In this document: positions 1 to 64,000 of the stretch, piece after piece | Numbering within the stretch: position 1 is the first letter of the stretch | Layout: every line of letters begins with the position of its first letter | Source: Mycobacterium sherrisii | GTDB taxonomy: Bacteria > Actinomycetota > Actinomycetes > Mycobacteriales > Mycobacteriaceae | Reading direction: 5' to 3' | Assembly (NCBI RefSeq): GCF_002102355.1 | Contig: NZ_LQPT01000023.1 | Location: 62,001-126,000 of the forward strand | Length of the DNA: 64,000 nt | Notes under the pieces: generated by a model | Seen by the model: only the letters and a program-made list of their open reading frames with translations | Databases searched by the model: none | What the model was told of the DNA's origin: nothing | Program-made: the position numbers and the translations under genes

Positions 1-707
1 ACGGGCACGAGGCGCTGGACAGCAGCTGGCCGCTCAATGGCGGCTTCGCCAGCCACTGCGTGCTGTTGCCCGGCACCACCATCGTTGCGGTGCCCGACCG
101 CGTCCCCGACCCGGTGGCGGCTCCGGCCTCGTGCGCGACCGCGACGGTCACGGCCGTGCTCGACGCCGCCGAACTCGATCGGCACCGCGATCCCGCCCGC
201 GTCCTGATCACCGGCGCCGGGATGTTGGGGGTGACCGCGGCCGCGATGGCCGATGCGCTCGGCGCCTGGGTTGCGGTCTGTGATCCGGACCCGGCGCGTC
301 AGGAAACGGCAACCCGGTTCGGCGCCGACCTTGTGGTCGGCAACCACACGGAGGTGCCGCTGGTGGACGTGGCCCTGGAACTGTCGGGCCACCCCGCCGC
401 CGTGCAGGCCTGCATCACGCACCTGGACGTCGGGGGTCGGGCCGTGCTCGCCGGATCGGTGGCCACCGGCCCGCCCATCACGATCGATCCCGAGCGCGTC
501 GTGCGCAACCTGACGACGATCACCGGGGTGCACAACTACCGTCCCGGGCATCTGCGCGCGGCCGTCGACTTTTTGGCCGCACACCATGACCGCTACCCCT
601 TCGCCGAGCTGGTGGCGACGGCCACCGACCTCGACCATCTCGACGACGTGTTACGCAACGCGGGGCAGCGCCGATCGCTGCGCCAATCCATCTGTCCCAC
701 GCCATGA
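1..707 (+). CDS. Zinc-type medium-chain alcohol dehydrogenase, 3' part
   Basis: The frame is open from the first bases of the window, so the gene begins upstream and only its last ~235 codons are seen. The visible part starts at the GHE motif that carries a catalytic zinc-ligand region in zinc MDR dehydrogenases. A Rossmann fold follows, with the dinucleotide-binding signature GAGMLG near position 212. The stretch after GHE, with SCATATV about 40 residues on, resembles the MDR subfamily labelled phosphonate-catabolism-associated alcohol dehydrogenase, as I remember it. It would oxidise an alcohol with NAD(P)+, but the substrate cannot be told from sequence. No phosphonate genes are visible in the window, so that label should not be taken as function. 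Confidence 0.8.
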   Translation, partial: GHEALDSSWPLNGGFASHCVLLPGTTIVAVPDRVPDPVAAPASCATATVTAVLDAAELDRHRDPARVLITGAGMLGVTAAAMADALGAWVAVCDPDPARQETATRFGADLVVGNHTEVPLVDVALELSGHPAAVQACITHLDVGGRAVLAGSVATGPPITIDPERVVRNLTTITGVHNYRPGHLRAAVDFLAAHHDRYPFAELVATATDLDHLDDVLRNAGQRRSLRQSICPTP

Positions 708-732
708 TTTGCGGCGCCGTGCGCGATCGCGA

Positions 733-1113
733 CTAGTACGGTGAGGTCTGCTGGGCCAGGTTCAGCAGCGCGTAGGCCGCACACAGCAGAAAGTTCAACG
801 CGAGCAGCGTCATCCCGGCGATCAACAACGAGCGCACACCCTCCCGCCTCATCTCGCGGTACTTCGCGCTGCGGGCGTCCCGGTCGATTTGGGCCGCGAT
901 CAACGCAAATCTGACGTCCGCTTCTTCACTCGCCGCGACCGGGGCGCCGGCCAACATCGCGCGGAGCCGATCCGGGGAGGTTTGGACGCCGACGCGCGCG
1001 AAGCGGGCACACAATTTTCGCGCCCGCCGGCGGCCGAGGACTTCGCCGCGCATGTCCAGTTGATGCGCGAGTCTCCCTCGCTCACTTCCCCACGAGGCCG
1101 GCCGATTCATCAT
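733..1113 (-). CDS. Small single-pass membrane protein, unknown function
   Basis: This reading frame of about 126 codons ends in a clear hydrophobic helix (about residues 98-120, rich in L, A and I) after a basic, Arg-rich and Ala-rich cytoplasmic stretch. The frame stays open upstream to 1293, but that part is Pro/Arg-rich and looks non-coding, so I start at the paired ATG codons at 1113/1110. The ribosome site there is weak and the start is uncertain. I do not recognise the family. The likely form is an N-in, C-terminal tail-anchored protein. It is convergent with the dehydrogenase at the left edge. It could be a spurious frame, but the Lys/Arg-flanked helix argues for a real gene. Confidence 0.5.
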   Translation of the reverse strand: MMNRPASWGSERGRLAHQLDMRGEVLGRRRARKLCARFARVGVQTSPDRLRAMLAGAPVAASEEADVRFALIAAQIDRDARSAKYREMRREGVRSLLIAGMTLLALNFLLCAAYALLNLAQQTSPY

Positions 1114-1497
1114 ATGCCGGAGCCTATTTCGGTTGCCGACGCGCGTGGGAGGTCGTGGCACTACCACCTTCGGCGCGAAGGTAATTGCCGACGCGCATTG
1201 GGGTCCAATCCCGCGTGGTGGCGTGTGAATTCCACGCTTGACCAATAGATAGATCCATTGCTGGACTCCTGGATTGCCGTCCGGTTGACGCATTGATCGG
1301 ATCTTTACATTCGTCCTCGACGAGGTCCAATCCGAATTTGTGATGGCGGCAATCGGGATTGATGATGCTGTAGCTCAGTAATTTTCGCGCGCGTCAAAGA
1401 CGTCGACAGGCGTGATGCCTTGCGGGGCCGTCAATTTACGCCCGGAGTACGAGAATGACTCACCCATCGTGCATTTGATCGCGCAGTACGGAGCAGT
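1114..1497. other. Intergenic stretch with a 12-bp direct repeat
   Basis: About 380 bp without a convincing gene. It holds a 12-bp direct repeat, TTGCCGACGCGC, at 1133-1144 and 1185-1196. The middle is more AT-rich than its surroundings. It separates the 5' end of the small membrane protein from the 3' end of the TetR gene, so it probably holds the membrane protein's promoter. I saw no RNA gene or terminator I could defend. Confidence 0.4.
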
Positions 1498-2097
1498 TCA
1501 GAGTTTGCGCGCCAAAGACTCAACGATGAGTCGCGTGGTTAGCTCGGCCCGCCGGCGCGAGTATTGCTTCGCGTCCGAAAGAATCGGATATACCACCGCG
1601 CCCACAATGGCGTCCGCGGCCGACGTGGCCGTGTGCGCGTCGATACCGTCGGCCAGCAACCGGGTGCGCACGCTCTCGTGCAGCGGCACGCTGAAGCCGG
1701 CGCGCAACTTGACGGCGGTCTCCTCGTGTTCCATGCCGGCCACCGTCAACGTGCGCAGCATGGCCGAACCGCGTTCCGTCGTCAGGGTGGTGGCCAACCT
1801 CCGGACCCAGCCGATCAGGTCGGACACCAGATCGTCGGTGTGCTCCACCGACGACAAAATCTTGTCGGCGTCTTGCAGCATCACGTCGGCCACCAATGCC
1901 GGACGGCTGGGCCACCAGCGGTAGATCGTCTGCTTTCCCACCCCGGCGCGTGCGGCGACCGCCTCGATCGTCAGTCCATCGAAGCCGCGCTCGAGGAGCA
2001 GTTCGCGTGTGGCGGTGACGATCGCCGTCCGCGACTTCTCGCTGCGGCGCCGTGGCGACCCGGACCGCGGGTTCGCCTGACCGAGATCGGTTGTCAT
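1498..2097 (-). CDS. TetR-family transcriptional regulator
   Basis: A 199-residue protein, normal for TetR repressors. The N-terminal helix-turn-helix spans about residues 22-68 and includes the pattern [19 protein letters not shown] followed by RWWPSRPAL. The C-terminal ligand and dimer domain is divergent, as usual. It is transcribed away from the acyl-CoA dehydrogenase at 2295. The gap between them contains an inverted repeat with AAGACGA/TCGTCTT arms that is probably its operator. The same element occurs again upstream of the acyl-CoA synthetase at 19723, so this protein is the best candidate for a local regulator of the catabolic region. The inducer is unknown, perhaps an acyl-CoA. Confidence 0.9.
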
Positions 2098-2210
2098 CTA
2101 CTGATCCTCGTCCATCGGGTCCCTCGCCATCGGTCGGCCCCCAGCGGCCCCGGTCGGCCCCGGGGAGGGGGCCACTTTGCGACGCCTGACCCGCGCCGGT
2201 AATCTTCCGC

Positions 2211-2240
2211 AAGACGAGACGGTTCGTCTTGTAAGACGAA
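2211..2240. promoter_or_regulatory. Probable TetR operator, copy 1
   Basis: AAGACGA-N6-TCGTCTT is a perfect inverted repeat at 2211-2230, and a third AAGACGA half-site follows at 2233-2239. It lies 65-84 bp before the acyl-CoA dehydrogenase start and 114 bp before the divergent TetR start. Bases 2213-2232 match 18 of 20 bases of the element at 19756-19775. That it binds the adjacent TetR protein is an inference. Confidence 0.65.
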
Positions 2241-2294
2241 AGGATATCAGCCGGTGCGGCCGAAGCCCATGACCGCTGCTGCGCGGTCCCGGTC

Positions 2295-4520
2295 ATGACG
2301 CTGGGACTGACCCCCGAGCAGCAAGAACTCAGCACGGCCGTCGGACAATTCGCCGGGCGCCACGCTCCGATCGCGGCGACGCGCGACACTTTCGACGCGC
2401 TGGCGGGCGGTGACCTACCCGTATGGTGGGATGCGCTGACCGCCAACGGCTTTCACGCGGTGCACCTGCCCGAGCGGATCGGCGGTCAGGGTGGCCGGCT
2501 GTTGGACGCCGGGTGCGTGATCGAATCCGCCGCCAAGGCGCTGCTGCCCGGGCCGCTATTGCCCACCGTGCAGACGGGCGCCGTCGCGCTGCTCGCAGAT
2601 CCGACGCCGGCTGCCGAGGCGCTGCTGACCGAACTCGCCGCCGGGTCTCCGGCCGCGCTGGTCCTGCCGGACGACGGCGATTTGCGGGTGCAAACCGACG
2701 GCCGGCGATGGCGGGTGTCGGGCGCTTCGGAGGTCAGCGCCGGGGTGGGGGCGGCGGCGGTGATCCTGGTGGGCGCCCGCGACGAACACGACGACGTGAT
2801 CTGGGTGCTGGTGCGCACCGAAAAGCCCAACGCCAGGATCGAATCCGTTGCCGGCACCGACCTGGTCACCGATGTCGGCATACTGCGACTTGACGAGTAC
2901 GTCGCCGACGAGTCGGATATCCTCACCGGGATCGACGCCGAACGCGCCGAGTGCGTGGCGGTGAGCCTGGTGGCCAGCGCCGCCGCCGGTATCGCGCAGT
3001 GGTGCGTCGAGGCGGTCACCGCGCACCTGCGGATCCGTGAACAGTTCGGCAAGGTGATCGGCACTTTCCAGGCCCTACAGCACAGCGCCGCCATGCTCTT
3101 GGTCAACAGTGAGTTGGCCACCGCGGCGGCCTGGGATGCGGTCCGGGCCGTCGACGAGTCGATCGATCAGCACCGGTTGGCGGCCGCCGGCGCGGCCGTG
3201 CTGACGGTTTCACCGATGCCAGACCTGGTGCTGGACGCGTTGACGATGTTCGGCGCGATCGGCTTCACCTGGGAGCACGAGCTGCACCTGTACTGGCGGC
3301 GGGCGATCAGCCTGGCGGCCTCCATCGGCCCGGCCAACCGCTGGGCCCGACGATTGGGGGCATTGACCTGCACCCAGACCCGGGACATGTCGGTCAATCT
3401 CGGTGACGCGGAAGCGCAGTTCCGGTCCTGGGTCGGCGAAACCCTGGATGCGGCACTCGAATTGCGCAATGATAAGCCCGGACGCCAGGGCGACTACGAA
3501 TACTTCGAGTCGGGCCCGCAACGTACGCTGCTCGCCGAGGCCGGACTCATTGCGCCGCACTGGCCGGCACCGTGGGGGGTAGACGCCGGCCCGTTGAAGC
3601 AACTCATCATCGACGAGGAGTTCGCCAAACGACCCGCACTGGTCCGGCCGTCGTTGGGCATCGCCGAATGGATCCTGCCGTCGATACTGAGGGCAGGGTC
3701 AAAGGAATTGCAGGAACGGCTTATTCAGCCCACCCAGCGTGGCGAGCTGGCCTGGTGCCAGTTGTTCAGCGAGCCGGGCGCCGGTTCAGACCTCGCGTCG
3801 TTGGCGACCAGAGCGAGCAGGGTCGAGGGGGGCTGGAAAATCAACGGCCACAAAATCTGGACGTCCATGGCGCACCGCGCGGACTTCGGGGCGTTGCTCG
3901 CGCGTACCGATCCGCAGGCTAGCAAGCATCGCGGCATCGGCTACTTCATCCTCGACATGCAAACTCCGGGCATCGAGATCGAACCGATCAAGACCGCGAC
4001 CGGTGACGCGCACTTCAACGAGGTCTTCCTCAACGACGTCTTCATTCCCGACTCGATGCTGCTGGGCGCCCCCACCGACGGCTGGACGCTGGCGATCGCC
4101 ACGATGGCCGAGGAGCGGTCCGCCATCAGCGGCTACGTCAAGTTCGACCGGGCGGTCGCGATCCGGCGGCTCGCGGCCGAGCCCGGGCCCGACCGCGACG
4201 ACGCGCTACGCGAGCTCGGTGAGCTCGACGCGTACACCAGCGCCATCCGGGCGCTCGGGGTGCGTGAAACCATCCGACTGCTGGACGGGCAAGCCGCCGG
4301 ACCCACGTCCAGCATTGCCAAGGTGGCGATGAATGTGCTGCTGCGGCGGACGTTTCGGGCCACCCTGCAGTTGACCGGCCGGGTGGCCATGGAGGCCGAC
4401 GCCGACCCTGCCGTCGTGGAGCCCTATCTGCACCTCCCCGCCGAGCTGCTCGGTGGCGGCACCAGAGAGATCCAGCTCAACATCATCGCTCAGATGATCC
4501 TGGGGCTGCCGCGCAAGTGA
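2295..4520 (+). CDS. Two-domain acyl-CoA dehydrogenase (FadE type)
   Basis: A 741-residue protein about twice the usual length, made of two tandem acyl-CoA dehydrogenase units. Residues 1 to about 365 form a first, more divergent unit. Residues about 375-741 form a second unit with the FAD/substrate signature FSEPGAGSDLASLATRA near residue 495, then KIWTSMAHRADF, and the C-terminal GGTREIQLNIIA segment. Fused enzymes of this layout occur in mycobacteria (FadE34 of cholesterol catabolism is one). It should introduce a 2,3-double bond into an acyl-CoA, passing electrons to ETF. The ATG at 2295 follows GGTC and fits the domain start. It is first in an apparent operon with the thiolase-like and DUF35 genes. 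Confidence 0.92.
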   Translation: MTLGLTPEQQELSTAVGQFAGRHAPIAATRDTFDALAGGDLPVWWDALTANGFHAVHLPERIGGQGGRLLDAGCVIESAAKALLPGPLLPTVQTGAVALLADPTPAAEALLTELAAGSPAALVLPDDGDLRVQTDGRRWRVSGASEVSAGVGAAAVILVGARDEHDDVIWVLVRTEKPNARIESVAGTDLVTDVGILRLDEYVADESDILTGIDAERAECVAVSLVASAAAGIAQWCVEAVTAHLRIREQFGKVIGTFQALQHSAAMLLVNSELATAAAWDAVRAVDESIDQHRLAAAGAAVLTVSPMPDLVLDALTMFGAIGFTWEHELHLYWRRAISLAASIGPANRWARRLGALTCTQTRDMSVNLGDAEAQFRSWVGETLDAALELRNDKPGRQGDYEYFESGPQRTLLAEAGLIAPHWPAPWGVDAGPLKQLIIDEEFAKRPALVRPSLGIAEWILPSILRAGSKELQERLIQPTQRGELAWCQLFSEPGAGSDLASLATRASRVEGGWKINGHKIWTSMAHRADFGALLARTDPQASKHRGIGYFILDMQTPGIEIEPIKTATGDAHFNEVFLNDVFIPDSMLLGAPTDGWTLAIATMAEERSAISGYVKFDRAVAIRRLAAEPGPDRDDALRELGELDAYTSAIRALGVRETIRLLDGQAAGPTSSIAKVAMNVLLRRTFRATLQLTGRVAMEADADPAVVEPYLHLPAELLGGGTREIQLNIIAQMILGLPRK

Positions 4521-4542
4521 TCAACGAACCTAAGGACGCGCC

Positions 4543-5751
4543 ATGGGATTACGCGGAGAGGCCGCAATCGTCGGATATGTCGAGCTGCCGCCGGAACCGC
4601 TGAGCAAGGCCTCGCCGGCGCCCTTCGTCCTCGAACAATGGGCCGAGCTGTCCGCGGCCGCGCTGGACGATGCCGGGCTGCCGGGCGATGTCGTCAACGG
4701 CATCGTCGCCTCGCACCTGGCCGAGTCGGAGATTTTCGTTCCGTCCACCATCGCCGAATACCTGGGCGTGGGGGCGAGATTCGCTGAGCATGTGGATCTC
4801 GGCGGAGCCAGCGCCGCGGCGATGGTGTGGCGGGCGGCCGCGGCGGTCGAGCTCGGGATCTGTGACGCCGTGCTGTGCGCGTTGCCGGCCCGCTACATCA
4901 CACCGTCGTCGAAGAAGAAGCCACGCCCGATGGTCGACGCGATGTTCTTCGGTTCGTCGAGCAACCAATATGGTTCGCCGCAAGCAGAATTCGAAATCCC
5001 TTACGGCAACCTCGGCCAGAATGGGCCGTACGGCCAGGTGGCGCAGCGGTATGCGGCGATCTACGGGTACGACGAACGGGCGATGGCCAAGATGGTCGTC
5101 GATACGCGTACCAACGCAAACCACACCGACGGCGCGATCTGGAAAGACAAGCCGCTGCGCGTCGAGGACGTGCTGGACAGCCCGGTGATCGCCGACCCGC
5201 TGCACATGCTGGAGATCGTCATGCCGTGCGTCGGCGGCGCCGCGGTGGTGGTCGCCAACGCCGAGCTGGCCGGCCGATCCCGCCATCGGCCGGTGTGGAT
5301 CAAGGGTTTTGGCGAACACGTCCCGTTCAAGACACCCACCTATGCCGAAGACCTGCTGGCCACACCCATCGCGGCCGCCGCCGACACCGCCTTCGCCATG
5401 ACCGGGCTGACCCGTGACCAGATGGACATGGTCTCGATCTACGACTGCTACACGATCACCGTGCTGCTGTCGCTGGAGGACGCCGGGTTCTGCGAGAAGG
5501 GCACCGGTATGGAATTCGTCGCCAACCACGACCTGACCTTCCGGGGCGACTTTCCCCTCAACACCGCCGGCGGTCAGCTGGGTTTCGGTCAAGCGGGACT
5601 CGCGGGCGGGATGCACCACGTGTGTGATGCCACCCGCCAGATCATGGGCCGCGCCGGCGCGGCGCAGGTTGCCGACTGCAACCGTGCCTTTGTGTCCGGC
5701 AACGGTGGCATCCTGTCCGAGCAGACGGCCCTCATCCTGCAGGGAGACTGA
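4543..5751 (+). CDS. Thiolase-like lipid-transfer protein (Ltp2-type)
   Basis: A 402-residue thiolase-fold protein. The site where true thiolases carry the nucleophilic Cys reads GGASAAAM here, so it is not a classical thiolase. The segment YDCYTITVLLSLED near residues 302-315 resembles the Tyr-bearing active-site region of Ltp2-type retro-aldolases. Those enzymes work with a DUF35 protein and cleave beta-hydroxy branched acyl-CoAs, as in steroid side-chain removal. The next gene, 3 bp on, is a DUF35 protein, which supports this pairing. Start ATG 4543 lies 22 bp after the dehydrogenase stop. Substrate unknown; non-catalytic lipid transfer cannot be excluded. Confidence 0.85.
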   Translation: MGLRGEAAIVGYVELPPEPLSKASPAPFVLEQWAELSAAALDDAGLPGDVVNGIVASHLAESEIFVPSTIAEYLGVGARFAEHVDLGGASAAAMVWRAAAAVELGICDAVLCALPARYITPSSKKKPRPMVDAMFFGSSSNQYGSPQAEFEIPYGNLGQNGPYGQVAQRYAAIYGYDERAMAKMVVDTRTNANHTDGAIWKDKPLRVEDVLDSPVIADPLHMLEIVMPCVGGAAVVVANAELAGRSRHRPVWIKGFGEHVPFKTPTYAEDLLATPIAAAADTAFAMTGLTRDQMDMVSIYDCYTITVLLSLEDAGFCEKGTGMEFVANHDLTFRGDFPLNTAGGQLGFGQAGLAGGMHHVCDATRQIMGRAGAAQVADCNRAFVSGNGGILSEQTALILQGD

Positions 5752-5754
5752 CCG

Positions 5755-6165
5755 ATGAACTTCGAGCGCCCGATGCCCGTCAAAACGCCTACCACCGCGC
5801 CGTTTTGGGATGCGCTGGCGCAGCATCGCATCGTCATCCAGTATTCGCCGTCGTCGGACTCCTACGTCTTCTATCCCCGGGTACGCGCCCCGCGCACGTT
5901 GGCCGACGACCTGCAGTGGCGCGAAATATCGGGGCTGGGAACGCTGTATTCGTTCACGGTGGCGCGCCGGCCGGTCAGCCCGCACTTCGCCAACGCCGTT
6001 CCCCAGCTGTTGGCGATCGTCGAATGGGACGAGGGGCCAAGGTTTTCCACCGAGATGGTCAACGTCGACCCGGACGACCTTCGTGTCGGCATGCGGGTAC
6101 GCCCGGTGTTCTTCGACTATCCCGAACACGACGTGACGATGCTGCGCTACGCGCCCGCCCGGTAA
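5755..6165 (+). CDS. DUF35 OB-fold protein lacking the zinc-ribbon cysteines
   Basis: A 136-residue DUF35 protein, the usual partner of Ltp2-type thiolase-like proteins. The C-terminal OB-fold is recognisable (GLGTLYSFTVARRPV, then the RVGMRVRPVF end). The N-terminal rubredoxin-like zinc ribbon normally has CxxC...CxxC, but the corresponding segment reads YSPSSDSYVFYPRVRAP with no cysteine at all. The second DUF35 protein in the window (17080-17496) keeps all four. GGGAGA sits just before the ATG at 5755, giving a clear ribosome site. It probably forms a complex with the preceding thiolase-like protein. Confidence 0.85.
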   Translation: MNFERPMPVKTPTTAPFWDALAQHRIVIQYSPSSDSYVFYPRVRAPRTLADDLQWREISGLGTLYSFTVARRPVSPHFANAVPQLLAIVEWDEGPRFSTEMVNVDPDDLRVGMRVRPVFFDYPEHDVTMLRYAPAR

Positions 6166-6183
6166 CGATCACCGGGCCGGCGG

Positions 6184-7356
6184 CTACCGCAACTCCTCGG
6201 TCGGCACCCCGTAGCGCTCCTGGTAGGCGCGCACTCGCTCGCGTACCTCACCGGCATCCAGGCCGGTGTCCGACCAGGTGTAGCGCCCGCGTCCGCCGTC
6301 GCCGGGGTGGGCGGCCAGAAAGTCGCGCATCTTCTGCTCCGTTTCCGGACGCAACTCGCGGCCCAGCTTGCGGTAGATCCCACCGATCGTGGTCCACGGG
6401 TTCTGCATGAAATCAGCGAACTGAACGTCGATCATCCGGTCGGCGGGCACCACCGCGCTGTCGCGCCACGCCATTCCGCGTTCCAGCCCCACGACGATCT
6501 CCTCATAGGACTGCGCCGCGCATTCGGCGATGTTCGACTCGTCGCTGCCCATCCGCCGCAAGTGATGGGTCAGGGCGGCGATCGACGAGATGACGTTGAG
6601 CGGATCGCGATGCGTCTGCACGATCAACGCGTCCGGGTATTCGGCGATCAGTTTGTCGAGCTGCCATAGATGTGCCGGTGATTTCAGCAGCCATTGCCCC
6701 GGAACACCGGATTGCAAGTGCTGCAAAAAGATCCGATGGAAACAGTAGGCGCCGGTGTGGTCCGCGTCGTACAGCAGCCAGCGATAGTAGCTCGGCAGCC
6801 GGTACTGCACCGAGAAGATCATGCTGGTGAATTCGCTGGCCGTGATGCGGACACACTCCTGGCCCACCAGAGCTCCCATCGGATGAAACTTCAAGAATCC
6901 GGGGATGATCTGCTCGGACATCTCGATGCTGGCCTGGGCCTGCGCAATGCGTGGATCGGTGTGATAAGTCTCGGGCTGCGGCACCGGACAGGGCGCGTCG
7001 ACCTCCCACGTCAGCGGGGCGCGCAGGTCGGGGTCCTGGGCCAGCAGGTCGTAGAGGATCGTCGTCCCGGTGCGGGGCTGACCGACGATGAAGATCGGCG
7101 ATGTGATTGGCTTGGCCGCGATCTCGGGATGCTCCTTGCGCCACGCGATCACCCCGAGCCGGTTCGCCAAGGCGCGGAGGAGATCCAGATGCGCGATCTC
7201 CACACCGATCGGCGACAGCCGCGCCTCGTTGATCAAACCGTCGGCCACCCGCTCCAGTCCGGGCCGCCACCCCGGCTCGCCGAAGTCGTCGCTGTCGGCC
7301 TGCTCGCAGGCGAGCGCCACGAGGGCGTCCGGGTCGAATCGTTGCTCGAGGGTCAT
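6184..7356 (-). CDS. Sulfotransferase-family protein
   Basis: About 390 residues. The PAPS 5'-phosphosulfate loop is FIVGQPRTGTTILYDLL near residue 78, and the 3'-phosphate region HRDPLNVISS lies near residue 240. Both are hallmarks of the broad sulfotransferase family common in mycobacteria. The frame is open far upstream, but the true start is the ATG at 7356, which overlaps the stop of the upstream DUF1214 gene as ATGA, a sign of translational coupling. It would transfer sulfate from PAPS to a hydroxyl acceptor, perhaps a lipid or sterol. The acceptor is not predictable, and some family members may not be true sulfotransferases. Confidence 0.88.
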   Translation of the reverse strand: MTLEQRFDPDALVALACEQADSDDFGEPGWRPGLERVADGLINEARLSPIGVEIAHLDLLRALANRLGVIAWRKEHPEIAAKPITSPIFIVGQPRTGTTILYDLLAQDPDLRAPLTWEVDAPCPVPQPETYHTDPRIAQAQASIEMSEQIIPGFLKFHPMGALVGQECVRITASEFTSMIFSVQYRLPSYYRWLLYDADHTGAYCFHRIFLQHLQSGVPGQWLLKSPAHLWQLDKLIAEYPDALIVQTHRDPLNVISSIAALTHHLRRMGSDESNIAECAAQSYEEIVVGLERGMAWRDSAVVPADRMIDVQFADFMQNPWTTIGGIYRKLGRELRPETEQKMRDFLAAHPGDGGRGRYTWSDTGLDAGEVRERVRAYQERYGVPTEELR

Positions 7357-8474
7357 GCGGGTGCGCCGCCCACGCGGGCGCTGCGCACCGTGACCGCGAC
7401 ATCGGGCGGGCTGGGGTTGTCCAGCCAGCGCACCACCACAAACCCGCGGTGCCGACCGCCGGTGTCCAACCAGTGCCCAAACCCGAAGTCCTGCGCGGAG
7501 ATCGCGATCTGCACGCGACCGTCGGCGTCCGGCCGTACGGCGCGATTGGTCACCGAGCTGTGTCGCCGGCGCGGCTCCAGACACTCGTGCCAGATGCTTT
7601 CCAGCGTGACGTTCCAGTACCGGGTGTCCGGCGGCGCAATGTCGAGGACCAGCGCTTGATGGGGCTCGAGCCGAAATGTGCCCAACATGTACAGATTGTC
7701 CGGTGTGGTGTCGGCCGCCCCGAGATCGGCCGCCTCGGCGGTGAGCAACGTGTTGGGTGTCTGCAGCAATTCGGGCTTGATCCAGCGGTGCAGCGTGGTG
7801 AGTTTCATCAGGGACCACGCCATTGCGGTGAACTGCTCGGCAAGCTCGCCGTCGCCGAGCACCACGACCGGGTCGGGATCGAGTGCCTCGATCCGCAGGG
7901 TGGCCGGATGTTCGGTGTCGCGATCGCCGATGTACTCGCGAACCACGACCGAGGACGCGTCGTCGGGAATCTGGACCCATTGCGCGCCTTGCAGATCCGG
8001 GCGATCGACCGGTTCGTCGGGCGAGAGCACCAGCGCGAATCGGCCGGAGTCCAGCTCGAGGTTGGCGTCGCCGACATAGTTCGACATCCGCCGGGGAGTC
8101 AGACCGGTGCCGGCCAGGATCTGAAACCCGAGATAGGCGGTCGTGCCGCGGGTCCCGGTGATCCGGTAGCGGCGGTCACCGCGGATCATCGCCAGGAAGT
8201 AATTGCCGTCGGGGTTGGGCCCCCCGATCATCCTGGTGTCCGAGCACATGTCGAAAAACGCCGGCCGGGCGGTGTCGGCCTCCACGGCCATCTGGGAACA
8301 CAGCGACGAGACCCGGGCGATCACCCGCAGGCCCTCGAGCAGCTCACGCTCGGATTCGGCATCCTCGGTCACGATCTTGGTGACGTCGCTGATCATCTGC
8401 TGGAAAAACTGCCAGGCGGCGCGCGACTGCGGCGCTAGGTCACCCGAGGATGCCGCCGCCAGATTTTGAGACAT
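7353..8474 (-). CDS. DUF1214-domain protein
   Basis: A 373-residue protein. The C-terminal half matches my memory of DUF1214 proteins: DTRYWNVTLESIWHECLEPRRR, then the RVQIAISAQDFGFGHWLDT region and a closing VVVRWLDNPSPP motif. The N-terminal half may be a DUF1254-like or helical region. No signal peptide is evident. The biochemical role of DUF1214 is not established. It is co-transcribed with the downstream sulfotransferase through a 4-bp ATGA overlap. Its ATG at 8474 lies inside the perfect palindrome TGAGAC-ATA-GTCTCA, which may be an operator. Confidence 0.8.
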   Translation of the reverse strand: MSQNLAAASSGDLAPQSRAAWQFFQQMISDVTKIVTEDAESERELLEGLRVIARVSSLCSQMAVEADTARPAFFDMCSDTRMIGGPNPDGNYFLAMIRGDRRYRITGTRGTTAYLGFQILAGTGLTPRRMSNYVGDANLELDSGRFALVLSPDEPVDRPDLQGAQWVQIPDDASSVVVREYIGDRDTEHPATLRIEALDPDPVVVLGDGELAEQFTAMAWSLMKLTTLHRWIKPELLQTPNTLLTAEAADLGAADTTPDNLYMLGTFRLEPHQALVLDIAPPDTRYWNVTLESIWHECLEPRRRHSSVTNRAVRPDADGRVQIAISAQDFGFGHWLDTGGRHRGFVVVRWLDNPSPPDVAVTVRSARVGGAPA

Positions 8475-8481
8475 AGTCTCA
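8467..8481. promoter_or_regulatory. 15-bp palindrome over the DUF1214 start codon
   Basis: TGAGAC-ATA-GTCTCA, a perfect 6-3-6 inverted repeat that contains the ATG of the DUF1214 gene. A repressor bound here would block initiation. It could also be chance. It differs in spacing from the AGACGG...CCGTCT element of 19756, so I do not assign it to the same regulator. Confidence 0.35.
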
Positions 8482-8540
8482 TGCTAGGGCCGGGGCGGTC
8501 CGCACACGTCGTTTTGATCGAATCCCGTCGGGGCTTGCGA

Positions 8541-9866
8541 TCACTCGAAGTGTGACTTGGCGATCTGCCCGTGCACACCGACCGTGCGGTCGACGACCTG
8601 GGAGACGGTGAAGTCCGCGGCGGCGGACAGGTACGCATATGCCGTCGCGCGATCCATGCCCTTGTCGGTCTCCAGGAAGTCCAGCGCATTGACGACCGCT
8701 CGGCGCATCGCCACGTCGAGATCGGCGGGCTGCCCGTCCCGCCCGGCGTCGGGGCTGGAGAGCCCGATCGGCACCCAGAGATCGGCGGTTTCGCCGAAGG
8801 GGTAGCGATAGGCCACCGACGGGGCATCGCCGGATCCCGGCTTGCACACGGTGAGCCGGAAGGTGCCGCGCAGCGATCCCTCCATCGCCGTCAGAGCGAC
8901 CTCACCGTCGCCCATCGCGTGGTGCGGGTCGCCGACATAGAACAGCGCGCCCTCGGCGAACACGGGAAGGTAGAAGGTCGAGCCGACGTTGAGCAATCGA
9001 ATGTCGATGTTGCCGCCGCCCAGCGTGGGCGGCACCGAATTGGCGCTCGCCGCAGTGAGATCGGAATCCTGTGAGAACGCGACACCCATCATGCCCATGA
9101 ACGGATTGAGCGGGAATCGGACTGCGGTGTTCCGGTAGCGCATGACGCCACGACCGTTTTCGATGGCGGTGAAGGTGCAGACGTGGCCGTAGTTCGCGGG
9201 GTCCGGGTTGGGGCGATGGTCCTGACTCACCGGGGGCATGACCTCGTCGAGGGTGATGCCCGCGGGGGCCCTGCCCTCGGCGGTCTGGGCCAAAGCACCC
9301 TTACCGTGCCGACTCGAGACGACACCGTAGGGCACCCGCGGTGTCGCCTCCAGGGTCTCGATCTTGAGCACATCTCCGGGTTGGGCACTCTCGACGAACA
9401 CTGGACCGGTCACCACGTGGGGCCCGTCTCTGTCAAAATCCCTTAGCGTGCGCCGATATTCGCCTGCGATAGCGATGGCGTCGGCCAGGACGTCGGTCTG
9501 CGGCACACCCTTTGCGCCGAAGTACGCGACGGGATCGCGGCCCTGATCCTCGAGGATGCCCTCATGGGAAACCGCGTCGATGGTGATGGTTTCGCCGGAC
9601 TTCATCTGCAGTACCGGGGTGGCATGCACGTTCGGGACGTAACCCCACAGCACCTGGTCCGGGGTGGACTGCAAATAATGCTGCCCCGCGATCGTTCCCT
9701 GGCCCGGCTGCAATACCCGGACGGCACCCGAACCGGCCACCGCTGGCCCGGCTTCACCGACCACGCCGACGCCGCGACGCAGGGCCGCAACGGCATGGTC
9801 GAAATCGGGCCGGCCGACTCCCGCGACGACGGTGTCGTGTGCGCTCTGTGCAAAACTCTGGTCCAT
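8541..9866 (-). CDS. Acetamidase/formamidase-family protein
   Basis: About 441 residues, matching the FmdA/AmdA family: HATPVLQMKSGETITIDAVSHEG near the N-terminus, then GPVFVESAQPGDVLKIETL, the Gly-rich PTLGGGNIDIRLLNVG, and GDPHHAMGDGEVALTAMEG, the metal- and active-site-rich block of this family. It would hydrolyse a short amide to ammonia and a carboxylate. The frame remains open to 10049, but the ATG at 9866 is preceded by GGAGATCG, a good ribosome site, and begins the family-like sequence. It is divergent from the TetR gene at 10065. Substrate unknown. Confidence 0.88.
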   Translation of the reverse strand: MDQSFAQSAHDTVVAGVGRPDFDHAVAALRRGVGVVGEAGPAVAGSGAVRVLQPGQGTIAGQHYLQSTPDQVLWGYVPNVHATPVLQMKSGETITIDAVSHEGILEDQGRDPVAYFGAKGVPQTDVLADAIAIAGEYRRTLRDFDRDGPHVVTGPVFVESAQPGDVLKIETLEATPRVPYGVVSSRHGKGALAQTAEGRAPAGITLDEVMPPVSQDHRPNPDPANYGHVCTFTAIENGRGVMRYRNTAVRFPLNPFMGMMGVAFSQDSDLTAASANSVPPTLGGGNIDIRLLNVGSTFYLPVFAEGALFYVGDPHHAMGDGEVALTAMEGSLRGTFRLTVCKPGSGDAPSVAYRYPFGETADLWVPIGLSSPDAGRDGQPADLDVAMRRAVVNALDFLETDKGMDRATAYAYLSAAADFTVSQVVDRTVGVHGQIAKSHFE

Positions 9867-10064
9867 TGACGATCTCCGGCTTGTCCAATCACTCGGCGTG
9901 CTCCACGGAGCCTTGCAGTCATGAATCGGCAGAGCCAATAGGAATTCGTGATGAGCGCCATTCGATTTCCTGATGGTGGCGCACATTACATTCGAGTTCG
10001 GCCGGCGGCGAGCCGAATTCGCGGACTCGGGTGCGGGTCCGGCCGGCACGGATATGGTGGGCAG

Positions 10065-10658
10065 ATGTCTGTGTCAGCCACGTCGATGTCCGTCGCGGGA
10101 CGAAAACGGACCGCGACGCGACAACGCATCGCGCAGGCCGCCGCTCAGCTGGTGCTCAGTCGCGGCCTGGCCGGTGCGACCGTGGATCACATCGCAGAAA
10201 CGGCCGCGATCAGCCGGGCGACGTTCTTTCGTTACTTCAATTCGAAGGAAGACGCCGTCGCCGAGGGGATGAACAAGCACTGGCTGGACCGGATCACCGC
10301 CGCGCTGGCTGCCCAACCCCCGGGATTGAGCGCGGTGGAAGCCGTCGCGGGCGCTTTCGGTGACCTCGGGCGGGAGTTCGGCGAGATCGAGCAACAGGTG
10401 CGCGAGTTGGCCACCCTGACTCGCTCCTCGGAGACCCTCGACGCGTGGACGCTACGCATCTATGTGCGCTACGAGGCGGCGATCGCTGAGCTCATTGCGC
10501 CGCGAATGCTCGGTGTGGCACAACATGATCCGCGGCCACGATTGATCGGGGCGCTGGCCATGGCGGCGGTGCGCCTCGCGCTCGACGACTGGTTGCGCGA
10601 CGGGGGATCGTTACCCGATCGGGTGCGCCGCGGATTGGCGGCAATCACCGTCGACTAG
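10065..10658 (+). CDS. TetR-family transcriptional regulator
   Basis: About 197 residues from the ATG at 10065, which follows GGTGGGCAG. An in-frame ATG at 10086 is an alternative start. The N-terminal HTH reads GATVDHIAETAAISRATFFRY, then FNSKEDAV, a typical TetR DNA-binding end. The rest is an all-helical ligand domain. It is divergent from the amidase gene, and the gap carries a TTCGGC/GCCGAA inverted repeat (9997-10002 and 10012-10017) that could be its operator. It runs convergent with the LacI gene, 7 bp apart. Ligand unknown. Confidence 0.88.
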   Translation: MSVSATSMSVAGRKRTATRQRIAQAAAQLVLSRGLAGATVDHIAETAAISRATFFRYFNSKEDAVAEGMNKHWLDRITAALAAQPPGLSAVEAVAGAFGDLGREFGEIEQQVRELATLTRSSETLDAWTLRIYVRYEAAIAELIAPRMLGVAQHDPRPRLIGALAMAAVRLALDDWLRDGGSLPDRVRRGLAAITVD

Positions 10659-10665
10659 CTGTTGG

Positions 10666-11667
10666 TCAGGTCGAGGCCCGCACGATCAGGCGACCGATAT
10701 CCGTCGGTTCGCCGCATGGCGCGCCGCGATACCCGATCCGTTCGAAGAGTGCCGCAAGGGCGATGTCGGCGACGGCGCGCGGGTCGAACTGCACCGTGGT
10801 CAACGGCGGACTGCTCACCAACCCCATGGGGCTGGCGTCCACGCCGATGACCGCAAGATCGCGCGGGCAGCGCAGTCCCGCTTCGTGAATCCCGTGCAGC
10901 ACAAGGCAGGCGATGTCGTCGCTTTGGGCGCACACCGCCGTCACCCCGGCGCCCACCCACTCCCGCACCATGTCTGCGGCGTTGTCCACCGTCACCTCGC
11001 CCACGGCCAACGGCGGCAGGTCGCGCGCTTTCGCGGCGCGCAACAGGCCGTGGTACCAGTAGTCGCCCAATTGCCGCCATCGCTGAATCGCGGTGTAGGC
11101 GAACGCGATCCGTCGGTGGCCGCGGGAGACCAGGTGCGCGATCCGTAGCTCTCCGATGGACCGGCGCGGATCGCCGAGGGCGGGCAGGGTGCCTATCTCG
11201 ATGGTCGGGATGCCCGCGGACCGCACCACGTTCGAGGCGGCGACGCTCAGCGGAAACAGGCTGATCACCGCCACCGGATCGAGGTTCTCGATCGCGTCGA
11301 CGACATGCTGATCGTCGTCGGTCTCGAAGACCTGCACCTGTAGCAGACCGCGTCGGGCCAGTTCGGTGGTCATCCGGCTGCCGGCCAGCATCGGCAGCTC
11401 GCCCACCGCGACCTGGGGCACCACGTAGAGGACCACACCACTGCGCCCCCGCGCGAGGTTGCGCGCGGCGAGATTGGGTCGGTAGCCAAGCAGGTCGGCG
11501 GCACGGTGGACCGCCTCGCGGGTGCGGGCCGAGATGCGACGACCCTCGGCGTTGTTCAATACATAACTGACCGTCGCCGTTGACACGCTGGCCAACCGCG
11601 CAACATCGGCGTTGGTGGGCCGCGCCGGCTTATCCGCGGTCATCGCGTCACCTTCCGGGCCGGTCAT
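10666..11667 (-). CDS. LacI-family transcriptional regulator
   Basis: A 333-residue LacI/GalR-type protein. The N-terminal HTH includes NADVARLASVSTATVSYVLN followed by the hinge helix YRPNLAARNLARGRSG. A periplasmic-binding-protein-like ligand domain follows, with VIGVDASPMGLVSSPPLTTV near the C-terminus. The start may be GTG/ATG 11667 or the internal ATG at 11643; both keep the HTH. It is divergent from the amidohydrolase/CoA-transferase operon, which it probably controls through the TGGACT-AAT-AGTCCA palindrome between them. Ligand unknown. Confidence 0.9.
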   Translation of the reverse strand: MTGPEGDAMTADKPARPTNADVARLASVSTATVSYVLNNAEGRRISARTREAVHRAADLLGYRPNLAARNLARGRSGVVLYVVPQVAVGELPMLAGSRMTTELARRGLLQVQVFETDDDQHVVDAIENLDPVAVISLFPLSVAASNVVRSAGIPTIEIGTLPALGDPRRSIGELRIAHLVSRGHRRIAFAYTAIQRWRQLGDYWYHGLLRAAKARDLPPLAVGEVTVDNAADMVREWVGAGVTAVCAQSDDIACLVLHGIHEAGLRCPRDLAVIGVDASPMGLVSSPPLTTVQFDPRAVADIALAALFERIGYRGAPCGEPTDIGRLIVRAST

Positions 11668-11745
11668 GCCTCATGGTGGCACGCGGCGACGACCGATTAC
11701 GCGAGATCCGGCAAATATCCGCCCGGATTGCACCGCCCATTTCTA

Positions 11746-11760
11746 TGGACTAATAGTCCA
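11746..11760. promoter_or_regulatory. Candidate LacI-type operator
   Basis: TGGACT-AAT-AGTCCA is a perfect 6-3-6 inverted repeat between the LacI gene and the amidohydrolase gene. A related sequence, CTACTAGTC, is at 11851-11859, just before the amidohydrolase ribosome site, and matches CTAATAGTC in 8 of 9 bases. Two sites about 100 bp apart would suit a LacI-type tetramer. Binding is inferred. Confidence 0.5.
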
Positions 11761-11881
11761 CAGCATCAATTGAATCGCGGCCGGCAAATTGGGCGGTGAT
11801 TACGGATTCGGTCCGCCGGACGGCATTGACGGGTGCGGGAAGATCATTGTCTACTAGTCGCTGTAGCGAGGGAAGTGTGGC

Positions 11882-13237
11882 ATGGACAAAGACGATCTGA
11901 TCCTGATCAGTGTGGATGACCACATCGCCGAACCGGCGGACATGTTCGATGCGCACGTGCCCGCCAAGTACAAGCACCTCGCCCCCCAGGTGGTCCTCGA
12001 ACCGGACGGTATCCAGCAGTGGTACTACGGCCAGCTGCGGGGGCGGAACATGGGCCTCAACGCGGTCGCGGGCAAGCCGCGCGAGATGTACAACATCGAC
12101 GCCTCGCGCTACGACGAGATGCGGCCGGGCTGCTTCAACGTCGACGAGCGTGTCCGGGACATGAATGCCGGCGGACAATTGGCGGGCCTGAATTTCCCGA
12201 ACTTCACCGGGTTCTCCGGGCAAGTCCTCAACCAGGGTCCCGACCGCGACGTCAACCTGGTGATGATCAAGGCATACAACGATTGGCACGTCGACGAATG
12301 GTGTGCCGCCTACCCGGGCCGGTTCATTCCGTGCGGCATTCTGCCGTTGTTCGACGTCGCCGAGGCGGCCAGGGAAGTCAAGCGGCTGGCCGACAAGGGC
12401 TGTCATGCCGTGACGTTCTCGGAGAATCCGGAAGCATTGCAAATGCCCAGCATTCACACCAAGTATTGGTATCCGCTGTTCGAGGCGGTCTGCGAGAACA
12501 AGACGGTGTTGTGTACGCATGTCGGGTCGGCATCCCGATCCCCGCAGGTGTCCACCGACGCGCCACCCAGCGTGCAGATGACGGCATCGTCGATGATGAG
12601 CATGTTCACCTTCACCGAGCTGATCTGGGCCGAGTTCTGGGCCGACTTCCCCGACCTGAAATTCTCGCTGACCGAGGGCGACGTCGGCTGGATCCCTTAT
12701 TTCCTGTGGCGGGCCGAGCATGTCTACCACCGGCACTCGGGGTGGACGCTCGCGACCTTTCCGCCGGGCTATGACGGTCCCGCGGACGTGTTCAAGCGGC
12801 ATTTCTTCACCTGCTTCATCAGCGACAAAGTCGGTGTGCGCAACATGGAGTGGTTCAACGAGGACATGCTGTGCTGGGAATCGGACTTTCCGCATTCCGA
12901 CAGCAACTGGCCGTTCGCGCCCGAGGACATCATCGCCAACATGGGCCACCTCGACGACGCGACCATCAACAAGATCACCCACGAAAATGCCATGGCGGCA
13001 TACTCATTCGACCCCTTCCGGCACATACCGAAGGAACACGCCCGGGTCGGCCGGCTGCGCGCGCAGGCCACCGACGTCGACGTGGTCACCCACGTCGGCC
13101 GGCAAGCCAGCCAGCGCGACCGCGACGCGTGGACCCGGATGACGCAATTTGCCCTGCAGGCCCAGGCCGCGGCGCAGACGCCGGTGACCGCCGAGGCGTC
13201 CGGGATCGCCGGCCGCGCGACGACGCTGGGCAACTGA
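11882..13237 (+). CDS. Amidohydrolase-family metal-dependent hydrolase
   Basis: A 451-residue Amidohydro_2 (TIM-barrel) protein. Visible metal and active-site markers are SVDDHIAEP near residue 10, CTHVGSAS near residue 212 and the C-terminal CWESDFPHSDS near residue 337. Many proteins of this kind in mycobacteria are annotated as hydrolases or decarboxylases, and the reaction cannot be told. GGGAAG precedes the ATG at 11882. The CoA-transferase gene starts 2 bp after its stop, so the two are surely co-transcribed and probably work in one pathway. The upstream region carries the candidate LacI operators. Confidence 0.87.
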   Translation: MDKDDLILISVDDHIAEPADMFDAHVPAKYKHLAPQVVLEPDGIQQWYYGQLRGRNMGLNAVAGKPREMYNIDASRYDEMRPGCFNVDERVRDMNAGGQLAGLNFPNFTGFSGQVLNQGPDRDVNLVMIKAYNDWHVDEWCAAYPGRFIPCGILPLFDVAEAAREVKRLADKGCHAVTFSENPEALQMPSIHTKYWYPLFEAVCENKTVLCTHVGSASRSPQVSTDAPPSVQMTASSMMSMFTFTELIWAEFWADFPDLKFSLTEGDVGWIPYFLWRAEHVYHRHSGWTLATFPPGYDGPADVFKRHFFTCFISDKVGVRNMEWFNEDMLCWESDFPHSDSNWPFAPEDIIANMGHLDDATINKITHENAMAAYSFDPFRHIPKEHARVGRLRAQATDVDVVTHVGRQASQRDRDAWTRMTQFALQAQAAAQTPVTAEASGIAGRATTLGN

Positions 13238-13239
13238 GC

Positions 13240-15570
13240 GTGGCGCACGCACCGTTCGACACCTGGCGGGTGCTGGAGCTGTCCAACGGGATCGCCGTGT
13301 CCTACGCCGCGAAGATGTTCGCCGACGGCGGCGCCGAGGTGGTGAAATTTGAATCCGCGCAAGGCGATTCACTGCGATCCCGATCGGCCGGCGGGCCGCC
13401 CGGGGCCCTGTTCGAATACCTGGCCGCGGGCAAGAGATCGGTCAACGATCCCGCGGCAGCGGCCGCGCTGCTGGCCGGCGCCGACATCGTGCTCACCGAC
13501 CTGACCGACGGCTGGACGCTCGGCGACATCACGGCGCACACCGGCCCGTCGGCGGTGGTCGTCAGCGTCACCCCGTTCGGGACCGCGGGACCCTATGTCG
13601 ACGACCGCGTCGTCGCCAATGAGTTCATCCTGCAAGCGATGTGCGGCTCGACGGCCGGGCGCGGCTGGCCGGGCGACGAGCCGGTGCAGGCGGGCGGTCA
13701 GCTCGGGGAGTGGCTGGCGGGCTCGTTCGCCGCAGCCGTCGCTGTGGCCGCGGCCCGGCACAGCGTCCGCGGCGGTCCGGGCGAGGTCATCGACGTCTCC
13801 ACCTACGAGGCGATGGCGATCGCGATGGGCGGGCTGTCCGCCATGTCGGCCAGCGTCCTGGGCGCGGATTCGCTGCTGCGGCAACGCAGTTTGGAACTAC
13901 CGTCGATCGTCCCGACGGCCGACGGCCTGGTGGGTTTCTGCACGATCACCGCCCAGCAGTTCCAGGACTTCCTGGTCATGATCGACCGTGCCGACCTGAT
14001 CGACGATGCCGACCTGGCCTCGTTCACCGGCCGCGTCGAGCGTCGCGACGAGTTCCTAAGCATGGTCACCCAGTGGACCGAAGCCAGGACCACACAGGAG
14101 ATCGTCGATCTCGCGGTGGCCTTCCGAATCCCGGTGGCGCCCATCGGAATGCCCGCGACCCTGCCCACCGTCGACCACTTCGTCGAGCGCGGCGTGTTCG
14201 TCGAGTCCGAGCTCGGGGTCCTGCAGCCGCGCGTACCCTACCGCAGCGCGGCCATTGTGACCCGGGCGCCCGGACGGCCACCGCTGCCGGGTGCCGACAA
14301 CGGTCGCGTCCAGTGGCCGGCACGGCCGCAGGGTCCGAAACTCGCCGACCCGGATGCACTTCCGCTCTCCGACATCAGGGTCACCGACTTCACCGCATTC
14401 TGGGCGGGCCCGGTGGCCACCCAATTTCTCGGCGCACTCGGCGCCGACGTGATCAAGCTGGAAGGGGTTCGCCGCCCCGACGGCATGCGATTCTCCGCGG
14501 GCCGGCCTCCGGACTGGGACCAGTGGTGGGAATGGGGCCCGGTCTTCTTGTGCAGCAACAACAACAAGCGCGGCATCAGCGTCGAGCTCAGCACCGACGC
14601 CGGGCGCGCGCTCGCGCTAGACCTGATCGGTGCCAGCGATCTGGTCATCGAGAACTTTTCCCCCAGGGTGATGCGGCATTTCGGGTTGCAGTGGGACGCG
14701 GTGCACGCCGCGAATCCGCGCGCCGTCATGGTCCGGATGCCGGCCTTCGGCCTGGACGGTCCATGGCGAGACCGAGTGGGTTTCGCACAGACGATGGAAC
14801 AGGCGACCGGTATGGCGTGGATGACCGGACATGCCGACGGCCCACCGGTCATTCCGCGCGGAGTATGCGATCCCCTCGCCGGGTTGCACGCGGCCTTCGC
14901 GGCCATCGCGGCGCTGGTCATCCGGGATCGGGAGGGCATCGGGCTGCACGTCGAGTCCACGATGGTGGAGTCGGCCCTCAACGTCGCGGCCGAAATGCTG
15001 CTGGAGTACTCCCGCAACGGGATTCGCATGTGCCGACGGGGCAATCGAGGCCCGGGGGCAATGCCCCAGGGTTTGTACCGCTGCCAGGGCGAAGACGAGT
15101 GGATCGCCCTGGCCGCGCTGACCGACGCCGCGCGCACTGGCCTGGCCGGGCTCCTCAACCAGCCAGACATTGGCGGCGACGCGGCGAGGTGGGCCGAACG
15201 TGTCGACGAAATCGACAAGCTGATCTCGGCCTGGACCGCACGCCGCCCGGCGGCCGAGGCGGTTCGCGCCCTGCGGGCGGCACAGCTGGCCGCCGCGCGG
15301 GTGACCGACGCGTCGTCGTTGCTGAGCGACCCGCACCTGCTCGCCCGGGGATTCTGGGAATCCGTCGACCATCCGGTCGTCGGTGAATTCCTATGCACCG
15401 GAATGCCTTTCACCTTCGCCGGGAAGCCGCGACGGTGGATCCGCCGAGCCTCACCGAGGTACGGGCAGCACACCCGCGAGGTGTTGGCCGAGGTGCTGGG
15501 ACGTGGCCCGGACGAACTGGCCCGGTTGCGGGCGGCGGGCGCGACCAGTGACCGACCGGCAGGCTTGTGA
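13240..15570 (+). CDS. Double-domain CaiB/BaiF (family III) CoA-transferase
   Basis: The frame is open upstream, but the real start is the GTG at 13240, just after the amidohydrolase stop. The product has about 776 residues, twice the usual length, with two family III CoA-transferase units in tandem. Unit 1 (about 1-360) starts WRVLELSNGIAVSYAAKMFADGGAE-like. Unit 2 (about 370-760) has DFTAFWAGPVATQFLGALGA and a CDPLAGLHAAFA segment that fits the catalytic Asp. Unit 1 has GGQLGEWLAG at the equivalent place, with Glu for Asp, so the units may differ in activity. The enzyme should move CoA between carboxylic acids. Confidence 0.88.
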   Translation: MAHAPFDTWRVLELSNGIAVSYAAKMFADGGAEVVKFESAQGDSLRSRSAGGPPGALFEYLAAGKRSVNDPAAAAALLAGADIVLTDLTDGWTLGDITAHTGPSAVVVSVTPFGTAGPYVDDRVVANEFILQAMCGSTAGRGWPGDEPVQAGGQLGEWLAGSFAAAVAVAAARHSVRGGPGEVIDVSTYEAMAIAMGGLSAMSASVLGADSLLRQRSLELPSIVPTADGLVGFCTITAQQFQDFLVMIDRADLIDDADLASFTGRVERRDEFLSMVTQWTEARTTQEIVDLAVAFRIPVAPIGMPATLPTVDHFVERGVFVESELGVLQPRVPYRSAAIVTRAPGRPPLPGADNGRVQWPARPQGPKLADPDALPLSDIRVTDFTAFWAGPVATQFLGALGADVIKLEGVRRPDGMRFSAGRPPDWDQWWEWGPVFLCSNNNKRGISVELSTDAGRALALDLIGASDLVIENFSPRVMRHFGLQWDAVHAANPRAVMVRMPAFGLDGPWRDRVGFAQTMEQATGMAWMTGHADGPPVIPRGVCDPLAGLHAAFAAIAALVIRDREGIGLHVESTMVESALNVAAEMLLEYSRNGIRMCRRGNRGPGAMPQGLYRCQGEDEWIALAALTDAARTGLAGLLNQPDIGGDAARWAERVDEIDKLISAWTARRPAAEAVRALRAAQLAAARVTDASSLLSDPHLLARGFWESVDHPVVGEFLCTGMPFTFAGKPRRWIRRASPRYGQHTREVLAEVLGRGPDELARLRAAGATSDRPAGL

Positions 15571-15571
15571 C

Positions 15572-15901
15572 ATGGCGGTCACGCTGTGCGTACCGCCGCG
15601 CGCCGGCGAATTGTGCGCGCCGGTGCGGTTTCTGGTGCGCCGCGAGTCGGTCGTGATGGAACTGACCGCGCGGCACCGCATCACCCGCGTCGAGTGGGAT
15701 GAGGGCGAGCGCGCGGTGGCGATGGTCGTCGAGATCACCGACCCGCAAACGTCGCGGCCCGTCGACGTGCGCATCGACGTGGTCATCGCCGGAACCCGTG
15801 CCACCGACACGCGCACCAGGATGATCGGCACCGTCGTTCGCGACAGAAAGGACTATGAGGTACTCGGCACCTATCTAGGGGTAGTAGCAGATGAAAACTG
15901 A
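15572..15901 (+). CDS. Conserved small protein, unknown function
   Basis: About 109 residues, beta-strand-rich by eye, with no signal peptide or membrane helix. I place the start at ATG 15572, immediately after the CoA-transferase stop (TGACATG). A GTG at 15548, overlapping that gene by 23 bp, is possible. The sequence alternates charged and aliphatic residues (VVMELTARHRITRVEWDEGE and later DVRIDVVIAG), which suggests a small beta-barrel or sandwich. I do not recognise the family. It sits inside the operon between the CoA-transferase and the second thiolase-like gene, so it likely serves the same pathway. Confidence 0.6.
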   Translation: MAVTLCVPPRAGELCAPVRFLVRRESVVMELTARHRITRVEWDEGERAVAMVVEITDPQTSRPVDVRIDVVIAGTRATDTRTRMIGTVVRDRKDYEVLGTYLGVVADEN

Positions 15902-15913
15902 AGAGCCGCACGG

Positions 15914-17083
15914 GTGAGCGCGACCCGCACCGCCGCGATCGTCGGCGTGCACAACACCCGCCAGGGCCGGCGCCTGGACGGTGAGACGTCGCGAAGCCTG
16001 GCCGTCCAGGCGATCCGGGGTGCCCTCGACGATGCCGGGCTCACCCTCGACGACGTCGACGGGATCAGCGCAAGCCCACACTCGACGGCGTTGATCTATG
16101 ACCTGCGCCTCGGCCCGGCGTGGCAGGGACTGGCCTTCGGCGTCGGGATGATCACCGAGGCGGTCACCGCGATCGAACACGGGATGGCCGACGTCGTGGT
16201 GCTCGTCGCCGCCCAAGCCGGCGAATACCGTGATCACGAGGCCACCGCGCCGTGGACCCGCCCCGAGAACGAGTTCGTCGCGCCCTGGGGCATGTTCACC
16301 ACCGCGGAGTTCGCACTGATCGCGCGGCGGCACATGCACGTCTATGGCACCACCCGCGAACAGTTGTCCATGGTGGCGGCGACCATCCGCAACAACGGAT
16401 CACAGAACCCCGAAGCGGTGTACTACCAACGCGGTCCGTTCACCCCCGACGACATCACCGCCTCGCGCCCGATTGCCGATCCGTTCCACCTGCTCGACTG
16501 CGCCACCACCTCCGAAGGCGGTTGCGCGCTGGTGGTCGCCAACATCGACAAAGTCTTGGACAAGGGGGACGTGGCACGCCGCCCCATCTACGTGCTGGGC
16601 AGTGGCGCCGATTTCCACGGCCCGTCGTATCAGCACCCACCTGCCTGGGACCTCACCGGCCGCCGGGGCGACCATGTGAACGGCGTCGTCGGCAGACGGG
16701 CGGCCGCACGCGCGTTCCGGCACGCCGGAATTCGGCCCGACGATGTCGACGTGCTGGAACTCTACGACCCGTTCTCGTTCGAGATCATTCGTCAGCTGGA
16801 GGCTTTCGGGTTCTGCGGCGACGGCGAAGGCGGGCCGTTCGTCGCCGACGGTCACATCGCGATCGGTGGCAGCCACCCGATCACCACCGATGGAGGAACC
16901 ATGTCGTTCAGTCATGCCGGGTCCAACCCGCAGATGATGCAACGGGCCGTGCGGGCTGTTCAGCAATTGCGCGGTGAGGCGGGGCCGCTTCAGGTCCGGG
17001 ATGCACACATCGCGCTGTGCAGCAACGGGGGAGCCGGTGCCCTGTTCACCACCGTGCTGCTGCTCGGAGACGAGCCGCGGTGA
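15914..17083 (+). CDS. Thiolase-like lipid-transfer protein (second copy)
   Basis: A 389-residue thiolase-fold protein from GTG 15914. As in the copy at 4543, the thiolase nucleophile Cys is not found where expected. The region VLELYDPFSFEIIRQLEAFGF near residue 280 matches the Tyr-containing block of Ltp-type proteins. The C-terminal TTDGGTMSFSHAGSNPQMMQ and ALCSNGGAGALFT blocks are typical of the family. It overlaps the following DUF35 gene by 4 bp (GTGA), giving a tightly coupled Ltp-DUF35 pair that could act as a retro-aldolase on a beta-hydroxyacyl-CoA. Substrate unknown. Confidence 0.85.
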   Translation: MSATRTAAIVGVHNTRQGRRLDGETSRSLAVQAIRGALDDAGLTLDDVDGISASPHSTALIYDLRLGPAWQGLAFGVGMITEAVTAIEHGMADVVVLVAAQAGEYRDHEATAPWTRPENEFVAPWGMFTTAEFALIARRHMHVYGTTREQLSMVAATIRNNGSQNPEAVYYQRGPFTPDDITASRPIADPFHLLDCATTSEGGCALVVANIDKVLDKGDVARRPIYVLGSGADFHGPSYQHPPAWDLTGRRGDHVNGVVGRRAAARAFRHAGIRPDDVDVLELYDPFSFEIIRQLEAFGFCGDGEGGPFVADGHIAIGGSHPITTDGGTMSFSHAGSNPQMMQRAVRAVQQLRGEAGPLQVRDAHIALCSNGGAGALFTTVLLLGDEPR

Positions 17084-17496
17084 CGCTCTTGCGACCGCAG
17101 ACCGGTCCACTGCCGCACGCGAGCAGCCCGCTCAGTGTGCCGTTCTGGCAAGGGTGTCAGGCGCAAGAACTGCGCTACCAACACTGCGGCGCGTGTGGGC
17201 AGGCCAACTTCCCCCCGACCGAGCACTGCCGCGGCTGTCTGTCCACCCGGCTGCACTGGGCGCGCAGCGCCGGACTCGGCGAAATCTACAGCTGGACAGT
17301 GGTTTACCGGCCGGTCACGCCCGAATTCGAACCGCCCTACGCCCCGGCGATCATCACCCTGGACGAGGGGTATCAGATGCTCACCAACATCGTCGGCGTG
17401 GCGGCCGACGAGCTGGCGATCGGTATGCGCGTGCGGGTACGGTTCCACGTCGTCGGCCCGGATCTGACGCTGCCCTGCTTCACCAGCGCGAGGTAG
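17080..17496 (+). CDS. DUF35 zinc-ribbon/OB-fold protein
   Basis: About 138 residues. The start is GTG 17080, overlapping the thiolase-like gene's stop as GTGA. Open frame further upstream is a shadow. The N-terminal zinc ribbon is intact: HCGACGQANFPPTEHCRGCL carries the four Cys. The OB-fold follows with GEIYSWTVVYRPV and the closing IGMRVRVRF. Such proteins bind next to thiolase-like partners and are thought to be acyl-CoA binding or scaffold subunits. It contrasts with the Cys-less DUF35 at 5755. Confidence 0.88.
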   Translation: MTLLRPQTGPLPHASSPLSVPFWQGCQAQELRYQHCGACGQANFPPTEHCRGCLSTRLHWARSAGLGEIYSWTVVYRPVTPEFEPPYAPAIITLDEGYQMLTNIVGVAADELAIGMRVRVRFHVVGPDLTLPCFTSAR

Positions 17497-17502
17497 TCCA
17501 CC

Positions 17503-18150
17503 GTGAGTCCTCGGCGTAGTACCGACGGCCTACCGGCGACGGCCTACCTGGTGCTGGGCGTGCTGGCCGCCAACGATGAACAATTGACCGCCGGGGAGAT
17601 CAAGATGCGGGCCGAGCTGTCGGTCGGCCACTTCTACTGGTCGCCGTCGGTCAGTCATGTGCGACGCGAACTGAATCGGCTGTTGGCGCGCGGCCTGGTC
17701 AGCGAGATCGGTGCCCAGTCCGGCAGGCGCGCGATCACGTTGTACGAAACCACCGAACCCGGACTGGATGCGCTGCGCCGGTGGGTGCAGCACTTTCCGG
17801 GCGATGAACAGGTCGTTATCAAGCACCCCGTGATTCTGCGCACCTGGCTGGCACGGGGCGAGGATCCGGAACGCATCGTCGACACCCTGGACCGCCATCT
17901 CGACGCGACGCGGGCGCGGCTCGACGAGGCGCTCTGGTCGCGGCAGCGTTCCCGCGAACTCGGCATCACCGAGGAACCCGGACAACGCTTTTCGTTTGCC
18001 GTGTTGGACTACGCCATCCGCGGGTTGTACGCGGAGATCTCCAATATCGCACAGCTGCGCGACGAGATCGCCGGCGGCACCAGCCGAGACCCGGTCAGAC
18101 GGGTGCCCCGGACGAAGGGACAGATGCGCCGTCGTAAACACCGGGGTTAG
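17503..18150 (+). CDS. PadR-family transcriptional regulator
   Basis: A 215-residue protein. The N-terminal winged helix (about residues 10-85) contains AYLVLGVLAANDEQLTAGEI and the wing region LLARGLVSEIGAQSGRRAITLYETTEPG, both typical of PadR. The C-terminal helical domain resembles the Vir_act_alpha_C type with a long coiled region ending in a basic tail. It follows the DUF35 gene by 6 bp from GTG 17503 and may be the last gene of the operon that starts at 11882. Its 3' end overlaps the convergent acyl-CoA synthetase gene by 56 bp. Confidence 0.87.
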   Translation: MSPRRSTDGLPATAYLVLGVLAANDEQLTAGEIKMRAELSVGHFYWSPSVSHVRRELNRLLARGLVSEIGAQSGRRAITLYETTEPGLDALRRWVQHFPGDEQVVIKHPVILRTWLARGEDPERIVDTLDRHLDATRARLDEALWSRQRSRELGITEEPGQRFSFAVLDYAIRGLYAEISNIAQLRDEIAGGTSRDPVRRVPRTKGQMRRRKHRG

Positions 18151-19723
18151 CGGCATAGGCGGTGCCGCGCGGCTCTCGCACCCAGAGGCGTTCGCCGGCG
18201 CCGATCGTCGTGGCCTCGGCGATCAACTGCCGCTTGAGCACTTTGTGGGTGGCCGTGCTGGGCAAGTCGGCGGCCAGGCGCACATAGCGGGGCCACGCCT
18301 TGGGGGACAGGTCGGGCTGCGCGCTCAGGAAGGCTTCGAACTCGGCGGGCTCGAGGGTATGGCCGTCGTTGACGACGATGGCCGCCATCACCTGATCGCC
18401 CACCCGGCCGTCCGGGACGGCGTACACCGCGACGCGGTTAACCGCGTTGTGGCGCAAAAGAATTCGCTCGATCGGTGCCGCCGCCATGTTCTCGCCGTCT
18501 ACCCGCATCCAGTCGGCGGTGCGCCCGGCCAAGTAGATCCAGCCCTGCGCGTCGCGGTAGGCGAGGTCGCCGGACCAGTACATGCCGTGGCGCATCCGCT
18601 CGGCGTTGGCCGCGGGGTCGTTGTAGTACCCGGTGAAGAATCCCGATCCCGCCGTGTTGACCAGCTCGCCGACGGCCTCGTCGGCGTTGATCAGGGCACC
18701 GCTGGCGTCGAAGCGGGCCACCGCGCACTCGGTGACCGTGTCGCTGTGATAGATCGCGACGCCGTCGACGCCTCTGCCGATCGAGCCCTTGGGGGTGCCC
18801 TCTTCGCGGATCACGATCACCGCGTTCTCCGTCGAGCCGAAGCCGTCTTCCACCCGCACGCCGAATCGACGACCGAACTCCTCGATGTCCTTGTCGTTGG
18901 CCTCGTTGCCGAATGCGACCCGCAGCGGGTTGTCCGCGTCGTCGTCGCGTTCGGGTGTGGCCAGGATGTAGGCGAGCGGCTTGCCGACGTAGTTCATGTA
19001 GGTCGCACCGTAGCGTCGGACGTCGTCGAGGAAGTTCGTCGCCGAGAACTTCGCCGGCACCATCGCGGCGCCGGAACACACCGCGGGTGCCCACCCCGCG
19101 ACGACCGCGTTGGAGTGAAACAGCGGCATCGACACATAGCAGGTGTCCCGGGCGGTGAGGCCGAACCGCTGCACCAGGCTGGTGCCGGCGAACATGGCCA
19201 TCAGGTGCGACACCTGAACCGCTTTGGGGTTTCCGCTGGTTCCCGAGGTGAAGATCATCATGAACGGGTCCGTGGCGGCAACCTCACGATACGGCACCAG
19301 TTCCCCTGCGGCAGCGAGGAATTCGGGCCACTGCGGCGTGGAGGTGTCCAGGATCCGCGCAGTGCCGAGGTCCAGACCCACCAGCAGCTCACGATGTTCG
19401 GCGTCGGTCACCACGAACTGGCAGTCGGCCCGGCGGATGTCGGCGGCCAGTGCCGCACCGCGGCGGGTGGTGTTCAGCCCGCACAACACGTAGCCACCCA
19501 ACCCGGCCGCCGCCATCTGGGTGAGCATCTCGGGTGAGTTACCGAGCAGCGTGCCGACGTGCATGGGACGCCCCGGGTCCGCGGCGCCGATCAGGGCGGC
19601 GGCCCGGGTCGCGGCCTGGTCCAGGTGCTGACGCCAACTCCATTGCAGGTCACGGTGCTTCACCGCGACGGCCGGATCCGACCGGCGGCGGCGCAGGAAC
19701 GCCTGCATGGTGTCGTCAGTCAT
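18095..19723 (-). CDS. Acyl-CoA synthetase (FadD type, AMP-binding)
   Basis: A 542-residue ANL-superfamily ligase. The P-loop-like core is MIFTSGTSGNPKAVQVSH near residue 155, GFGSTENAV lies near residue 295, and the hinge/A8 region is WSGDLAYRDAQGWIYLAGRTADWMR near residue 395. It should activate a carboxylic acid to its CoA thioester through an acyl-AMP. The ATG at 19723 follows GGTGGA. Upstream, at 19756-19775, is the same operator as before the acyl-CoA dehydrogenase at 2295, so the two are probably co-regulated. It is third after the alpha/beta hydrolase and SDR genes on the same strand. Confidence 0.9.
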   Translation of the reverse strand: MTDDTMQAFLRRRRSDPAVAVKHRDLQWSWRQHLDQAATRAAALIGAADPGRPMHVGTLLGNSPEMLTQMAAAGLGGYVLCGLNTTRRGAALAADIRRADCQFVVTDAEHRELLVGLDLGTARILDTSTPQWPEFLAAAGELVPYREVAATDPFMMIFTSGTSGNPKAVQVSHLMAMFAGTSLVQRFGLTARDTCYVSMPLFHSNAVVAGWAPAVCSGAAMVPAKFSATNFLDDVRRYGATYMNYVGKPLAYILATPERDDDADNPLRVAFGNEANDKDIEEFGRRFGVRVEDGFGSTENAVIVIREEGTPKGSIGRGVDGVAIYHSDTVTECAVARFDASGALINADEAVGELVNTAGSGFFTGYYNDPAANAERMRHGMYWSGDLAYRDAQGWIYLAGRTADWMRVDGENMAAAPIERILLRHNAVNRVAVYAVPDGRVGDQVMAAIVVNDGHTLEPAEFEAFLSAQPDLSPKAWPRYVRLAADLPSTATHKVLKRQLIAEATTIGAGERLWVREPRGTAYAANPGVYDGASVPSSGAPV

Positions 19724-19755
19724 CGAGATCCACCTTCACCCTGCGTTACCTACGA

Positions 19756-19775
19756 GACGAGACGGTCCGTCTTAT
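19756..19775. promoter_or_regulatory. Probable TetR operator, copy 2
   Basis: GACGAGACGGTCCGTCTTAT matches 18 of 20 bases of the element at 2213-2232. It contains the perfect palindrome AGACGG-T-CCGTCT. It lies 33-52 bp upstream of the acyl-CoA synthetase ATG, in the position of a core promoter or just upstream, consistent with repression. The regulator is inferred to be the TetR protein encoded at 1498-2097. Confidence 0.65.
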
Positions 19776-19840
19776 CTTAGCGGTCGGCGCCGCCGGGAAA
19801 TCCGGATGTCGCCATGCCGGAGTTGAGGAAGCCCGGGTGG

Positions 19841-20611
19841 CTAGCCGCCCACCATCATCAGGCCGCCGTCGACGGCCAGCAGTTGGCCGGTAATGAAGCC
19901 CGATCCCGGTCCGGCCAGGAAGACCAGCATCGGCCCGACATCGCGGGCCGGTTCGCCCAATGTCCCGCCCAGCGGGATCATCATCTTCATCTGCTGGTCG
20001 ATGAGCGCGGCGGCGTCCGGGCCGAGGAACTCGCGCAGCCGGTCGGCGCCCGGTGTCTGCACGGCCGGTGCCAGCGCGTTGACGGTGATGTCGTCGGACG
20101 CCCAGGCCTTGGCCGCCGAACGTGTCCACGCCTGCACCGCGCCCTTGGTCGCGGCGTAGACCGCCGAAATGGGGCTGCCCATAACGGCTTCGGAGGAGCC
20201 GAAATTGATGATCCTGCCGCCCCTGGGTTCTTGGTCCTTCATGACCGCGTAGGCCGCCTGATTGGTCAGGATGGTGGCCTTGACGTTGGTGTCCAGCAGG
20301 AACGAAATATCCTCGGCACCGACGTATCCCGGTATGCCCGCCTGCCACAGCCCGGCCGCGTTCACCAGGACGTCGAGCCCGCCGAGCTGCGCGGCGGCGT
20401 GCTGGACCATGGCCGTGACGGCGTCGGCGTCACGGACGTCGCACTGGATCCAGGTGGCCGCGAGGCCATCCGGCGGCGGCGTCCGGTGATACGTCGCGGC
20501 CACCCCGGCGCCCGCTGCGGCGAGCACTTCGACGGCGGCCGCACCGATTCCGGTTGCGCCGCCGGTCACCAGGATTCGCCGACCGTCGAGCGGCTGCGTC
20601 ACGTCTGACAT
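19841..20611 (-). CDS. Short-chain dehydrogenase/reductase (SDR)
   Basis: About 256 residues from ATG 20611. An in-frame upstream extension to 20638 is unlikely. The classical SDR marks are TGGATGIGAAAVEVLAAAG (cofactor loop), NAAG near residue 85 and the catalytic VYAATKGAV (YxxxK), with a C-terminal GQLLAVDGG. It is an NAD(P)-dependent oxidoreductase of unknown alcohol or ketone substrate. It lies between the alpha/beta hydrolase (20664-21494) and the acyl-CoA synthetase, all on the minus strand, and is likely part of the same catabolic unit. Confidence 0.9.
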   Translation of the reverse strand: MSDVTQPLDGRRILVTGGATGIGAAAVEVLAAAGAGVAATYHRTPPPDGLAATWIQCDVRDADAVTAMVQHAAAQLGGLDVLVNAAGLWQAGIPGYVGAEDISFLLDTNVKATILTNQAAYAVMKDQEPRGGRIINFGSSEAVMGSPISAVYAATKGAVQAWTRSAAKAWASDDITVNALAPAVQTPGADRLREFLGPDAAALIDQQMKMMIPLGGTLGEPARDVGPMLVFLAGPGSGFITGQLLAVDGGLMMVGG

Positions 20612-20663
20612 GGCCGAAACGGTATACGGCCGGCACAACGCTCACTATCCCGGGACAAGCTGG

Positions 20664-21494
20664 CTAGGTGTGCACCGCGATCGTCGAGAGCAGATCGGCG
20701 AGCGCGTCCGGCCGGTCCAGCATCGAGAAGGTCCGCGCCCCGTCGATGACTTCGAGCTTGGCGTGCGGAATGGTCGCGGCCAGCCGTTCACCGTAGGCGA
20801 GGTCGAAGAACACGTCGTCGCGCGACCAGGCGATGAGTGCCGGCTTGTCGAATTCAGGGAGCCGGGCGGCGACGTCCAGGGTCACCTCGGGACGCAGCGA
20901 CAGGGTCAGTTGACGTAGGTCCTCGGCGATGGCGCGGTCGGCGAGACCGGGACGCACCCACGCCTCGGTGAGGTCGTCGATGTTGCGATGCGCGAGTCCG
21001 TCGTAGGCGCGCTTGCGCGCCGCGGGCACCCGCATGGCCTGGGCGACGGCCCGGAACGTGGTCTTCGCCTTGGCGGCCAGGATGACCGGCTTGAGGATCG
21101 GCGGCGGAAAGTGTTCGAACGCATCGCAACTCGTCAGTACGAGCGCACCGAGGCGCTGCGGGTGATGCACCGCGACCAGTTGGGTTACCACACCGCCGGT
21201 GTCGTTGCCGACCAGCACCACATCATCGAGGCGCAGGGCGGCCAGCGTGTCGGCGACGATGCGCGCGACACCGCCGACGGTGCGGTCGGCGCCGGGGCGC
21301 AGCGGTTGTGGGTGGGCACCGAGCGGCCAGGTGGGGGCGATGCATCGCAGGCCGCGGTCGGCCAGGCGTTCGCTGACCGGGCGCCACAATTGTCCGCCCA
21401 TCATGTAGCCGTGGACGAACACGACCGGCCTGCCGTCTTCGGGTCCGGTTGCTTCGTAATGGATGGTTCCGGCACTAATGTCGATCGTCGACAT
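20664..21494 (-). CDS. Alpha/beta hydrolase, Asp nucleophile, His position Thr
   Basis: A 276-residue alpha/beta-hydrolase. VVFVHGYMMGGQLW is the oxyanion region. The nucleophile elbow reads VGNDTGG, with Asp as in haloalkane dehalogenases and epoxide hydrolases. The C-terminal segment that normally carries the catalytic His (GHFxxxDxP) reads ARTFSMLDRP, with Thr in its place. The protein may be non-hydrolytic, use another base, or be an incomplete catalyst. AAGGAG precedes the ATG at 21494. It is divergent from a TetR gene across a repeat-rich operator region. Confidence 0.87.
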   Translation of the reverse strand: MSTIDISAGTIHYEATGPEDGRPVVFVHGYMMGGQLWRPVSERLADRGLRCIAPTWPLGAHPQPLRPGADRTVGGVARIVADTLAALRLDDVVLVGNDTGGVVTQLVAVHHPQRLGALVLTSCDAFEHFPPPILKPVILAAKAKTTFRAVAQAMRVPAARKRAYDGLAHRNIDDLTEAWVRPGLADRAIAEDLRQLTLSLRPEVTLDVAARLPEFDKPALIAWSRDDVFFDLAYGERLAATIPHAKLEVIDGARTFSMLDRPDALADLLSTIAVHT

Positions 21495-21520
21495 GAAAGG
21501 CTCCTTCGTCGGGATATATA

Positions 21521-21562
21521 GTTACAAACAGGCTGTCTGTTCGTAAGTTACCAACAGGTTGT
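21521..21562. promoter_or_regulatory. Direct-repeat operator region
   Basis: GTTACAAACAGGCTGT (21521-21536) and GTTACCAACAGGTTGT (21547-21562) match in 14 of 16 bases with a 26-bp period. Between them AACAG-N5-CTGTT forms an inverted repeat. The second copy ends directly against the TetR start codon. The TetR protein at 21563 probably binds here and controls itself and the divergent hydrolase. Confidence 0.6.
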
Positions 21563-22177
21563 ATGGAAAGCAAGAGACGGACTCAGGTAGAGCGCTCCGC
21601 GGCGACCCGCGACGCGCTGATTGCGGCTGCCCGTCGCCTGTGGGGCGAGCGGGGCTACGCGGAGGTAGGCACGCCCGAGATCGCGCTGACCGCCGGCGTT
21701 ACCCGCGGGGCGATGTATCACCAATTCGCCGACAAGGCAGCGCTATTCAAGGATGTCGTCGAAGTCGTCGAACAGGACGTGATGGCGCGGATGGCCGGCG
21801 TGGTGGCCGAATCGAACGCGGCGACACCGGCTGACGTGCTCCGCGCCGCGCTCGACGCGTGGCTCGACGTCTCCGCCGATCCCGAGGTGCGCCAGCTGAT
21901 CCTGCTCGACGCACCCAGCGTGCTGGGGTGGGCCGGATTCCGCGACGTCGCCCAGCGTTACAGCCTGGGCATGACCGAGCAGATGCTCAGCGAAGCGATC
22001 AAGGCGGGCCAACTGGCGCGGCAACCGGTGCGACCGCTGGCGCAGGTGCTGATCGGTGCACTCGATGAGGCGGCCATGTTCATCGCCACTTCCGATGATC
22101 CGAAGCGGGCCCGGCGCGACACCCGCCAAGTACTGCACCGGTTGATCGACGGCATGCTGCACGACCCGACACGTTGA
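21563..22177 (+). CDS. TetR-family transcriptional regulator
   Basis: A 204-residue TetR protein. The HTH is near residues 30-60, with VGTPEIALTAGVTRGAMYHQFADKAALF split around the recognition helix. The C-terminal domain contains DVLRAALDAWLDVSADPEVRQLILLDAPSVLGW, a pattern I associate with a TetR subgroup having a conserved DxP motif. Start ATG 21563 abuts the second copy of the operator repeat, so little 5' leader exists and the transcript could be near-leaderless. It is divergent from the alpha/beta hydrolase gene. Ligand unknown. Confidence 0.9.
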   Translation: MESKRRTQVERSAATRDALIAAARRLWGERGYAEVGTPEIALTAGVTRGAMYHQFADKAALFKDVVEVVEQDVMARMAGVVAESNAATPADVLRAALDAWLDVSADPEVRQLILLDAPSVLGWAGFRDVAQRYSLGMTEQMLSEAIKAGQLARQPVRPLAQVLIGALDEAAMFIATSDDPKRARRDTRQVLHRLIDGMLHDPTR

Positions 22178-22335
22178 GTTCAGACCGGCCCCCTGGGCGC
22201 TCATACTGCTGGGTGAAAGCGGCACTCGGTTGCTGGTCCGCGAACGCGACGCAGTGCGTCGTGGCCGTGCGGGAGCCCTGGGACAGAGGACCAGTGACCC
22301 TAGGCGTGGGCGGCACTCGAATCGACAATCGCACC

Positions 22336-22920
22336 ATGTCAACAGTTGGTGGCGAACGCATGCTCATCGAAGAGGCCGTTCCGACGTTCGACGCGATGAT
22401 CGCCGAACACGTGGTGGTCGCCGCTGACCCGGCGACCGTTTTTCGGGCCGCACGGGGCCTGGACCTGCTCACCGTGCGTACGCCGCTGCTAGCCGCATCG
22501 ATGTGGATCCGCGTCGTGCCGGCGCGATTGCGGGGCAAGGCCGCCCCGGCGCCACCGCGACTGGTGATAGCCGACAACGCCGGACTGCCGGGCTGGCTAC
22601 TGCTGGGCGAACTCCCCGACCGTGAGCTCGCCTTCGGCGCGGTGGGCAAGTTCTGGCAGCCCGTCATCGAATGGCGTGACGTGGCGTCCGCGGATTTCCG
22701 GGGTTTCGCCGAACCCGGTTGGGGAAAGATCGCCGCGAACTTCTCGGTAGTGCCCTACGGTGAACGTCACACCCTGCTGAGCTACCAATGCCGAACTGTC
22801 ACAACCGATCCGGGCAGCCGTCAAAAGTTCCTGAGGTACTGGTGGCTGATTCGTCCGTTCGTCGCACACATCATGCGTGCCACGCTGCGCACGATCAAGG
22901 GCGACGCTGAAAGACGCTGA
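22336..22920 (+). CDS. SRPBCC-like protein
   Basis: About 194 residues from ATG 22336 (ATG 22360 is an alternative with GGTGGCGAAC before it). The pattern AEHVVVAADPATVFRAARGLDLL at the N-terminus, the central GRELxxG-like PDRELAFGAVGKFWQP and the C-terminal LLSYQCRTVTTDPGSRQKFLRYW are typical of START/SRPBCC ligand-binding folds in actinobacteria. No catalytic function can be assigned; a hydrophobic-ligand-binding role is usual. The frame remains open to 22174, overlapping the TetR stop, but that part looks like non-coding sequence. Confidence 0.7.
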   Translation: MSTVGGERMLIEEAVPTFDAMIAEHVVVAADPATVFRAARGLDLLTVRTPLLAASMWIRVVPARLRGKAAPAPPRLVIADNAGLPGWLLLGELPDRELAFGAVGKFWQPVIEWRDVASADFRGFAEPGWGKIAANFSVVPYGERHTLLSYQCRTVTTDPGSRQKFLRYWWLIRPFVAHIMRATLRTIKGDAERR

Positions 22921-22944
22921 AAAAGGTGCACGAGTCGACTGTGG

Positions 22945-23769
22945 TTAGGGCGTTCTGAGGAACACGTCGTTGAGCGTGACCGTCCGCAGATTCCGATCGC
23001 GGATGGTGTCGACCAGTTGCGGATACACGTGGGTGACCGGCAGATGGTTGAGGTGACCGATCACGATCGACTGGGGGGTGAAGTACTCGTCGGCCATCTT
23101 GAGGATGTACTCCTCGGTGATCAGCGTGGAATCCGACAGCGAACCCGACCACAGCGTGGGGACGGTGTACCCGAGGTAGGACGCGACGGCGTCAACGGTG
23201 GCGTTGCGCTTGGCGTAGGGCGGCCGGTAATACGGCTTCGCGCCGACGCCGTAGGTCTTCTTCAGAAAGTCGTCGTTGCGTTTGAGTTCCTCGGCGACCT
23301 TGGTTTCGGGCACGGAAGTCAGGTCCGGATGCGACCACGTGTGGTTGCCCAGCTGAATCTGCCCCGACTCGACCAGCGGCCGCAGCAGATCCAGATTCTC
23401 GGTCCAGGAGCTGTAGATGCCGTTGACGAAGAACGTCATCCGCAGGCCGGTGTCCTTGGCCAGCTGGGTGTAGGCCCGCACGACGTCGCTATTGACGCCG
23501 TCGTCCAGGGTCAGTGCGAGCAGATCGCCGTCGCCGGGGAGCTTCATCAACGCACCGCCGCCGGGCAGCGGAATGCGGGCACTGAGCGGGGGCGGCGGTA
23601 ACAGGCCGGCCGGCGAGGGCGCCGCCGGACCGGAGGTCGCGGTCGACCCGAGCGGGGCTTGCGCGTAGGTGCGCGGTTGCGGATCGACGATGAGGCGGGC
23701 CAGGCCGACGCTGGCGACGGCGGCCGCGGCCAGCGAGCCCAGGAAACGACGGCGCCTCATCTCGTCCAT
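22945..23769 (-). CDS. Tat-exported polysaccharide deacetylase-family protein
   Basis: A 274-residue NodB-domain protein. The N-terminus MDEMRRRRFLGSLAAAAVASVG is a twin-arginine-type signal, and a Pro/Ala linker follows. Motif 1 is LTLDDGVN with the metal Asp pair. Motif 2 is NHTWSHPDL with the HxxxH metal ligands. Motif 3 is RPPYAKRN, motif 4 WSGSL, and motif 5 VIGHLNH with the catalytic His. All the catalytic residues of carbohydrate esterase family 4 are therefore present. It likely removes acetyl groups from a cell-envelope glycan. The ATG could be 23769 or 23760. It is convergent with the SRPBCC gene. Confidence 0.88.
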   Translation of the reverse strand: MDEMRRRRFLGSLAAAAVASVGLARLIVDPQPRTYAQAPLGSTATSGPAAPSPAGLLPPPPLSARIPLPGGGALMKLPGDGDLLALTLDDGVNSDVVRAYTQLAKDTGLRMTFFVNGIYSSWTENLDLLRPLVESGQIQLGNHTWSHPDLTSVPETKVAEELKRNDDFLKKTYGVGAKPYYRPPYAKRNATVDAVASYLGYTVPTLWSGSLSDSTLITEEYILKMADEYFTPQSIVIGHLNHLPVTHVYPQLVDTIRDRNLRTVTLNDVFLRTP

Positions 23770-23976
23770 GGCACGGCCTTGTTTGCGGGGCGGCGGTGCT
23801 CGGGCGGGTCCGCCTGCGGATCGCCTACCTTGCCAAACTTCGCAGCCACAGCAGCGAACCGTATCACCGCCACCCTGGATATGTCGGTTTCGTTACGGGA
23901 GGGTCAGCTGTGAATTCTTGGCGAGAAGCGGCGCCGAGCTGCGATGGTCACGGTGTGGTCTCGAACCGGTCACGGA

Positions 23977-25359
23977 TCAGTGCGGCTCGCCGGTAGCTCG
24001 TTGCGGCAACCGCGTCGGCTCGACACCGGGCGTCCCCAGTGTCGAGGCGAGCCATGGCAATGATGCGTCGAATGCCTGGGCGGCGAACGGCCAGTCGTGT
24101 TTGCCCGGCTGGGTCACCACCGCACAACTGATTCCGTTGGCCTTGGCGATCGTGCACAGCGCGTGGGCGGCCGCGTCTTGACCTTCCGGGTTGGCCGCGG
24201 CCGTACTTGCCAGGCTCAGGTCGGCCGCCTGGGCGACGTTGTGCGCGCCCGGTGGGGTGGGGATGTCGAACCATCCGGACAGCCCGGTGTAGCGGCCGTG
24301 CCGGGTCATGACGGTGAGCGGGTCGAACTCGATCCAGGCGGCGGTGTCGCCGCCGAACAGTTGGGCGATGGTCTGGTCCTTGCCGCCGATGTTGGGCCGC
24401 AAATCGCCGGCGATATCGACGAATGCGCTGAACAGCTCCGGATGCATGACGGCCAGGGTGACGGCGCAGGTGCCGCCCATCGACCAGCCGGCGACACCCC
24501 AGTTCGCCCGCTCGGCGCTGACGCCGAAGTTGGACACGACGAACGGGATCACCTCCTTGGTCAGGTGGTCGGCGGCGTTGCCGCGGCGTCCGTTGACGCA
24601 TTCGGTGTCGTTGTCGAATGCGCCCGTGGGATCGGGGAAGACGAAGACCGGCGCGAAACCGTGATGGCGGGCGGCGAATCCGTCGATGGCGGTGAAGGCG
24701 CCGCCGGGCCCGAGCCAGTCGGACGGAAGGTTGAACGCCGAGCCGATCATCATGACCGTCGGGAGCCGGGGCGGGGGGTTGGTGTTGAACCATGCGGGGG
24801 GCAGGTAGACGAGTTCCTGCCGATGCGGGAAGTGGGATTTGTCGGAGTCGATGTTCACCGGCACCACGACGCCCTTGTCCGGCTTGGTCCCCGCGACCTG
24901 CATGGCGGTGACCTGCAGCCGGTCAATCTGATCGGGCAGCGGCCCGCTCGTCACGTGGTTCCATGCCGCGAACACGGTGGGGAAATAGCCAACCCAGAGG
25001 TTCAGGGACATGCCCGCGCACAGCACGCACAGCGGAACCGACACCACGGCGAGCGCCCGGCGCCACCAGCGCGCGCCCTTCCAGCCCAGCAGCAGGACCG
25101 CGGCGGTCACTCCGCTCATCGCGATCCACAGCCACAGGGTCTTCGGCGCCGGATCGCCGGCGACCCCGAGCGAGACGATGTACCAATACGCCAGGGCCGC
25201 AACGGCCGCCCCGGCGATCAGCGCCACCGGCAGGGCGCGCTGCCACCAGCCGCGCCGGCGCCAGTCGATGACGATCACGGCAACTAACAGCGCCAGTGCT
25301 TGTGCGGCGAGCGGCGACCAGCCGTGCAGCAGGGACAGTTGTCCGACGAATTGGGGCAA
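23977..25359 (-). CDS. Membrane-anchored esterase (mycolyltransferase-like fold)
   Basis: A 460-residue protein with about four N-terminal transmembrane helices (residues about 10-140) followed by an extracytoplasmic esterase domain. The nucleophile elbow is VAGWSMGGTCAV near residue 293. A C-terminal QPGKHDWPFAAQAF segment supplies the catalytic His. This resembles the esterase D/antigen-85-like proteins of mycobacteria, some of which handle lipid esters in the envelope. The only plausible start is TTG 25359, as no in-frame ATG or GTG fits before the first helix. It lies 44 bp after the P-type ATPase stop on the same strand, so it may be read through from that gene. Confidence 0.85.
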   Translation of the reverse strand: MPQFVGQLSLLHGWSPLAAQALALLVAVIVIDWRRRGWWQRALPVALIAGAAVAALAYWYIVSLGVAGDPAPKTLWLWIAMSGVTAAVLLLGWKGARWWRRALAVVSVPLCVLCAGMSLNLWVGYFPTVFAAWNHVTSGPLPDQIDRLQVTAMQVAGTKPDKGVVVPVNIDSDKSHFPHRQELVYLPPAWFNTNPPPRLPTVMMIGSAFNLPSDWLGPGGAFTAIDGFAARHHGFAPVFVFPDPTGAFDNDTECVNGRRGNAADHLTKEVIPFVVSNFGVSAERANWGVAGWSMGGTCAVTLAVMHPELFSAFVDIAGDLRPNIGGKDQTIAQLFGGDTAAWIEFDPLTVMTRHGRYTGLSGWFDIPTPPGAHNVAQAADLSLASTAAANPEGQDAAAHALCTIAKANGISCAVVTQPGKHDWPFAAQAFDASLPWLASTLGTPGVEPTRLPQRATGEPH

Positions 25360-25403
25360 GCGAGCAGACCTCAGAAGCTGTGAAACCCGGTAGGCCAGAC
25401 CAA

Positions 25404-27671
25404 CTATCCCATATCGCCGGAACGGATCGTGCTCGCGAAGGAGCGCAGCCGCAAGCTGTTTGCGACGACGAAGACACTGGAGAATGCCATCGCCGCGCCG
25501 GCCAGCATGGGGTTCAGCAGGCCCGCCGCGGCGAGCGGGATCGCGGCCACGTTGTAGCCGAACGCCCAGAACAGGTTCATCTTGATGACGGCCAGCGTCT
25601 TGCGGGAGAGCAGGATCGCGTCGGCGGCGGCACGTAAATCGCCGCGTACCAGGGTCAGATCGGCGGCCTCGATGGCCACATCCGTCCCGGTGCCCATCGC
25701 CAGGCCCAGATCGGCGGTCGCCAGCGCGGCGGCGTCGTTGACCCCGTCGCCGACCATTGCGACAACCTTGCCCTCGGACTGCAGGCGCGCAATCACGGCG
25801 ACCTTGTCAGCGGGCAGGACCTCGGCGACGACCTGGGCGATCCGCAGCTCGCCGGCGATGCGGTCGGCCACGATCTCGTTGTCGCCCGTCAGCAGGATTG
25901 GGGTGAGGCCGAGCCGCTTGAACTGCCGGACGGCCGCGGCGCTGGTGGGCTTGACGGTGTCGGCGATCACGAGCACCCCGCGGGCGCTCCCGTCCCAGCC
26001 GACGGCGACCGCGGTCTTGCCTTCGCTCTCGGCGCGAGCCTTGGCGGTGACCAGCTCCGGCGTCAGTGCCGGGTCCAGGCACCCAGACCGGTCGGCCAGC
26101 AGATTCTCCCGTCCGACGACGACGGTGTGGCCCTCGACGACGCCGTGCACGCCCTTGCCCTGCACATTGGTGAAGCCTTCGGCCGCGGGCAGCGCGCCGA
26201 GTTCGGCGGCGGCGGCTTTTGTGATCGCCCGGCCGATGGGGTGCTCGGAGGCGTCCTCGAGTGCTCCGGCGTAGCGCAACACCGTCGCGCGGTCGACGCC
26301 GGGCGCGGTGATGACCTCGACGAGATTCATCCTGCCGGTGGTCACGGTGCCGGTCTTGTCCAGCACGATGGTGTCGACCGCGCGGGTGGATTCCAGCACC
26401 TCGGGTCCCTTGATCAGGACGCCGAGTTGCGCCGCGCGACCCGTGCCGACCAACAGCGCGGTCGGCGTGGCCAGCCCCAACGCGCACGGGCAGGCGATGA
26501 TCAGCACCGCCACCGCCGACGAGAACGCCGCGGCGGCACCGAACCCCGCCACCAGCCACGCCACCAGGGTGGCCCCGGCGATCCCGACGACGATCGGGAC
26601 GAAGACGCCGGAGATGCGGTCGGCGAGCCGTTGCACGCTGGCCTTCCCTGATTGCGCCGCTTCGACCATCCTGGCCATCTGCGCCAGCTGGGTGTCGGCT
26701 CCGATGCGGGTGGCCCGCACGACCAGACGTCCACCCGCGTTGACGGTGGCGCCGGTGACCGCGTCGCCCTCGCCGACCTCGGTCGGGACGGACTCGCCCG
26801 TCAGCAGCGCGGCGTCTACGGCCGAGGAGCCGGACACGACGATCCCATCGGTCGCGATCTTCTCGCCGGGACGTACCACGAACAGGTCGCCGACCCGAAG
26901 CTGCTCGATTGGAATGCGACTTTCGGCGCCGTCCATGTCGGGACGCAGCACCGCGACGTCCTTGGCGCCGAGCTCGAGCAGCGCGTGCAGCGCGGCACCG
27001 GCGCGGCGCTTTGCACGCTTCTCGAAATAGCGCCCGGCGAGCACGAACAACGTCACCCCGGCCGCGACTTCGAGGTAGATGTTGCCCGTCGCGTCACCGC
27101 GGGCGGCCGTCAGCACGAAGCCGTGGTGCAGGTGCCGGTGGCCGGCCGTCCCGAACAGCAGCGCGTAAAGCGACCACCCGAACGCCGACAGCGTGCCGAC
27201 CGAGATCAAGGTGTCCATGGTGGCCGCGCGGTGCTTGAGGTTGGCCCAGGCGGCGGCGTGAAACGACCAGCCGGCCCAGCCGACCACCGGTGCGGCGAGC
27301 GCCAGCGACACCCACTGCCAGTACCGGAACTGCAGCGCGGGGACCATCGCCATGGCGATCACCGGCGTCGCGAGCACGACCGCGGCAAGCAGCCGATTGC
27401 GCAGCGACGCCAGCTCGCGGTCGTCGGCGCGGCCGGCCTCCTGGCGCAGTCGCGGCAGCACTGCGGAGTATCCAGCCTTTTTGACCTCGTCGACCAGCAC
27501 CTGCGGGTCGTAGCCGGGCGGCACGGCGACGGTGGCCCGTTCGGTCGCGAAGTTCACGGCGGCCGTCACGCCGTCGAGGCTGTTGAGCGCCTTTTCCAGC
27601 CGGGCCGCGCAGGAGGCGCACGACATGCCGCTGATGTTCAGCTCCACGTTGCCCACCGCTCGCGTCACCAT
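25404..27671 (-). CDS. Copper-type P1B ATPase (CtpA/CtpB-like)
   Basis: About 755 residues. An N-terminal HMA domain has the metal-binding [15 protein letters not shown]. Eight membrane helices are expected, with the P1B copper signature [11 protein letters not shown] (CPC) near residue 405. The phosphorylation site DKTGTVTTG lies near residue 447, with a TGDN nucleotide-binding motif and [10 protein letters not shown] near the C-terminus. It should export Cu+ driven by ATP. The frame starts at a TTG at 27686, but GGAAAGGAG lies just before ATG 27671, which I take as the start. The TACCC-N5-GGGTA operator at 27687 implies copper control. It resembles M. tuberculosis CtpA/CtpB more than CtpV. 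Confidence 0.93.
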
Positions 27672-27686
27672 GGCGCTCCTTTCCAA

Positions 27687-27701
27687 TACCCCCAGGGGGT
27701 A
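27687..27701. promoter_or_regulatory. Copper-responsive (RicR/CsoR-like) operator
   Basis: TACCCCCAGGGGGTA is a perfect palindrome and fits the TACCC-N5-GGGTA pattern reported for the mycobacterial copper regulator RicR. It sits 16-30 bp upstream of the copper ATPase start, overlapping the probable promoter or leader. A weaker CCCC-N2-GGGG element follows at about 27724-27733. No CsoR-type gene is visible nearby, so a trans-acting regulator is implied. Confidence 0.65.
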
Positions 27702-28003
27702 ATTTCTCTAGCTCTCTTATACACCCCTCGGGGCGGCAGCGTCGAAGAGTCGCTCCGCCGGATACCGAAACGATTCTGCCCGCCGGACGACACGGGTGGG
27801 CGCCGGGCGCCCACCGTCGGGCCCCAGGTATCGGACCCAGCCGGCGGCGCATTCGGCGCCCCGGTACTACGGGTGAAGGTCGACCGGCGCCACCCTCGTC
27901 GGGTTTGCCGCGCCCGCCGGTGCAGTCGCGCCGGTGAGCCCGAACCGCAACGTTTGCAACCCCCGCGCGGGTCTACGCTGCCGGGTAGCGGAAGGAGATT
28001 CTC
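27702..28003. other. Divergent intergenic region
   Basis: About 300 bp between the copper ATPase and the SRPBCC gene at 28004. Apart from the copper operator at its left edge and a second CCCC/GGGG half-palindrome, I see only GC-rich non-coding sequence. A GGAAGGAG ribosome site for the SRPBCC gene lies at its right end. Confidence 0.4.
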
Positions 28004-28477
28004 ATGACCGTCCTGATCGTCGAAGCAGGACCGCATCAAGTGAGTAGGTCGGTCGACGTGGCCGCGCCGGCCGCCCAGCTATACGAATTGGTGGCCGACC
28101 CCCGGCGGCATCCGGAGCTGGATGGGTCGGGCACGGTTCGCGGCAACATCACCGCACCCGAGGTGCTGACAAAGGGCGCCAAATTCTCCACCAGCATGAA
28201 GATGCTGGGCGTGCCGTATCGCATCACCAGCACGGTGACCGCGCTCAAACCGCACGAACTGATCGAATGGCGCCATCCCCTGGGGCACCGCTGGCGGTGG
28301 AAGTTCGAGCCGCTCGGCCCGAACCTGACCAGGGTCACCGAGACCTTCGACTTCCGTGACGCGGGCACCCTGAAGAAAAAGTTGAAGTACTACGAGCGAA
28401 TGGGATTCGCCAAGGCCAATGCGTCGGGCATCGAGGCGACGCTGGCCAGGTTGCGGGATCGTTACCCGGCGAACTGA
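28004..28477 (+). CDS. SRPBCC-family protein (polyketide cyclase-like)
   Basis: A 157-residue START/SRPBCC protein: [20 protein letters not shown] at the N-terminus, a central [11 protein letters not shown] segment and [21 protein letters not shown] are classic. A strong GGAAGGAG ribosome site precedes ATG 28004. These small proteins bind hydrophobic ligands, and no catalytic residues can be assigned. It resembles the SRPBCC protein at 61279 in length and layout. It is 70 bp upstream of the DUF417 gene on the same strand, so the two may be co-transcribed. Confidence 0.85.
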
Positions 28478-28547
28478 ACGCGGCGCGGCGGGGAATCGTA
28501 AGCGTCGTAGGCATTAAGCCCCTGCCCCGTCGAAAGGACGTCTATCG

Positions 28548-29045
28548 ATGACCGCTAGCCGGACCGTCGCACTCACACCCCACTTGTCGGATTCACTGAC
28601 CCGGGCGGGTCATCTGATCAGCCGTTACGGCCTGGTGATCGTCTTGGCCTGGATCGGGTTCGGCAAGTACATCAAGATGGAATCCCGTGTCCTGATCCAG
28701 CACAGTCCCCTGATGAGCTGGATCTACGACTTTCTCAGTTTCACCGCGGTTGCACGCGCGCTGGGGACGATGGAAATCGTTGCGGCCCTTCTCATCGCGC
28801 TGTACCCGATCTGGCCGCGGGTGTCCGCGCTGGGTAGCGCTCTGGCGATCGTACTGTTTTTGGGCACGCTGAGCTTTCTGTTCACCACCCCGGGGGTGGT
28901 TGCCTACCACGCCGCCGGGTTACCGGTGCTCTCGGCGCTGCCGGGGCAATTCCTGCTCAAGGACCTGGTGCTGATCGGCGTCGCGGTGTGGACGCTCGGT
29001 GAGGCGCTGCGCAAACAGCGTTCCGCGGATCATCCGCTTGGCTGA
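28548..29045 (+). CDS. DUF417 (YkgB/RclC-like) membrane protein
   Basis: A 165-residue protein with four predicted membrane helices. The pattern RYGLVIVLAWIGFGKYIKME in helix 1, SPLMSWIYDFLS, and a final GQFLLKDLVLIGVAVWTLGEA matches the DUF417 family, which includes E. coli RclC of reactive-chlorine resistance. Function in actinobacteria is not established. GAAAGGACG precedes ATG 28548. Its last 126 bp overlap the convergent TetR gene. Confidence 0.82.
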   Translation: MTASRTVALTPHLSDSLTRAGHLISRYGLVIVLAWIGFGKYIKMESRVLIQHSPLMSWIYDFLSFTAVARALGTMEIVAALLIALYPIWPRVSALGSALAIVLFLGTLSFLFTTPGVVAYHAAGLPVLSALPGQFLLKDLVLIGVAVWTLGEALRKQRSADHPLG

Positions 29046-29615
29046 GGTCAGCGCGGCCCGGTAGGCCTGCGGCCGTAGGCTGTCGGCCTGCTCGGACAGT
29101 CCCCGCACCAACGCGCAGATAGCCTCGGCCGCCGACCGGGTGTCGGTCTCGGCACAGAGCGTGCCACTGCTGCGCGCCTCGCCGACGATTTCGGTGACGA
29201 CGTCGTGTAAGGCCCTGGATCCGGGGTATTCTGCGGCGCCGCAACGGGATTGGGCCGTGCTCTCGGCGCGCAGCGCGCGCAGGAAACCGGTCAGGTAGGG
29301 ATAGTCACGGATCAACCGGGCGGACTCGTCAAGTACCGCGTCGATCCGGTCGGCGACATGGTCGTGCTGCTGACCGGCCGACCGCAGCCGGGGCGCCACG
29401 ATCGCCTCGATCTCCTCGCCGGTCGCCGTCAGCAGCGCCGACTTCGTCGGGAAGTAGTGGTACAGGCTGCCGCTGGTCATGCCCGCGGCCCGCGCGATCT
29501 CGCGGATCGTCGCCTGGGAGTAGCCGACCTCGGCCACGCAGCGCATGGCGGCGGTGATGATCCGTCGCCGGGTCTGCTCGCTATCCGCTCCCACGGGGCG
29601 ACCCAGCGTGGTCAT
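28920..29615 (-). CDS. TetR-family transcriptional regulator
   Basis: About 231 residues from ATG 29615. The HTH reads ATIREIARAAGMTSGSLYHY, then FPTKSALL. The N-terminal GRPVGADSEQTRRRI is shared almost residue for residue with the TetR protein at 30404 (GRPVGADGDETRRRI), so the two are paralogues. The start overlaps the stop of the upstream TRIC-channel gene as ATGA, so the two are coupled. The C-terminal tail is basic and the 3' end overlaps the convergent DUF417 gene by 126 bp, which is unusual and could allow antisense effects. Confidence 0.87.
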   Translation of the reverse strand: MTTLGRPVGADSEQTRRRIITAAMRCVAEVGYSQATIREIARAAGMTSGSLYHYFPTKSALLTATGEEIEAIVAPRLRSAGQQHDHVADRIDAVLDESARLIRDYPYLTGFLRALRAESTAQSRCGAAEYPGSRALHDVVTEIVGEARSSGTLCAETDTRSAAEAICALVRGLSEQADSLRPQAYRAALTSAKRMIRGTLFAQRLTERPHRDADQHQVLEQELPRQRREHR

Positions 29616-30310
29616 GTCTCGTCCGGGCGATGCACGCCGTTGTCGCGACGAATTCGCCAGATACGCTTGCGCCGCGTCAAGAAGTAGTCCGCCGTGAGGC
29701 TTTCGCCGAGGCGCCAACCGCGCCACCTGGCCAGCAGACACAGCCCCGCGCCGACCGCGATCCCGGCCAGCTCGCCGTAGGGCGCCAGGCCGTGGCGGGC
29801 CAGCAGTACCACCGCGGCGCTGGCCGCCACCGCCGGCGTCGCATAAAGGGTGTTGCCGCCGAAGATCGCCGGGGTGCGATGCACCGCCAGATCGCGCAAT
29901 GCCCCACCGCCGACGGCGCTGACCGTGCCGAGTAAAACAGCTGGGAGCCAAGACAATCCGGCTGCAAGCGTCTTCTCGGCACCGGCCACGGCCCAGGTAC
30001 CCAAGGCCAGCGCATCGATGACCGGATAGGTCAGTGACCAGAGTCGGGCGCGCAGCGGTATCAGAAACGCGACGGCCGCTCCCAGCAGGGCGATCACCAC
30101 GTAACGCGTGTCGGTCAAGGCCACCGGCGGTCCGTGCTGCAGCAGCGTATCGCGGATCACGCCGCCGCCGAGTCCCGACAGAATCGCGAGCGCGACGAAT
30201 CCCACGGGGTCCATGCGGAATTCGCGGGCCACCACGCCACCGAGCACCGCATTGACGAACACACCCGACAGGTCGATGGCCCGGGAAAGCTCGCCCAATG
30301 CGGGGTTCAC
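29612..30310 (-). CDS. TRIC/UPF0126-type membrane channel
   Basis: A 232-residue protein with about seven membrane helices in two homologous halves. The two repeats carry SGLGGGVIRDTLLQHGPPVAL and VGGGALRDLAVHRTPAIF, the GGG(x)xRD motif typical of the YadS/UPF0126 family, whose members are trimeric intracellular cation (TRIC) channel homologues. It likely passes K+ or similar monovalent ions. The start is GTG 30310. It is flanked on both sides by paralogous TetR genes and is coupled to the downstream one by a 4-bp overlap, so its expression is probably under one or both. Confidence 0.88.
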   Translation of the reverse strand: MNPALGELSRAIDLSGVFVNAVLGGVVAREFRMDPVGFVALAILSGLGGGVIRDTLLQHGPPVALTDTRYVVIALLGAAVAFLIPLRARLWSLTYPVIDALALGTWAVAGAEKTLAAGLSWLPAVLLGTVSAVGGGALRDLAVHRTPAIFGGNTLYATPAVAASAAVVLLARHGLAPYGELAGIAVGAGLCLLARWRGWRLGESLTADYFLTRRKRIWRIRRDNGVHRPDET

Positions 30311-30335
30311 GGACGCTCACCCACCGCGCACCTCC

Positions 30336-30356
30336 GGGAATCAATCGGTGGATCAA
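30336..30356. promoter_or_regulatory. TTGAT/ATCAA-type operator, upstream copy
   Basis: The stretch AATCAATCGGTGGATC (30339-30354) resembles the reverse complement of the tandem elements at 31081-31129 (about 15 of 19 positions over the longer alignment). It lies between the divergent TRIC-channel and TetR starts and could serve both. The regulator is inferred to be the TetR protein at 30404. Confidence 0.45.
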
Positions 30357-30403
30357 ATATATTCGACTGCGGAACTACGCCCAGGGTCGAAGGGTGGGCA
30401 ACC

Positions 30404-31084
30404 ATGCGACCGAGCAACCGACGGGGTCGTCCCGTTGGTGCCGACGGAGACGAGACCCGCCGGCGCATCACCGCCGCGACCATGAAATGCGTGGCCGAGG
30501 TGGGGTATGCCCGGGCCACGATCCGTGAGATCGCCCGCACGGCGGGGGTGACCAGCTCGACGCTGTACAACTACTTCCCGAACAAGTCCGCGTTGATCGA
30601 GGCGGCCGTCGCGGCCAGGACCGACACCGCGATGCCGCGGCTGCGCCGTGCCGCTGATGGCCCCGGTGACCCGGGCGACCCCGGCCATCCCGGCCACCCC
30701 GGCAATATTGTCGCGCGGTTCGAAGCGGTGCTCGACGAATGCGGCCGGCTGATGCGCGAGTACCCGGACCTGGCGGCGTTCGAGTTCGCGATCCGAGCCG
30801 AGGCGTCGTTGCCGCGGAAGCCGAAGCCTCGAGGCAAACCCGAAGATCGGGGGTTCGAGGCGTTTCGCGCCCTTATCGACGGGGTGGTCAGACAGGCGCG
30901 CGAGCGCGGCGAGCTCGATGCTCAATCCGATCCGGCGGGCGTAGTCGCGGCGATTTATGCACTCGTCTACGGCCTGACGGAGCTGGCCGCCACGCTGCCC
31001 GCCGAGGACTACCACGCCGCGCTGGGCGCGGCAAAAGTACTGGTCCGGGGCACCCTGCTGGGGACCGGCAAACCTCCTCCTTGA
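30404..31084 (+). CDS. TetR-family regulator with a collagen-like insert
   Basis: About 226 residues from ATG 30404 (GGGTGGG before it). The HTH is ATIREIARTAGVTSSTLYNY followed by FPNKSALI. Between the DNA-binding and ligand domains, near residues 86-100, sits a short GDPGDPGHPGHPG stretch, four Gly-X-Pro triplets that resemble a collagen-like linker, encoded by a repetitive GC-rich stretch at about 30660-30708. It is a paralogue of the TetR at 28920-29615. It is transcribed toward the flavin monooxygenase pair and separated from it by two near-identical TTGAT-N3-ATCAA operators. Confidence 0.88.
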   Translation: MRPSNRRGRPVGADGDETRRRITAATMKCVAEVGYARATIREIARTAGVTSSTLYNYFPNKSALIEAAVAARTDTAMPRLRRAADGPGDPGDPGHPGHPGNIVARFEAVLDECGRLMREYPDLAAFEFAIRAEASLPRKPKPRGKPEDRGFEAFRALIDGVVRQARERGELDAQSDPAGVVAAIYALVYGLTELAATLPAEDYHAALGAAKVLVRGTLLGTGKPPP

Positions 31085-31129
31085 TGCGATCAAGCGGTTG
31101 ATTTCCTTGATACGATCAAGCGATTGATT
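31081..31129. promoter_or_regulatory. Tandem TTGAT-N3-ATCAA operators
   Basis: TTGATGCGATCAA (31081-31093) and TTGATACGATCAA (31107-31119) are perfect 5-3-5 inverted repeats. Each is followed by GCGGTTGATT or GCGATTGATT, so the whole 24-bp unit is repeated with a 26-bp period. The array starts within the TetR stop region and ends before the monooxygenase ribosome site. The upstream TetR is the probable binder. Confidence 0.65.
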
Positions 31130-31162
31130 ATAGAGTTGATCCCGACGAAGCGGAGTGGGGAC

Positions 31163-32962
31163 TTGACCGAAATTGTTGGGAGCGCATTCGACGTCGACGC
31201 GCTGCGGCGCAAGTATGCGCAGGAGCGCGCCCGACGCCTGCGTCCCGACGGCATCGACCAATATGTGGAGATCGCCGGCGAATTCGCCGCATTCGCCGAA
31301 GACCCGTGGGCCGACGCGAAATTCAGTCGCCAACCGCGCACCGACGAAGTCGACGTGGCGATCGTCGGCGCCGGCTTCGGTGGGCTGCTGACCGGTGCGC
31401 GGCTACGCGAACTCGGCGTCGAGAAGGTGCGCTTGATCGACCGCGCCGCCGACGTCGGCGGCACCTGGTACTGGAACCGTTACCCGGGCATCGCCTGCGA
31501 TGTCGAGTCTTACGTGTACATGCCCCTGCTGGAGGAACTCGGCTACCTGCCCACCGAAAAATACGCCAAGGGCGCGGAGATTTTCGCGCACTGCCAGCGC
31601 ATCGCCCGGCGCTACGACCTGTACCGCGACGCATGCCTGAGCACAGAGGTACGCGAAATCCGCTGGGATGCAACCCAATCGCGCTGGATTGTCCGCACCG
31701 ACCGCGGCGACGTGATGCGCGCCAAGTTCGTCTCGATGGCCAACGGCTATCAGGCGAAACCCAAATTGCCCGGCATCCCCGGCCTCGGATCGTTCGGCGG
31801 CCACGCCTTTCACACCAGCCGGTGGGACTACGGCTACACCGGCGACAAGCTGCAGAAGCTGGGCGGCCTGCGGGTCGGCATCATCGGCACCGGTGCCACC
31901 GCGATCCAGTGTGTGCCGCATGTAGGGGCCGCCGCCGGGCACCTCTACGTCTTCCAGCGCACGCCGTCGTCGGTCGATGTGCGCGCCAATCGGGCCACGG
32001 ATCCCCAGTGGGCCAGCACGTTACGGCCCGGTTGGCAACGCCGGCGCATCGAGAACTTCCAGATTTTGACCGCGGGCGGCCAGGCGCCCGAGGATCTCGT
32101 CGCCGACGCCTGGACGAGCATCACCCGCAAACTGCCGGTGATGCGGCACGACAGCGACGGGACGGCGGACGGGGCGCAGCGCAGCCGCGACGTCGAGCTC
32201 GCGGACTTCGCCAAGATGGAGGAGATCCGGGCCCGGGTCGATGCCATCGTGACCGACCGGGCCACCGCCGAGGCGCTCAAACCGTGGTACGGGTACTTTT
32301 GCAAACGCCCCTGCTTTCACGACGAGTACCTGCAAACCTTCAACCGCGACAACGTAACCCTGGTCGACACCCGCGGTCGTGGTGTGCAACGGATCACCGA
32401 GGCCGGGGTGGTGGTCGACGGGCTGAGCTACGAGCTGGACTGCTTGATCTTCGCCACCGGCTTCGAGGTGGGCACCGACTACTGTCGGCGCACCGGGTTC
32501 GAACTGATCGGTCGCGACGGCGTCACCCTCACCGAGCGGTGGCGCGACGGCGTCCGAACCTTCCAGGGCTTGTGCACCAACGGTTTTCCGAACTGCTTCA
32601 TCGAAAGCATCGCCCAGGCCGGGTTGACGGTGAACTTCCCGTACCTGCTCGACGTGCAGGCCCGCCACGCGGCCTGGATCATCGCCTGGGCCCTGCAACA
32701 CAAGGCCACCGAGATCGAAGCGACACCGGCCGCCGAGGCCGCGTGGGTCGACACGGTGGTTGCCCGATCCGCCGCCTCCGCCGAGCGGGCCGAGACCTGC
32801 ACACCGGGCTATTACAACCGGGAAGGCCGGGCCGACGCCAAGACGCGGCAGGGCAGCTTCTTTTTCGGCGCGCCAACCGAATACGCCGACATCCTGCGGG
32901 ACTGGCGGGGGGGCGGCGGTCTGGTCGGTCTCGAGGTTCGCGGCGCCGAGGCCGAGCCGTGA
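31163..32962 (+). CDS. Baeyer-Villiger-type flavin monooxygenase
   Basis: About 599 residues. FAD site GAGFGGLLTGARL is near residue 50, GGTWYWNRYPGIACD near residue 87, and the Baeyer-Villiger fingerprint F-G-G-H-A-F-H-T-S-R-W-D near residue 213. The NADPH site is IGTGATAIQ, and a C-terminal FATGFE follows. It should insert oxygen next to a ketone or oxidise a hetero-atom using NADPH and O2. The frame opens at TTG 31124, inside the operator repeats. I prefer TTG 31163, which follows GGAGTGGGG. It overlaps the next monooxygenase by 4 bp. Confidence 0.9.
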   Translation: MTEIVGSAFDVDALRRKYAQERARRLRPDGIDQYVEIAGEFAAFAEDPWADAKFSRQPRTDEVDVAIVGAGFGGLLTGARLRELGVEKVRLIDRAADVGGTWYWNRYPGIACDVESYVYMPLLEELGYLPTEKYAKGAEIFAHCQRIARRYDLYRDACLSTEVREIRWDATQSRWIVRTDRGDVMRAKFVSMANGYQAKPKLPGIPGLGSFGGHAFHTSRWDYGYTGDKLQKLGGLRVGIIGTGATAIQCVPHVGAAAGHLYVFQRTPSSVDVRANRATDPQWASTLRPGWQRRRIENFQILTAGGQAPEDLVADAWTSITRKLPVMRHDSDGTADGAQRSRDVELADFAKMEEIRARVDAIVTDRATAEALKPWYGYFCKRPCFHDEYLQTFNRDNVTLVDTRGRGVQRITEAGVVVDGLSYELDCLIFATGFEVGTDYCRRTGFELIGRDGVTLTERWRDGVRTFQGLCTNGFPNCFIESIAQAGLTVNFPYLLDVQARHAAWIIAWALQHKATEIEATPAAEAAWVDTVVARSAASAERAETCTPGYYNREGRADAKTRQGSFFFGAPTEYADILRDWRGGGGLVGLEVRGAEAEP

Positions 32963-34503
32963 CATACCTGCTGGGGCGCGTCCGGGCGGCGACGCGACAC
33001 CGGCGCCCGCCGAAGGTGGCCATCATCGGCGCCGGTTTCGGCGGGTTGGCCGCGGCGGTGGCGTTGCGGCGCGCCGGCATTGACGACCTGGTGATTGTCG
33101 AGGCCGACGACGGCGTCGGCGGTACCTGGCGGCGCAACACCTATCCCGGCGCCGCTTGCGATATCCAGAGCCACCTGTACTCGTTCTCCTTCGCCCCCAA
33201 CAAATATTGGAGCCGCACCTATGCGCGCCAGCCCGAGATCCTGGCCTACCTGGAGGCGGTGGCCGACGATTTCGACCTGCGCCGCCACTTGCGGCTCGGC
33301 ACGCGGGTGCGTTCCGTGGCATGGAATGCCGATGCTTGCGGCTGGGATGCGCAGCTGGAACATCACGGGCACGCCAGCACATTGAGCGTCGACGTGGTGG
33401 TCTGCGCCGTCGGCCTGTTCGGTTCGGTGAAATTTCCCGACCTCACGGGCCTGCGCGATTTCGCCGGTCCCGTCATGCACACCGCGCAGTGGGATCACGA
33501 CATCGAACTTGCCGACCGGACGGTGGCGGTGATCGGAACCGGAGCCAGCGCAGTGCAACTGGTCCCCGAGTTGGCGAAGACCGCCGGCCGGGTAGTGGTC
33601 TTCCAGCGCACCCCGCCGTGGATGGTTCCCAAAGACGACCGACCTTACAGCGCAACGGAATTGGCGCGGTTCCGGCGTAATCCCTTTGCGGTGCCACGCA
33701 CCCGCTGCCAGATCTGGAAGTTCCAGCACGACAACACCGCGACCTTCGCCGACGACCCGGTTGTCACCGCACGCAGCCAAGTCGCCACGTCGTTTTTGGA
33801 GCGCACCGTGGCCGACGCCAGCCTGCGCGCCGCCTTGACGCCGGACTACCCGTTCCGCTGCAAACGCGTGCTGCTCGGCGACGAATATTACCTTGCGCTG
33901 CAACAGGATAACGTCGCTCTCGTCACCGACCCCATCGAACGGATCACCCCGACGTCGGTGCTCGCCGGCACCGGTGCCGTCGACGTCGACGTGATCGTGC
34001 TGGCCACCGGATTCGAGACGGCGCGCTACCTGTCGGGCATCGACGTGGTGGGGCGCGGTGGCCGCCAGCTGCACGAGCACTGGGGCGATGATCCCCGCGC
34101 GTATCTGGGCGTCGCGGTCGGCGGGTTCCCTAACTTCTTCATGCTGTACGGGCCCAACACGAACCAGGGCGGAAACTCGATCGTCTACATCCTGGAGGCG
34201 GGTGCGCGGCTGGTGGCCAGCGCGGTGACCCGACTGGCCCGTCGAGGCGGCTACCTCGAGGTGCGGCCCGAGGCGGAAAGACGCTACAACGACCGACTCT
34301 CACGGGATCTGGAACGGACGATCTGGACGCGCTGCGACAGTTACTTCCGTTCGCCGACGGGGCGCATCGTCACCCAGTGGCCGTACACCGAGCTGGAATA
34401 CGCCCGCCGCACATGGCGCCTGCGGCCCCGAGATTGGTTGCATTACACCGGCGCCGGGCCGGCGTGGCGGGCACAGCCGAACGGTCTTGTCGGCAGCCGG
34501 TAG
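32959..34503 (+). CDS. Flavin-containing (Baeyer-Villiger-type) monooxygenase
   Basis: About 514 residues from GTG 32959, overlapping the stop of the first monooxygenase as GTGA. A longer frame running back to 31306 is a shadow. The first FAD site is GAGFGGLAAAVALRRAG, then GGTWRRNTYPGAACD, the fingerprint F-A-G-P-V-M-H-T-A-Q-W-D, the NADPH loop IGTGASAVQLVPE and ATGFE. Tandem FMOs of this kind act on ketones, steroids or alkyl side chains in actinobacteria. The substrate is unknown, but the pair probably works in one pathway. It is followed by a convergent SDR gene. Confidence 0.9.
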   Translation: MTYLLGRVRAATRHRRPPKVAIIGAGFGGLAAAVALRRAGIDDLVIVEADDGVGGTWRRNTYPGAACDIQSHLYSFSFAPNKYWSRTYARQPEILAYLEAVADDFDLRRHLRLGTRVRSVAWNADACGWDAQLEHHGHASTLSVDVVVCAVGLFGSVKFPDLTGLRDFAGPVMHTAQWDHDIELADRTVAVIGTGASAVQLVPELAKTAGRVVVFQRTPPWMVPKDDRPYSATELARFRRNPFAVPRTRCQIWKFQHDNTATFADDPVVTARSQVATSFLERTVADASLRAALTPDYPFRCKRVLLGDEYYLALQQDNVALVTDPIERITPTSVLAGTGAVDVDVIVLATGFETARYLSGIDVVGRGGRQLHEHWGDDPRAYLGVAVGGFPNFFMLYGPNTNQGGNSIVYILEAGARLVASAVTRLARRGGYLEVRPEAERRYNDRLSRDLERTIWTRCDSYFRSPTGRIVTQWPYTELEYARRTWRLRPRDWLHYTGAGPAWRAQPNGLVGSR

Positions 34504-34507
34504 GCAC

Positions 34508-35353
34508 CTACCCGGTCTGGTCGCCGGCCGCTACCCCGGCACGCTCGGTCATCGAGGCGACCACGCCACCGTCGTTGAGGATGTCGGTGCCGGTGAGGTA
34601 GCCGGCCTTGTCGCTGGCACAGAACGCCAGCAGCTCGCCCATCTCCGCGGGCGTGCCCCAGCGTGGGATGGCGGCGTTGGTCACCATCGCGCCGGCCCCG
34701 GCCTGTTCTTCCAGCCGGCCCATCTCGGTGTCGATCGAGCCCGGTGAGACCGAGACGATACGCAAGCCGCGCGCGCTGAACCGCTCGGCCTGGGACTGGC
34801 TGTACCACTTGACGAAACTCTTGCTCACCGCATACGCGAGACCCGATCGCGCCTCCTGCGGCGCGATTTCGCACGCTGCCAGCATGGCGTCGATGAATGC
34901 GTCGCGATCCCGCAGCGCCAGCCGAAACTGTGTCGTCGGCGTGACCTCCGCGGGCAGCAGGTGCGCCGCCATCGAGGCGACGTTGACCACCGCGGCGCCC
35001 TCGCCGGCCGCCGCGTAGAACGCCTCGTCGACATTGAGGGTGCCGATGGCGTTGGTCCGCAGCACATAGTCGGCCGGTCCCATGCTCGGGCTGACCCCGG
35101 CGGTGTGGATGACCGAAGCCAGCGGGCCGAGTGCGCGGGCGGTGTCGAGCACGTCTGCAACCGCATCCCGGTCGGTAACGTCACAGTGGACGGCAGTCGG
35201 CTTTATCCCGAGGTCTTGCAGTGTTGTGACCGCGGCGGCCAATCGGTCTTGCCGCACGTCGCACAGCACCACGGTGTGGTCGCGGCCGACGACCTTCGCT
35301 GTGGCGACGCCCATGCCGCCCGCGCCGCCGGTGATTACCGACACTCGATTCAT
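34508..35353 (-). CDS. Short-chain dehydrogenase/reductase
   Basis: About 281 residues from ATG 35353. The frame runs on to 35542, but the upstream part is not SDR-like. The cofactor loop is ITGGAGGMGVATAKVV, with HTAG in place of the usual NNAG. The catalytic block is AYAVSKSFVKWYS with YxxxK, and a C-terminal GYLTGTDILNDGG follows. About 35 extra residues lie between the NNAG-like and the YxxxK blocks, longer than in a typical SDR. It converges with the FMO pair, 4 bp apart. NAD(P)-dependent, substrate unknown. Confidence 0.88.
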   Translation of the reverse strand: MNRVSVITGGAGGMGVATAKVVGRDHTVVLCDVRQDRLAAAVTTLQDLGIKPTAVHCDVTDRDAVADVLDTARALGPLASVIHTAGVSPSMGPADYVLRTNAIGTLNVDEAFYAAAGEGAAVVNVASMAAHLLPAEVTPTTQFRLALRDRDAFIDAMLAACEIAPQEARSGLAYAVSKSFVKWYSQSQAERFSARGLRIVSVSPGSIDTEMGRLEEQAGAGAMVTNAAIPRWGTPAEMGELLAFCASDKAGYLTGTDILNDGGVVASMTERAGVAAGDQTG

Positions 35354-35588
35354 ACCTGGACGGTATACGCAGCGCGATTGTGGACCGTCGCGGGTCAACC
35401 TGAAGCCCGGTGCCGGCCCTCGCCCCGCGTCCAGCCGCGCGTGGCCAATACCCGGGCGCATCGAGCTCATCTCCGCCCCCGTGCTTCGCCGACTGATGGT
35501 GAAGCGAGGCGGGTTCCCCCAACCCGCCCAGGATTTCGTCATCGGCAGCGGGGCGCCGGGACCGAGTTCCTCGAGGCAGCAGCTTGCG

Positions 35589-38500
35589 TCACGGAGGGTC
35601 TTGCGTGGTCTGAGCCAGCCGGGACACGACGTCCGTCAATGACGCCCCGCCGAGCAAGTCCGCGACATCCAGTTCGTGGTCCAGCGCGATCTTGACCCGA
35701 CGCCGGAACTCGAGTGCCTGCAACGAATCCAGGCCCATCGCAACCAGCGGCAGGTCGGTGTCGACCGGATCCTGGTTGGCCACACCGAAAGTGTCCAGCA
35801 GGATGCCGCGCACCGTGCTGGCGACGTCGGTCGGCCCACCGGCGACGACCGCCCGGTGGGCGGGTGAGGTCAGTTGCGAAAGCAGCGGCCCGTAGCCGTA
35901 CGGCTCGAGCATCAGCCGGGCGCGATCCAGCTCGAGGGCCATGACGATGGCATTGTGACGCAGCGGGGCCAACCCCACCGCGAGTGCGTCGGCGGGCGGC
36001 ATGGGGATGACGCCGATGGCGGCCAGCTGGGCGATGACGTCGGCGTCGAGGTCGAGGTGTACCTGCCACTGACCCCACTGCAGGGAAACACAATCCAGGC
36101 CCCCGGCGCGGAGCTCGTGCGCCATGGCGTCCAGCATGCGGTTGCTCGCCGCGTAGCTGATCTGTCCGCGACCGCCGATCGTCGCCGCCACCGAAGAGCA
36201 AAACAGCAGCCGGCAGCCCGCCGACCGCGGGTAGGCTTCCAGCACCTGAGCGATTCCGACCACCTTGGCGCCCAGCGCCCGGTCCAGCTGTTCGGCGGTG
36301 AGGTCCGGGGAGTCGGCGGCCGAATAGTCCACGGCGGCATGGATTATCAGATCCGCTGGGGTGTCGTGGTGCGCGCGAGCGAGTTGGGCCACCGCAGCCG
36401 GGTCGCGCACATCGCAGGGCGTCACCCGCACCTGCGTCCGGTTCGCGTGGGCCGAACCGATCTGGCGCAGTCCGGCCTCGACCGCGGCCGTCGCGCCTGA
36501 TCTGCTGACCAACGTGATCAGACGCGCTCCGCGCCGCAGGTAGTGCTCACAGAACTTCAGGCCGAGGTGCCCGGTGCCGCCGATGATGAGCACATGATCG
36601 GGCGGCACACCAGCGGAGTCGACGGGAATATCGCGGTGCGCCAACCGCTTTGCATAGAGGGCATCGCCGCGGCGGGCCAACTCCGGCTCGTCCCGGGTAT
36701 GTATCGCGGCCAGGATCGCGTTCGCCGACTCCGGCGTCGTCAAATCGGCGGGCAGATCGAGATGCTTGAAACCGACGCCCGGGTATTCGGCCCCGATGCT
36801 GCGAAAACCCGCACTCGCGGCGGCATGCACCGGGTTCGGTGGTGCGTCGTCGGCCAGCACCACCTCACCGGCCACCGTCACCAGCCAGCAGTCGGCGCCG
36901 GCACCGGCGAGTCGGGGTAGCCAGGTGCGGTCGGAGAAAAGCGCGGTGACCTCCTCGGCGGCGGCACGGTAGTCCGTGCGGGCCGACCGGGGAAGCAAGA
37001 TCACCAGGGTATCGAGATCTGCTCGTGCACCGGTGTCTTCACCGTCGATCGGGTGAGCGGTGGCGCCCATATCGGTCGCCGCAGCGCACAGAGCGGCAAT
37101 TAAGTCCGGCTGCGCCCGGGTGTAGTCGACGAAACCGATGGTGCGCGGCGGCACCAAGGAGCGGCGCGACAGCCGGACCCATTCCTCGGCGAACAGTTGG
37201 GGTCGTGCGATCGGCGCGGCCGGGTTGGGGTCCGGCGATGTGCCGGTGACCTGCTCGCCGCCGGCCAGCCACAGCCGGGTCTCGCTCATCCGGGTGTTGG
37301 GGAAGTCGAGCAACGGAAGTGGTGTGGGCCCGTCGGTGTCGGTGCGCAGGCACGACCACGGGTAGTCGGCGTGATGAACTGCCAGCACCGCAAGACTGCG
37401 GGTGAACGCGGTCAAGTCGGTGACCGTGCGCTGCGACGTACCCACCACCAGGGGGTTACCGTTCGTCCTGGCCGCTGCGATGTTGTCCTGCATGGGCAGT
37501 TGCAACGTCGGGTGTTCGGCGAGTTCGACGAAGGTATCGGCGCCACGGGATATCGCGGCCGCGATTGCCTTGTCGAACCGAACGATGTTGCGCAGGTTGG
37601 AAAACCAGTACTGTCCGGTGGGTGTGCCCGCCGTGAGGGCGGCGCCGAACGTGGAGCCGAAACACTCGGTGCTGGTCTGCGGAAAACTGCGGTCTTGCAG
37701 TTGTCGTTGCAGGTCGGCGAGCAGCGTGTCGCCGACAGTGTCGATTCGGCTCGTGTGCGCGGGGAACCGGACGTCGATGACCCGGGCGAAGACGCCGCGC
37801 TCGGTCAACGTGTCCACGACACCCTGGATCGTGGCGCGTTCGCCCGAGATCCCCAGCATGCCAGGCGAATTGATGACCGATAACTCCGCCCAGCCCGAGC
37901 AGCGTGCCAGCAGGTCTGCGCAGGTGTGGCGGTCGGTGGCGACGACCGCCATGGCGTAGTCGCCGGGGGCGAACTCCTCGGCCGCCCGCGCGCGTAGGCC
38001 CACCACCGTGACGGCGTCGGCCAGCGAAACTCCGCCCGCTACGTAGGCCGCGGCAATCTCTCCTTGGCTGTGCCCGATCGTGATGTCCGGTGTGATCCCG
38101 AACGACCGCCACATCGCCGCCAGCCCGGCCATCTGGGTGAACAGCGCCGCCTGGATGGTGAGCGCGTTCCCGTCATCCGGGATATGTTGATCGATAAGGT
38201 AATTCAGCGGCGACCGGCCCAGTCGGGCCTCGAATGCCTGGGCGCAGTGCTCCGCTTCCGAACGGAAGGCGGGGACCGAGTCATAGAACAGTCGTCCCAT
38301 GCCCGGATGTTGTATTCCCTGCCCGGGGAAGACGTAGGCGAGTCGTCGGTGGGTGGCGGGTGTTTCGGCACGGACCACCGAAGGATGGTCGAACTCCCCG
38401 GCGATCGCGCGCAGCGCGGCCAGCAGGTCGGCCCGGACGCCGGCCAGCACCAGAGCACGGTGTGGGCGGGCGGTGCGGGTGCGAAACAACATCGCGGCAA

Positions 38501-38639
38501 TGGCCTGTGGCTCGACCTCGGGATGGTTTGTGGCATAAGACAATAGCGCGGCAGCTTCGTCGCGCAACAGTTCCCGGGTGTTCGCCGACAGCAGGACGGG
38601 GATCGTGCCGTCCGGGAGTCGGTAGGTGCAAACGGTCAC
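35589..38639 (-). CDS. MbtD-like polyketide synthase (AT-KR-ACP)
   Basis: A 1016-residue protein without a KS. An acyltransferase (about residues 95-420) has FPGQG near 104 and the active Ser in GHSQGE (Ser191). The usual HAFH/YASH specificity block reads FPAHTS. A ketoreductase (about 690-880) has GGTGHLGLKF and the SYAASN catalytic Tyr. A C-terminal carrier domain has the GLDSLQ phosphopantetheine Ser. Order and length match MbtD of mycobactin assembly (about 1004 residues as I recall). Start GTG 38639 abuts the KS stop (TAAGTG). It should load an acyl unit, extend with the partner KS and reduce the beta-keto group. Confidence 0.9.
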   Translation of the reverse strand: MTVCTYRLPDGTIPVLLSANTRELLRDEAAALLSYATNHPEVEPQAIAAMLFRTRTARPHRALVLAGVRADLLAALRAIAGEFDHPSVVRAETPATHRRLAYVFPGQGIQHPGMGRLFYDSVPAFRSEAEHCAQAFEARLGRSPLNYLIDQHIPDDGNALTIQAALFTQMAGLAAMWRSFGITPDITIGHSQGEIAAAYVAGGVSLADAVTVVGLRARAAEEFAPGDYAMAVVATDRHTCADLLARCSGWAELSVINSPGMLGISGERATIQGVVDTLTERGVFARVIDVRFPAHTSRIDTVGDTLLADLQRQLQDRSFPQTSTECFGSTFGAALTAGTPTGQYWFSNLRNIVRFDKAIAAAISRGADTFVELAEHPTLQLPMQDNIAAARTNGNPLVVGTSQRTVTDLTAFTRSLAVLAVHHADYPWSCLRTDTDGPTPLPLLDFPNTRMSETRLWLAGGEQVTGTSPDPNPAAPIARPQLFAEEWVRLSRRSLVPPRTIGFVDYTRAQPDLIAALCAAATDMGATAHPIDGEDTGARADLDTLVILLPRSARTDYRAAAEEVTALFSDRTWLPRLAGAGADCWLVTVAGEVVLADDAPPNPVHAAASAGFRSIGAEYPGVGFKHLDLPADLTTPESANAILAAIHTRDEPELARRGDALYAKRLAHRDIPVDSAGVPPDHVLIIGGTGHLGLKFCEHYLRRGARLITLVSRSGATAAVEAGLRQIGSAHANRTQVRVTPCDVRDPAAVAQLARAHHDTPADLIIHAAVDYSAADSPDLTAEQLDRALGAKVVGIAQVLEAYPRSAGCRLLFCSSVAATIGGRGQISYAASNRMLDAMAHELRAGGLDCVSLQWGQWQVHLDLDADVIAQLAAIGVIPMPPADALAVGLAPLRHNAIVMALELDRARLMLEPYGYGPLLSQLTSPAHRAVVAGGPTDVASTVRGILLDTFGVANQDPVDTDLPLVAMGLDSLQALEFRRRVKIALDHELDVADLLGGASLTDVVSRLAQTTQDPP

Positions 38640-39929
38640 TTACTCACCCGGCGAACCAGCAGGCATGGCGATGAGCGCGTGGGCATTGGCGCCGCCGGCG
38701 CCGAACGACGACACCGCCCCGTATCGGATGCCGTTCTTCGGTTGCCAGCGGTGCAGTTTCGTGGCCAGCTGCACACCCGTGCGGGTCCAGTCAACCTTTG
38801 TGGTGGGATTGTCCGAGAACAGGGTCGGCGGTATGTGACCGTGTTGGCCGGCCAGCAGCACCTTGATCAGCCCGAGTATCCCCGCCGCCGCCTGGGCGTG
38901 CCCGGCGTTCGATTTGATCGAGCCCAGGAAAGCCTGCGATCCCAACGCGCCGTAGGTCTCGAACAGGGCGGTCAACTCCACCGGGTCGCCGGCGCGAGTC
39001 GCGGTGCCGTGGCCCTCGATCATGCCCACATCGGTCGCTTCGACTTCCGCCGCGTCCAGTGTCTTTCGGATCACCTGCTGTTGCGCGTGCGCACGGGGAA
39101 CCAGGATCGGCTGGCCTTTTCCGTTGTGGTTGGTGCGCACGGCGAGAATGCGCCCGTAGATCCGGTGGCCCAGCCGGCGCGCGCGTGCTTCGGTCTCGAC
39201 GAGCAGCATTCCCGCGCCCTCGCTCCACACCGTGCCGGTGGCATCGTCGGCGTAGGCGCGGCAATGCCCGTCCTCGGAAAGGGCGTTGAGGCGGGCGAAC
39301 TCGTAGAAGGCCAGCGGCGATCCCATCACGCACACCGCACCGGCCAGCGCCCATTCGCATTCGCCGCTCCGAACGGCGTTGGCCGCCAACTGAAGTGCGG
39401 CCAACGACGAGGCGCAGGCGGAGTCGACGCACAGCGACGGGCCGGTCAGGCCGAGGCAGTGCGAAATGCGGGCCGCCGCCCCGAGTTGCCCGAGACTGAC
39501 GACCCGATGTCCACTGACCGCGTCGGCGGCGGTGCCGGGCGGCCCGTACGCATACGGCGACATGCCGACGAAGCAGCCGCCGTCCTCGCCGTCCAGCGCA
39601 TCGGGATTGATTCCCGCGTTTTCCAGCGCCTTCCAGGCCACCCGCAGTGCAACCCGCTGCTGGGGATGCATCGCCACAGCCTCGCGGTGCGTGACGCCGA
39701 ACAAGGACGGGTCGAAAGTCGCTGCGTTGTCCAAAAATCCGCCCGCATCACACACCTGCCCCCAGCCGTCGAGCCGTGACACGGTCAGCAGATCGTCGAT
39801 GGGCCAACCGCGGTCGCGCGGAAGGGCGCCGACGAGTTCCCGCGCTTCGGCAAGCGCGGCCCACAGGCCACCCAGGGTGTCGATCCCGCCGGGTGCCTCG
39901 ACGGCCATGCCGGAAATGACGACGCTCAT
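38640..39929 (-). CDS. MbtC-like ketosynthase
   Basis: A 429-residue stand-alone beta-ketoacyl synthase. The active-site Cys172 is in VDSACASS, the His residues are in EGHGTATRAGDP and KSNAGHAQAAAG, and the whole fold (AMHPQQRVALRVAW through SSFGAGGANAHAL) is complete. It closely resembles mycobacterial MbtC, which supplies the KS missing from MbtD, so KS plus AT-KR-ACP form one split PKS module. It overlaps the thioesterase stop as ATGA and adjoins the AT-KR-ACP gene. It should perform one decarboxylative condensation producing a short beta-hydroxyacyl link after KR action. Confidence 0.92.
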   Translation of the reverse strand: MSVVISGMAVEAPGGIDTLGGLWAALAEARELVGALPRDRGWPIDDLLTVSRLDGWGQVCDAGGFLDNAATFDPSLFGVTHREAVAMHPQQRVALRVAWKALENAGINPDALDGEDGGCFVGMSPYAYGPPGTAADAVSGHRVVSLGQLGAAARISHCLGLTGPSLCVDSACASSLAALQLAANAVRSGECEWALAGAVCVMGSPLAFYEFARLNALSEDGHCRAYADDATGTVWSEGAGMLLVETEARARRLGHRIYGRILAVRTNHNGKGQPILVPRAHAQQQVIRKTLDAAEVEATDVGMIEGHGTATRAGDPVELTALFETYGALGSQAFLGSIKSNAGHAQAAAGILGLIKVLLAGQHGHIPPTLFSDNPTTKVDWTRTGVQLATKLHRWQPKNGIRYGAVSSFGAGGANAHALIAMPAGSPGE

Positions 39930-40654
39930 AGCAACAGCTTCGAGACCGCTTCGAGGTGGGATTCCAGGTAGAAGTGTCCGCCGTCGAACATGGTGACCGC
40001 CACCGCGTCGGCGTGCTTACCCCAGTCGTAGAGATCGCCCAGCGTGACGTTCGGGTCTCGATCCCCGGCCAGGGCGTGAACCGGTACGGCGACCCTGGCG
40101 CCCGGCGCGCAGCGGTACGCATCGAACGCCGCATAGTCGGCCTTGACCACCGGCAGCGCCAGCCTCATGATCTCCCGGTTGGCGAGCACGGCGGCGTCGG
40201 TGCCCTGCAGCGCTGCCAGATGGTCGAGCAGATCGTCATCGTCGACGGGATGGGGCGGCTTGTCGGCCACCCGGCACGGGGCGACCGCGGCCGAAACGTT
40301 GAGACGCCGCACCTCCATCCCGCTGGCTTCGGCGAGCCGCACGAATTCGAACGCCACGATGGCGCCCATGCTGTGGCCGAACGCGACGACCGGGCGCCCG
40401 GCGTGCTGGGACGCCGAGAATTCCTGGAATGCCCCCGCCGCCATGTCTTCCAGTGAGCCGAGCAATGGTTCGTTCGCGCGGTCTTGACGTCCGGGGTACT
40501 GGAAAACGATGACGTCGAACTGCGCACTGCAAAGCTTGGAGAATTCACGGTAGGCGGAGGCACCGGCCCCGGCATGGGGAAAAGCGAGCAGCGAGGTGCC
40601 CTTCGCCGGTTCCGCAGGGTGGAACTGCCGCATCCATCCCAGCCCGCGCGGCAT
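39926..40654 (-). CDS. Type II thioesterase (MbtT-like)
   Basis: A 242-residue alpha/beta-hydrolase of the external thioesterase type: FPHAGAGASAY at the N-terminus, the nucleophile elbow FGHSMGA (Ser95), GDRDPNV for the acid and MFDGGHFYLESH for the catalytic His, so the triad is complete. Such proteins edit mis-primed carrier domains or release product. It is the first gene of the minus-strand operon with the KS and AT-KR-ACP genes. Its start faces the NRPS operon across the IdeR-like box. Confidence 0.9.
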   Translation of the reverse strand: MPRGLGWMRQFHPAEPAKGTSLLAFPHAGAGASAYREFSKLCSAQFDVIVFQYPGRQDRANEPLLGSLEDMAAGAFQEFSASQHAGRPVVAFGHSMGAIVAFEFVRLAEASGMEVRRLNVSAAVAPCRVADKPPHPVDDDDLLDHLAALQGTDAAVLANREIMRLALPVVKADYAAFDAYRCAPGARVAVPVHALAGDRDPNVTLGDLYDWGKHADAVAVTMFDGGHFYLESHLEAVSKLLL

Positions 40655-40778
40655 GCAACCACCTCGATCCTGTCAACCCGCCCGGCGGCGTACGGACCGT
40701 GTGCCCACCGGCCGCACCGCCCCCGCGCGTGCATGCACCGGGGCGTCCGGGTACCGCGGGCGTCCGCGAGACGATAAC

Positions 40779-40797
40779 GTAGCGAAGGCTAACATAA
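40779..40797. promoter_or_regulatory. IdeR-like iron box in the divergent promoter
   Basis: GTAGCGAAGGCTAACATAA matches the mycobacterial IdeR consensus TTAGGTTAGGCTAACCTAA in 14 of 19 bases, including an unbroken AGGCTAAC core. It lies midway between the two divergent starts, about 125 bp before the thioesterase and about 122 bp before the first NRPS. IdeR represses siderophore genes when iron is sufficient, so this predicts iron control of both operons. Binding is untested. Confidence 0.6.
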
Positions 40798-40918
40798 CTT
40801 CAGCCGCGACCAGTTGTCGCTCGGATGAGCGCCGATGAAGCGTCGTGCCAACCGAATCGCGCGGTCGCCCAGGCGGGCCGGCGGCGGTCTCGCCGATGAA
40901 CGGAGAGTGAGTTAAGTC

Positions 40919-43900
40919 GTGGCGGACGACGCCAAAACGCTGCAGGAGAAACAACTCGAACTCCTGCGGCGGCGGATCGCCGAGAATGGCTTGGCTGCGA
41001 CGGCCCCCGCTCAACCTCGGCAACTTGTGCCGGGTGAACGCTACCCACTGTCGTCGGGTCAGCTGCGGATGTGGTTCCTGCAGGCCATGGACCCCGCCGA
41101 GACCGCCCTCAATATCGGCGTTGCCTACCGGCTGGCGGGCGCTGTGGACGAAGCGCGGCTGCGGGCCGCGGTGAGCAATGTCGTTGCACGCCACGCCATC
41201 CTGCGCACCACCTACGGAGTGGACGCCGACGGCGAGCCGTACCAAACCTTTGCCGATCACGTCGAGACCCCGTGGCAAGTACGCGATTGGACCGGCCGGG
41301 CCGGCACGGACCTCGTCGAGGCGGCGCGACGCGAATTCGCCCGGCCCTTCGACCTGGCCAACGAACTGCCGCTGCGGATCACCCTGGGACGTCTGGCCGA
41401 GCGCGAGTTCGCACTGGTGCTCGTCGTGCACCACATCTGTTGGGACGACGACTCGTGGGCGGTCTTCCTGCACGAGCTGGGCGTGGCCTACGAAGATCGT
41501 CGGCTGGCCTTGCCGGCGACCCAGTTTGTCGCCGTCGAAGTTCTCGGCAATTCAGCCGCACCGTCCGATGACGATCTCGATTACTGGCGCAAAACACTAC
41601 GGCCGCTGCCCGAACCGCTGGAGCTGCCGGGCACAGCGAGCAGCCCGCCGGCGGCACAGCCGTCCAAACGCGCCGCCAGTCGAACCCGCATGCTGCCCGT
41701 GGAGTTGTTCACCCGGGTCGAAGACTTCGGCCGCAACCACTCCGCCACCCCATTCATGGTGTTGCTGGCGGCCTTCGGTGCGCTGGTGCGGCGCTACACC
41801 GGCGCCTCGGACTTCGTCGTCTCGGTGCCGGTAACCGAACGCAGCGCCGCGGCCGAGCAGGCCATCGGCTATTTCGGGAACACCCTGTTGCTGCGGATCG
41901 CGCCGGAGCCGTCGGACACGTTCGCATCGCTGGTCGGCGCCGTCCGGGAAACCTGCCTGAGCGGATTTGCCCACCAGTCGGTGGGCATCGAACAGTTGGT
42001 CCGCGAGCTCAACCCGGAACGGACGTTCGGCGGCGGAGGCACCGATCAACTGGTCCGGTTGGGTTTCAGCCTGCGCAAAAGCGCGGACGCACTGGCGCTC
42101 GACGGGATCGCCGTGCGGCAACTGCAGGTGCCCGCGGTGACCACGCAGGTTCCACTTGCCGTCGCGGTGGTGCTCGACACCGGCGGCGTTTACGTCGAGT
42201 TCGAATACCAAACCGACGTCCTGGCGGCCGAGCTCGTCGAGCGGATGCAGGACCACTACCTTCGACTGCTGGACAACGCGCTGTGCGAGCCGGACCGACG
42301 TCTGGCGAGTCTGCAGTTTTTCGGGTCGGACGAATTGGCCGCCATCCTCACGCAATCCCGGGGCGAGCGTGTCGACCCACCCGCAAGCACCATGGTGGCG
42401 CTACTCGAAGCTGCGGCGACCGCCGCGCCGACGGCGGTCGCGCTGATCTCCGACGATGCGGAACTGACCTACGAACAGCTGCACAGCCGGGCGAATCGGT
42501 TGGCACGCTGGCTGGTTGCGCAGGGGATCGGCGCCGACGACGTCATCGGACTGCGGATGACAACTTCGGTCGAGTTCATGGTCGCCGTGTTGGCGACGTT
42601 GAAGGCCGGTGCCGCGTATCTGCCGATCGACCCGGCTAATCCGGCCGATCGCATCGAGTACTTCGTCAGTGACGCCGCGCCGCGCCTGGTCTTCGGGCGC
42701 GAGGAATTCGACGCCGCAGAACGCGCCGCCGCTCCGATGCCGGATTCGGATCTCACCGACGCCGAACGGCTCCATCCACTACATCCCGAGCACCTGGCCT
42801 ACGTGATCTACACTTCCGGGTCCACCGGCCTGCCCAAGGGCGTGGCGGTGTCGCACCGCGCCCTGGCCGAGCATCTGTACAGTTTCTTCACCGAGTGGAC
42901 ATTGACTCCCGAAGATATTGCTTTGCAATGGATTTCGGTGAGCTTTGATGCGTCGCTAGCGGAGATCTTCGGCGCGCTCGCCTTCGGCGCAAAGCTGGTC
43001 GTGCCCAAGCCGGATGCGTTCGGGGACATGGCCTACGTTGCCGAACTGATGAACCGCCACCACATCACCGTGTTGCAGATGGTGCCCTCGATGCTGAACG
43101 TGCTGCTGCTGCTCCCGGAGCCGGCACAGTGGAACAGCCTGCGGCACATGGCAGTCGGTGGCGAGCCGCTGTCCGGCGAGGTGGCCGACACGTTCACCCG
43201 GCATTTCGACGCGGAGCTGCGCAATCACTACGGCCCCACCGAGGCCGTCGTCTGCGCCACCCATATGCCGGTCGACGGGCCGCAGGGCGTTGGCGTGGTT
43301 CCGATCGGTGTTCCCAATCGCAATGTCTTCGCCTATGTCCTGGACATGGATCTGCAGCTGGTGCCCGCGGGCGTGATCGGTGAACTCTACCTCGGTGGAG
43401 TGCAGCTGGCGCGTGGGTATCTGAACCAGCCGGTGTTGACCGCGGAGCGGTTTGTCGCGGACCCGTTCAACCCCGGCACGCGGATGTACCGGACGGGAGA
43501 TCTAGTACGCCGCAACAGTTCTGGTGTCCTCGAGTTTCTTGGCCGGGCGGACGAACAGGTCAAGATCCGGGGGTACCGGATCGAACCCGGCGAAATCGAG
43601 TCCGTGATTGCGGGGCACCCGGCCGTGCGGCATTGCCTGGTCGTCGTCGAAGACACGGTGGCGGGCCGCACGCTCGTGGCTTACGTGGTGCCGGCCGCGG
43701 CGGCGGAGGAGCCCGCGCGCACCCACGCGGACGTCGATCTCGGCGAGATACGCGCTTTTGCGGCATCGGCATTGCCGGAATACATGGTGCCCAGCGCCTT
43801 CGGGGTAATCACCGACATCCCGTTGACCAATAGTGGGAAACTGGATAAGCGGGCGCTGCCCGCACCCATGCCCATCGCTGCGTCGAGCTATCGTGCACCG

Positions 43901-45955
43901 GCGACACCGACCGAACGTCGGGTCTGTGCCATCTTCGCCCGGCTGTTCGACTGCGAGCGCGTCGGTGCGCAGGACTCGTTCTTTCAGTTGGGCGGTCATT
44001 CACTGCTGGCGGCCCGGCTCGTCGCGCAGATCCGCGCCGAGTTCGGTATCGAGCTCAGCGTCCGTGCCGTGTTCGATTCCCCGACCCCGGCCGGGCTAGC
44101 GGAAAGACTCGTCGCACAGTTTCTCGCCGACTACGACATTGACCTGGACGAGCTCGACGACGACGACATCGCCGCCGAGCCCCGGTCGCAGCGCCCGGCG
44201 CTCGTCGAATGCGCTCGGCCGGAACGCCTTCCGTTGTCGTACTCCCAGCTTGCGATGTGGTTTCAGTACCGAATGGAGGGCCCGAGCGCGGGTGTGAACA
44301 TTGCGATCGGACTCCGGATCGAGGGCCCGCTGGACGCCGCCGCACTCAACGCCGCGCTCAACGACGTGGTGCGCCGGCACGAGTCACTGCGCATGCACAT
44401 TCGGGAGCACCAGGGCATGCCGTACCAATCGGCATCCCCGACGCGGGAACTGCAGCTGCCCGTCACCACGGTCGATTCGACCGGAGTCGACGGGGCGGTG
44501 ACCGAGCTGTGCCGGTACGCGTTCAAGCTGGAGTCCGAACCTTTGATCCGGGCAACGTTGTTGGCGCAGGACCCGAATCGGCATGTGCTGCTGTTGCTGG
44601 CGCACCACATCATCATCGACCACGCCTCCCTGAGAATCGTGCTGCACGACCTCACCGTCGCATACCGTGCGCGGCTGAAATCGACGGCGCCAGAGTGGGA
44701 TCGGTTACCCATCGACTACGCCGACTACGTCCTTTGGCAGCACCGCGCCTTCGACGCGTCCAGCGAATGGGGTCACGCCGAACTGGCATACTGGCGCGAA
44801 GCGTTGGCCGGGCTGCCCGAGGAGACCTCGGTCGCGCTCGACCACGTCCGACCGCCGGTGCTGGGCCGTCACGCCGCGGTGTCCAGCGTGCTGGTGCCGG
44901 CTGCGCGCCGGGCGGCACTTGCCGAACTCGCCGAGCACAGCAGCGCCACCGAGTTCATGGTCTATCAGGCCGCGCTTGCGGTGGTGTTGCACAAGCTCGG
45001 CGGCGGCAACGACATCGCCATCGGCACTCCGGTGGCTGCCCGGGTCGACCCCGGCACGGTCAACGTGATCGGCTTGCTCGCCAACGTGGTGGTGCTGCGC
45101 ACCGACCTATCCGGCACGCCCTCGCTGCGCGACGTCATCACACGCAGCCGCGACGTGGTGCTCGACGCGTTCGCGCACCAGGAAGTGCCCATCGCGCGGC
45201 TGGTCGAGGAGATCAATCCGCCCCGCACACGATCACGTAACCCGTTGTTCCAGAACATGCTTCACTTCCACGGCGACGACTGGGCACTGGCGCAGCGTGA
45301 CCTCACCGAGGCGGGCGGAACCAAGATTGTGCCCCTGCGGTCAGAGTTCGACGTCTCGCTGTTGGATCTGGACGTCGGAATCAACGTGACCCCCGATGGG
45401 GGCCTCGAGGTGCGGGTCGTCGGCAACGCGGACCTCTACCAGCCCACAACCGTCGCCCTCATCGCCGACGCGTTGACCGCCGTCATCGAGGCCTTCGCCA
45501 CGACACCCGACGCCGCCGTGTCAACGCTGGAGCTGTTGCCGGAAGCCGCACTGGACCGGCTGCGCCGCGCGCCGACGCCCAACGTCGGCGGGCGGTCACA
45601 ACCGCTCACCGCGGCGGCCGCACAAACCCAGCAAGTCCTGATCGAGGTGCTCGAAGAACTGCTGGAAATCGGCGGTGTGGCGGCGACCGACAACTTCTTC
45701 GCCCTCGGCGGAGACAGCATCATCTCGATCAAGTGGTCGGCACGAGTCATCGAGCGGGGATTGGCCCTGACCCCCGCAATGGTGTTCGAGCACGCAACGA
45801 TCGGCGAGTTGGCCGCGGCCGTCGACGCGGCCACCGATTCCCCTGCCGCGGCAGCCGATTCGACACCGGAACGTGATTACACGCCGATGAGTGCGTCGGG
45901 CCTGAGCACCGACGCGTTGGCGGACCTCACCGCGGCCTGGGAGAATCGTCAATGA
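40919..45955 (+). CDS. MbtE-like NRPS, C-A-PCP-C-PCP
   Basis: A 1678-residue NRPS. C1 (about 40-480) has HHICWDDDSW (His171-172). The A domain (about 490-1000) has YTSGSTGLPKG near 631 and GELYLGGVQLARGY. PCP1 has GGHSLL with Ser1028. C2 (about 1090-1530) has HHIIIDH (His1229-1230). PCP2 has GGDSIIS with Ser1600. The second module thus has no A domain. The A-domain specificity code read by eye against GrsA is D-A-A-Q-M-V-H-V-C-K, which I cannot match to a known substrate. Length is near MbtE (about 1682 by memory). Start GTG 40919, with GGAGAG upstream. The next NRPS begins 7 bp later. Confidence 0.92.
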   Translation: MADDAKTLQEKQLELLRRRIAENGLAATAPAQPRQLVPGERYPLSSGQLRMWFLQAMDPAETALNIGVAYRLAGAVDEARLRAAVSNVVARHAILRTTYGVDADGEPYQTFADHVETPWQVRDWTGRAGTDLVEAARREFARPFDLANELPLRITLGRLAEREFALVLVVHHICWDDDSWAVFLHELGVAYEDRRLALPATQFVAVEVLGNSAAPSDDDLDYWRKTLRPLPEPLELPGTASSPPAAQPSKRAASRTRMLPVELFTRVEDFGRNHSATPFMVLLAAFGALVRRYTGASDFVVSVPVTERSAAAEQAIGYFGNTLLLRIAPEPSDTFASLVGAVRETCLSGFAHQSVGIEQLVRELNPERTFGGGGTDQLVRLGFSLRKSADALALDGIAVRQLQVPAVTTQVPLAVAVVLDTGGVYVEFEYQTDVLAAELVERMQDHYLRLLDNALCEPDRRLASLQFFGSDELAAILTQSRGERVDPPASTMVALLEAAATAAPTAVALISDDAELTYEQLHSRANRLARWLVAQGIGADDVIGLRMTTSVEFMVAVLATLKAGAAYLPIDPANPADRIEYFVSDAAPRLVFGREEFDAAERAAAPMPDSDLTDAERLHPLHPEHLAYVIYTSGSTGLPKGVAVSHRALAEHLYSFFTEWTLTPEDIALQWISVSFDASLAEIFGALAFGAKLVVPKPDAFGDMAYVAELMNRHHITVLQMVPSMLNVLLLLPEPAQWNSLRHMAVGGEPLSGEVADTFTRHFDAELRNHYGPTEAVVCATHMPVDGPQGVGVVPIGVPNRNVFAYVLDMDLQLVPAGVIGELYLGGVQLARGYLNQPVLTAERFVADPFNPGTRMYRTGDLVRRNSSGVLEFLGRADEQVKIRGYRIEPGEIESVIAGHPAVRHCLVVVEDTVAGRTLVAYVVPAAAAEEPARTHADVDLGEIRAFAASALPEYMVPSAFGVITDIPLTNSGKLDKRALPAPMPIAASSYRAPATPTERRVCAIFARLFDCERVGAQDSFFQLGGHSLLAARLVAQIRAEFGIELSVRAVFDSPTPAGLAERLVAQFLADYDIDLDELDDDDIAAEPRSQRPALVECARPERLPLSYSQLAMWFQYRMEGPSAGVNIAIGLRIEGPLDAAALNAALNDVVRRHESLRMHIREHQGMPYQSASPTRELQLPVTTVDSTGVDGAVTELCRYAFKLESEPLIRATLLAQDPNRHVLLLLAHHIIIDHASLRIVLHDLTVAYRARLKSTAPEWDRLPIDYADYVLWQHRAFDASSEWGHAELAYWREALAGLPEETSVALDHVRPPVLGRHAAVSSVLVPAARRAALAELAEHSSATEFMVYQAALAVVLHKLGGGNDIAIGTPVAARVDPGTVNVIGLLANVVVLRTDLSGTPSLRDVITRSRDVVLDAFAHQEVPIARLVEEINPPRTRSRNPLFQNMLHFHGDDWALAQRDLTEAGGTKIVPLRSEFDVSLLDLDVGINVTPDGGLEVRVVGNADLYQPTTVALIADALTAVIEAFATTPDAAVSTLELLPEAALDRLRRAPTPNVGGRSQPLTAAAAQTQQVLIEVLEELLEIGGVAATDNFFALGGDSIISIKWSARVIERGLALTPAMVFEHATIGELAAAVDAATDSPAAAADSTPERDYTPMSASGLSTDALADLTAAWENRQ

Positions 45956-45962
45956 GGCGCGC

Positions 45963-48900
45963 GTGACGCAGGCCCCGCCGTCGATCGAGGATGTCCTTGC
46001 CCTCAGCCCGCTGCAGGAAGGGCTCTTCGCGCTGTACCGGCTCGCCGAGGACAGCGTCGACCTCTACACGATGCAGTTCGAGTTCGACGTTGACGGACAG
46101 GTGGACCTTCAACTGCTGCGCCGCAGCGCGCAGGCCATGCTGGAACGGCACCCGAATTTGCGTGCCGCGTTCTGGGATCACGGCGTGCCGAAGCCCGTGC
46201 AGATCATCCCGACCGCGGCCGAGTTTCCCTGGTTCGAAAGGACCGCGACGGCAACCGAATTCGCCCGCATCGCCCGATCGGAACGACACCGCCCGTTCGA
46301 CTTGAGCCGCGGGCCGGCCATGCGCATCGTCATGCTGACCGTGCCCGGCCAGACACGACGCCGGATGATCCTCACCGCGCATCACATCCTGGTCGACGGC
46401 TGGGCACTCGCCGTGTTCTTCACCGAGATGCTGGCCGTCTATCGTGCCGGGGGATCGTTGTCGGCGCTGCCGCCCGCCCGGCCCTACCGCGACTACATCG
46501 TCTGGTTGGCCCAACAGGACCGCGGGGCCGTGCTGGCCAGGTGGCGTGAGTATCTGTCGAGTGTCTCCGGACCATTGATCATGGCCGAAAAGGCGGTCGC
46601 GGCGGGCACCGTGGTGCCCCAGCAGACCGGACTGGTGCTGTCGCCCGCCGACACAACCCGGCTGCGCGGGTGGGCGGGCCGAAACGGCCTCACCCTCAAT
46701 ACCGCGGTGCTGTTCGCGTGGTCCGTCGTGCTCGCCCGCCTCAGCGGCCGTCCCGATGTGGTGTTCGGCACCATCGTCTCCGGTCGCCCCGAAGACCTGC
46801 CCGGGGTCGAGACCATGGTGGGGCTGTTCATCAACACCGTGCCGGTGGTGCACCGCGTGAGCGACCAGACTCCCGTGGTCGAGCAGTGTGCACAGCTGCA
46901 GCGTGAGCTGTCGGTGATGCGTGACATCGGTTATGTGGGCCTGTCCGAACTGCAGCGTCCCCAGGGCGGCGGGCCGCTTTTCGACACCCTGTTCGTATTC
47001 GAAAACGCGCCGATCGATCAGGCGATCCAACCGATCACCACGCCCGACGGTGCCCGGTTCTGCCCGGTGCAGATGGAGAGCCTGACACACTACCCGTTGA
47101 CCGGGGTGTCGCACCTGGCCGGCGACGCACTGGTGGTGGTCGTCGAGGCGATTCAGGAAGCGTTGCCAACTTTTCCCGCCGCGCAGATCTGCGCCCGGAT
47201 GGTTGCGGTGCTGCGCCAACTCCCCGACATCGGCGAGGGCACCCCCGCCCTGTTCGACGTGCTCACCCCGGCCGAGCATGCGCAACTGACAGATTGTGCA
47301 GCCCAACCGATCCCCGTCGCCAACTCGGTGTGGGAGATGTTCGAAGGACAGGCCCGCGCGGTACCCGACGCGGTCGCCCTGTCGGCCGGCGCTTCCGAGC
47401 GGTACACCTACGCGGAACTGCACGCGCGCGCCTGCCGGCTGGCGGGGGAATTGGCACACCGCGGCGTGGGTCCGGAATCGGTGGTGGCGCTAGTGCTTCC
47501 GCGCGCGGCGCGATCGATCGTGGCGATCCTGGCGGTGCTCGGGGCCGGCGCGGCGTATGTGCCGGTCGACGTCACGCTCCCCGCCGCCCGCATCGAGGCC
47601 ATTTTCCGGCGGGCCGAACCGGTCCTGGCGATCACCGAGCAGGCCTACGCGGAACTGGTCGGTGCCCGCGCACCGGCCCTGATCCTCGACGATCGGGAAG
47701 TGGCCGAACGTCTTTCGCGGCTGCCCGCGGCTGCACCGGTGGTCCACCGCGACCCGGACCACAGCTGCTATGTGATATTCACCTCGGGCTCGACCGGCGA
47801 ACCGAAGGGCGTCGTCGGCACCAACGGTGCGGTATTGACCTACTTCGCCGACCACCGCGAGCGCGTTTACCGTCCGGTATCGGCGCGGCTGGGCCGCGCG
47901 CTGCGGATCGCCCACACGTGGTCGTTGAGCTTCGACGCCTCCTGGCAGCCGATGATCGGTCTGCTCGATGGTCACCGGGTGCATCTGTTCGACGCAGAGG
48001 AGATGCGTGACGCGGATCGACTGGTCCGCGGGATGGCCGATCACCAGATCGACATGATCGACACCACCCCGTCGATGTTCGTGCAACTTCGCGCCGCCGG
48101 GCTGCTGCGGCGGGCCCTGCCGGTCTTGGCCCTGGGCGGCGAAGCGATCAACACCACGCTGTGGGAGCAGCTGCGATCGTCGTCCGCCGGCGCGGTCTTC
48201 AACTGTTACGGGCCCACCGAAGCCACCGTCGAGGCGGTAGTGGCACCCGTAGCGGAGTACGAAACACCGACAATTGGCATCGCCAACGCCGGAACATATT
48301 GCTATGTACTGGATCCGGCGTTGCGAGCGGTTCCCGGCGGCGCTGTCGGCGAGCTGTATCTGTCCGGCCTGCAGCTGGCCCGCGGCTATCTCGGCAGTCC
48401 CGCGATGACTGCCAGTCGGTTCGTGGCGGATCCGTTTCGCCGGGGATGGCGGATGTATCGCACGGGCGATCTGGTGCGTCGGCTACCGCATGGCGGGTTG
48501 GCCTTCCTGGGGCGGGACGACAGCCAGGTCAAGATTCGCGGCTATCGCGTCGAGCTGGGCGAGGTCGAGGCCGCACTGACCGCCCAACGCGGGGTGCGAG
48601 CGGCGGCCGTGTCCGTGCTGCGTCGTGCCGGCGGTGCCGTGTTGGTGGGCTTCGTCGTCGCACAACCGGATACCGATGACCACCTGGCGGCGCTGCGGGA
48701 TCAGCTGCCGCCGCATATGGTTCCGGCGCGCATCGTGGCGCTGCCGCGTCTTCCGATGACTACCAACGGCAAGCTCGATCTCGCCGCGCTGGACCGGCTG
48801 GCCGAAGATGCACTCGTCCGCGTCACACCGGGAACCGGCGCGTCCACCGACACCGAGCGGACGCTGTGCGAGGTCTTCAAGGAACAGTTTTCCGGTGCGG

Positions 48901-50465
48901 TGCCACATGTCGATGACGACTTGTACGCCCTCGGATTGGACAGCATCCTCGCGATTTCGCTGGTGCACGAGCTGCGCCGGCACGGATGGCCGGTGAGTCC
49001 CCGAATGGTGTTGGAAGCAACGACAATTCGTCAGCTCGCGGGTGCGATCGATGCGGCCGGGGCGCAACCGGCGCATGCGGACGCCGAATACGGCGTGGTA
49101 CCCCCGCTGCCGATCGTGTCCTGGTTGTTCGAGTACGGGAACTACCGGCGGTTCACCAATACCGCTGTGCTTCGGCTGCCGGACGAGGTCGACCTTGGGG
49201 CAATCGAAGGCATATTGCAGACGCTGCTCGACGGTCACGACGTGCTGCGGGCGGTGCTGACCGACACGGCCGAAGGGCCGCGGCTGCTCACCCGTGAACC
49301 CGGTGTGGTCTCTGCCGCGGACGTTCTCACCCGTGTCGAGCTATCCGGCGATTGCGAACTGGGGCCGGCCCTTTCCGAGGCCGCCCCGCGCATCATGGAC
49401 AAGATCGATCCGCGTGCCGGCACCCTGCTGCAGGCGGTGTGGTTCACCGGCGCCGCCAGCGGTGCGGCGCTGCTGCTCACGATCCACCACCTGGCGGTCG
49501 ACGTCGTCTCCTGGCATACCATCCTCGGCGATATCACCGCGGCGTGGAACTCCTTGCAAATGGGCGCGGCGCCGAAGACGTTGCCCGAGTTCACTTCCTA
49601 CCGGCGTTGGTCGCAATTGATGTGGGCGCGAGCGTCGGCTCCGGAAGTGTTGGTGCAGCGCGACTACTGGGCCGGCCAGGTGCGTGACCCCGATCCGGCG
49701 TTGGGAGTCCGGTATCCGGACCCCACCCGGGACACCTGGTCGAGTTTGCAGGTGGGGGAGGTGGCGACACCGGTCGCCGAGACCGAGCGGGTGCTCGCCA
49801 GCCTGACCCGGGAAGCCGGACTGCACGAATTCCTGCTGGCCGCACTGACCTTGGCGGTGACCGCCTGGCGGCGCGAACGCGGCCAAGATGCAACCACGGG
49901 AACGTTGATCACGCTCGACGGTCACGGCCGCCGCGATGATGTACTGGGCACCGACGCCACCAACACCGTCGGTTGGTTCACCACGGCCTATCCGGTGCGG
50001 CTTCCGGCGGGCCCCACGACCCCGGCGGCCGGGCGGGACGAGGTCGACCCGGCAGCGGCGCGCGCGCTGCTCGAATCGGTGGTCGGGCAGCTGGCGGCGA
50101 TCCCCCACGAAGGCCTCGATTACGGGTTGCTGCGTTATGTGAACCGGGTTCCGGAGCTGTGCAACGCGCCCGAACCTCAGATCATGTTCAGCTACCTGGG
50201 GCGCCTGGATCTGGCGAGCACCACCGACCAGCCCTGGACGCTGCTCACGGGATCTGACATCGAGGGGCTGCCGGTGGCGGCCGAACCGGACCTGCCGCTG
50301 CGCTTCGCGGTGTACATCAGCGCGCATGTGCGTCGCACGTCGCGGGGGCCGCAACTGGTGACCAGCCTGCTCTGGGGCGATGCCCTGTTCACGGCGTCCG
50401 ACATCGACCGGCTGACGCACTGCTGGCGGCGCAGCATCACCGCGATCGCTCGCGGCCTGGCATAG
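45963..50465 (+). CDS. MbtF-like NRPS, C-A-PCP-E
   Basis: A 1500-residue NRPS from GTG 45963. C (about 5-440) has HHILVDGW (His140-141). The A domain (about 450-930) has FTSGSTGEPKG near 606, LYLSGLQLARGY and NGKLDL. PCP has GLDSIL (Ser994). The last domain (about 1040-1480) carries HHLAVDVVSW (His1175) and PQIMFSYLGRLD near 1405, hallmarks of an epimerisation domain. The A-domain code read by eye is D-A-Q-D-L-L-C-V-E-K. Its first five resemble Gln/Glu-type codes, the rest does not, so no substrate is assigned. No thioesterase follows. It resembles MbtF (about 1461 residues) in layout. Confidence 0.92.
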   Translation: MTQAPPSIEDVLALSPLQEGLFALYRLAEDSVDLYTMQFEFDVDGQVDLQLLRRSAQAMLERHPNLRAAFWDHGVPKPVQIIPTAAEFPWFERTATATEFARIARSERHRPFDLSRGPAMRIVMLTVPGQTRRRMILTAHHILVDGWALAVFFTEMLAVYRAGGSLSALPPARPYRDYIVWLAQQDRGAVLARWREYLSSVSGPLIMAEKAVAAGTVVPQQTGLVLSPADTTRLRGWAGRNGLTLNTAVLFAWSVVLARLSGRPDVVFGTIVSGRPEDLPGVETMVGLFINTVPVVHRVSDQTPVVEQCAQLQRELSVMRDIGYVGLSELQRPQGGGPLFDTLFVFENAPIDQAIQPITTPDGARFCPVQMESLTHYPLTGVSHLAGDALVVVVEAIQEALPTFPAAQICARMVAVLRQLPDIGEGTPALFDVLTPAEHAQLTDCAAQPIPVANSVWEMFEGQARAVPDAVALSAGASERYTYAELHARACRLAGELAHRGVGPESVVALVLPRAARSIVAILAVLGAGAAYVPVDVTLPAARIEAIFRRAEPVLAITEQAYAELVGARAPALILDDREVAERLSRLPAAAPVVHRDPDHSCYVIFTSGSTGEPKGVVGTNGAVLTYFADHRERVYRPVSARLGRALRIAHTWSLSFDASWQPMIGLLDGHRVHLFDAEEMRDADRLVRGMADHQIDMIDTTPSMFVQLRAAGLLRRALPVLALGGEAINTTLWEQLRSSSAGAVFNCYGPTEATVEAVVAPVAEYETPTIGIANAGTYCYVLDPALRAVPGGAVGELYLSGLQLARGYLGSPAMTASRFVADPFRRGWRMYRTGDLVRRLPHGGLAFLGRDDSQVKIRGYRVELGEVEAALTAQRGVRAAAVSVLRRAGGAVLVGFVVAQPDTDDHLAALRDQLPPHMVPARIVALPRLPMTTNGKLDLAALDRLAEDALVRVTPGTGASTDTERTLCEVFKEQFSGAVPHVDDDLYALGLDSILAISLVHELRRHGWPVSPRMVLEATTIRQLAGAIDAAGAQPAHADAEYGVVPPLPIVSWLFEYGNYRRFTNTAVLRLPDEVDLGAIEGILQTLLDGHDVLRAVLTDTAEGPRLLTREPGVVSAADVLTRVELSGDCELGPALSEAAPRIMDKIDPRAGTLLQAVWFTGAASGAALLLTIHHLAVDVVSWHTILGDITAAWNSLQMGAAPKTLPEFTSYRRWSQLMWARASAPEVLVQRDYWAGQVRDPDPALGVRYPDPTRDTWSSLQVGEVATPVAETERVLASLTREAGLHEFLLAALTLAVTAWRRERGQDATTGTLITLDGHGRRDDVLGTDATNTVGWFTTAYPVRLPAGPTTPAAGRDEVDPAAARALLESVVGQLAAIPHEGLDYGLLRYVNRVPELCNAPEPQIMFSYLGRLDLASTTDQPWTLLTGSDIEGLPVAAEPDLPLRFAVYISAHVRRTSRGPQLVTSLLWGDALFTASDIDRLTHCWRRSITAIARGLA

Positions 50466-50487
50466 ACACGGCATGGAAAGGCGTGCG

Positions 50488-51897
50488 ATGGATCGGATTG
50501 GTGCGCTGACGGCCGGAGCCCCGTATCCGGTGCAGACGAGGTTCGCGTTCCGCACGGGCGTGACCTGCGTGACGACGTCCACGGGAGCGGTGTTGCTCGA
50601 CCCGCCGCACAGTGAGAAGCTGGCGAAACTGGCGCCCGGCGGGCTGCAGGCACTCAAGACGTTGAATTCCGGGCCGGCGACGCTGTCGGAGATGTCCACG
50701 TCGGCTGAACTCGATGAGGTGGGCGCCCTGCTCGATCGCCTCGCCGCGGCAGGGTGGCTGACGATTACGGTGCGCGACCAGGGCCGGGATCTCTACTCGG
50801 TAGTACCCTTCGCCCGACCGGCATCCCGGCCACCCGGGGGGCCGCCCGCGCAATCGGTGCAGCCGCTGGTGATGTCGAAGTTCGCTGTGCTGCACCGTGA
50901 CTCGGCGGGTTTCGTCCTCGAGCATCCGCTGGGCTGGTGCGATGTACGCATCCATGATGCGAATCTTCTTGCGCTACTTGACGGTTCGATACCAGACCGG
51001 CACGGCGTGACGGGGGCCGTCGCGGCACAGTTCCTGCGGGATCTGCGCTGGAGTGCAATCCTTGTTTCGGCCGGCGCCGACGAGGCCGAGTTCGACACGA
51101 TTGCCTGGAGTGCGCCCGATTTGTGGTTCCATCGCCGCAGCACGCTGGGGCAGCGCACGGTCGCCTGGGAGGACTTCGGTCCGACCAGGTGGGCAAGGGG
51201 CCGATTCCCGCAACCTCCCGCACGCCGGATGAATTACCCCAGCGAACCGATAGTCCTGTCCACCCCGGACCTCACCACCACGCGGGCGCAGGACCCCACA
51301 TTGACGGCGGTGCTGGAAGACCGGATCTCGACCCGGGCATTCGACGACAGCCGTCCGATGACGGTGCAGCAGCTGTCCGAGTTGCTCTACCGCACGGCAC
51401 GCACCCGCGGAATCGTCCCGGTCGGCGACGGCGAGCACCTGCTCTCCCGTCCCTACCCTTCGAGCGGCGGGCTGTACGAGCTCGAGCTCTATCCAGTGGT
51501 GCGCAATGTCGCCGGACTGCGGCCGGCCATGTACCACTACGACTCGTTCGACCACGTGCTGCGCCCGGTGGCCACCGCGGATTCGCGGCCGGTGTCGCAG
51601 CTGATCAAGGCGGCGTCGGCGACGCTGGCTGGTGGGGCCGAGCCGCAAGTGCTCGTCGTCATTGCCGCGCGCTCCGGCCGGATCACCTGGACTTACCAAC
51701 AGATCTGTTACGCAACGATTCTCAAGGATGTTGGGGTGTTGATGCAGACGATCTATCTGGCCGCAACGGCGATGAAGCTAGGGGCCTGCGCCCAGGGATA
51801 CAGCGACACCGCCGCATTTGCTGCCGCCACCGGCGTCGACGAGCTGCAGGAGTGCAGCGTAGGCAGCATCGTGGTGGGGTCACCGGTGCGAAATTAA
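50488..51897 (+). CDS. SagB-type FMN-dependent oxidase
   Basis: About 469 residues. A start at ATG 50488 follows GGAAAGG; ATG 50473 is possible. The N-terminal 210 residues are a poorly conserved winged-helix-like region seen in SagB/thiazoline-oxidase proteins. The C-terminal nitroreductase fold has SRPYPSSGGLYELELYPV near residue 315 and LKDVGVLMQTIYLAATAMKLGACAQG near residue 415, binding FMN. In RiPP and NRPS pathways this family oxidises azolines to azoles. No cyclisation domain is present in the NRPSs here, so its target is open. It is the last gene of the NRPS operon, 22 bp after it, and convergent with the cation exchanger. Confidence 0.88.
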   Translation: MDRIGALTAGAPYPVQTRFAFRTGVTCVTTSTGAVLLDPPHSEKLAKLAPGGLQALKTLNSGPATLSEMSTSAELDEVGALLDRLAAAGWLTITVRDQGRDLYSVVPFARPASRPPGGPPAQSVQPLVMSKFAVLHRDSAGFVLEHPLGWCDVRIHDANLLALLDGSIPDRHGVTGAVAAQFLRDLRWSAILVSAGADEAEFDTIAWSAPDLWFHRRSTLGQRTVAWEDFGPTRWARGRFPQPPARRMNYPSEPIVLSTPDLTTTRAQDPTLTAVLEDRISTRAFDDSRPMTVQQLSELLYRTARTRGIVPVGDGEHLLSRPYPSSGGLYELELYPVVRNVAGLRPAMYHYDSFDHVLRPVATADSRPVSQLIKAASATLAGGAEPQVLVVIAARSGRITWTYQQICYATILKDVGVLMQTIYLAATAMKLGACAQGYSDTAAFAAATGVDELQECSVGSIVVGSPVRN

Positions 51898-51920
51898 TTG
51901 CGGCCCACGGGGGCGGCGAA

Positions 51921-53225
51921 TCACACCGGCAGTGCGGGCTCGTGGTGCGGGTGGCCCGAGTGTCGGACGGCGGTCCCCACGAAGGGCGCCCGCAGCGTCG
52001 CGACCACGTGACGACGGTTGAAGATCAGCGCGCCGACCGCGATCACTAGATAGCTGCCGCAGAGCACCAGGCGCCCGGTGGTCGAGGTGATCGGGAACTG
52101 AATGGCGAACAGCGCCAACAACGTCCAGGCGGAGATCCGGCTGAAGCGCAGCGCCAAGATGACCGCGATGCCCATCAGGGTCTGGCACGCCGTCAACAAC
52201 ACCTCTTCGGTCTGGCGCGCGTCGAGCGCCAGCGAGAGGCCGCCGCCGCCCAGCAGATGGGCCAGCGGCAGCGAGCCGATCAGCAGGGTCCACTGGTTGA
52301 CCTTGGACGAGATCAGCGTGGCGATGGCCGCGGTGCCCTTACCGCGCGTGGCGAAAATGATCGCGATGATGAACTCGGGCGCCTCTGAAGCCAGTGGCGC
52401 CAGCCACTGCACCAGCAGGAACCGATCGATACCCAGCTCGGTGCCGGCGGCGACGAGATTGTCGGCAAACGGTTTGGCGCACAGCAGGATCACTGCGCCG
52501 GCGACCACGAACAGGCTGCCGACGACGAGACGGCGGGTCCGGTCGGAGAGCTCACCCAGCGCGGCGGCGGTGCCGACCAGGTCGGGCTCCTCCACGTCGC
52601 CGTGGCTGACCTTGTAGAGGTAAAAACCGAACCAGGCCAGCAACGCCAACCCCATCGTGAGGTGGATTTCGTCGGTGACCGGTAGCACGAACGCGACGAC
52701 ACCGGCGATCAGCAGGAAGCCGAGTTCGACGCGGTTTGCCGGCTCGAGCCGCAGGCCGGTGAGTTTCGCGGTGCCGAACCTGCGTGCGGCGAGGATGCTC
52801 ACCAGCACCACGACCGGCCAGCCCAACCCCATCAGCAGCCGGTTTGAGCCGGTCATGTTGGCCGCCGCGTACTGCGTGTAACTCGGGTTGTGGCCGGAGA
52901 CGTATGCGTAATACAGGTCGACGGCGTATTCCGGCAGCACCGCCACCAATGCGAGGGCCGCAATGGCCAGGCCACCCGAGACGTCGATCTGCGCGGCCTC
53001 GGCCGCCCAGGCCAGCAGGAAGCTGGCGGATACGACGGCGGCGCCGAAGATCAACAGGGCGGCCACCGGGTCCGGGTGCAACCCCATGATCCGCACGACG
53101 ACCGCGGGGGCGATGAAGAGCGCGGTGAGCAGTGCCGACCGGACGAGGGTGCGTCGCGGAAGCCGCCAGGCCCTCGACACCGCCGTCGCCGCGGCGGGTG
53201 CCCTGTCAGTGGCGAGCATCGTCAT
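51921..53225 (-). CDS. Sodium/calcium-exchanger-family antiporter
   Basis: A 434-residue membrane protein with about 11 helices in two halves, each with the exchanger alpha-repeat: VSGGLAIAALALVAVLPEYA in the first and QWLAPLASEAPEFIIAII in the second, with the acidic residues in P-E. It resembles the CaxA/YrbG-type cation:proton or cation:sodium exchangers. The ion is unknown (Ca2+, Mn2+ or H+ possible). It converges with the SagB gene. Upstream, at 53364-53383, is a perfect AAGTTAG-N6-CTAACTT inverted repeat. Whether it belongs to the NRPS pathway is only a matter of proximity. Confidence 0.85.
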   Translation of the reverse strand: MTMLATDRAPAAATAVSRAWRLPRRTLVRSALLTALFIAPAVVVRIMGLHPDPVAALLIFGAAVVSASFLLAWAAEAAQIDVSGGLAIAALALVAVLPEYAVDLYYAYVSGHNPSYTQYAAANMTGSNRLLMGLGWPVVVLVSILAARRFGTAKLTGLRLEPANRVELGFLLIAGVVAFVLPVTDEIHLTMGLALLAWFGFYLYKVSHGDVEEPDLVGTAAALGELSDRTRRLVVGSLFVVAGAVILLCAKPFADNLVAAGTELGIDRFLLVQWLAPLASEAPEFIIAIIFATRGKGTAAIATLISSKVNQWTLLIGSLPLAHLLGGGGLSLALDARQTEEVLLTACQTLMGIAVILALRFSRISAWTLLALFAIQFPITSTTGRLVLCGSYLVIAVGALIFNRRHVVATLRAPFVGTAVRHSGHPHHEPALPV

Positions 53226-53754
53226 CCTTGTGTTCGAACGGGCGCCGATCGCGATGGCTGCTCGCCCACGGTACCCGGAATGCCGACCCCCAGCAACGCT
53301 CTAAGTACACCAAGCGACGGCCTCCGCCCGCCTATCTTTGCTGACCAGAGTACCCAATATGAGAAGTTAGGCGGCGCTAACTTAATTGTGTGGCAAACCT
53401 GCCGCGGTGTCTTGCCGGTGGTCGGCTGCGGTGGGCCGGCCTCGAGACGGCCGTGCCGCGGCCCCGAGCGGCACCTAGGGGTTGCTGAAGATCAGCGGTA
53501 TCCGGCGTGTCCGGCGTGTCCCAAAGGGTTCGCCGGCTCAGCTATCCGGCCCCATGGCCGCCGCCGCGACCTGGTCGAGCACCACCTGTCGGCAACCTCA
53601 TGAACTCCGTACGACAGCACGGGTTCTCGATCGCGAGTTTCCGGATGGTCCATGAAGCGCACACGCAACGCGTCTGCCTCGAGTTTTCGATTATTTGAGT
53701 TAATCTGTCGAATGTTCGCTATAACAGTAGAAACTTGGTCGGCAAGGAGTCAAC
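53226..53754. other. Long intergenic region
   Basis: About 530 bp without a convincing gene. It contains the inverted repeat at 53364-53383, a short tandem CCGGCGTGT at 53502-53518, and, near the right end, CGAA-TG-TTCG at 53709-53718, which may be an IclR-type operator. Short frames in it look random. The last 100 bp before the IclR gene are AT-richer, as a promoter would be. Confidence 0.45.
53364..53383. promoter_or_regulatory. Inverted repeat, possible metal-regulator site
   Basis: AAGTTAG-N6-CTAACTT is a perfect inverted repeat with 7-bp arms, 139-158 bp upstream of the exchanger start. Read as an iron box, TTAGGCGGCGCTAACTTAA matches the IdeR consensus in 14 of 19 bases, but the GTTAG/CTAAC arms are 6 bp apart rather than 1 bp, so another regulator is possible. 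Confidence 0.45.
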
Positions 53755-53757
53755 ATT
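53744..53757 (+). promoter_or_regulatory. Ribosome site and ATT start of the IclR gene
   Basis: AAGGAG (53744-53749) is followed 5 bp later by ATT. In the IclR frame there is no ATG, GTG or TTG between a TAG at 53728 and the first helix, so ATT 53755 is the best start. A TTG at 53809 would remove the first part of the helix-turn-helix domain. Confidence 0.6.
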
Positions 53758-54654
53758 CGCGGATCAACCTCGGCGCCGACCGCGCGGGTCCTCGATGTCG
53801 TCGAGCTGTTGGCGCGGTCTGCACATGCGTGGCCGCGCTTCTCCGACGTCGTGCGTGAGCTGGAGCTGACGCAGGGGACGGTGCATGCCATCCTCAAGAC
53901 GCTCTGCGACCGCGGCTGGGCCAGCCGTGATCCCATCACCAAGACATTCAGCCTGGGTCCCGCGTTCGCCGTGGTGGCCGCGCGGATGGACAACGCCCGC
54001 CCGCTCGCGCATGCCGCCCGGGCGGCGGCGGTGCGCCTTTCGCGCGAGGTCGGCTATGCCGGTTCGGTCGTCGAGCGCTTCGGTGAGTCGTTGGTAGTCA
54101 CGGCCTTTGAGGGCAGCCCCGCCACCCAACCCGCCGGCATACCCGGCGATCGCATCCCGTACACGCCGCCGTTCGGCGTGGCATTCGCCGCCTGGGACAG
54201 CGACGAGGAGCGGCGCGCGTGGATCCGCCGGGGCACGGGCGGCAACGCCGATCGGGTCCGGCGACTGGAACACGTGTTGGCGCGCACCCGCGAGCGCGGG
54301 TTCGACGTCGACTGGACCACACCAGCACTGGCCCAGGCCGTCCAGGTGGTCGGCACGTTGGACAGCAACGCGATGCCGACGCCGGTGCGCCACATCCTGG
54401 ATCAGTTGCTCGTCGAGTTCACCACGATCGGCTTCCTGTCCGACGACAATCCCGGACGCCGCAAGCAGCCCGTCGTGACCATCGCCGCACCGGTTTTCGA
54501 TCACCGCGGCCACGTCGCTCTGATGCTCGCCGTGCATCCGCTGTCCCCCCTGAGCGCGCGACAGATTCAAATCATCGGCGAGAAGCTGGTCGAGGAGACC
54601 ACCGCGATCAGCGAAGCCCAGCAACACCCGGCGGTGGTGGACCTCGGAGAGTGA
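53755..54654 (+). CDS. IclR-family transcriptional regulator
   Basis: About 299 residues. The N-terminal winged helix has TARVLDVVELLARSAHAWPRF and VVRELELTQGTVHAILKTL, with GWASRDP in the wing. The C-terminal IclR effector domain is shorter in conserved motifs and contains GVAFAAWDSDEERRAW. The start is inferred as ATT 53755, because only there does the frame contain the full first helix with a good ribosome site. The CGAA-TG-TTCG palindrome at 53709 may be autoregulatory. It ends before a convergent AhpD-like gene; its target is unknown. Confidence 0.85.
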   Translation: MRGSTSAPTARVLDVVELLARSAHAWPRFSDVVRELELTQGTVHAILKTLCDRGWASRDPITKTFSLGPAFAVVAARMDNARPLAHAARAAAVRLSREVGYAGSVVERFGESLVVTAFEGSPATQPAGIPGDRIPYTPPFGVAFAAWDSDEERRAWIRRGTGGNADRVRRLEHVLARTRERGFDVDWTTPALAQAVQVVGTLDSNAMPTPVRHILDQLLVEFTTIGFLSDDNPGRRKQPVVTIAAPVFDHRGHVALMLAVHPLSPLSARQIQIIGEKLVEETTAISEAQQHPAVVDLGE

Positions 54655-54677
54655 AACGCGATCACGAATTCAGCCCG

Positions 54678-55250
54678 CTAGGCCTCCCGTAAGGACGGCA
54701 GCGCAGCGTCAAACGCGTTGAGCGTTACCGCCACCATGGAGAAACAGCCCACGAGAAACACGATCTCGGCAACACCCTGTTCACCGAAGCGCGCGGTGGC
54801 GGCTCGGTAGGTGGACTCGGGCAGGACACCGCCGCGGTTGAGCGCGGCGGCCACGTCGTAGGCAACCCGCTCGTCATCGGTCAGATCCGCGGGACGTTCG
54901 CCGGCGGCGACGGCGGAAATCTTGTCGTCGGAAAGCCCGGCGCGCCGGGCGAAGTACTCGTGTCCGTCGATGGCATACCTCGCACCGAATTTGGCGACAG
55001 TGATCAAGATGACCATTTGGTGGACGGCTTCGGGCAGGACGCGGAAATCCCACAGCGACTTGTTGAATGCCCAAGCCGGCGTGCCGAATTGGGGGAAATG
55101 CAGCCACGGGTTGAACGGCCCGAGCAGAGCACCGCCTGGGCCGCGTGCGACGAGTCCGCCGAAGCTCTTGTCGACTACCTCGGTGATGTCGTGATACAGA
55201 CGCTGTTGCTCGGAGCTCAAGCTGTGCGGGGGGAGAGGCGGTAAACGCAT
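54678..55250 (-). CDS. Carboxymuconolactone decarboxylase-like (AhpD-fold) protein
   Basis: A 190-residue all-helical protein. FGTPAWAFNKSLWDFRVLPEAVHQMVIL and KFGARYAIDGHEYFARRAGLSDDKI fit the AhpD/CMD fold. The redox CxxC of AhpD is absent (that place reads RYAIDGHE), so peroxidase-type activity is unlikely. AGGAAG precedes ATG 55250. It is divergent from the LysR gene, which probably controls it. Function of such CMD proteins in mycobacteria is mostly unknown. Confidence 0.82.
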   Translation of the reverse strand: MRLPPLPPHSLSSEQQRLYHDITEVVDKSFGGLVARGPGGALLGPFNPWLHFPQFGTPAWAFNKSLWDFRVLPEAVHQMVILITVAKFGARYAIDGHEYFARRAGLSDDKISAVAAGERPADLTDDERVAYDVAAALNRGGVLPESTYRAATARFGEQGVAEIVFLVGCFSMVAVTLNAFDAALPSLREA

Positions 55251-55371
55251 CCGGCTTCCTTTCCTGTTCTGCTCTCAGACAACATTCGGGTACGCCCGCC
55301 GTCCACGACCGATCGCCGACCAGTGGTAAGCAACGCTTCCTACGGGGGGTGGTGGAATTTAGGCTCAGGGC

Positions 55372-56328
55372 ATGGAACTGCGGCAACTGCGTTACTTCGT
55401 GGCCGTGGCGGAGGAACCGCATTTTGGGCGTGCTGCGCAGCGGGTGCATATTTCCGGTCCTGCGCTCTCACAACAAATCCTCGCCCTGGAGCGCGAATTG
55501 GGCACGGAGCTGCTCGTGCGGGATCGTCGCAGTGTTCGGCTCAGCGCGGCCGGTCAATCGCTGCTCGGCGACGCGCGCAGGATTCTTCGGCTTGCCGACG
55601 ACGCCAAGCTAGGGGTGCAGCGGACCGCTGAACAACGTGCTCCTGTGCGGCTGGGGTATGTCAGCTGGTTGCCCGACGGCCTCAACTCGGCGGTGGGGTC
55701 TTCGGTGTCACTGCGAATCGATGAATGGGTGCTGCCCTCCCATGTACAGGCCGACCGGGTTGCCGAAGGCACTCTCGACATCGGGCTGGCCTGGATCACC
55801 GCGGAGCAAGCCCGGGCGCGCGATCTCACCGCGCATCTGCTGCGCGCTGAACGCCTGGATGCGGTGCTACCCGTAAGCGCATCGTCGGAAGTTGTTGCAG
55901 CGCGAAGGCTAACGGCGCTTGTCGACCCTGATGTGGCGGCGTGGTGGTCGTGGAATCGATTCGCCGAGGCATTCGCCGTCGACACCGGTGCCCGGCTCGT
56001 ACGGATCGATGACGGCGGCATCACCGGTGATGCGTTCTACGCACACGTCCGCAGAATCCGCGGACCGGTGCTCGCGTCCCCAAAACGCCATACCGCTGTC
56101 ACCCCACCCAGTCTTTCGCAGCGCCCGGTTGCCGAACCCGTTCCGCTATGGACGTGGTCACTACTGCATCGCAACGACGACGACCGGGCCGCTATTCGCG
56201 AGGTGGTTGATTCGCTGCTTGCCTTGGCTCGTGTCCGAGGTTGGCTGGTGCCGCCCACCCAGCGATGGTGGGTCCCCGCCGACGATCCACACCGTGCGGC
56301 GCTCGATCCCGGGTCGGACCTGCGCTAG
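55372..56328 (+). CDS. LysR-family transcriptional regulator
   Basis: A 318-residue protein. It begins MELRQLRYFVAVAEEPHFGRAA with the HTH ISGPALSQQILALERELG, a standard LysR end. The ligand domain is more divergent than usual but has the fold signature near residue 90 onward. The divergent gap with the AhpD-like gene contains GGTAAGCAACGCTTCC (about 55325-55340), an imperfect dyad with a T-N11-A layout that may be the binding site. Ligand unknown. Confidence 0.88.
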   Translation: MELRQLRYFVAVAEEPHFGRAAQRVHISGPALSQQILALERELGTELLVRDRRSVRLSAAGQSLLGDARRILRLADDAKLGVQRTAEQRAPVRLGYVSWLPDGLNSAVGSSVSLRIDEWVLPSHVQADRVAEGTLDIGLAWITAEQARARDLTAHLLRAERLDAVLPVSASSEVVAARRLTALVDPDVAAWWSWNRFAEAFAVDTGARLVRIDDGGITGDAFYAHVRRIRGPVLASPKRHTAVTPPSLSQRPVAEPVPLWTWSLLHRNDDDRAAIREVVDSLLALARVRGWLVPPTQRWWVPADDPHRAALDPGSDLR

Positions 56329-56419
56329 GAAGTTCAGTCAAGGACAGCTAAGGAGCCGGTCCTGGACGTCACGGTCCGAACGCGCTTGAGTCAACGAACG
56401 GGCGAAAGGGCGAAAAGCG

Positions 56420-57826
56420 ATGCGAAGCGGCTATGTTGTGGATGATCTCGCTGAATTCGTCGTCGGTGCAAAGCAATCGGACCTGAGCCCGCGGCAGCGG
56501 GAACTGCTGAAGCGCAATGTGCTCGACAGCGTCGCCTGCGCCGTCGGCGCGTTGGGCGGTGAACTCATCCCGACGATCCGTGCGCACGCCCAACAATTCG
56601 GCGGCACGCCCTCGGCGACTCTCGTCGGCGGCGGTCGCACCTCGGTGGATCAGGCCGCGTTCTTCAATACGGTGCTGGTGCGCTATCCCGATCTGCTCGA
56701 CACCTACCTGACCGTGGGAGGTCTTTGCCATCCGGCCGACAACTTCGGTGCGGTCCTTGCCGTGGCCGAGCACGTCGGCGCGGGCGGAGCCGATTTCCTG
56801 CTCGCCCTCGCGGTCGCCTACGAGCTCCAATGCCGGTTCAGTGCAAAGGTTCCCGTGATGGCCCGCGGACTCAACCATGCCCTGCAACTGGCGATGTCGG
56901 TTGCGGCGGGCTCGGCGCGACTGCTCGGGTTGGACGCGGCCGGCACCGCCAACGCCATTGCGGCCGCGACGGCCGACAACGTTTCCCTGGCCGCGGTCCA
57001 CACCGAACCGGTGTCGGCGTGGAAAGGGATCTCGCCGGCGATCACCGGCATGCGCGCCGTGTACACGACGATCCTGGCCGGGCGGGGCATCACCGGACCC
57101 AGGTCGCTGTTCGACGGCCCGAACGGTCTGGTTCAACTCTTCGACCAGCCAATCGATTTCGACACCAGTGACCGACGACTCGGCTCCGTCGAGCGGACCT
57201 ACCTCAAGAAGTACTGCGCGCTGATCCACGGACAGGCGATCATCGAGGCGCTGTTGACGATTCGAGCCGACCACGAGCTGACCGGTGACGACATCGCGAA
57301 CGTGAGGATCGATGTTTTCCAGACCGGCTATGACATCGCCGGCGGAGGAGCATATGGCAGCAAGGATCATCCGGAAACCAAGGAGCAAGCCGACTACAAC
57401 CTCAAGTACCTGAGCGCGGTTGCACTGCTCGACGGCGGCGTCGGCCCCGAACAGCTTGAGACCGAACGTGTTCGGCGCAGCGACGTCCAGCAGCTGTTGA
57501 CCCGGGTCGAGGTCGTCGCTGCGGCCGATCTGACCGCGGACTACCCGGACCGCACCGCCGTGCGAGTGCAGGTGCGCACCCGCGACGGACGCGAATTCAA
57601 CCGGGAGGAAAGCGATTACGAAGGGTCACCGACGCGCCCGATGTCGTGGGGTCGGGTCGTGGCAAAGTTCCACTGGCTGTCCGCGCCGTGCTGCGATGAG
57701 CCGCTGCGGGCCGACATCGTCGCCGCCGTCGACCACCTCGAACAGATCCCGGTCGCCGAGCTCACCCGCCTGCTGGCCGCGGTGAGCCCCGCGCCGCGGC
57801 GGCCCCGCGGACATCCACGCTTTTGA
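56420..57826 (+). CDS. MmgE/PrpD-family protein
   Basis: A 468-residue protein. NVLDSVACAVGALGGE near the N-terminus, YPDLLDTYLTVGGLCHPADNFGAVLAVAEH, RGLNHALQLAMSVAAGSARLLGL and the later LKKYCALIHGQAIIEALL segment fit the MmgE/PrpD fold, whose known members are 2-methylcitrate dehydratases, aconitate-like isomerases and itaconate decarboxylases. Which of these reactions applies is unclear. GGGCGAAA precedes ATG 56420. No prpB/prpC-type neighbour is visible, which weakens a 2-methylcitrate role. Confidence 0.85.
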   Translation: MRSGYVVDDLAEFVVGAKQSDLSPRQRELLKRNVLDSVACAVGALGGELIPTIRAHAQQFGGTPSATLVGGGRTSVDQAAFFNTVLVRYPDLLDTYLTVGGLCHPADNFGAVLAVAEHVGAGGADFLLALAVAYELQCRFSAKVPVMARGLNHALQLAMSVAAGSARLLGLDAAGTANAIAAATADNVSLAAVHTEPVSAWKGISPAITGMRAVYTTILAGRGITGPRSLFDGPNGLVQLFDQPIDFDTSDRRLGSVERTYLKKYCALIHGQAIIEALLTIRADHELTGDDIANVRIDVFQTGYDIAGGGAYGSKDHPETKEQADYNLKYLSAVALLDGGVGPEQLETERVRRSDVQQLLTRVEVVAAADLTADYPDRTAVRVQVRTRDGREFNREESDYEGSPTRPMSWGRVVAKFHWLSAPCCDEPLRADIVAAVDHLEQIPVAELTRLLAAVSPAPRRPRGHPRF

Positions 57827-57876
57827 CCTCCGCGTGGCCCCTTGCATCGGTTGCGGCGCGCGGTGAATGATCGGCC

Positions 57877-58641
57877 ATGCGCAAAGATCACGGCATGAAC
57901 CGTTGGGAGCTGGCGACCTGCGCGCTGGCGGGCCACGTCACCTACGCGCCCGACGACCAAGCCCTGGCGGACCGGCTGAGCGGCACGACCGGGCTGGGCG
58001 AAGTGTGGCGCTGTCTGCGGTGCGCAGAGTTCATCGTCGGTGAACCGCACGGTCGGGGCCGCGCCGAGGATGCTCCACTGATCATGCGCGGCAAGGCGTT
58101 ACGGCAGGCGATCATCATCCGTGCGCTGGCGATCGAGCGCCTGTTTCGGGCGGTGGTGATCATGCTTGCGGCATACGCGGTGTGGAAGTTCCGCGGCGCC
58201 CGCGGCGCCATCCAGGCCACCCTGGACCGCGACCTGCCGGTCTTCCGCGCCGCGGGCTTCAAGGTCGATCAGATGACGATTGTGCACGAGCTGGAAAAAG
58301 CGCTTGCCGCCAAACCGTCGACGCTGGTGCTGCTGACCCTGATGCTGGCCGGCTACGCGCTGATCGAGGTGCTCGAAGCCGTCGGATTGTGGTTGCTCAA
58401 ACGCTGGGGCGAATATTTCGCCGTGATAGCGACCTCGGTCTTCTTGCCGCTGGAAATCCACGACCTGGCCAAAGGCATCACGATGACGCGGGTGGTGACG
58501 CTGGGCGTCAACGTTGCGGCGGTGATCTATCTGCTGGTCTCCAAGCGGCTGTTCGGCCTGCGCGGTGGCCGCAAGGCCTACGACGAGGAGCGTCGCGGCG
58601 AGCTGCTCCTCGACGTCGAACGCGCTGCCACGACGACCTGA
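57877..58641 (+). CDS. DUF2127-family membrane protein
   Basis: A 254-residue protein with an N-terminal cytoplasmic segment holding CALAGH and WRCLRCAEF, possibly a loose zinc-ribbon, then about four membrane helices: residues ~80-100, ~145-165, ~180-195 and ~205-225. The LMLAGYALIEVLEAVGLWLLKRWGEYFAVI segment is typical of DUF2127. The function is not known. Start ATG 57877 or 57895. It follows the MmgE/PrpD gene by 50 bp and might be co-transcribed with it. Confidence 0.8.
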   Translation: MRKDHGMNRWELATCALAGHVTYAPDDQALADRLSGTTGLGEVWRCLRCAEFIVGEPHGRGRAEDAPLIMRGKALRQAIIIRALAIERLFRAVVIMLAAYAVWKFRGARGAIQATLDRDLPVFRAAGFKVDQMTIVHELEKALAAKPSTLVLLTLMLAGYALIEVLEAVGLWLLKRWGEYFAVIATSVFLPLEIHDLAKGITMTRVVTLGVNVAAVIYLLVSKRLFGLRGGRKAYDEERRGELLLDVERAATTT

Positions 58642-59079
58642 CGGCGCTGGCTCCGGCAAGGAAGGACACGGGAATTTGTGACCGGGAGAACCGGTTGCAC
58701 TGTGCGCTATGCCACAAGGCGGGTTCGCGCGGCGTTAACTTTGCTGCTGCACATTTGTAAAACAGCCGGGGTGCAATTGGAAACAGTCGGCTGACTAGGT
58801 CGATAGGAGGAGGGTTGAGACTGTGGTGACACTGCAGACTTTGATCAACCAGGGCTCTGGCAACCTCGACGTAGTGGCCCCCATCAAGGAGCGCGCGTGT
58901 AGCGCGCTGCAGGTCGTCATGCGGAGCAGGTCACGCGCGCAGGCTGGAGAGCCGCGCGTGATGCGCCGGGGCGCGGAGCGCTGCTGACGTCCCGATCGGG
59001 TCGATAGACTCGCCGACGGCGCCGCCACCGATGGCCCGCGCCCGGCGAGGGGAGTCCAGGTGCGTCCGAGCGAATCTCG
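58642..59079. other. Intergenic region with a small ORF
   Basis: About 440 bp between the DUF2127 and nucleosidase genes. The only feature I can defend is a short reading frame at 58823-58987 behind AGGAGGAGGG. The first 150 bp are relatively AT-rich and may hold a promoter. I saw no tRNA-like or terminator-like fold. Confidence 0.4.
58823..58987 (+). CDS. Possible 54-residue small protein
   Basis: A GTG-started 55-codon frame preceded by AGGAGG (58806-58811) and GGAGGG, a strong ribosome site. The product begins VVTLQTLINQGSGNLDVV and ends in an Arg-rich tail, with two Cys. No family recognised. It may be a leader peptide for the nucleosidase gene or chance. Confidence 0.3.
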   Translation: MVTLQTLINQGSGNLDVVAPIKERACSALQVVMRSRSRAQAGEPRVMRRGAERC

Positions 59080-59835
59080 GTGACGATCGGCATTGTGTGC
59101 GCGATCCCGCAGGAGCTTGCCTATCTGCGCGGCATGCTGTCGACCGAGCGTCACGAGCGGGTTGCGCAGCTCAGTTTTGAGGCCGGTGACCTGGGCACGC
59201 ACCGGGTGGTGCTGGCGGCCGCCGGTATGGGCAAGGTCAACTCCGCATTGGTGGCGACCTTGCTCGCTGACCGATTCGGTTGCCGCCCAATAGTTTTCAC
59301 CGGTGTTGCCGGCGGACTGGACCCGAAGTTGGGTATCGGCGACATTGTCGTCGCCGATCATGTGGTGCAGCACGATGCAGGGGTCATCGAGGATGGACGG
59401 CTGCGTCGCTACCAGCCCGGGCACGTCCCGTTCATCAACCCGACCGATCGGTTCGGGTACCCGGTCGACCCCGAACTCCTCGGTCGCGTCCGGCGCCGCT
59501 TGGCGGGGTTCACGCTGCCGGCACTGCTCCCCGCGGCGGGCGGCACGGGCGTGGCGCCGCGGATCACCTACGGGACGGTCTTGAGCGGTGATCAGTATCT
59601 GCATTGCGAAGCCACCCGCAATCGGTGGCACGACGAATACGGCGCCCTGGCCGTCGAAATGGAGGGCGGCGCACTGGCCCAGGTGTGCGAGGCCTTCGCG
59701 ATACCGTGGCTGGTGATCCGGGCGCTGTCCGACCTGGCCGGCGTCGACTCCGGCGTCGACTTCAACCTGTTCGCCGAGACGGTCGCGATCAACTCTGCGC
59801 GGGTGTTGCTGCACCTGTTGAAGGAGCTGAGCTGA
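59080..59835 (+). CDS. mtn: MTA/SAH nucleosidase
   Basis: A 251-residue purine-nucleoside-phosphorylase-fold enzyme. It starts [14 protein letters not shown] with the catalytic Glu region, then [43 protein letters not shown] with the ribose-binding Met-Glu pair and RALSDLAG with the catalytic Asp. It cleaves 5'-methylthioadenosine and S-adenosylhomocysteine to adenine, feeding methionine and methyl recycling. Length fits mycobacterial Mtn. It starts at GTG 59080 and its last 47 bp overlap the convergent CGNR gene. Confidence 0.9.
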
Positions 59836-60430
59836 CCGCACCGCCGTCCACGGCGCGTTCACGCAGCCGCCGGCGCGCCCGGGACGCCCGCAGGTTGGCC
59901 ACGTTGCCGCACGTCTTCGCGTTGCACCAGACCCCGCTGTTGTTCTTGGAGCGGTCGTAGAAGGTCGTCTCACAGGGGTCGTTGCGGCATTGCTTGAGGC
60001 GCCGCCAGGTGTCGGCCTGTTGGCTGAGCAGGATCTCACCCCAGATCGCCGACGCCAGCCAGCGCCAGCCGCTCCCCGCGGGGTCCAGGCGTACCTCGCC
60101 GGTGCCGGACACCGCGAAGCACGCCGCGACCGAGTCGGGGCCGGCCCCGGCAGCCTCTTCCCGGCGTACCAGCCGCGCGACGGTGCCGCGCAAGGCGCGA
60201 AGTTTCGGCAGATCCTGCTCGGCCAGCCGCGGCGGTTCGACGGGAGCGCCCCGCTGCGCCGACCAGATCTTGCCGGCACGGTCGGCCCACTCCTGCGCGG
60301 GCGCGAGGTCTTCCAGCAGATCGGAGCCATAGTGCGGCACCGCGACGGTGTTGAGGAAGTCCTGCACCAGCCCAAGTCCACCGGGTGCCGAGGCGGCCTT
60401 GTAGCGCTGTGATGCAAACCATTCAGACAT
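59789..60430 (-). CDS. CGNR zinc-finger (ABATE) regulator-like protein
   Basis: About 213 residues from ATG 60430; a TTG at 60436 is also possible. The N-terminal ABATE-type region includes [13 protein letters not shown]. The C-terminal CGNR zinc finger is [19 protein letters not shown] then [15 protein letters not shown], ending in a basic tail. The family is thought to be transcriptional or stress-related. It is divergent from the SDR gene at 60516 and separated from it by three TTGAC/GTCAA-like dyads, which it may bind. Confidence 0.85.
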
Positions 60431-60443
60431 AACCAAATGCTAC

Positions 60444-60503
60444 TTGACTATGTCATGGTCGCCAACTACGTTGACAGAACCAAAGCAGGTTTGACTACGT
60501 CAA
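60444..60503. promoter_or_regulatory. Repeated TTGAC-N3-GTCAA operators
   Basis: TTGACTATGTCAT (60444-60456), CAAC-TAC-GTTG (60463-60473) and TTGAC-TAC-GTCAA (60491-60503, perfect) are three dyads in an 85-bp divergent gap. The last overlaps the AAGGAG ribosome site of the SDR gene, so a bound repressor would also block translation start or transcription. The CGNR protein or an unlinked regulator may bind. Confidence 0.55.
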
Positions 60504-60515
60504 GGAGAGTGCATC

Positions 60516-61208
60516 ATGGTCAACATCAACGGATCGACGGTGGTGGTCACCGGAGGGCAACGCGGACTCGGCAAGGCGATCGTTGAGGAGTTTCTGCGGC
60601 GAGGCGCGGCGAAGGTTTACGCCACCGCTCGCTCACCGCAGCCCAGCGACGACCCTCGCATCGTGAGCGTGCCGCTCGACGTCACGCAGACCGAATCGGT
60701 TGCGGCGCTCGCCGTGCGGGCATCGGACGCCACCATCGTGGTCAACAACGCCGGCATTGCCGGGGCCACCCAACTGCTCGGCAGCGACCTGGACGAGGTC
60801 CGCGAGGTCTTCGAGACCAATTACTTCGGCGCCCTGCGAGTGGCGCAGGCCTTCGCGCCGATCCTGGCCGAGAACGGCGGCGGCGCACTGGTCGACATCA
60901 GCTCGGTGCTGGCCTGGATCGGCGGCTTCGGCGGCTACGGCGACTCGAAGGCGGCCATCTGGTCGCTGACCAACTCGCTGCGCGTCGAGCTCGAGAAGCA
61001 GGGCACGCTGGTGACCGCCGTTCATCTGGGCTTCACCGACACCGACATGACTGCGTCCTTTGCGGTGCCGAAGAACGATCCACGCGACGTCGCCCGCCAA
61101 ATCGTGGACGGCATTCGGGATGATCAGGCAGAGGTGCTGGCCGACGAAACCAGTCGCCGCGTCAAGACGGCACTGGCGGGCCCGGCGGAGTTGCTGCGGG
61201 CCGGCTGA
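60516..61208 (+). CDS. Short-chain dehydrogenase/reductase
   Basis: A 230-residue classical SDR: VVVTGGQRGLGKAIVEEF, NNAGIAG near residue 75, YGDSKAAIWSL with catalytic YxxxK near residue 148, and a preceding Ser in DISSVLAWIGG. AAGGAGAG precedes ATG 60516. NAD(P)-dependent, substrate unknown. It is divergent from the CGNR gene and probably controlled through the repeated dyads. Confidence 0.9.
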   Translation: MVNINGSTVVVTGGQRGLGKAIVEEFLRRGAAKVYATARSPQPSDDPRIVSVPLDVTQTESVAALAVRASDATIVVNNAGIAGATQLLGSDLDEVREVFETNYFGALRVAQAFAPILAENGGGALVDISSVLAWIGGFGGYGDSKAAIWSLTNSLRVELEKQGTLVTAVHLGFTDTDMTASFAVPKNDPRDVARQIVDGIRDDQAEVLADETSRRVKTALAGPAELLRAG

Positions 61209-61278
61209 GCGGGCGACCGCGCCGGGCGGGTTCGTGATCGGCACGCGCCGGGGTCGCTGGACATGTTTGGATTGGCCT

Positions 61279-61755
61279 ATGGCGGAAACGGATCCACAAG
61301 GCCCAGCAGGTCCAGAGGGTATTGTCAGCGCTTCGCGTGTCATCTCGGCCAGCGCCGAACGCATCTTCGAATTGATCGCCGACCCGTCCCGACAACCGAG
61401 TTGGGACGGCAACGACAATCTCGAATCGGCTGCGCCGGGGCAGCGCGTCCGCGGGGTCGGTGACGTGTTCAAGATGTTGCTGACCAACGGCCAAGTGCGG
61501 GAAAACCACGTGGTGGAGTTCATCGAAGGCGCCAAGATCGCTTGGCGCCCAGCAGAACCCGGCAAGAAACCGCCAGGGCATCTGTGGCGCTGGGAGCTCA
61601 ACGCCATCAACGCCACACTGACCAACGTGACCCACACCTACGACTGGACGGCGCTGACCGACGCCACGCGGCTGGCGAAGGCGCGCTCGACGACGCCGGA
61701 GATGCTGCGCGAGTCGATGGACAAGCTGGCGTCGATCGCGCAGCGCACCGACTGA
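61279..61755 (+). CDS. SRPBCC-family protein
   Basis: About 158 residues from ATG 61279. The frame is open upstream but the earlier part looks non-coding. VSASRVISASAERIFELIADPSRQPSWDG is the classic first strand and helix, and HLWRWELNAINATLTNVTHTYDWT is the C-terminal part. It binds hydrophobic ligands, with no catalytic assignment. It follows the SDR gene by 70 bp on the same strand and may be co-transcribed. It is convergent with the methyltransferase gene. Confidence 0.82.
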   Translation: MAETDPQGPAGPEGIVSASRVISASAERIFELIADPSRQPSWDGNDNLESAAPGQRVRGVGDVFKMLLTNGQVRENHVVEFIEGAKIAWRPAEPGKKPPGHLWRWELNAINATLTNVTHTYDWTALTDATRLAKARSTTPEMLRESMDKLASIAQRTD

Positions 61756-61759
61756 GGGC

Positions 61760-62497
61760 TCAGCCGTTCTTACCCCGGATCCACTGGAAGGTGCCGAGGT
61801 TGTGCACTCGCACGCTCACGAAGCCGTGCTCTTCCAGGACGTCGGCGATTTCGTCCTCGCCGAACGCGTGCGCGCCGAAGTTCGGCAGCAGCTGCCATAG
61901 GCGCGCGGCTCGCCCGACGGTCGGAACCATGATGGCCAGCCGGCCACCGGGGCGCAGCACCCGTGCCATCTCGGCCAGCGCGGTCACCGGATTCGGAATC
62001 AGTTGTAGGACCGCCAGGGCGATCACCGCGTCAACGGTGTTGTCCCGGAATGGAAGTCGCTGGGCGTCGGCGCGGATGAAGCCGACGTACGGGCCGGCCT
62101 CGTTGCGGATTGCGCGGGTCAGCATCGCCTCGGAGATGTCGACGCCCAGCGCCAGCCCGTCCTCGCCGGCGGCCCGCGCCAGCGACGCGGTCACCGTGCC
62201 GGGCCCGGAACCGACGTCCAGCGCGGTTCCGCCGGTCGGGATGTCCAGCCACTCGGCGGGGTGCTGCAAGGCGTTGAACAGCCGGCGCGACCAGGCTTGC
62301 GCGTTGTCGTAGAGCATCGATCCGATCGGCGAGGCCCACGCCGCCTGGATCGGGCCGGTGTTCTTCGGGACGTCGTCCGCGTTGCCGCCGAGCAGATCGA
62401 GGTATCCTTTACTGGTATCGGGCTCCGCCGGCGGGTCGATGAGCAGATCCAGCGCCCGGCGCAACGCGGGAGATGGCGACACATGTACGTCGGTCAT
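61760..62497 (-). CDS. Class I SAM-dependent methyltransferase
   Basis: About 245 residues from ATG 62497, which follows AAGGAG. A much longer frame running to 63436 is a shadow of the cyclase gene. SAM motif I is ALDVGSGPGTVTASLARAAG near residue 93, then GVDISEAML, and the domain continues with FRADAQRLPFRDNTVDAVI-like text and RVLRPGGRLAIMVP. It resembles the ubiquinone/menaquinone (UbiE-like) methyltransferase fold. The substrate is unknown. It lies downstream of the hydrolase-cyclase gene. Confidence 0.87.
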   Translation of the reverse strand: MTDVHVSPSPALRRALDLLIDPPAEPDTSKGYLDLLGGNADDVPKNTGPIQAAWASPIGSMLYDNAQAWSRRLFNALQHPAEWLDIPTGGTALDVGSGPGTVTASLARAAGEDGLALGVDISEAMLTRAIRNEAGPYVGFIRADAQRLPFRDNTVDAVIALAVLQLIPNPVTALAEMARVLRPGGRLAIMVPTVGRAARLWQLLPNFGAHAFGEDEIADVLEEHGFVSVRVHNLGTFQWIRGKNG

Positions 62498-62631
62498 GCG
62501 ACTCCTTTGCTGAAATATCAAGCTGTACAACAAAATCCAGGGGAGCTGCGGCAGTGAAGAAGATCGACCCCCTGCTGCGCAGCCTACGCGCGAGCGTCGG
62601 GCGCCTCGAGAGGCCGAGCGTGTGGATTTCG

Positions 62632-63999
62632 TTAACGATTGACGACGGAGTGCTCGCTCACCAGGGCGTACACCCGCCACATACCCGGTACCCCTTTGAG
62701 CGCGCTCTCGCCGCGGTCGGTGAACCGGTGCCGCGATCCGGTCACGATGTCCCGCAATGTCGAGGAGACGAGCACCTCGCTGGGACCGGCCAGCGCGGCA
62801 ACGCGTGCCCCGATGTGCACGGCCATTCCGGCCACGTCGGTGCCGCGCACCTCGACCTCGCCCGCGTGAATGCCGACCCGAACCTCGATGCCCAGCACCC
62901 GAACCGCGTCGACGATGGCGTCGGCGCACGCGATCGCCGCGCTCGGGCTGGTGAACGTGGCGACGAATCCGTCGCCGGCGGTGTTGACTTCGCGGCCGGC
63001 GAAGCGCTGGAGTTCCTGGCGCACGATCGTGTCGTGGTTGTCCAGCAGATCGCGCCACCGGTCGTCGCCGAGCAGGGCGGCGTGTTCGGTCGAACCGACG
63101 ATGTCGGTGAACACGATGGTGGTGAGCAGCCGCTCGGCGGCCGCCCCGCCGCGCACGCCGGTGATGAACTCCTCGATCTCGTCGAGCATCGGCGCGGTAT
63201 CGCCCACCCAGTACAGGGCGTCCTTTCCCGGCAGCTCGATCAGGCGCGATCCGGCGATGTGCTCGGCCAGGTACCGGCCGTGCTCGACCGGACTGAACTC
63301 GGGGTTGTCGCGGTGCAGGATCAGTGTCGGCGCGCTGACGCGAGGCAGCGTCTCGCGCACGTCGGACTGCCGGAGCCTGGTGATGAACACGCGCGCCATG
63401 CTGGGCGAGGCGGCGCGGTTGCCGGCGTGGTCCCACCAGGCGCGGAACACGCCGTCGGAAGCGACGGACGGCGCGATGATGGCCAGCATGTCGAAGCCCT
63501 GCTCGACGGCGTCCGGTTCCATTCCGACGGTCGTGTAGGCCTCGGAGGCGCTTTCGTCGCTGCCGATCGGGTAGTCCGGCCCGCGCAGCGTGCGTGCCGC
63601 GCCGTTGAAGATCACCAGGTTGTTCACCCGCTCGGGGAAGTCGGCGGCCAGGACGAGGCCGGTCAACGACGTGAAGCCGGGCGCGAAGATCGTCGCCCGT
63701 TCACATCCGACCGCGTCCATCACGGCAAGCGCGTCTTGCGCCCAGAAGTTCGGCCCGATCACGTCCAGCGAGGGCACCCGCGACGACAAGCCGATGCCGC
63801 GCTGGTCGAACCGGATCACCCGGACAAAGGACGCCAGCCGACGATGGAAGCGGTACATCGACGGCTCGCTGTCGACGCAGTCGATCGGTATGAGGGGGCC
63901 CGGCAACACCAACAGGTCGATCGGCCCATCGCCAAAAACCTGGTAGGCGATGTCTATCCCACCGCAGCTGGCGTACCGCAGCCGTGGAACCGGCGCCAC
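62632..63999 (-). CDS. Alpha/beta hydrolase-fused class III nucleotidyl cyclase
   Basis: A 455-residue protein, either starting at GTG 63999 or continuing past the window end. The first ~275 residues form an alpha/beta-hydrolase domain, but the nucleophile elbow reads APGFTS instead of GxSxG, so it is probably non-catalytic and may sense a ligand. Residues about 290-455 form a class III cyclase: [13 protein letters not shown] (metal Asp), [11 protein letters not shown] (second metal Asp) and [21 protein letters not shown] (dimer and transition-state region). It likely makes cAMP, or is regulatory. M. tuberculosis has several cyclases of this fusion type. Confidence 0.85.
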
Positions 64000-64000
64000 T

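Follow-up and report, generated by a model that had tools for sequence, protein, structure and literature searches.

Does a second set of mycobactin-like PKS-NRPS genes in Mycobacterium sherrisii make a siderophore, and which enzyme would start its chain? The question is raised by a locus at positions 35589..51897 of the window (the whole stretch of DNA that was analysed, 64 kb in length).

Gene content and layout of the locus

The locus consists of six intact, uninterrupted ORFs in two divergent groups. The division described in the earlier note, with TE/KS/AT-KR-ACP on one side and C-A-PCP-C-PCP/C-A-PCP-E/oxidase on the other, was confirmed by the ORFs, the Pfam domains and TIGR03605. The minus strand carries an NbtC-type PKS of 1016 aa with the order AT-KR-ACP (35589..38639; NF037941 profile and Pfam AT, KR and PP-binding), an NbtB-type ketosynthase (KS) of 429 aa (38640..39929; Pfam ketoacyl-synt, 1e-68) and an NbtA-type thioesterase (TE) of 242 aa (39926..40654; Pfam Thioesterase, 6.8e-45; GHSMG motif). 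We take NbtA to be the TE of the nocobactin cluster. Both the GHSQG motif of the AT and the GLDSL carrier-protein serine are present in the PKS. The KS has the DSACASS active-site stretch and is 75% identical to the KS of the M. avium-complex plasmids.

The plus strand carries an NbtD-type NRPS of 1678 aa (C-A-PCP-C-PCP by Pfam; 40919..45955), an NbtE-type NRPS of 1500 aa (C-A-PCP-E by Pfam; 45963..50465) and a SagB-type FMN azoline dehydrogenase of 474 aa (50473..51897; TIGR03605 score 143.1 bits, cut-off 78.4), which starts 7 bases past NbtE. The terminal domain of NbtE is Condensation-family in Pfam, and we call it E from its place and from the description of Nocardia NbtE. TetR, FMO and SDR genes at 30-35.5 kb were considered as pathway parts and rejected. 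Among the loci scanned, the SDR has a match above 40% only in the sister species (G216), and the FMO has further matches of 40-46% in G010 and G108 besides G216.

Assignment to the nocobactin family

The PKS passes the NCBIfam model for NbtC (NF037941; 1324.8 bits, cut-off 1150) and fails the one for MbtD (NF037940; 758.7 bits, cut-off 1150), and therefore we assign the locus to the nocobactin (nbt) type. The host's mycobactin counterpart on contig C101 scores 1357 bits with the MbtD model. The two NRPSs have the nocobactin domain orders, C-A-T-C-T for NbtD and C-A-T-E for NbtE, and the latter is 58-70% identical to its counterparts in mycobacterial nbt loci and 72% to that of G216. The highest identity of any locus protein to the compared relatives is about 81%, for the KS of G216. 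The pocket of the NbtD A domain reads DAAQAGHVC in the locus and DA[AFILMP][HQ]PGH[VI]C in its mycobacterial relatives, so that the locus deviates at a single position, which is P in the relatives. Pocket positions were set by motif, and the comparison covers the fully parsed relatives (the first letters of seven rows were mis-parsed).

The lengths and domain order do resemble those of MbtC, MbtD, MbtE and MbtF, as the earlier note had observed, but the best curated family is NbtC. Its proposal of a paralogous pathway derived from the mbt family holds in that this is a second mbt-related set; the set is of nocobactin type and not an undescribed mbt offshoot. Since the nbt type is known, the product class of the locus is predictable from its sequence. 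The split, divergent layout is ordinary for the family: gene-order comparison finds it, with a nearby SagB gene, to be common for the nbt set in mycobacteria, and it occurs on M. avium-complex plasmids as well. The odd part of the locus is the missing starter NRPS and not the divergent arrangement.

Three known systems provide the closest comparison. The nocobactin NA cluster I of Nocardia, as described in PMC7413640, resembles the locus in its NbtC equivalog, KS, C-A-T-C-T and C-A-T-E proteins, with a linked sagB in several subfamilies. Unlike Nocardia, the host adds a mycobactin cluster, the sole starter found is MbtB, and the locus is without GNAT and NbtG. The pMAH135-like plasmids of the M. 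avium complex (NZ_CP023152, NZ_AP012556) share the divergent TE-KS-NbtC and NbtD-NbtE groups and SagB. As mapped on NZ_CP023152, the plasmid also carries NbtF and a GNAT, both absent from the host locus, and its SagB is convergent, whereas that of the host follows NbtE on the same strand. In M. abscessus, MAB_2119c-2124 matches the locus by published gene names and order, with divergent mbtT/C/D and mbtE/F/B and a predicted iron box (PMC9505556; PMC9927159). M. abscessus has the starter MAB_2124 within this cluster, according to the annotation in the papers, whereas the host has its starter only in the mbt cluster, together with an MbtC/MbtD line. The mbt cluster of the M. tuberculosis type has the same kinds of modules as the locus, but the locus is divergent and not co-directional, has SagB, lacks MbtB and fails the MbtD cut-off.

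A separate mycobactin cluster and a single starter match

The genes mbtA, B, TE, C, D, E, F, G and H of the host are grouped on contig C101, apart from the nbt locus, and the locus is thus a paralogous second set. The case that the earlier note had named as a counter-explanation, a rearranged mycobactin locus holding the only mbtCDEF genes of the host, is excluded by this cluster. The mbt proteins are distant paralogues of the locus proteins (33-50% identity), and the mbtC and mbtD frames are open. The salicylate synthase is likewise on C101 (TIGR03494, 608.6 bits against a cut-off of 325.15); a stop scored within it ('1 TGA') was dismissed, as the gene is an open ORF of 450 aa. MbtN is found on contig C81 (751 against a cut-off of 700). 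No GNAT, MbtA, MbtG, NbtG or MbtH genes are present in the nbt locus. For the NbtG, NbtH, NbtS and NbtT functions, the genome offers candidates in the mycobactin-type MbtG, MbtI and MbtA on C101 and in two GNATs elsewhere.

No starter NRPS (MbtB or NbtF, the latter T-Cy-A-T) is encoded within the 64-kb window, although 21 of the 33 NbtC loci that were mapped have one after C-A-PCP-E. A second MbtB/NbtF was not found in the 128-contig host assembly, where the single match is of MbtB type and lies on C101 in the mbt cluster. When 10 candidates were scored in each of 70 NbtC-bearing genomes, every genome gave one MbtB/NbtF-type match (E ≤ 1e-180), 51 of NbtF type and 19 of MbtB type. PMC4324632 gives an exception to the single starter, M. 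avium TH135, in which chromosomal MAH_1627 and plasmid-borne MAH_p49 are both MbtB-like.

Both tail lines are present in 21 of these genomes (19 with MbtD above cut-off and two with mbtD in two pieces). In a second test of these, which searched with the host MbtB and scored 34 candidates in each genome, MbtB alone was found in 10 and NbtF alone in 11. Stop flags appeared inside the match in 6 of the 21 main rows. The same genes were flag-free in the 70-genome survey, and we read the flags as matches extending beyond the gene end. Where NbtF is the starter (11 genomes), the mbt stretch examined holds C, D, E and F without mbtB. SagB is present in all 9 genomes that combine mbtD with an NbtD/NbtE line lacking a starter, and in 33/61 of the others; these are related species and not independent of one another. 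Three genomes (G033, G375 and G171) show a natural pairing of the two types, with NbtE, then a convergent MbtB, then mbtA; like G201, they have neither NbtF nor MbtD above cut-off.

A statistical tie between the absence of NbtF and the presence of mbtD was dropped, as an independent-pairs test gave no significance (median p 1); NbtF presence changes just five times on the tree used. Inspection by eye revealed no obvious difference between the NbtD docking ends of MbtB-type and NbtF-type genomes. Some Nocardia subfamilies are also without nbtF in cluster I (PMC7413640), and thus an NbtF of its own is not strictly diagnostic of such a locus.

Iron box, selection and the SagB oxidase

The divergent promoter contains a predicted IdeR-like iron box, TTATGTTAGCCTTCGCTAC (40779..40797, minus strand), with 14/19 consensus letters. 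Boxes were scored as letters, out of 19, that match the 19-letter sequence which we take to be the IdeR consensus. A score of 14 is reached at 4 of 200,531 positions of the host's own sequence, and a score of at least 14 occurs between TE and NbtD in 29 of the 30 loci scored. The single locus without a box is that of Tsukamurella, in which TE and the NbtD-side genes are not divergent. An identical 19-mer, TTATGTTAGCCTTCGCTAA, is present in 17/30 loci. The host box differs from it by one base, as it does from the 19-mer of the M. avium-complex plasmids.

G216, the sister species, shares the reduced nbt set and its neighbours with the host and retains the iron box. The nbt genes are free of stops in both copies, with dN/dS of about 0.12-0.27. 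The IdeR-like box and purifying selection against the sister species together argue that the locus is live. The dS values between the two species are about 0.9-1.0 for the nbt genes and about 0.55-0.68 for the mbt genes. The flanking genes gave mixed dS values (0.35 to 1.5) and a mis-sliced SDR comparison, and on both grounds their dN/dS was set aside as evidence. One slice of the G216 mbtB contained a stop that the 70-genome survey does not show, and we read it as a slice overrunning the gene end.

The SagB-type protein, the sole copy found in the host genome, is identified as an azoline dehydrogenase by TIGR03605 and by its likeness to solved azoline oxidases. Its closest solved structures by sequence are the SagB-type dehydrogenase 8pz5 and CyaGox 5lq4 (both about 2.3e-51). 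A putative nitroreductase, the NRPS oxidase BmdC (6.8e-05) and McbC (1.7e-04) are more distant. The protein keeps 141 of the 147 columns that are invariant in 23 relatives. In Nocardia, the presence of sagB tracks oxazole and not oxazoline products (PMC7413640), and from this correlation we propose that the SagB of the locus would oxidise an oxazoline.

Proposed pathway

Taken together, we consider it rather likely that the locus is a second nocobactin-type tail line, probably for a siderophore, with no starter gene of its own, for which MbtB would supply the salicyl-oxazoline. One starter would then probably feed two different siderophore tails; this sharing is inferred, and a search of open-licence papers found no published statement of it. 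In low iron, IdeR repression would be lifted at both clusters. Salicylate from MbtI would be activated by MbtA, and MbtB would condense and cyclise it with Ser or Thr to a phenyloxazoline head. The head would pass either to MbtE/C/D/F, giving mycobactin, or to NbtD. NbtD would add lysine, and its second C domain would join, as an ester, a long-chain β-hydroxy acid made by the KS and NbtC. NbtE would add and epimerise the terminal lysine, which would then close to the caprolactam. SagB would convert the oxazoline ring to oxazole. Hydroxylation and N-acylation would come from MbtG and from a GNAT whose gene lies outside the locus.

A wider version of this proposal, on which we are evenly balanced, is that mycobacteria have a branched modular factory in which one starter, MbtB or NbtF, feeds two separately encoded, complete tail lines. 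When both lines share a genome, one starter would be shed, and either line could end up starter-less. The locus would be a starter-less satellite of this kind, and SagB would act as the switch by which its branch is marked with an oxazole.

Alternative explanations

It is possible, if rather unlikely, that components are exchanged between the two lines, for example with the NbtC-type PKS supplying MbtE/MbtF and SagB oxidising mycobactin, so that one mixed siderophore family results. Within the stretches read, five genomes (G039, G341, G063, G081 and G313) combine TE-KS-NbtC with mbtA, B, E, F and G and show no NbtD; none of them has an MbtD over the cut-off. M. abscessus makes the characterised mycobactin Ab (PMC9505556; PMC9927159), whose PKS-derived moiety, according to PMC9505556, has a long alkyl chain, as the nocardial compounds do. 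The host, however, retains open mbtC and mbtD, and purifying selection maintains separate NbtD and NbtE genes in the locus.

We think it unlikely that this is an ordinary nocobactin-type cluster making its own siderophore with a dedicated, unrecognised starter encoded elsewhere. Precedent comes from Nocardia: the N. farcinica nocobactin pathway is itself split over two clusters, and the core product is intact in several subfamilies in which nbtF is missing from cluster I (PMC7413640). The host also encodes other large NRPSs, yet the sole MbtB/NbtF-type protein found is the one inside the mbt cluster.

That the nbt set is a decaying relic, making nothing since the loss of its starter NRPS and GNAT, appears quite unlikely. 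The genes absent from the locus (starter, GNAT, MbtA, MbtG and MbtH) would fit such decay, and so would the apparent frame breaks in relatives (the second NbtE of G040, and mbtD of G113 and G227) and the NbtD-type MAB_2122 of M. abscessus, which proved dispensable and showed no induction under low iron (PMC9927159). Against this, all ORFs of the locus are open, dN/dS against G216 is well below 1 with stop-free nbt genes in both species, neither species has lost the iron box, and SagB keeps nearly all of its invariant columns. The view of the earlier note, a new mbt-derived metallophore or lipopeptide pathway with an undescribed product, draws on the second set beside mbt and the limited identity to relatives, but NbtC membership, nocobactin domain order, SagB linkage and mostly shared pocket letters point to a product class known from Nocardia, pMAH135-like plasmids and, by gene names, M. 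abscessus, which makes it very improbable and leads us to reject a new lipopeptide.

Significance

If the preferred reading of a shared starter is true, the locus would be a natural example of two distinct downstream lines drawing on a single NRPS starter, and this would bear on assembly-line recombination and engineering. A mycobacterium with both sets could produce a pair of siderophores that are distinguished by chain position and ring oxidation, both of them dependent on one shared enzyme. Duplicates of mbtC, D, E and F have been reported in nontuberculous isolates, mostly outside the mbt locus (PMC10667711). The label 'extra mycobactin genes' for such sets would be corrected, and these reports could be explained. 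The role of MAB_2122-like genes would become a direct question of gene removal.

Results and Discussion

All reading frames of the locus at 35589–51897 of the window (G000:C23:62001–126000; the host genome is 5.56 Mb in 128 contigs) are uninterrupted, and the gene content claimed in the earlier note was confirmed. The minus strand encodes TE, KS and AT-KR-ACP; the plus strand encodes C-A-PCP-C-PCP (NbtD), C-A-PCP-E (NbtE) and, starting 7 bases beyond the end of the second NRPS, a SagB-type oxidase. The PKS passes the NCBI curated NbtC (nocobactin) model with 1324.8 bits (cut-off 1150) and fails the MbtD (mycobactin) model with 758.7 bits (cut-off 1150). The domain set equals that described for NbtB–E of Nocardia (PMC7413640). 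A search of the locus for the starter NRPS (NbtF), a GNAT acetyltransferase, MbtA, MbtG and MbtH found none. The new pathway proposed earlier is supported in part: the locus is of a known kind and is unusual for its starter-less form.

Host contig C101 carries mbtA, mbtB, a TE gene and mbtC to mbtH together, as well as a salicylate synthase gene with an open frame, and MbtN adjoins an MbtK-like GNAT on C81. The window set is therefore a second set, as the earlier note had held in calling it paralogous. MbtH matches in the host were confined to C101 and one other on C99. The host MbtE (L085/L086, on C101) has 2195 residues, about 500 more than that of genome G122 (1700), and appears to contain a second adenylation domain; G046, G393, G270, G071 and other genomes gave mbtE matches of comparable length. 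A second MbtK-like GNAT of the host (L090, C76:18130–18642; Acetyltransf_8) is distant from both clusters. Among host proteins it matches the GNAT of nbt clusters best (35 %), and it could be the acyltransferase of the second line.

Of 148 genomes sampled from the genus, 32 have an NbtC that passes the cut-off. A larger draw gave at least 69 of 396, a lower bound because one or two candidates were scored per genome; a 70th (G045) has the gene in pieces. Carriers include M. asiaticum, M. gordonae, M. persicum, M. angelicum, M. celatum, M. kyorinense and M. colombiense. The M. abscessus genes MAB_2119c–2121c and MAB_2122–2124 share the layout of the locus, going by the gene names in PMC9505556 and PMC9927159. 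The layout is frequent among mycobacterial carriers and is seen on M. avium-complex plasmids, which also bear an NbtC-type set; the split, divergent arrangement is therefore ordinary. Among 33 NbtC loci mapped from the 148-genome survey, NbtD, NbtE and NbtF occur together in 21. NbtD and NbtE stand without NbtF in four (the window would make a fifth), an MbtB-type starter replaces NbtF in one, TE-KS-NbtC is alone in four, and contig ends cut three. Genome G040 has two differing sets without NbtF on separate contigs (L105–L106, L151–L152); one groups with the plasmid type, and the NbtE of one is apparently frame-broken.

Such a starter-less set might be a relic, but purifying selection relative to a sister species and the iron box described below argue for a live locus. 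The sister species (G216) has an equal reduced nbt set with open frames and the same neighbours: TetR, flavin monooxygenase and SDR genes on one side (30134–35542 in the window, in the same order), and Na/Ca exchanger, IclR, CMD, LysR and PrpD genes on the other. By the Nei–Gojobori method, dN and dS between window and sister (written dN/dS, as two values) are 0.244/0.92 for NbtC, 0.114/0.92 for KS, 0.143/0.96 for TE, 0.175/0.99 for NbtD (1300 codons), 0.183/0.90 for NbtE and 0.162/0.96 for SagB; host mbtD gives 0.151/0.64. The nbt dS (about 0.9–1.0) exceeds that of the mbt genes (about 0.55–0.68). One position of the NbtD adenylation pocket differs in the window, being P in relatives.

Sequence comparison places the oxidase closest to 8pz5, a SagB-type dehydrogenase, and to CyaGox, a cyanobactin oxidase; a putative nitroreductase, BmdC (an NRPS oxidase) and microcin McbC come next. 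These resemblances fit a predicted azoline-ring oxidation. In Nocardia, sagB co-located with nocobactin genes goes with oxazole, not oxazoline, products (PMC7413640). The window protein, encoded by the one SagB gene found in the host, keeps 141 of 147 columns invariant in 23 relatives. At E≤1e-40, 42 of the 70 genomes with NbtC gave a SagB match. It lies opposite to NbtE wherever both were mapped among the 33 loci; the window and the sister are the sole mapped loci in which the two are co-directional.

Iron boxes were scored against an IdeR-type consensus. Of 30 loci scored, 29 have a 19-mer resembling it in the TE/NbtD gap; the exception is Tsukamurella, whose genes are not divergent, and six further sequences lacking TE or NbtD were skipped. 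Four sites matching this consensus at ≥14/19 occur in 200,531 positions of the host's own sequence: in the TE/NbtD gap, in the mbtA/mbtB gap, immediately before the salicylate synthase gene and 5' of the neighbouring exchanger gene. That gene (51921–53225, minus strand), of the Na/Ca-exchanger family, adjoins SagB; its site (53367–53385, 14/19) is about 140 bases upstream, and the sister's exchanger gene has a 15/19 site (L184:8547) by the same consensus. The iron regulon of this lineage may include a cation exchanger.

With plasmid NbtF as query (10 candidates scored per genome), each of the 70 NbtC-bearing genomes gave one match at E≤1e-180, 51 NbtF-type (68–75 % identity) and 19 MbtB-type (50–52 %). 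MbtD exceeded its cut-off in 19 of these genomes; with G113 and G227, whose mbtD is split in two, there are 21 two-line genomes. Host MbtB as query (34 candidates scored each) found one MbtB/NbtF-type protein in every one of these, 10 MbtB-type (60–100 %) and 11 NbtF-type (51–54 %); G006 and G227 gave further 36–39 % matches within other large NRPSs. Stop flags in six of the 21 main rows, absent for these genes from the plasmid-NbtF search, are read as matches extending beyond the gene end. For the 11 NbtF-type genomes, the mbt stretch read comprises mbtC, mbtD, mbtE and mbtF and lacks mbtB, and mbtA and mbtG adjoin the nbt genes in all six with a mapped nbt flank (G006, G057, G071, G074, G091, G113). 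The nbt set of the MbtB-type genomes is NbtD and NbtE without NbtF in nine of 10, and TE-KS-NbtC only in the tenth, G122. All nine keep SagB, versus 33 of the other 61 genomes. By our reading of the KS and TE tree, the two-line genomes form about 11 groups, and the link between NbtF absence and mbtD presence was not significant by independent pairs.

In G033, G375 and G171, a convergent MbtB comes after NbtE, with mbtA next in line, and no MbtD exceeds the cut-off; MbtB is therefore the sole candidate starter found for their NbtD/NbtE line. A stretch resembling mbtE is additionally present in G171. In G201, NbtD/NbtE and the genes mbtA, B, E and G occupy separate contigs, and here too no MbtD passes the cut-off. 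The genes mbtA, B, E, F and G occur together with TE-KS-NbtC in G039, G341, G063, G081 and G313. Module mixing between the two families thus recurs, and a mixed-product system drawing on both lines is possible. In the stretches read, these last five and G122 have TE-KS-NbtC without NbtD/NbtE beside mbt NRPS genes; they seem to be natural hybrids with the PKS part swapped or added.

Several points count against a starter shared between the lines: the non-significant link, the NbtD pocket difference, the acetyltransferase-free locus, M. avium TH135, whose chromosome and plasmid each carry an MbtB-like gene (PMC4324632), and M. abscessus MAB_2122, which is dispensable and not induced in low iron (PMC9927159). 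The comparison of genomes nonetheless supports a putative shared starter for two tails. A single MbtB, fed by MbtI and MbtA, would supply MbtE/C/D/F for mycobactin and NbtD/KS/NbtC/NbtE for a nocobactin-type molecule; we infer the starter transfer from MbtB to NbtD, the expression of the locus and the product. The second molecule would have its ring oxidised by SagB and would carry its long chain on the ester unit derived from the PKS, like mycobactin Ab and the nocobactins (PMC9505556, PMC7413640).
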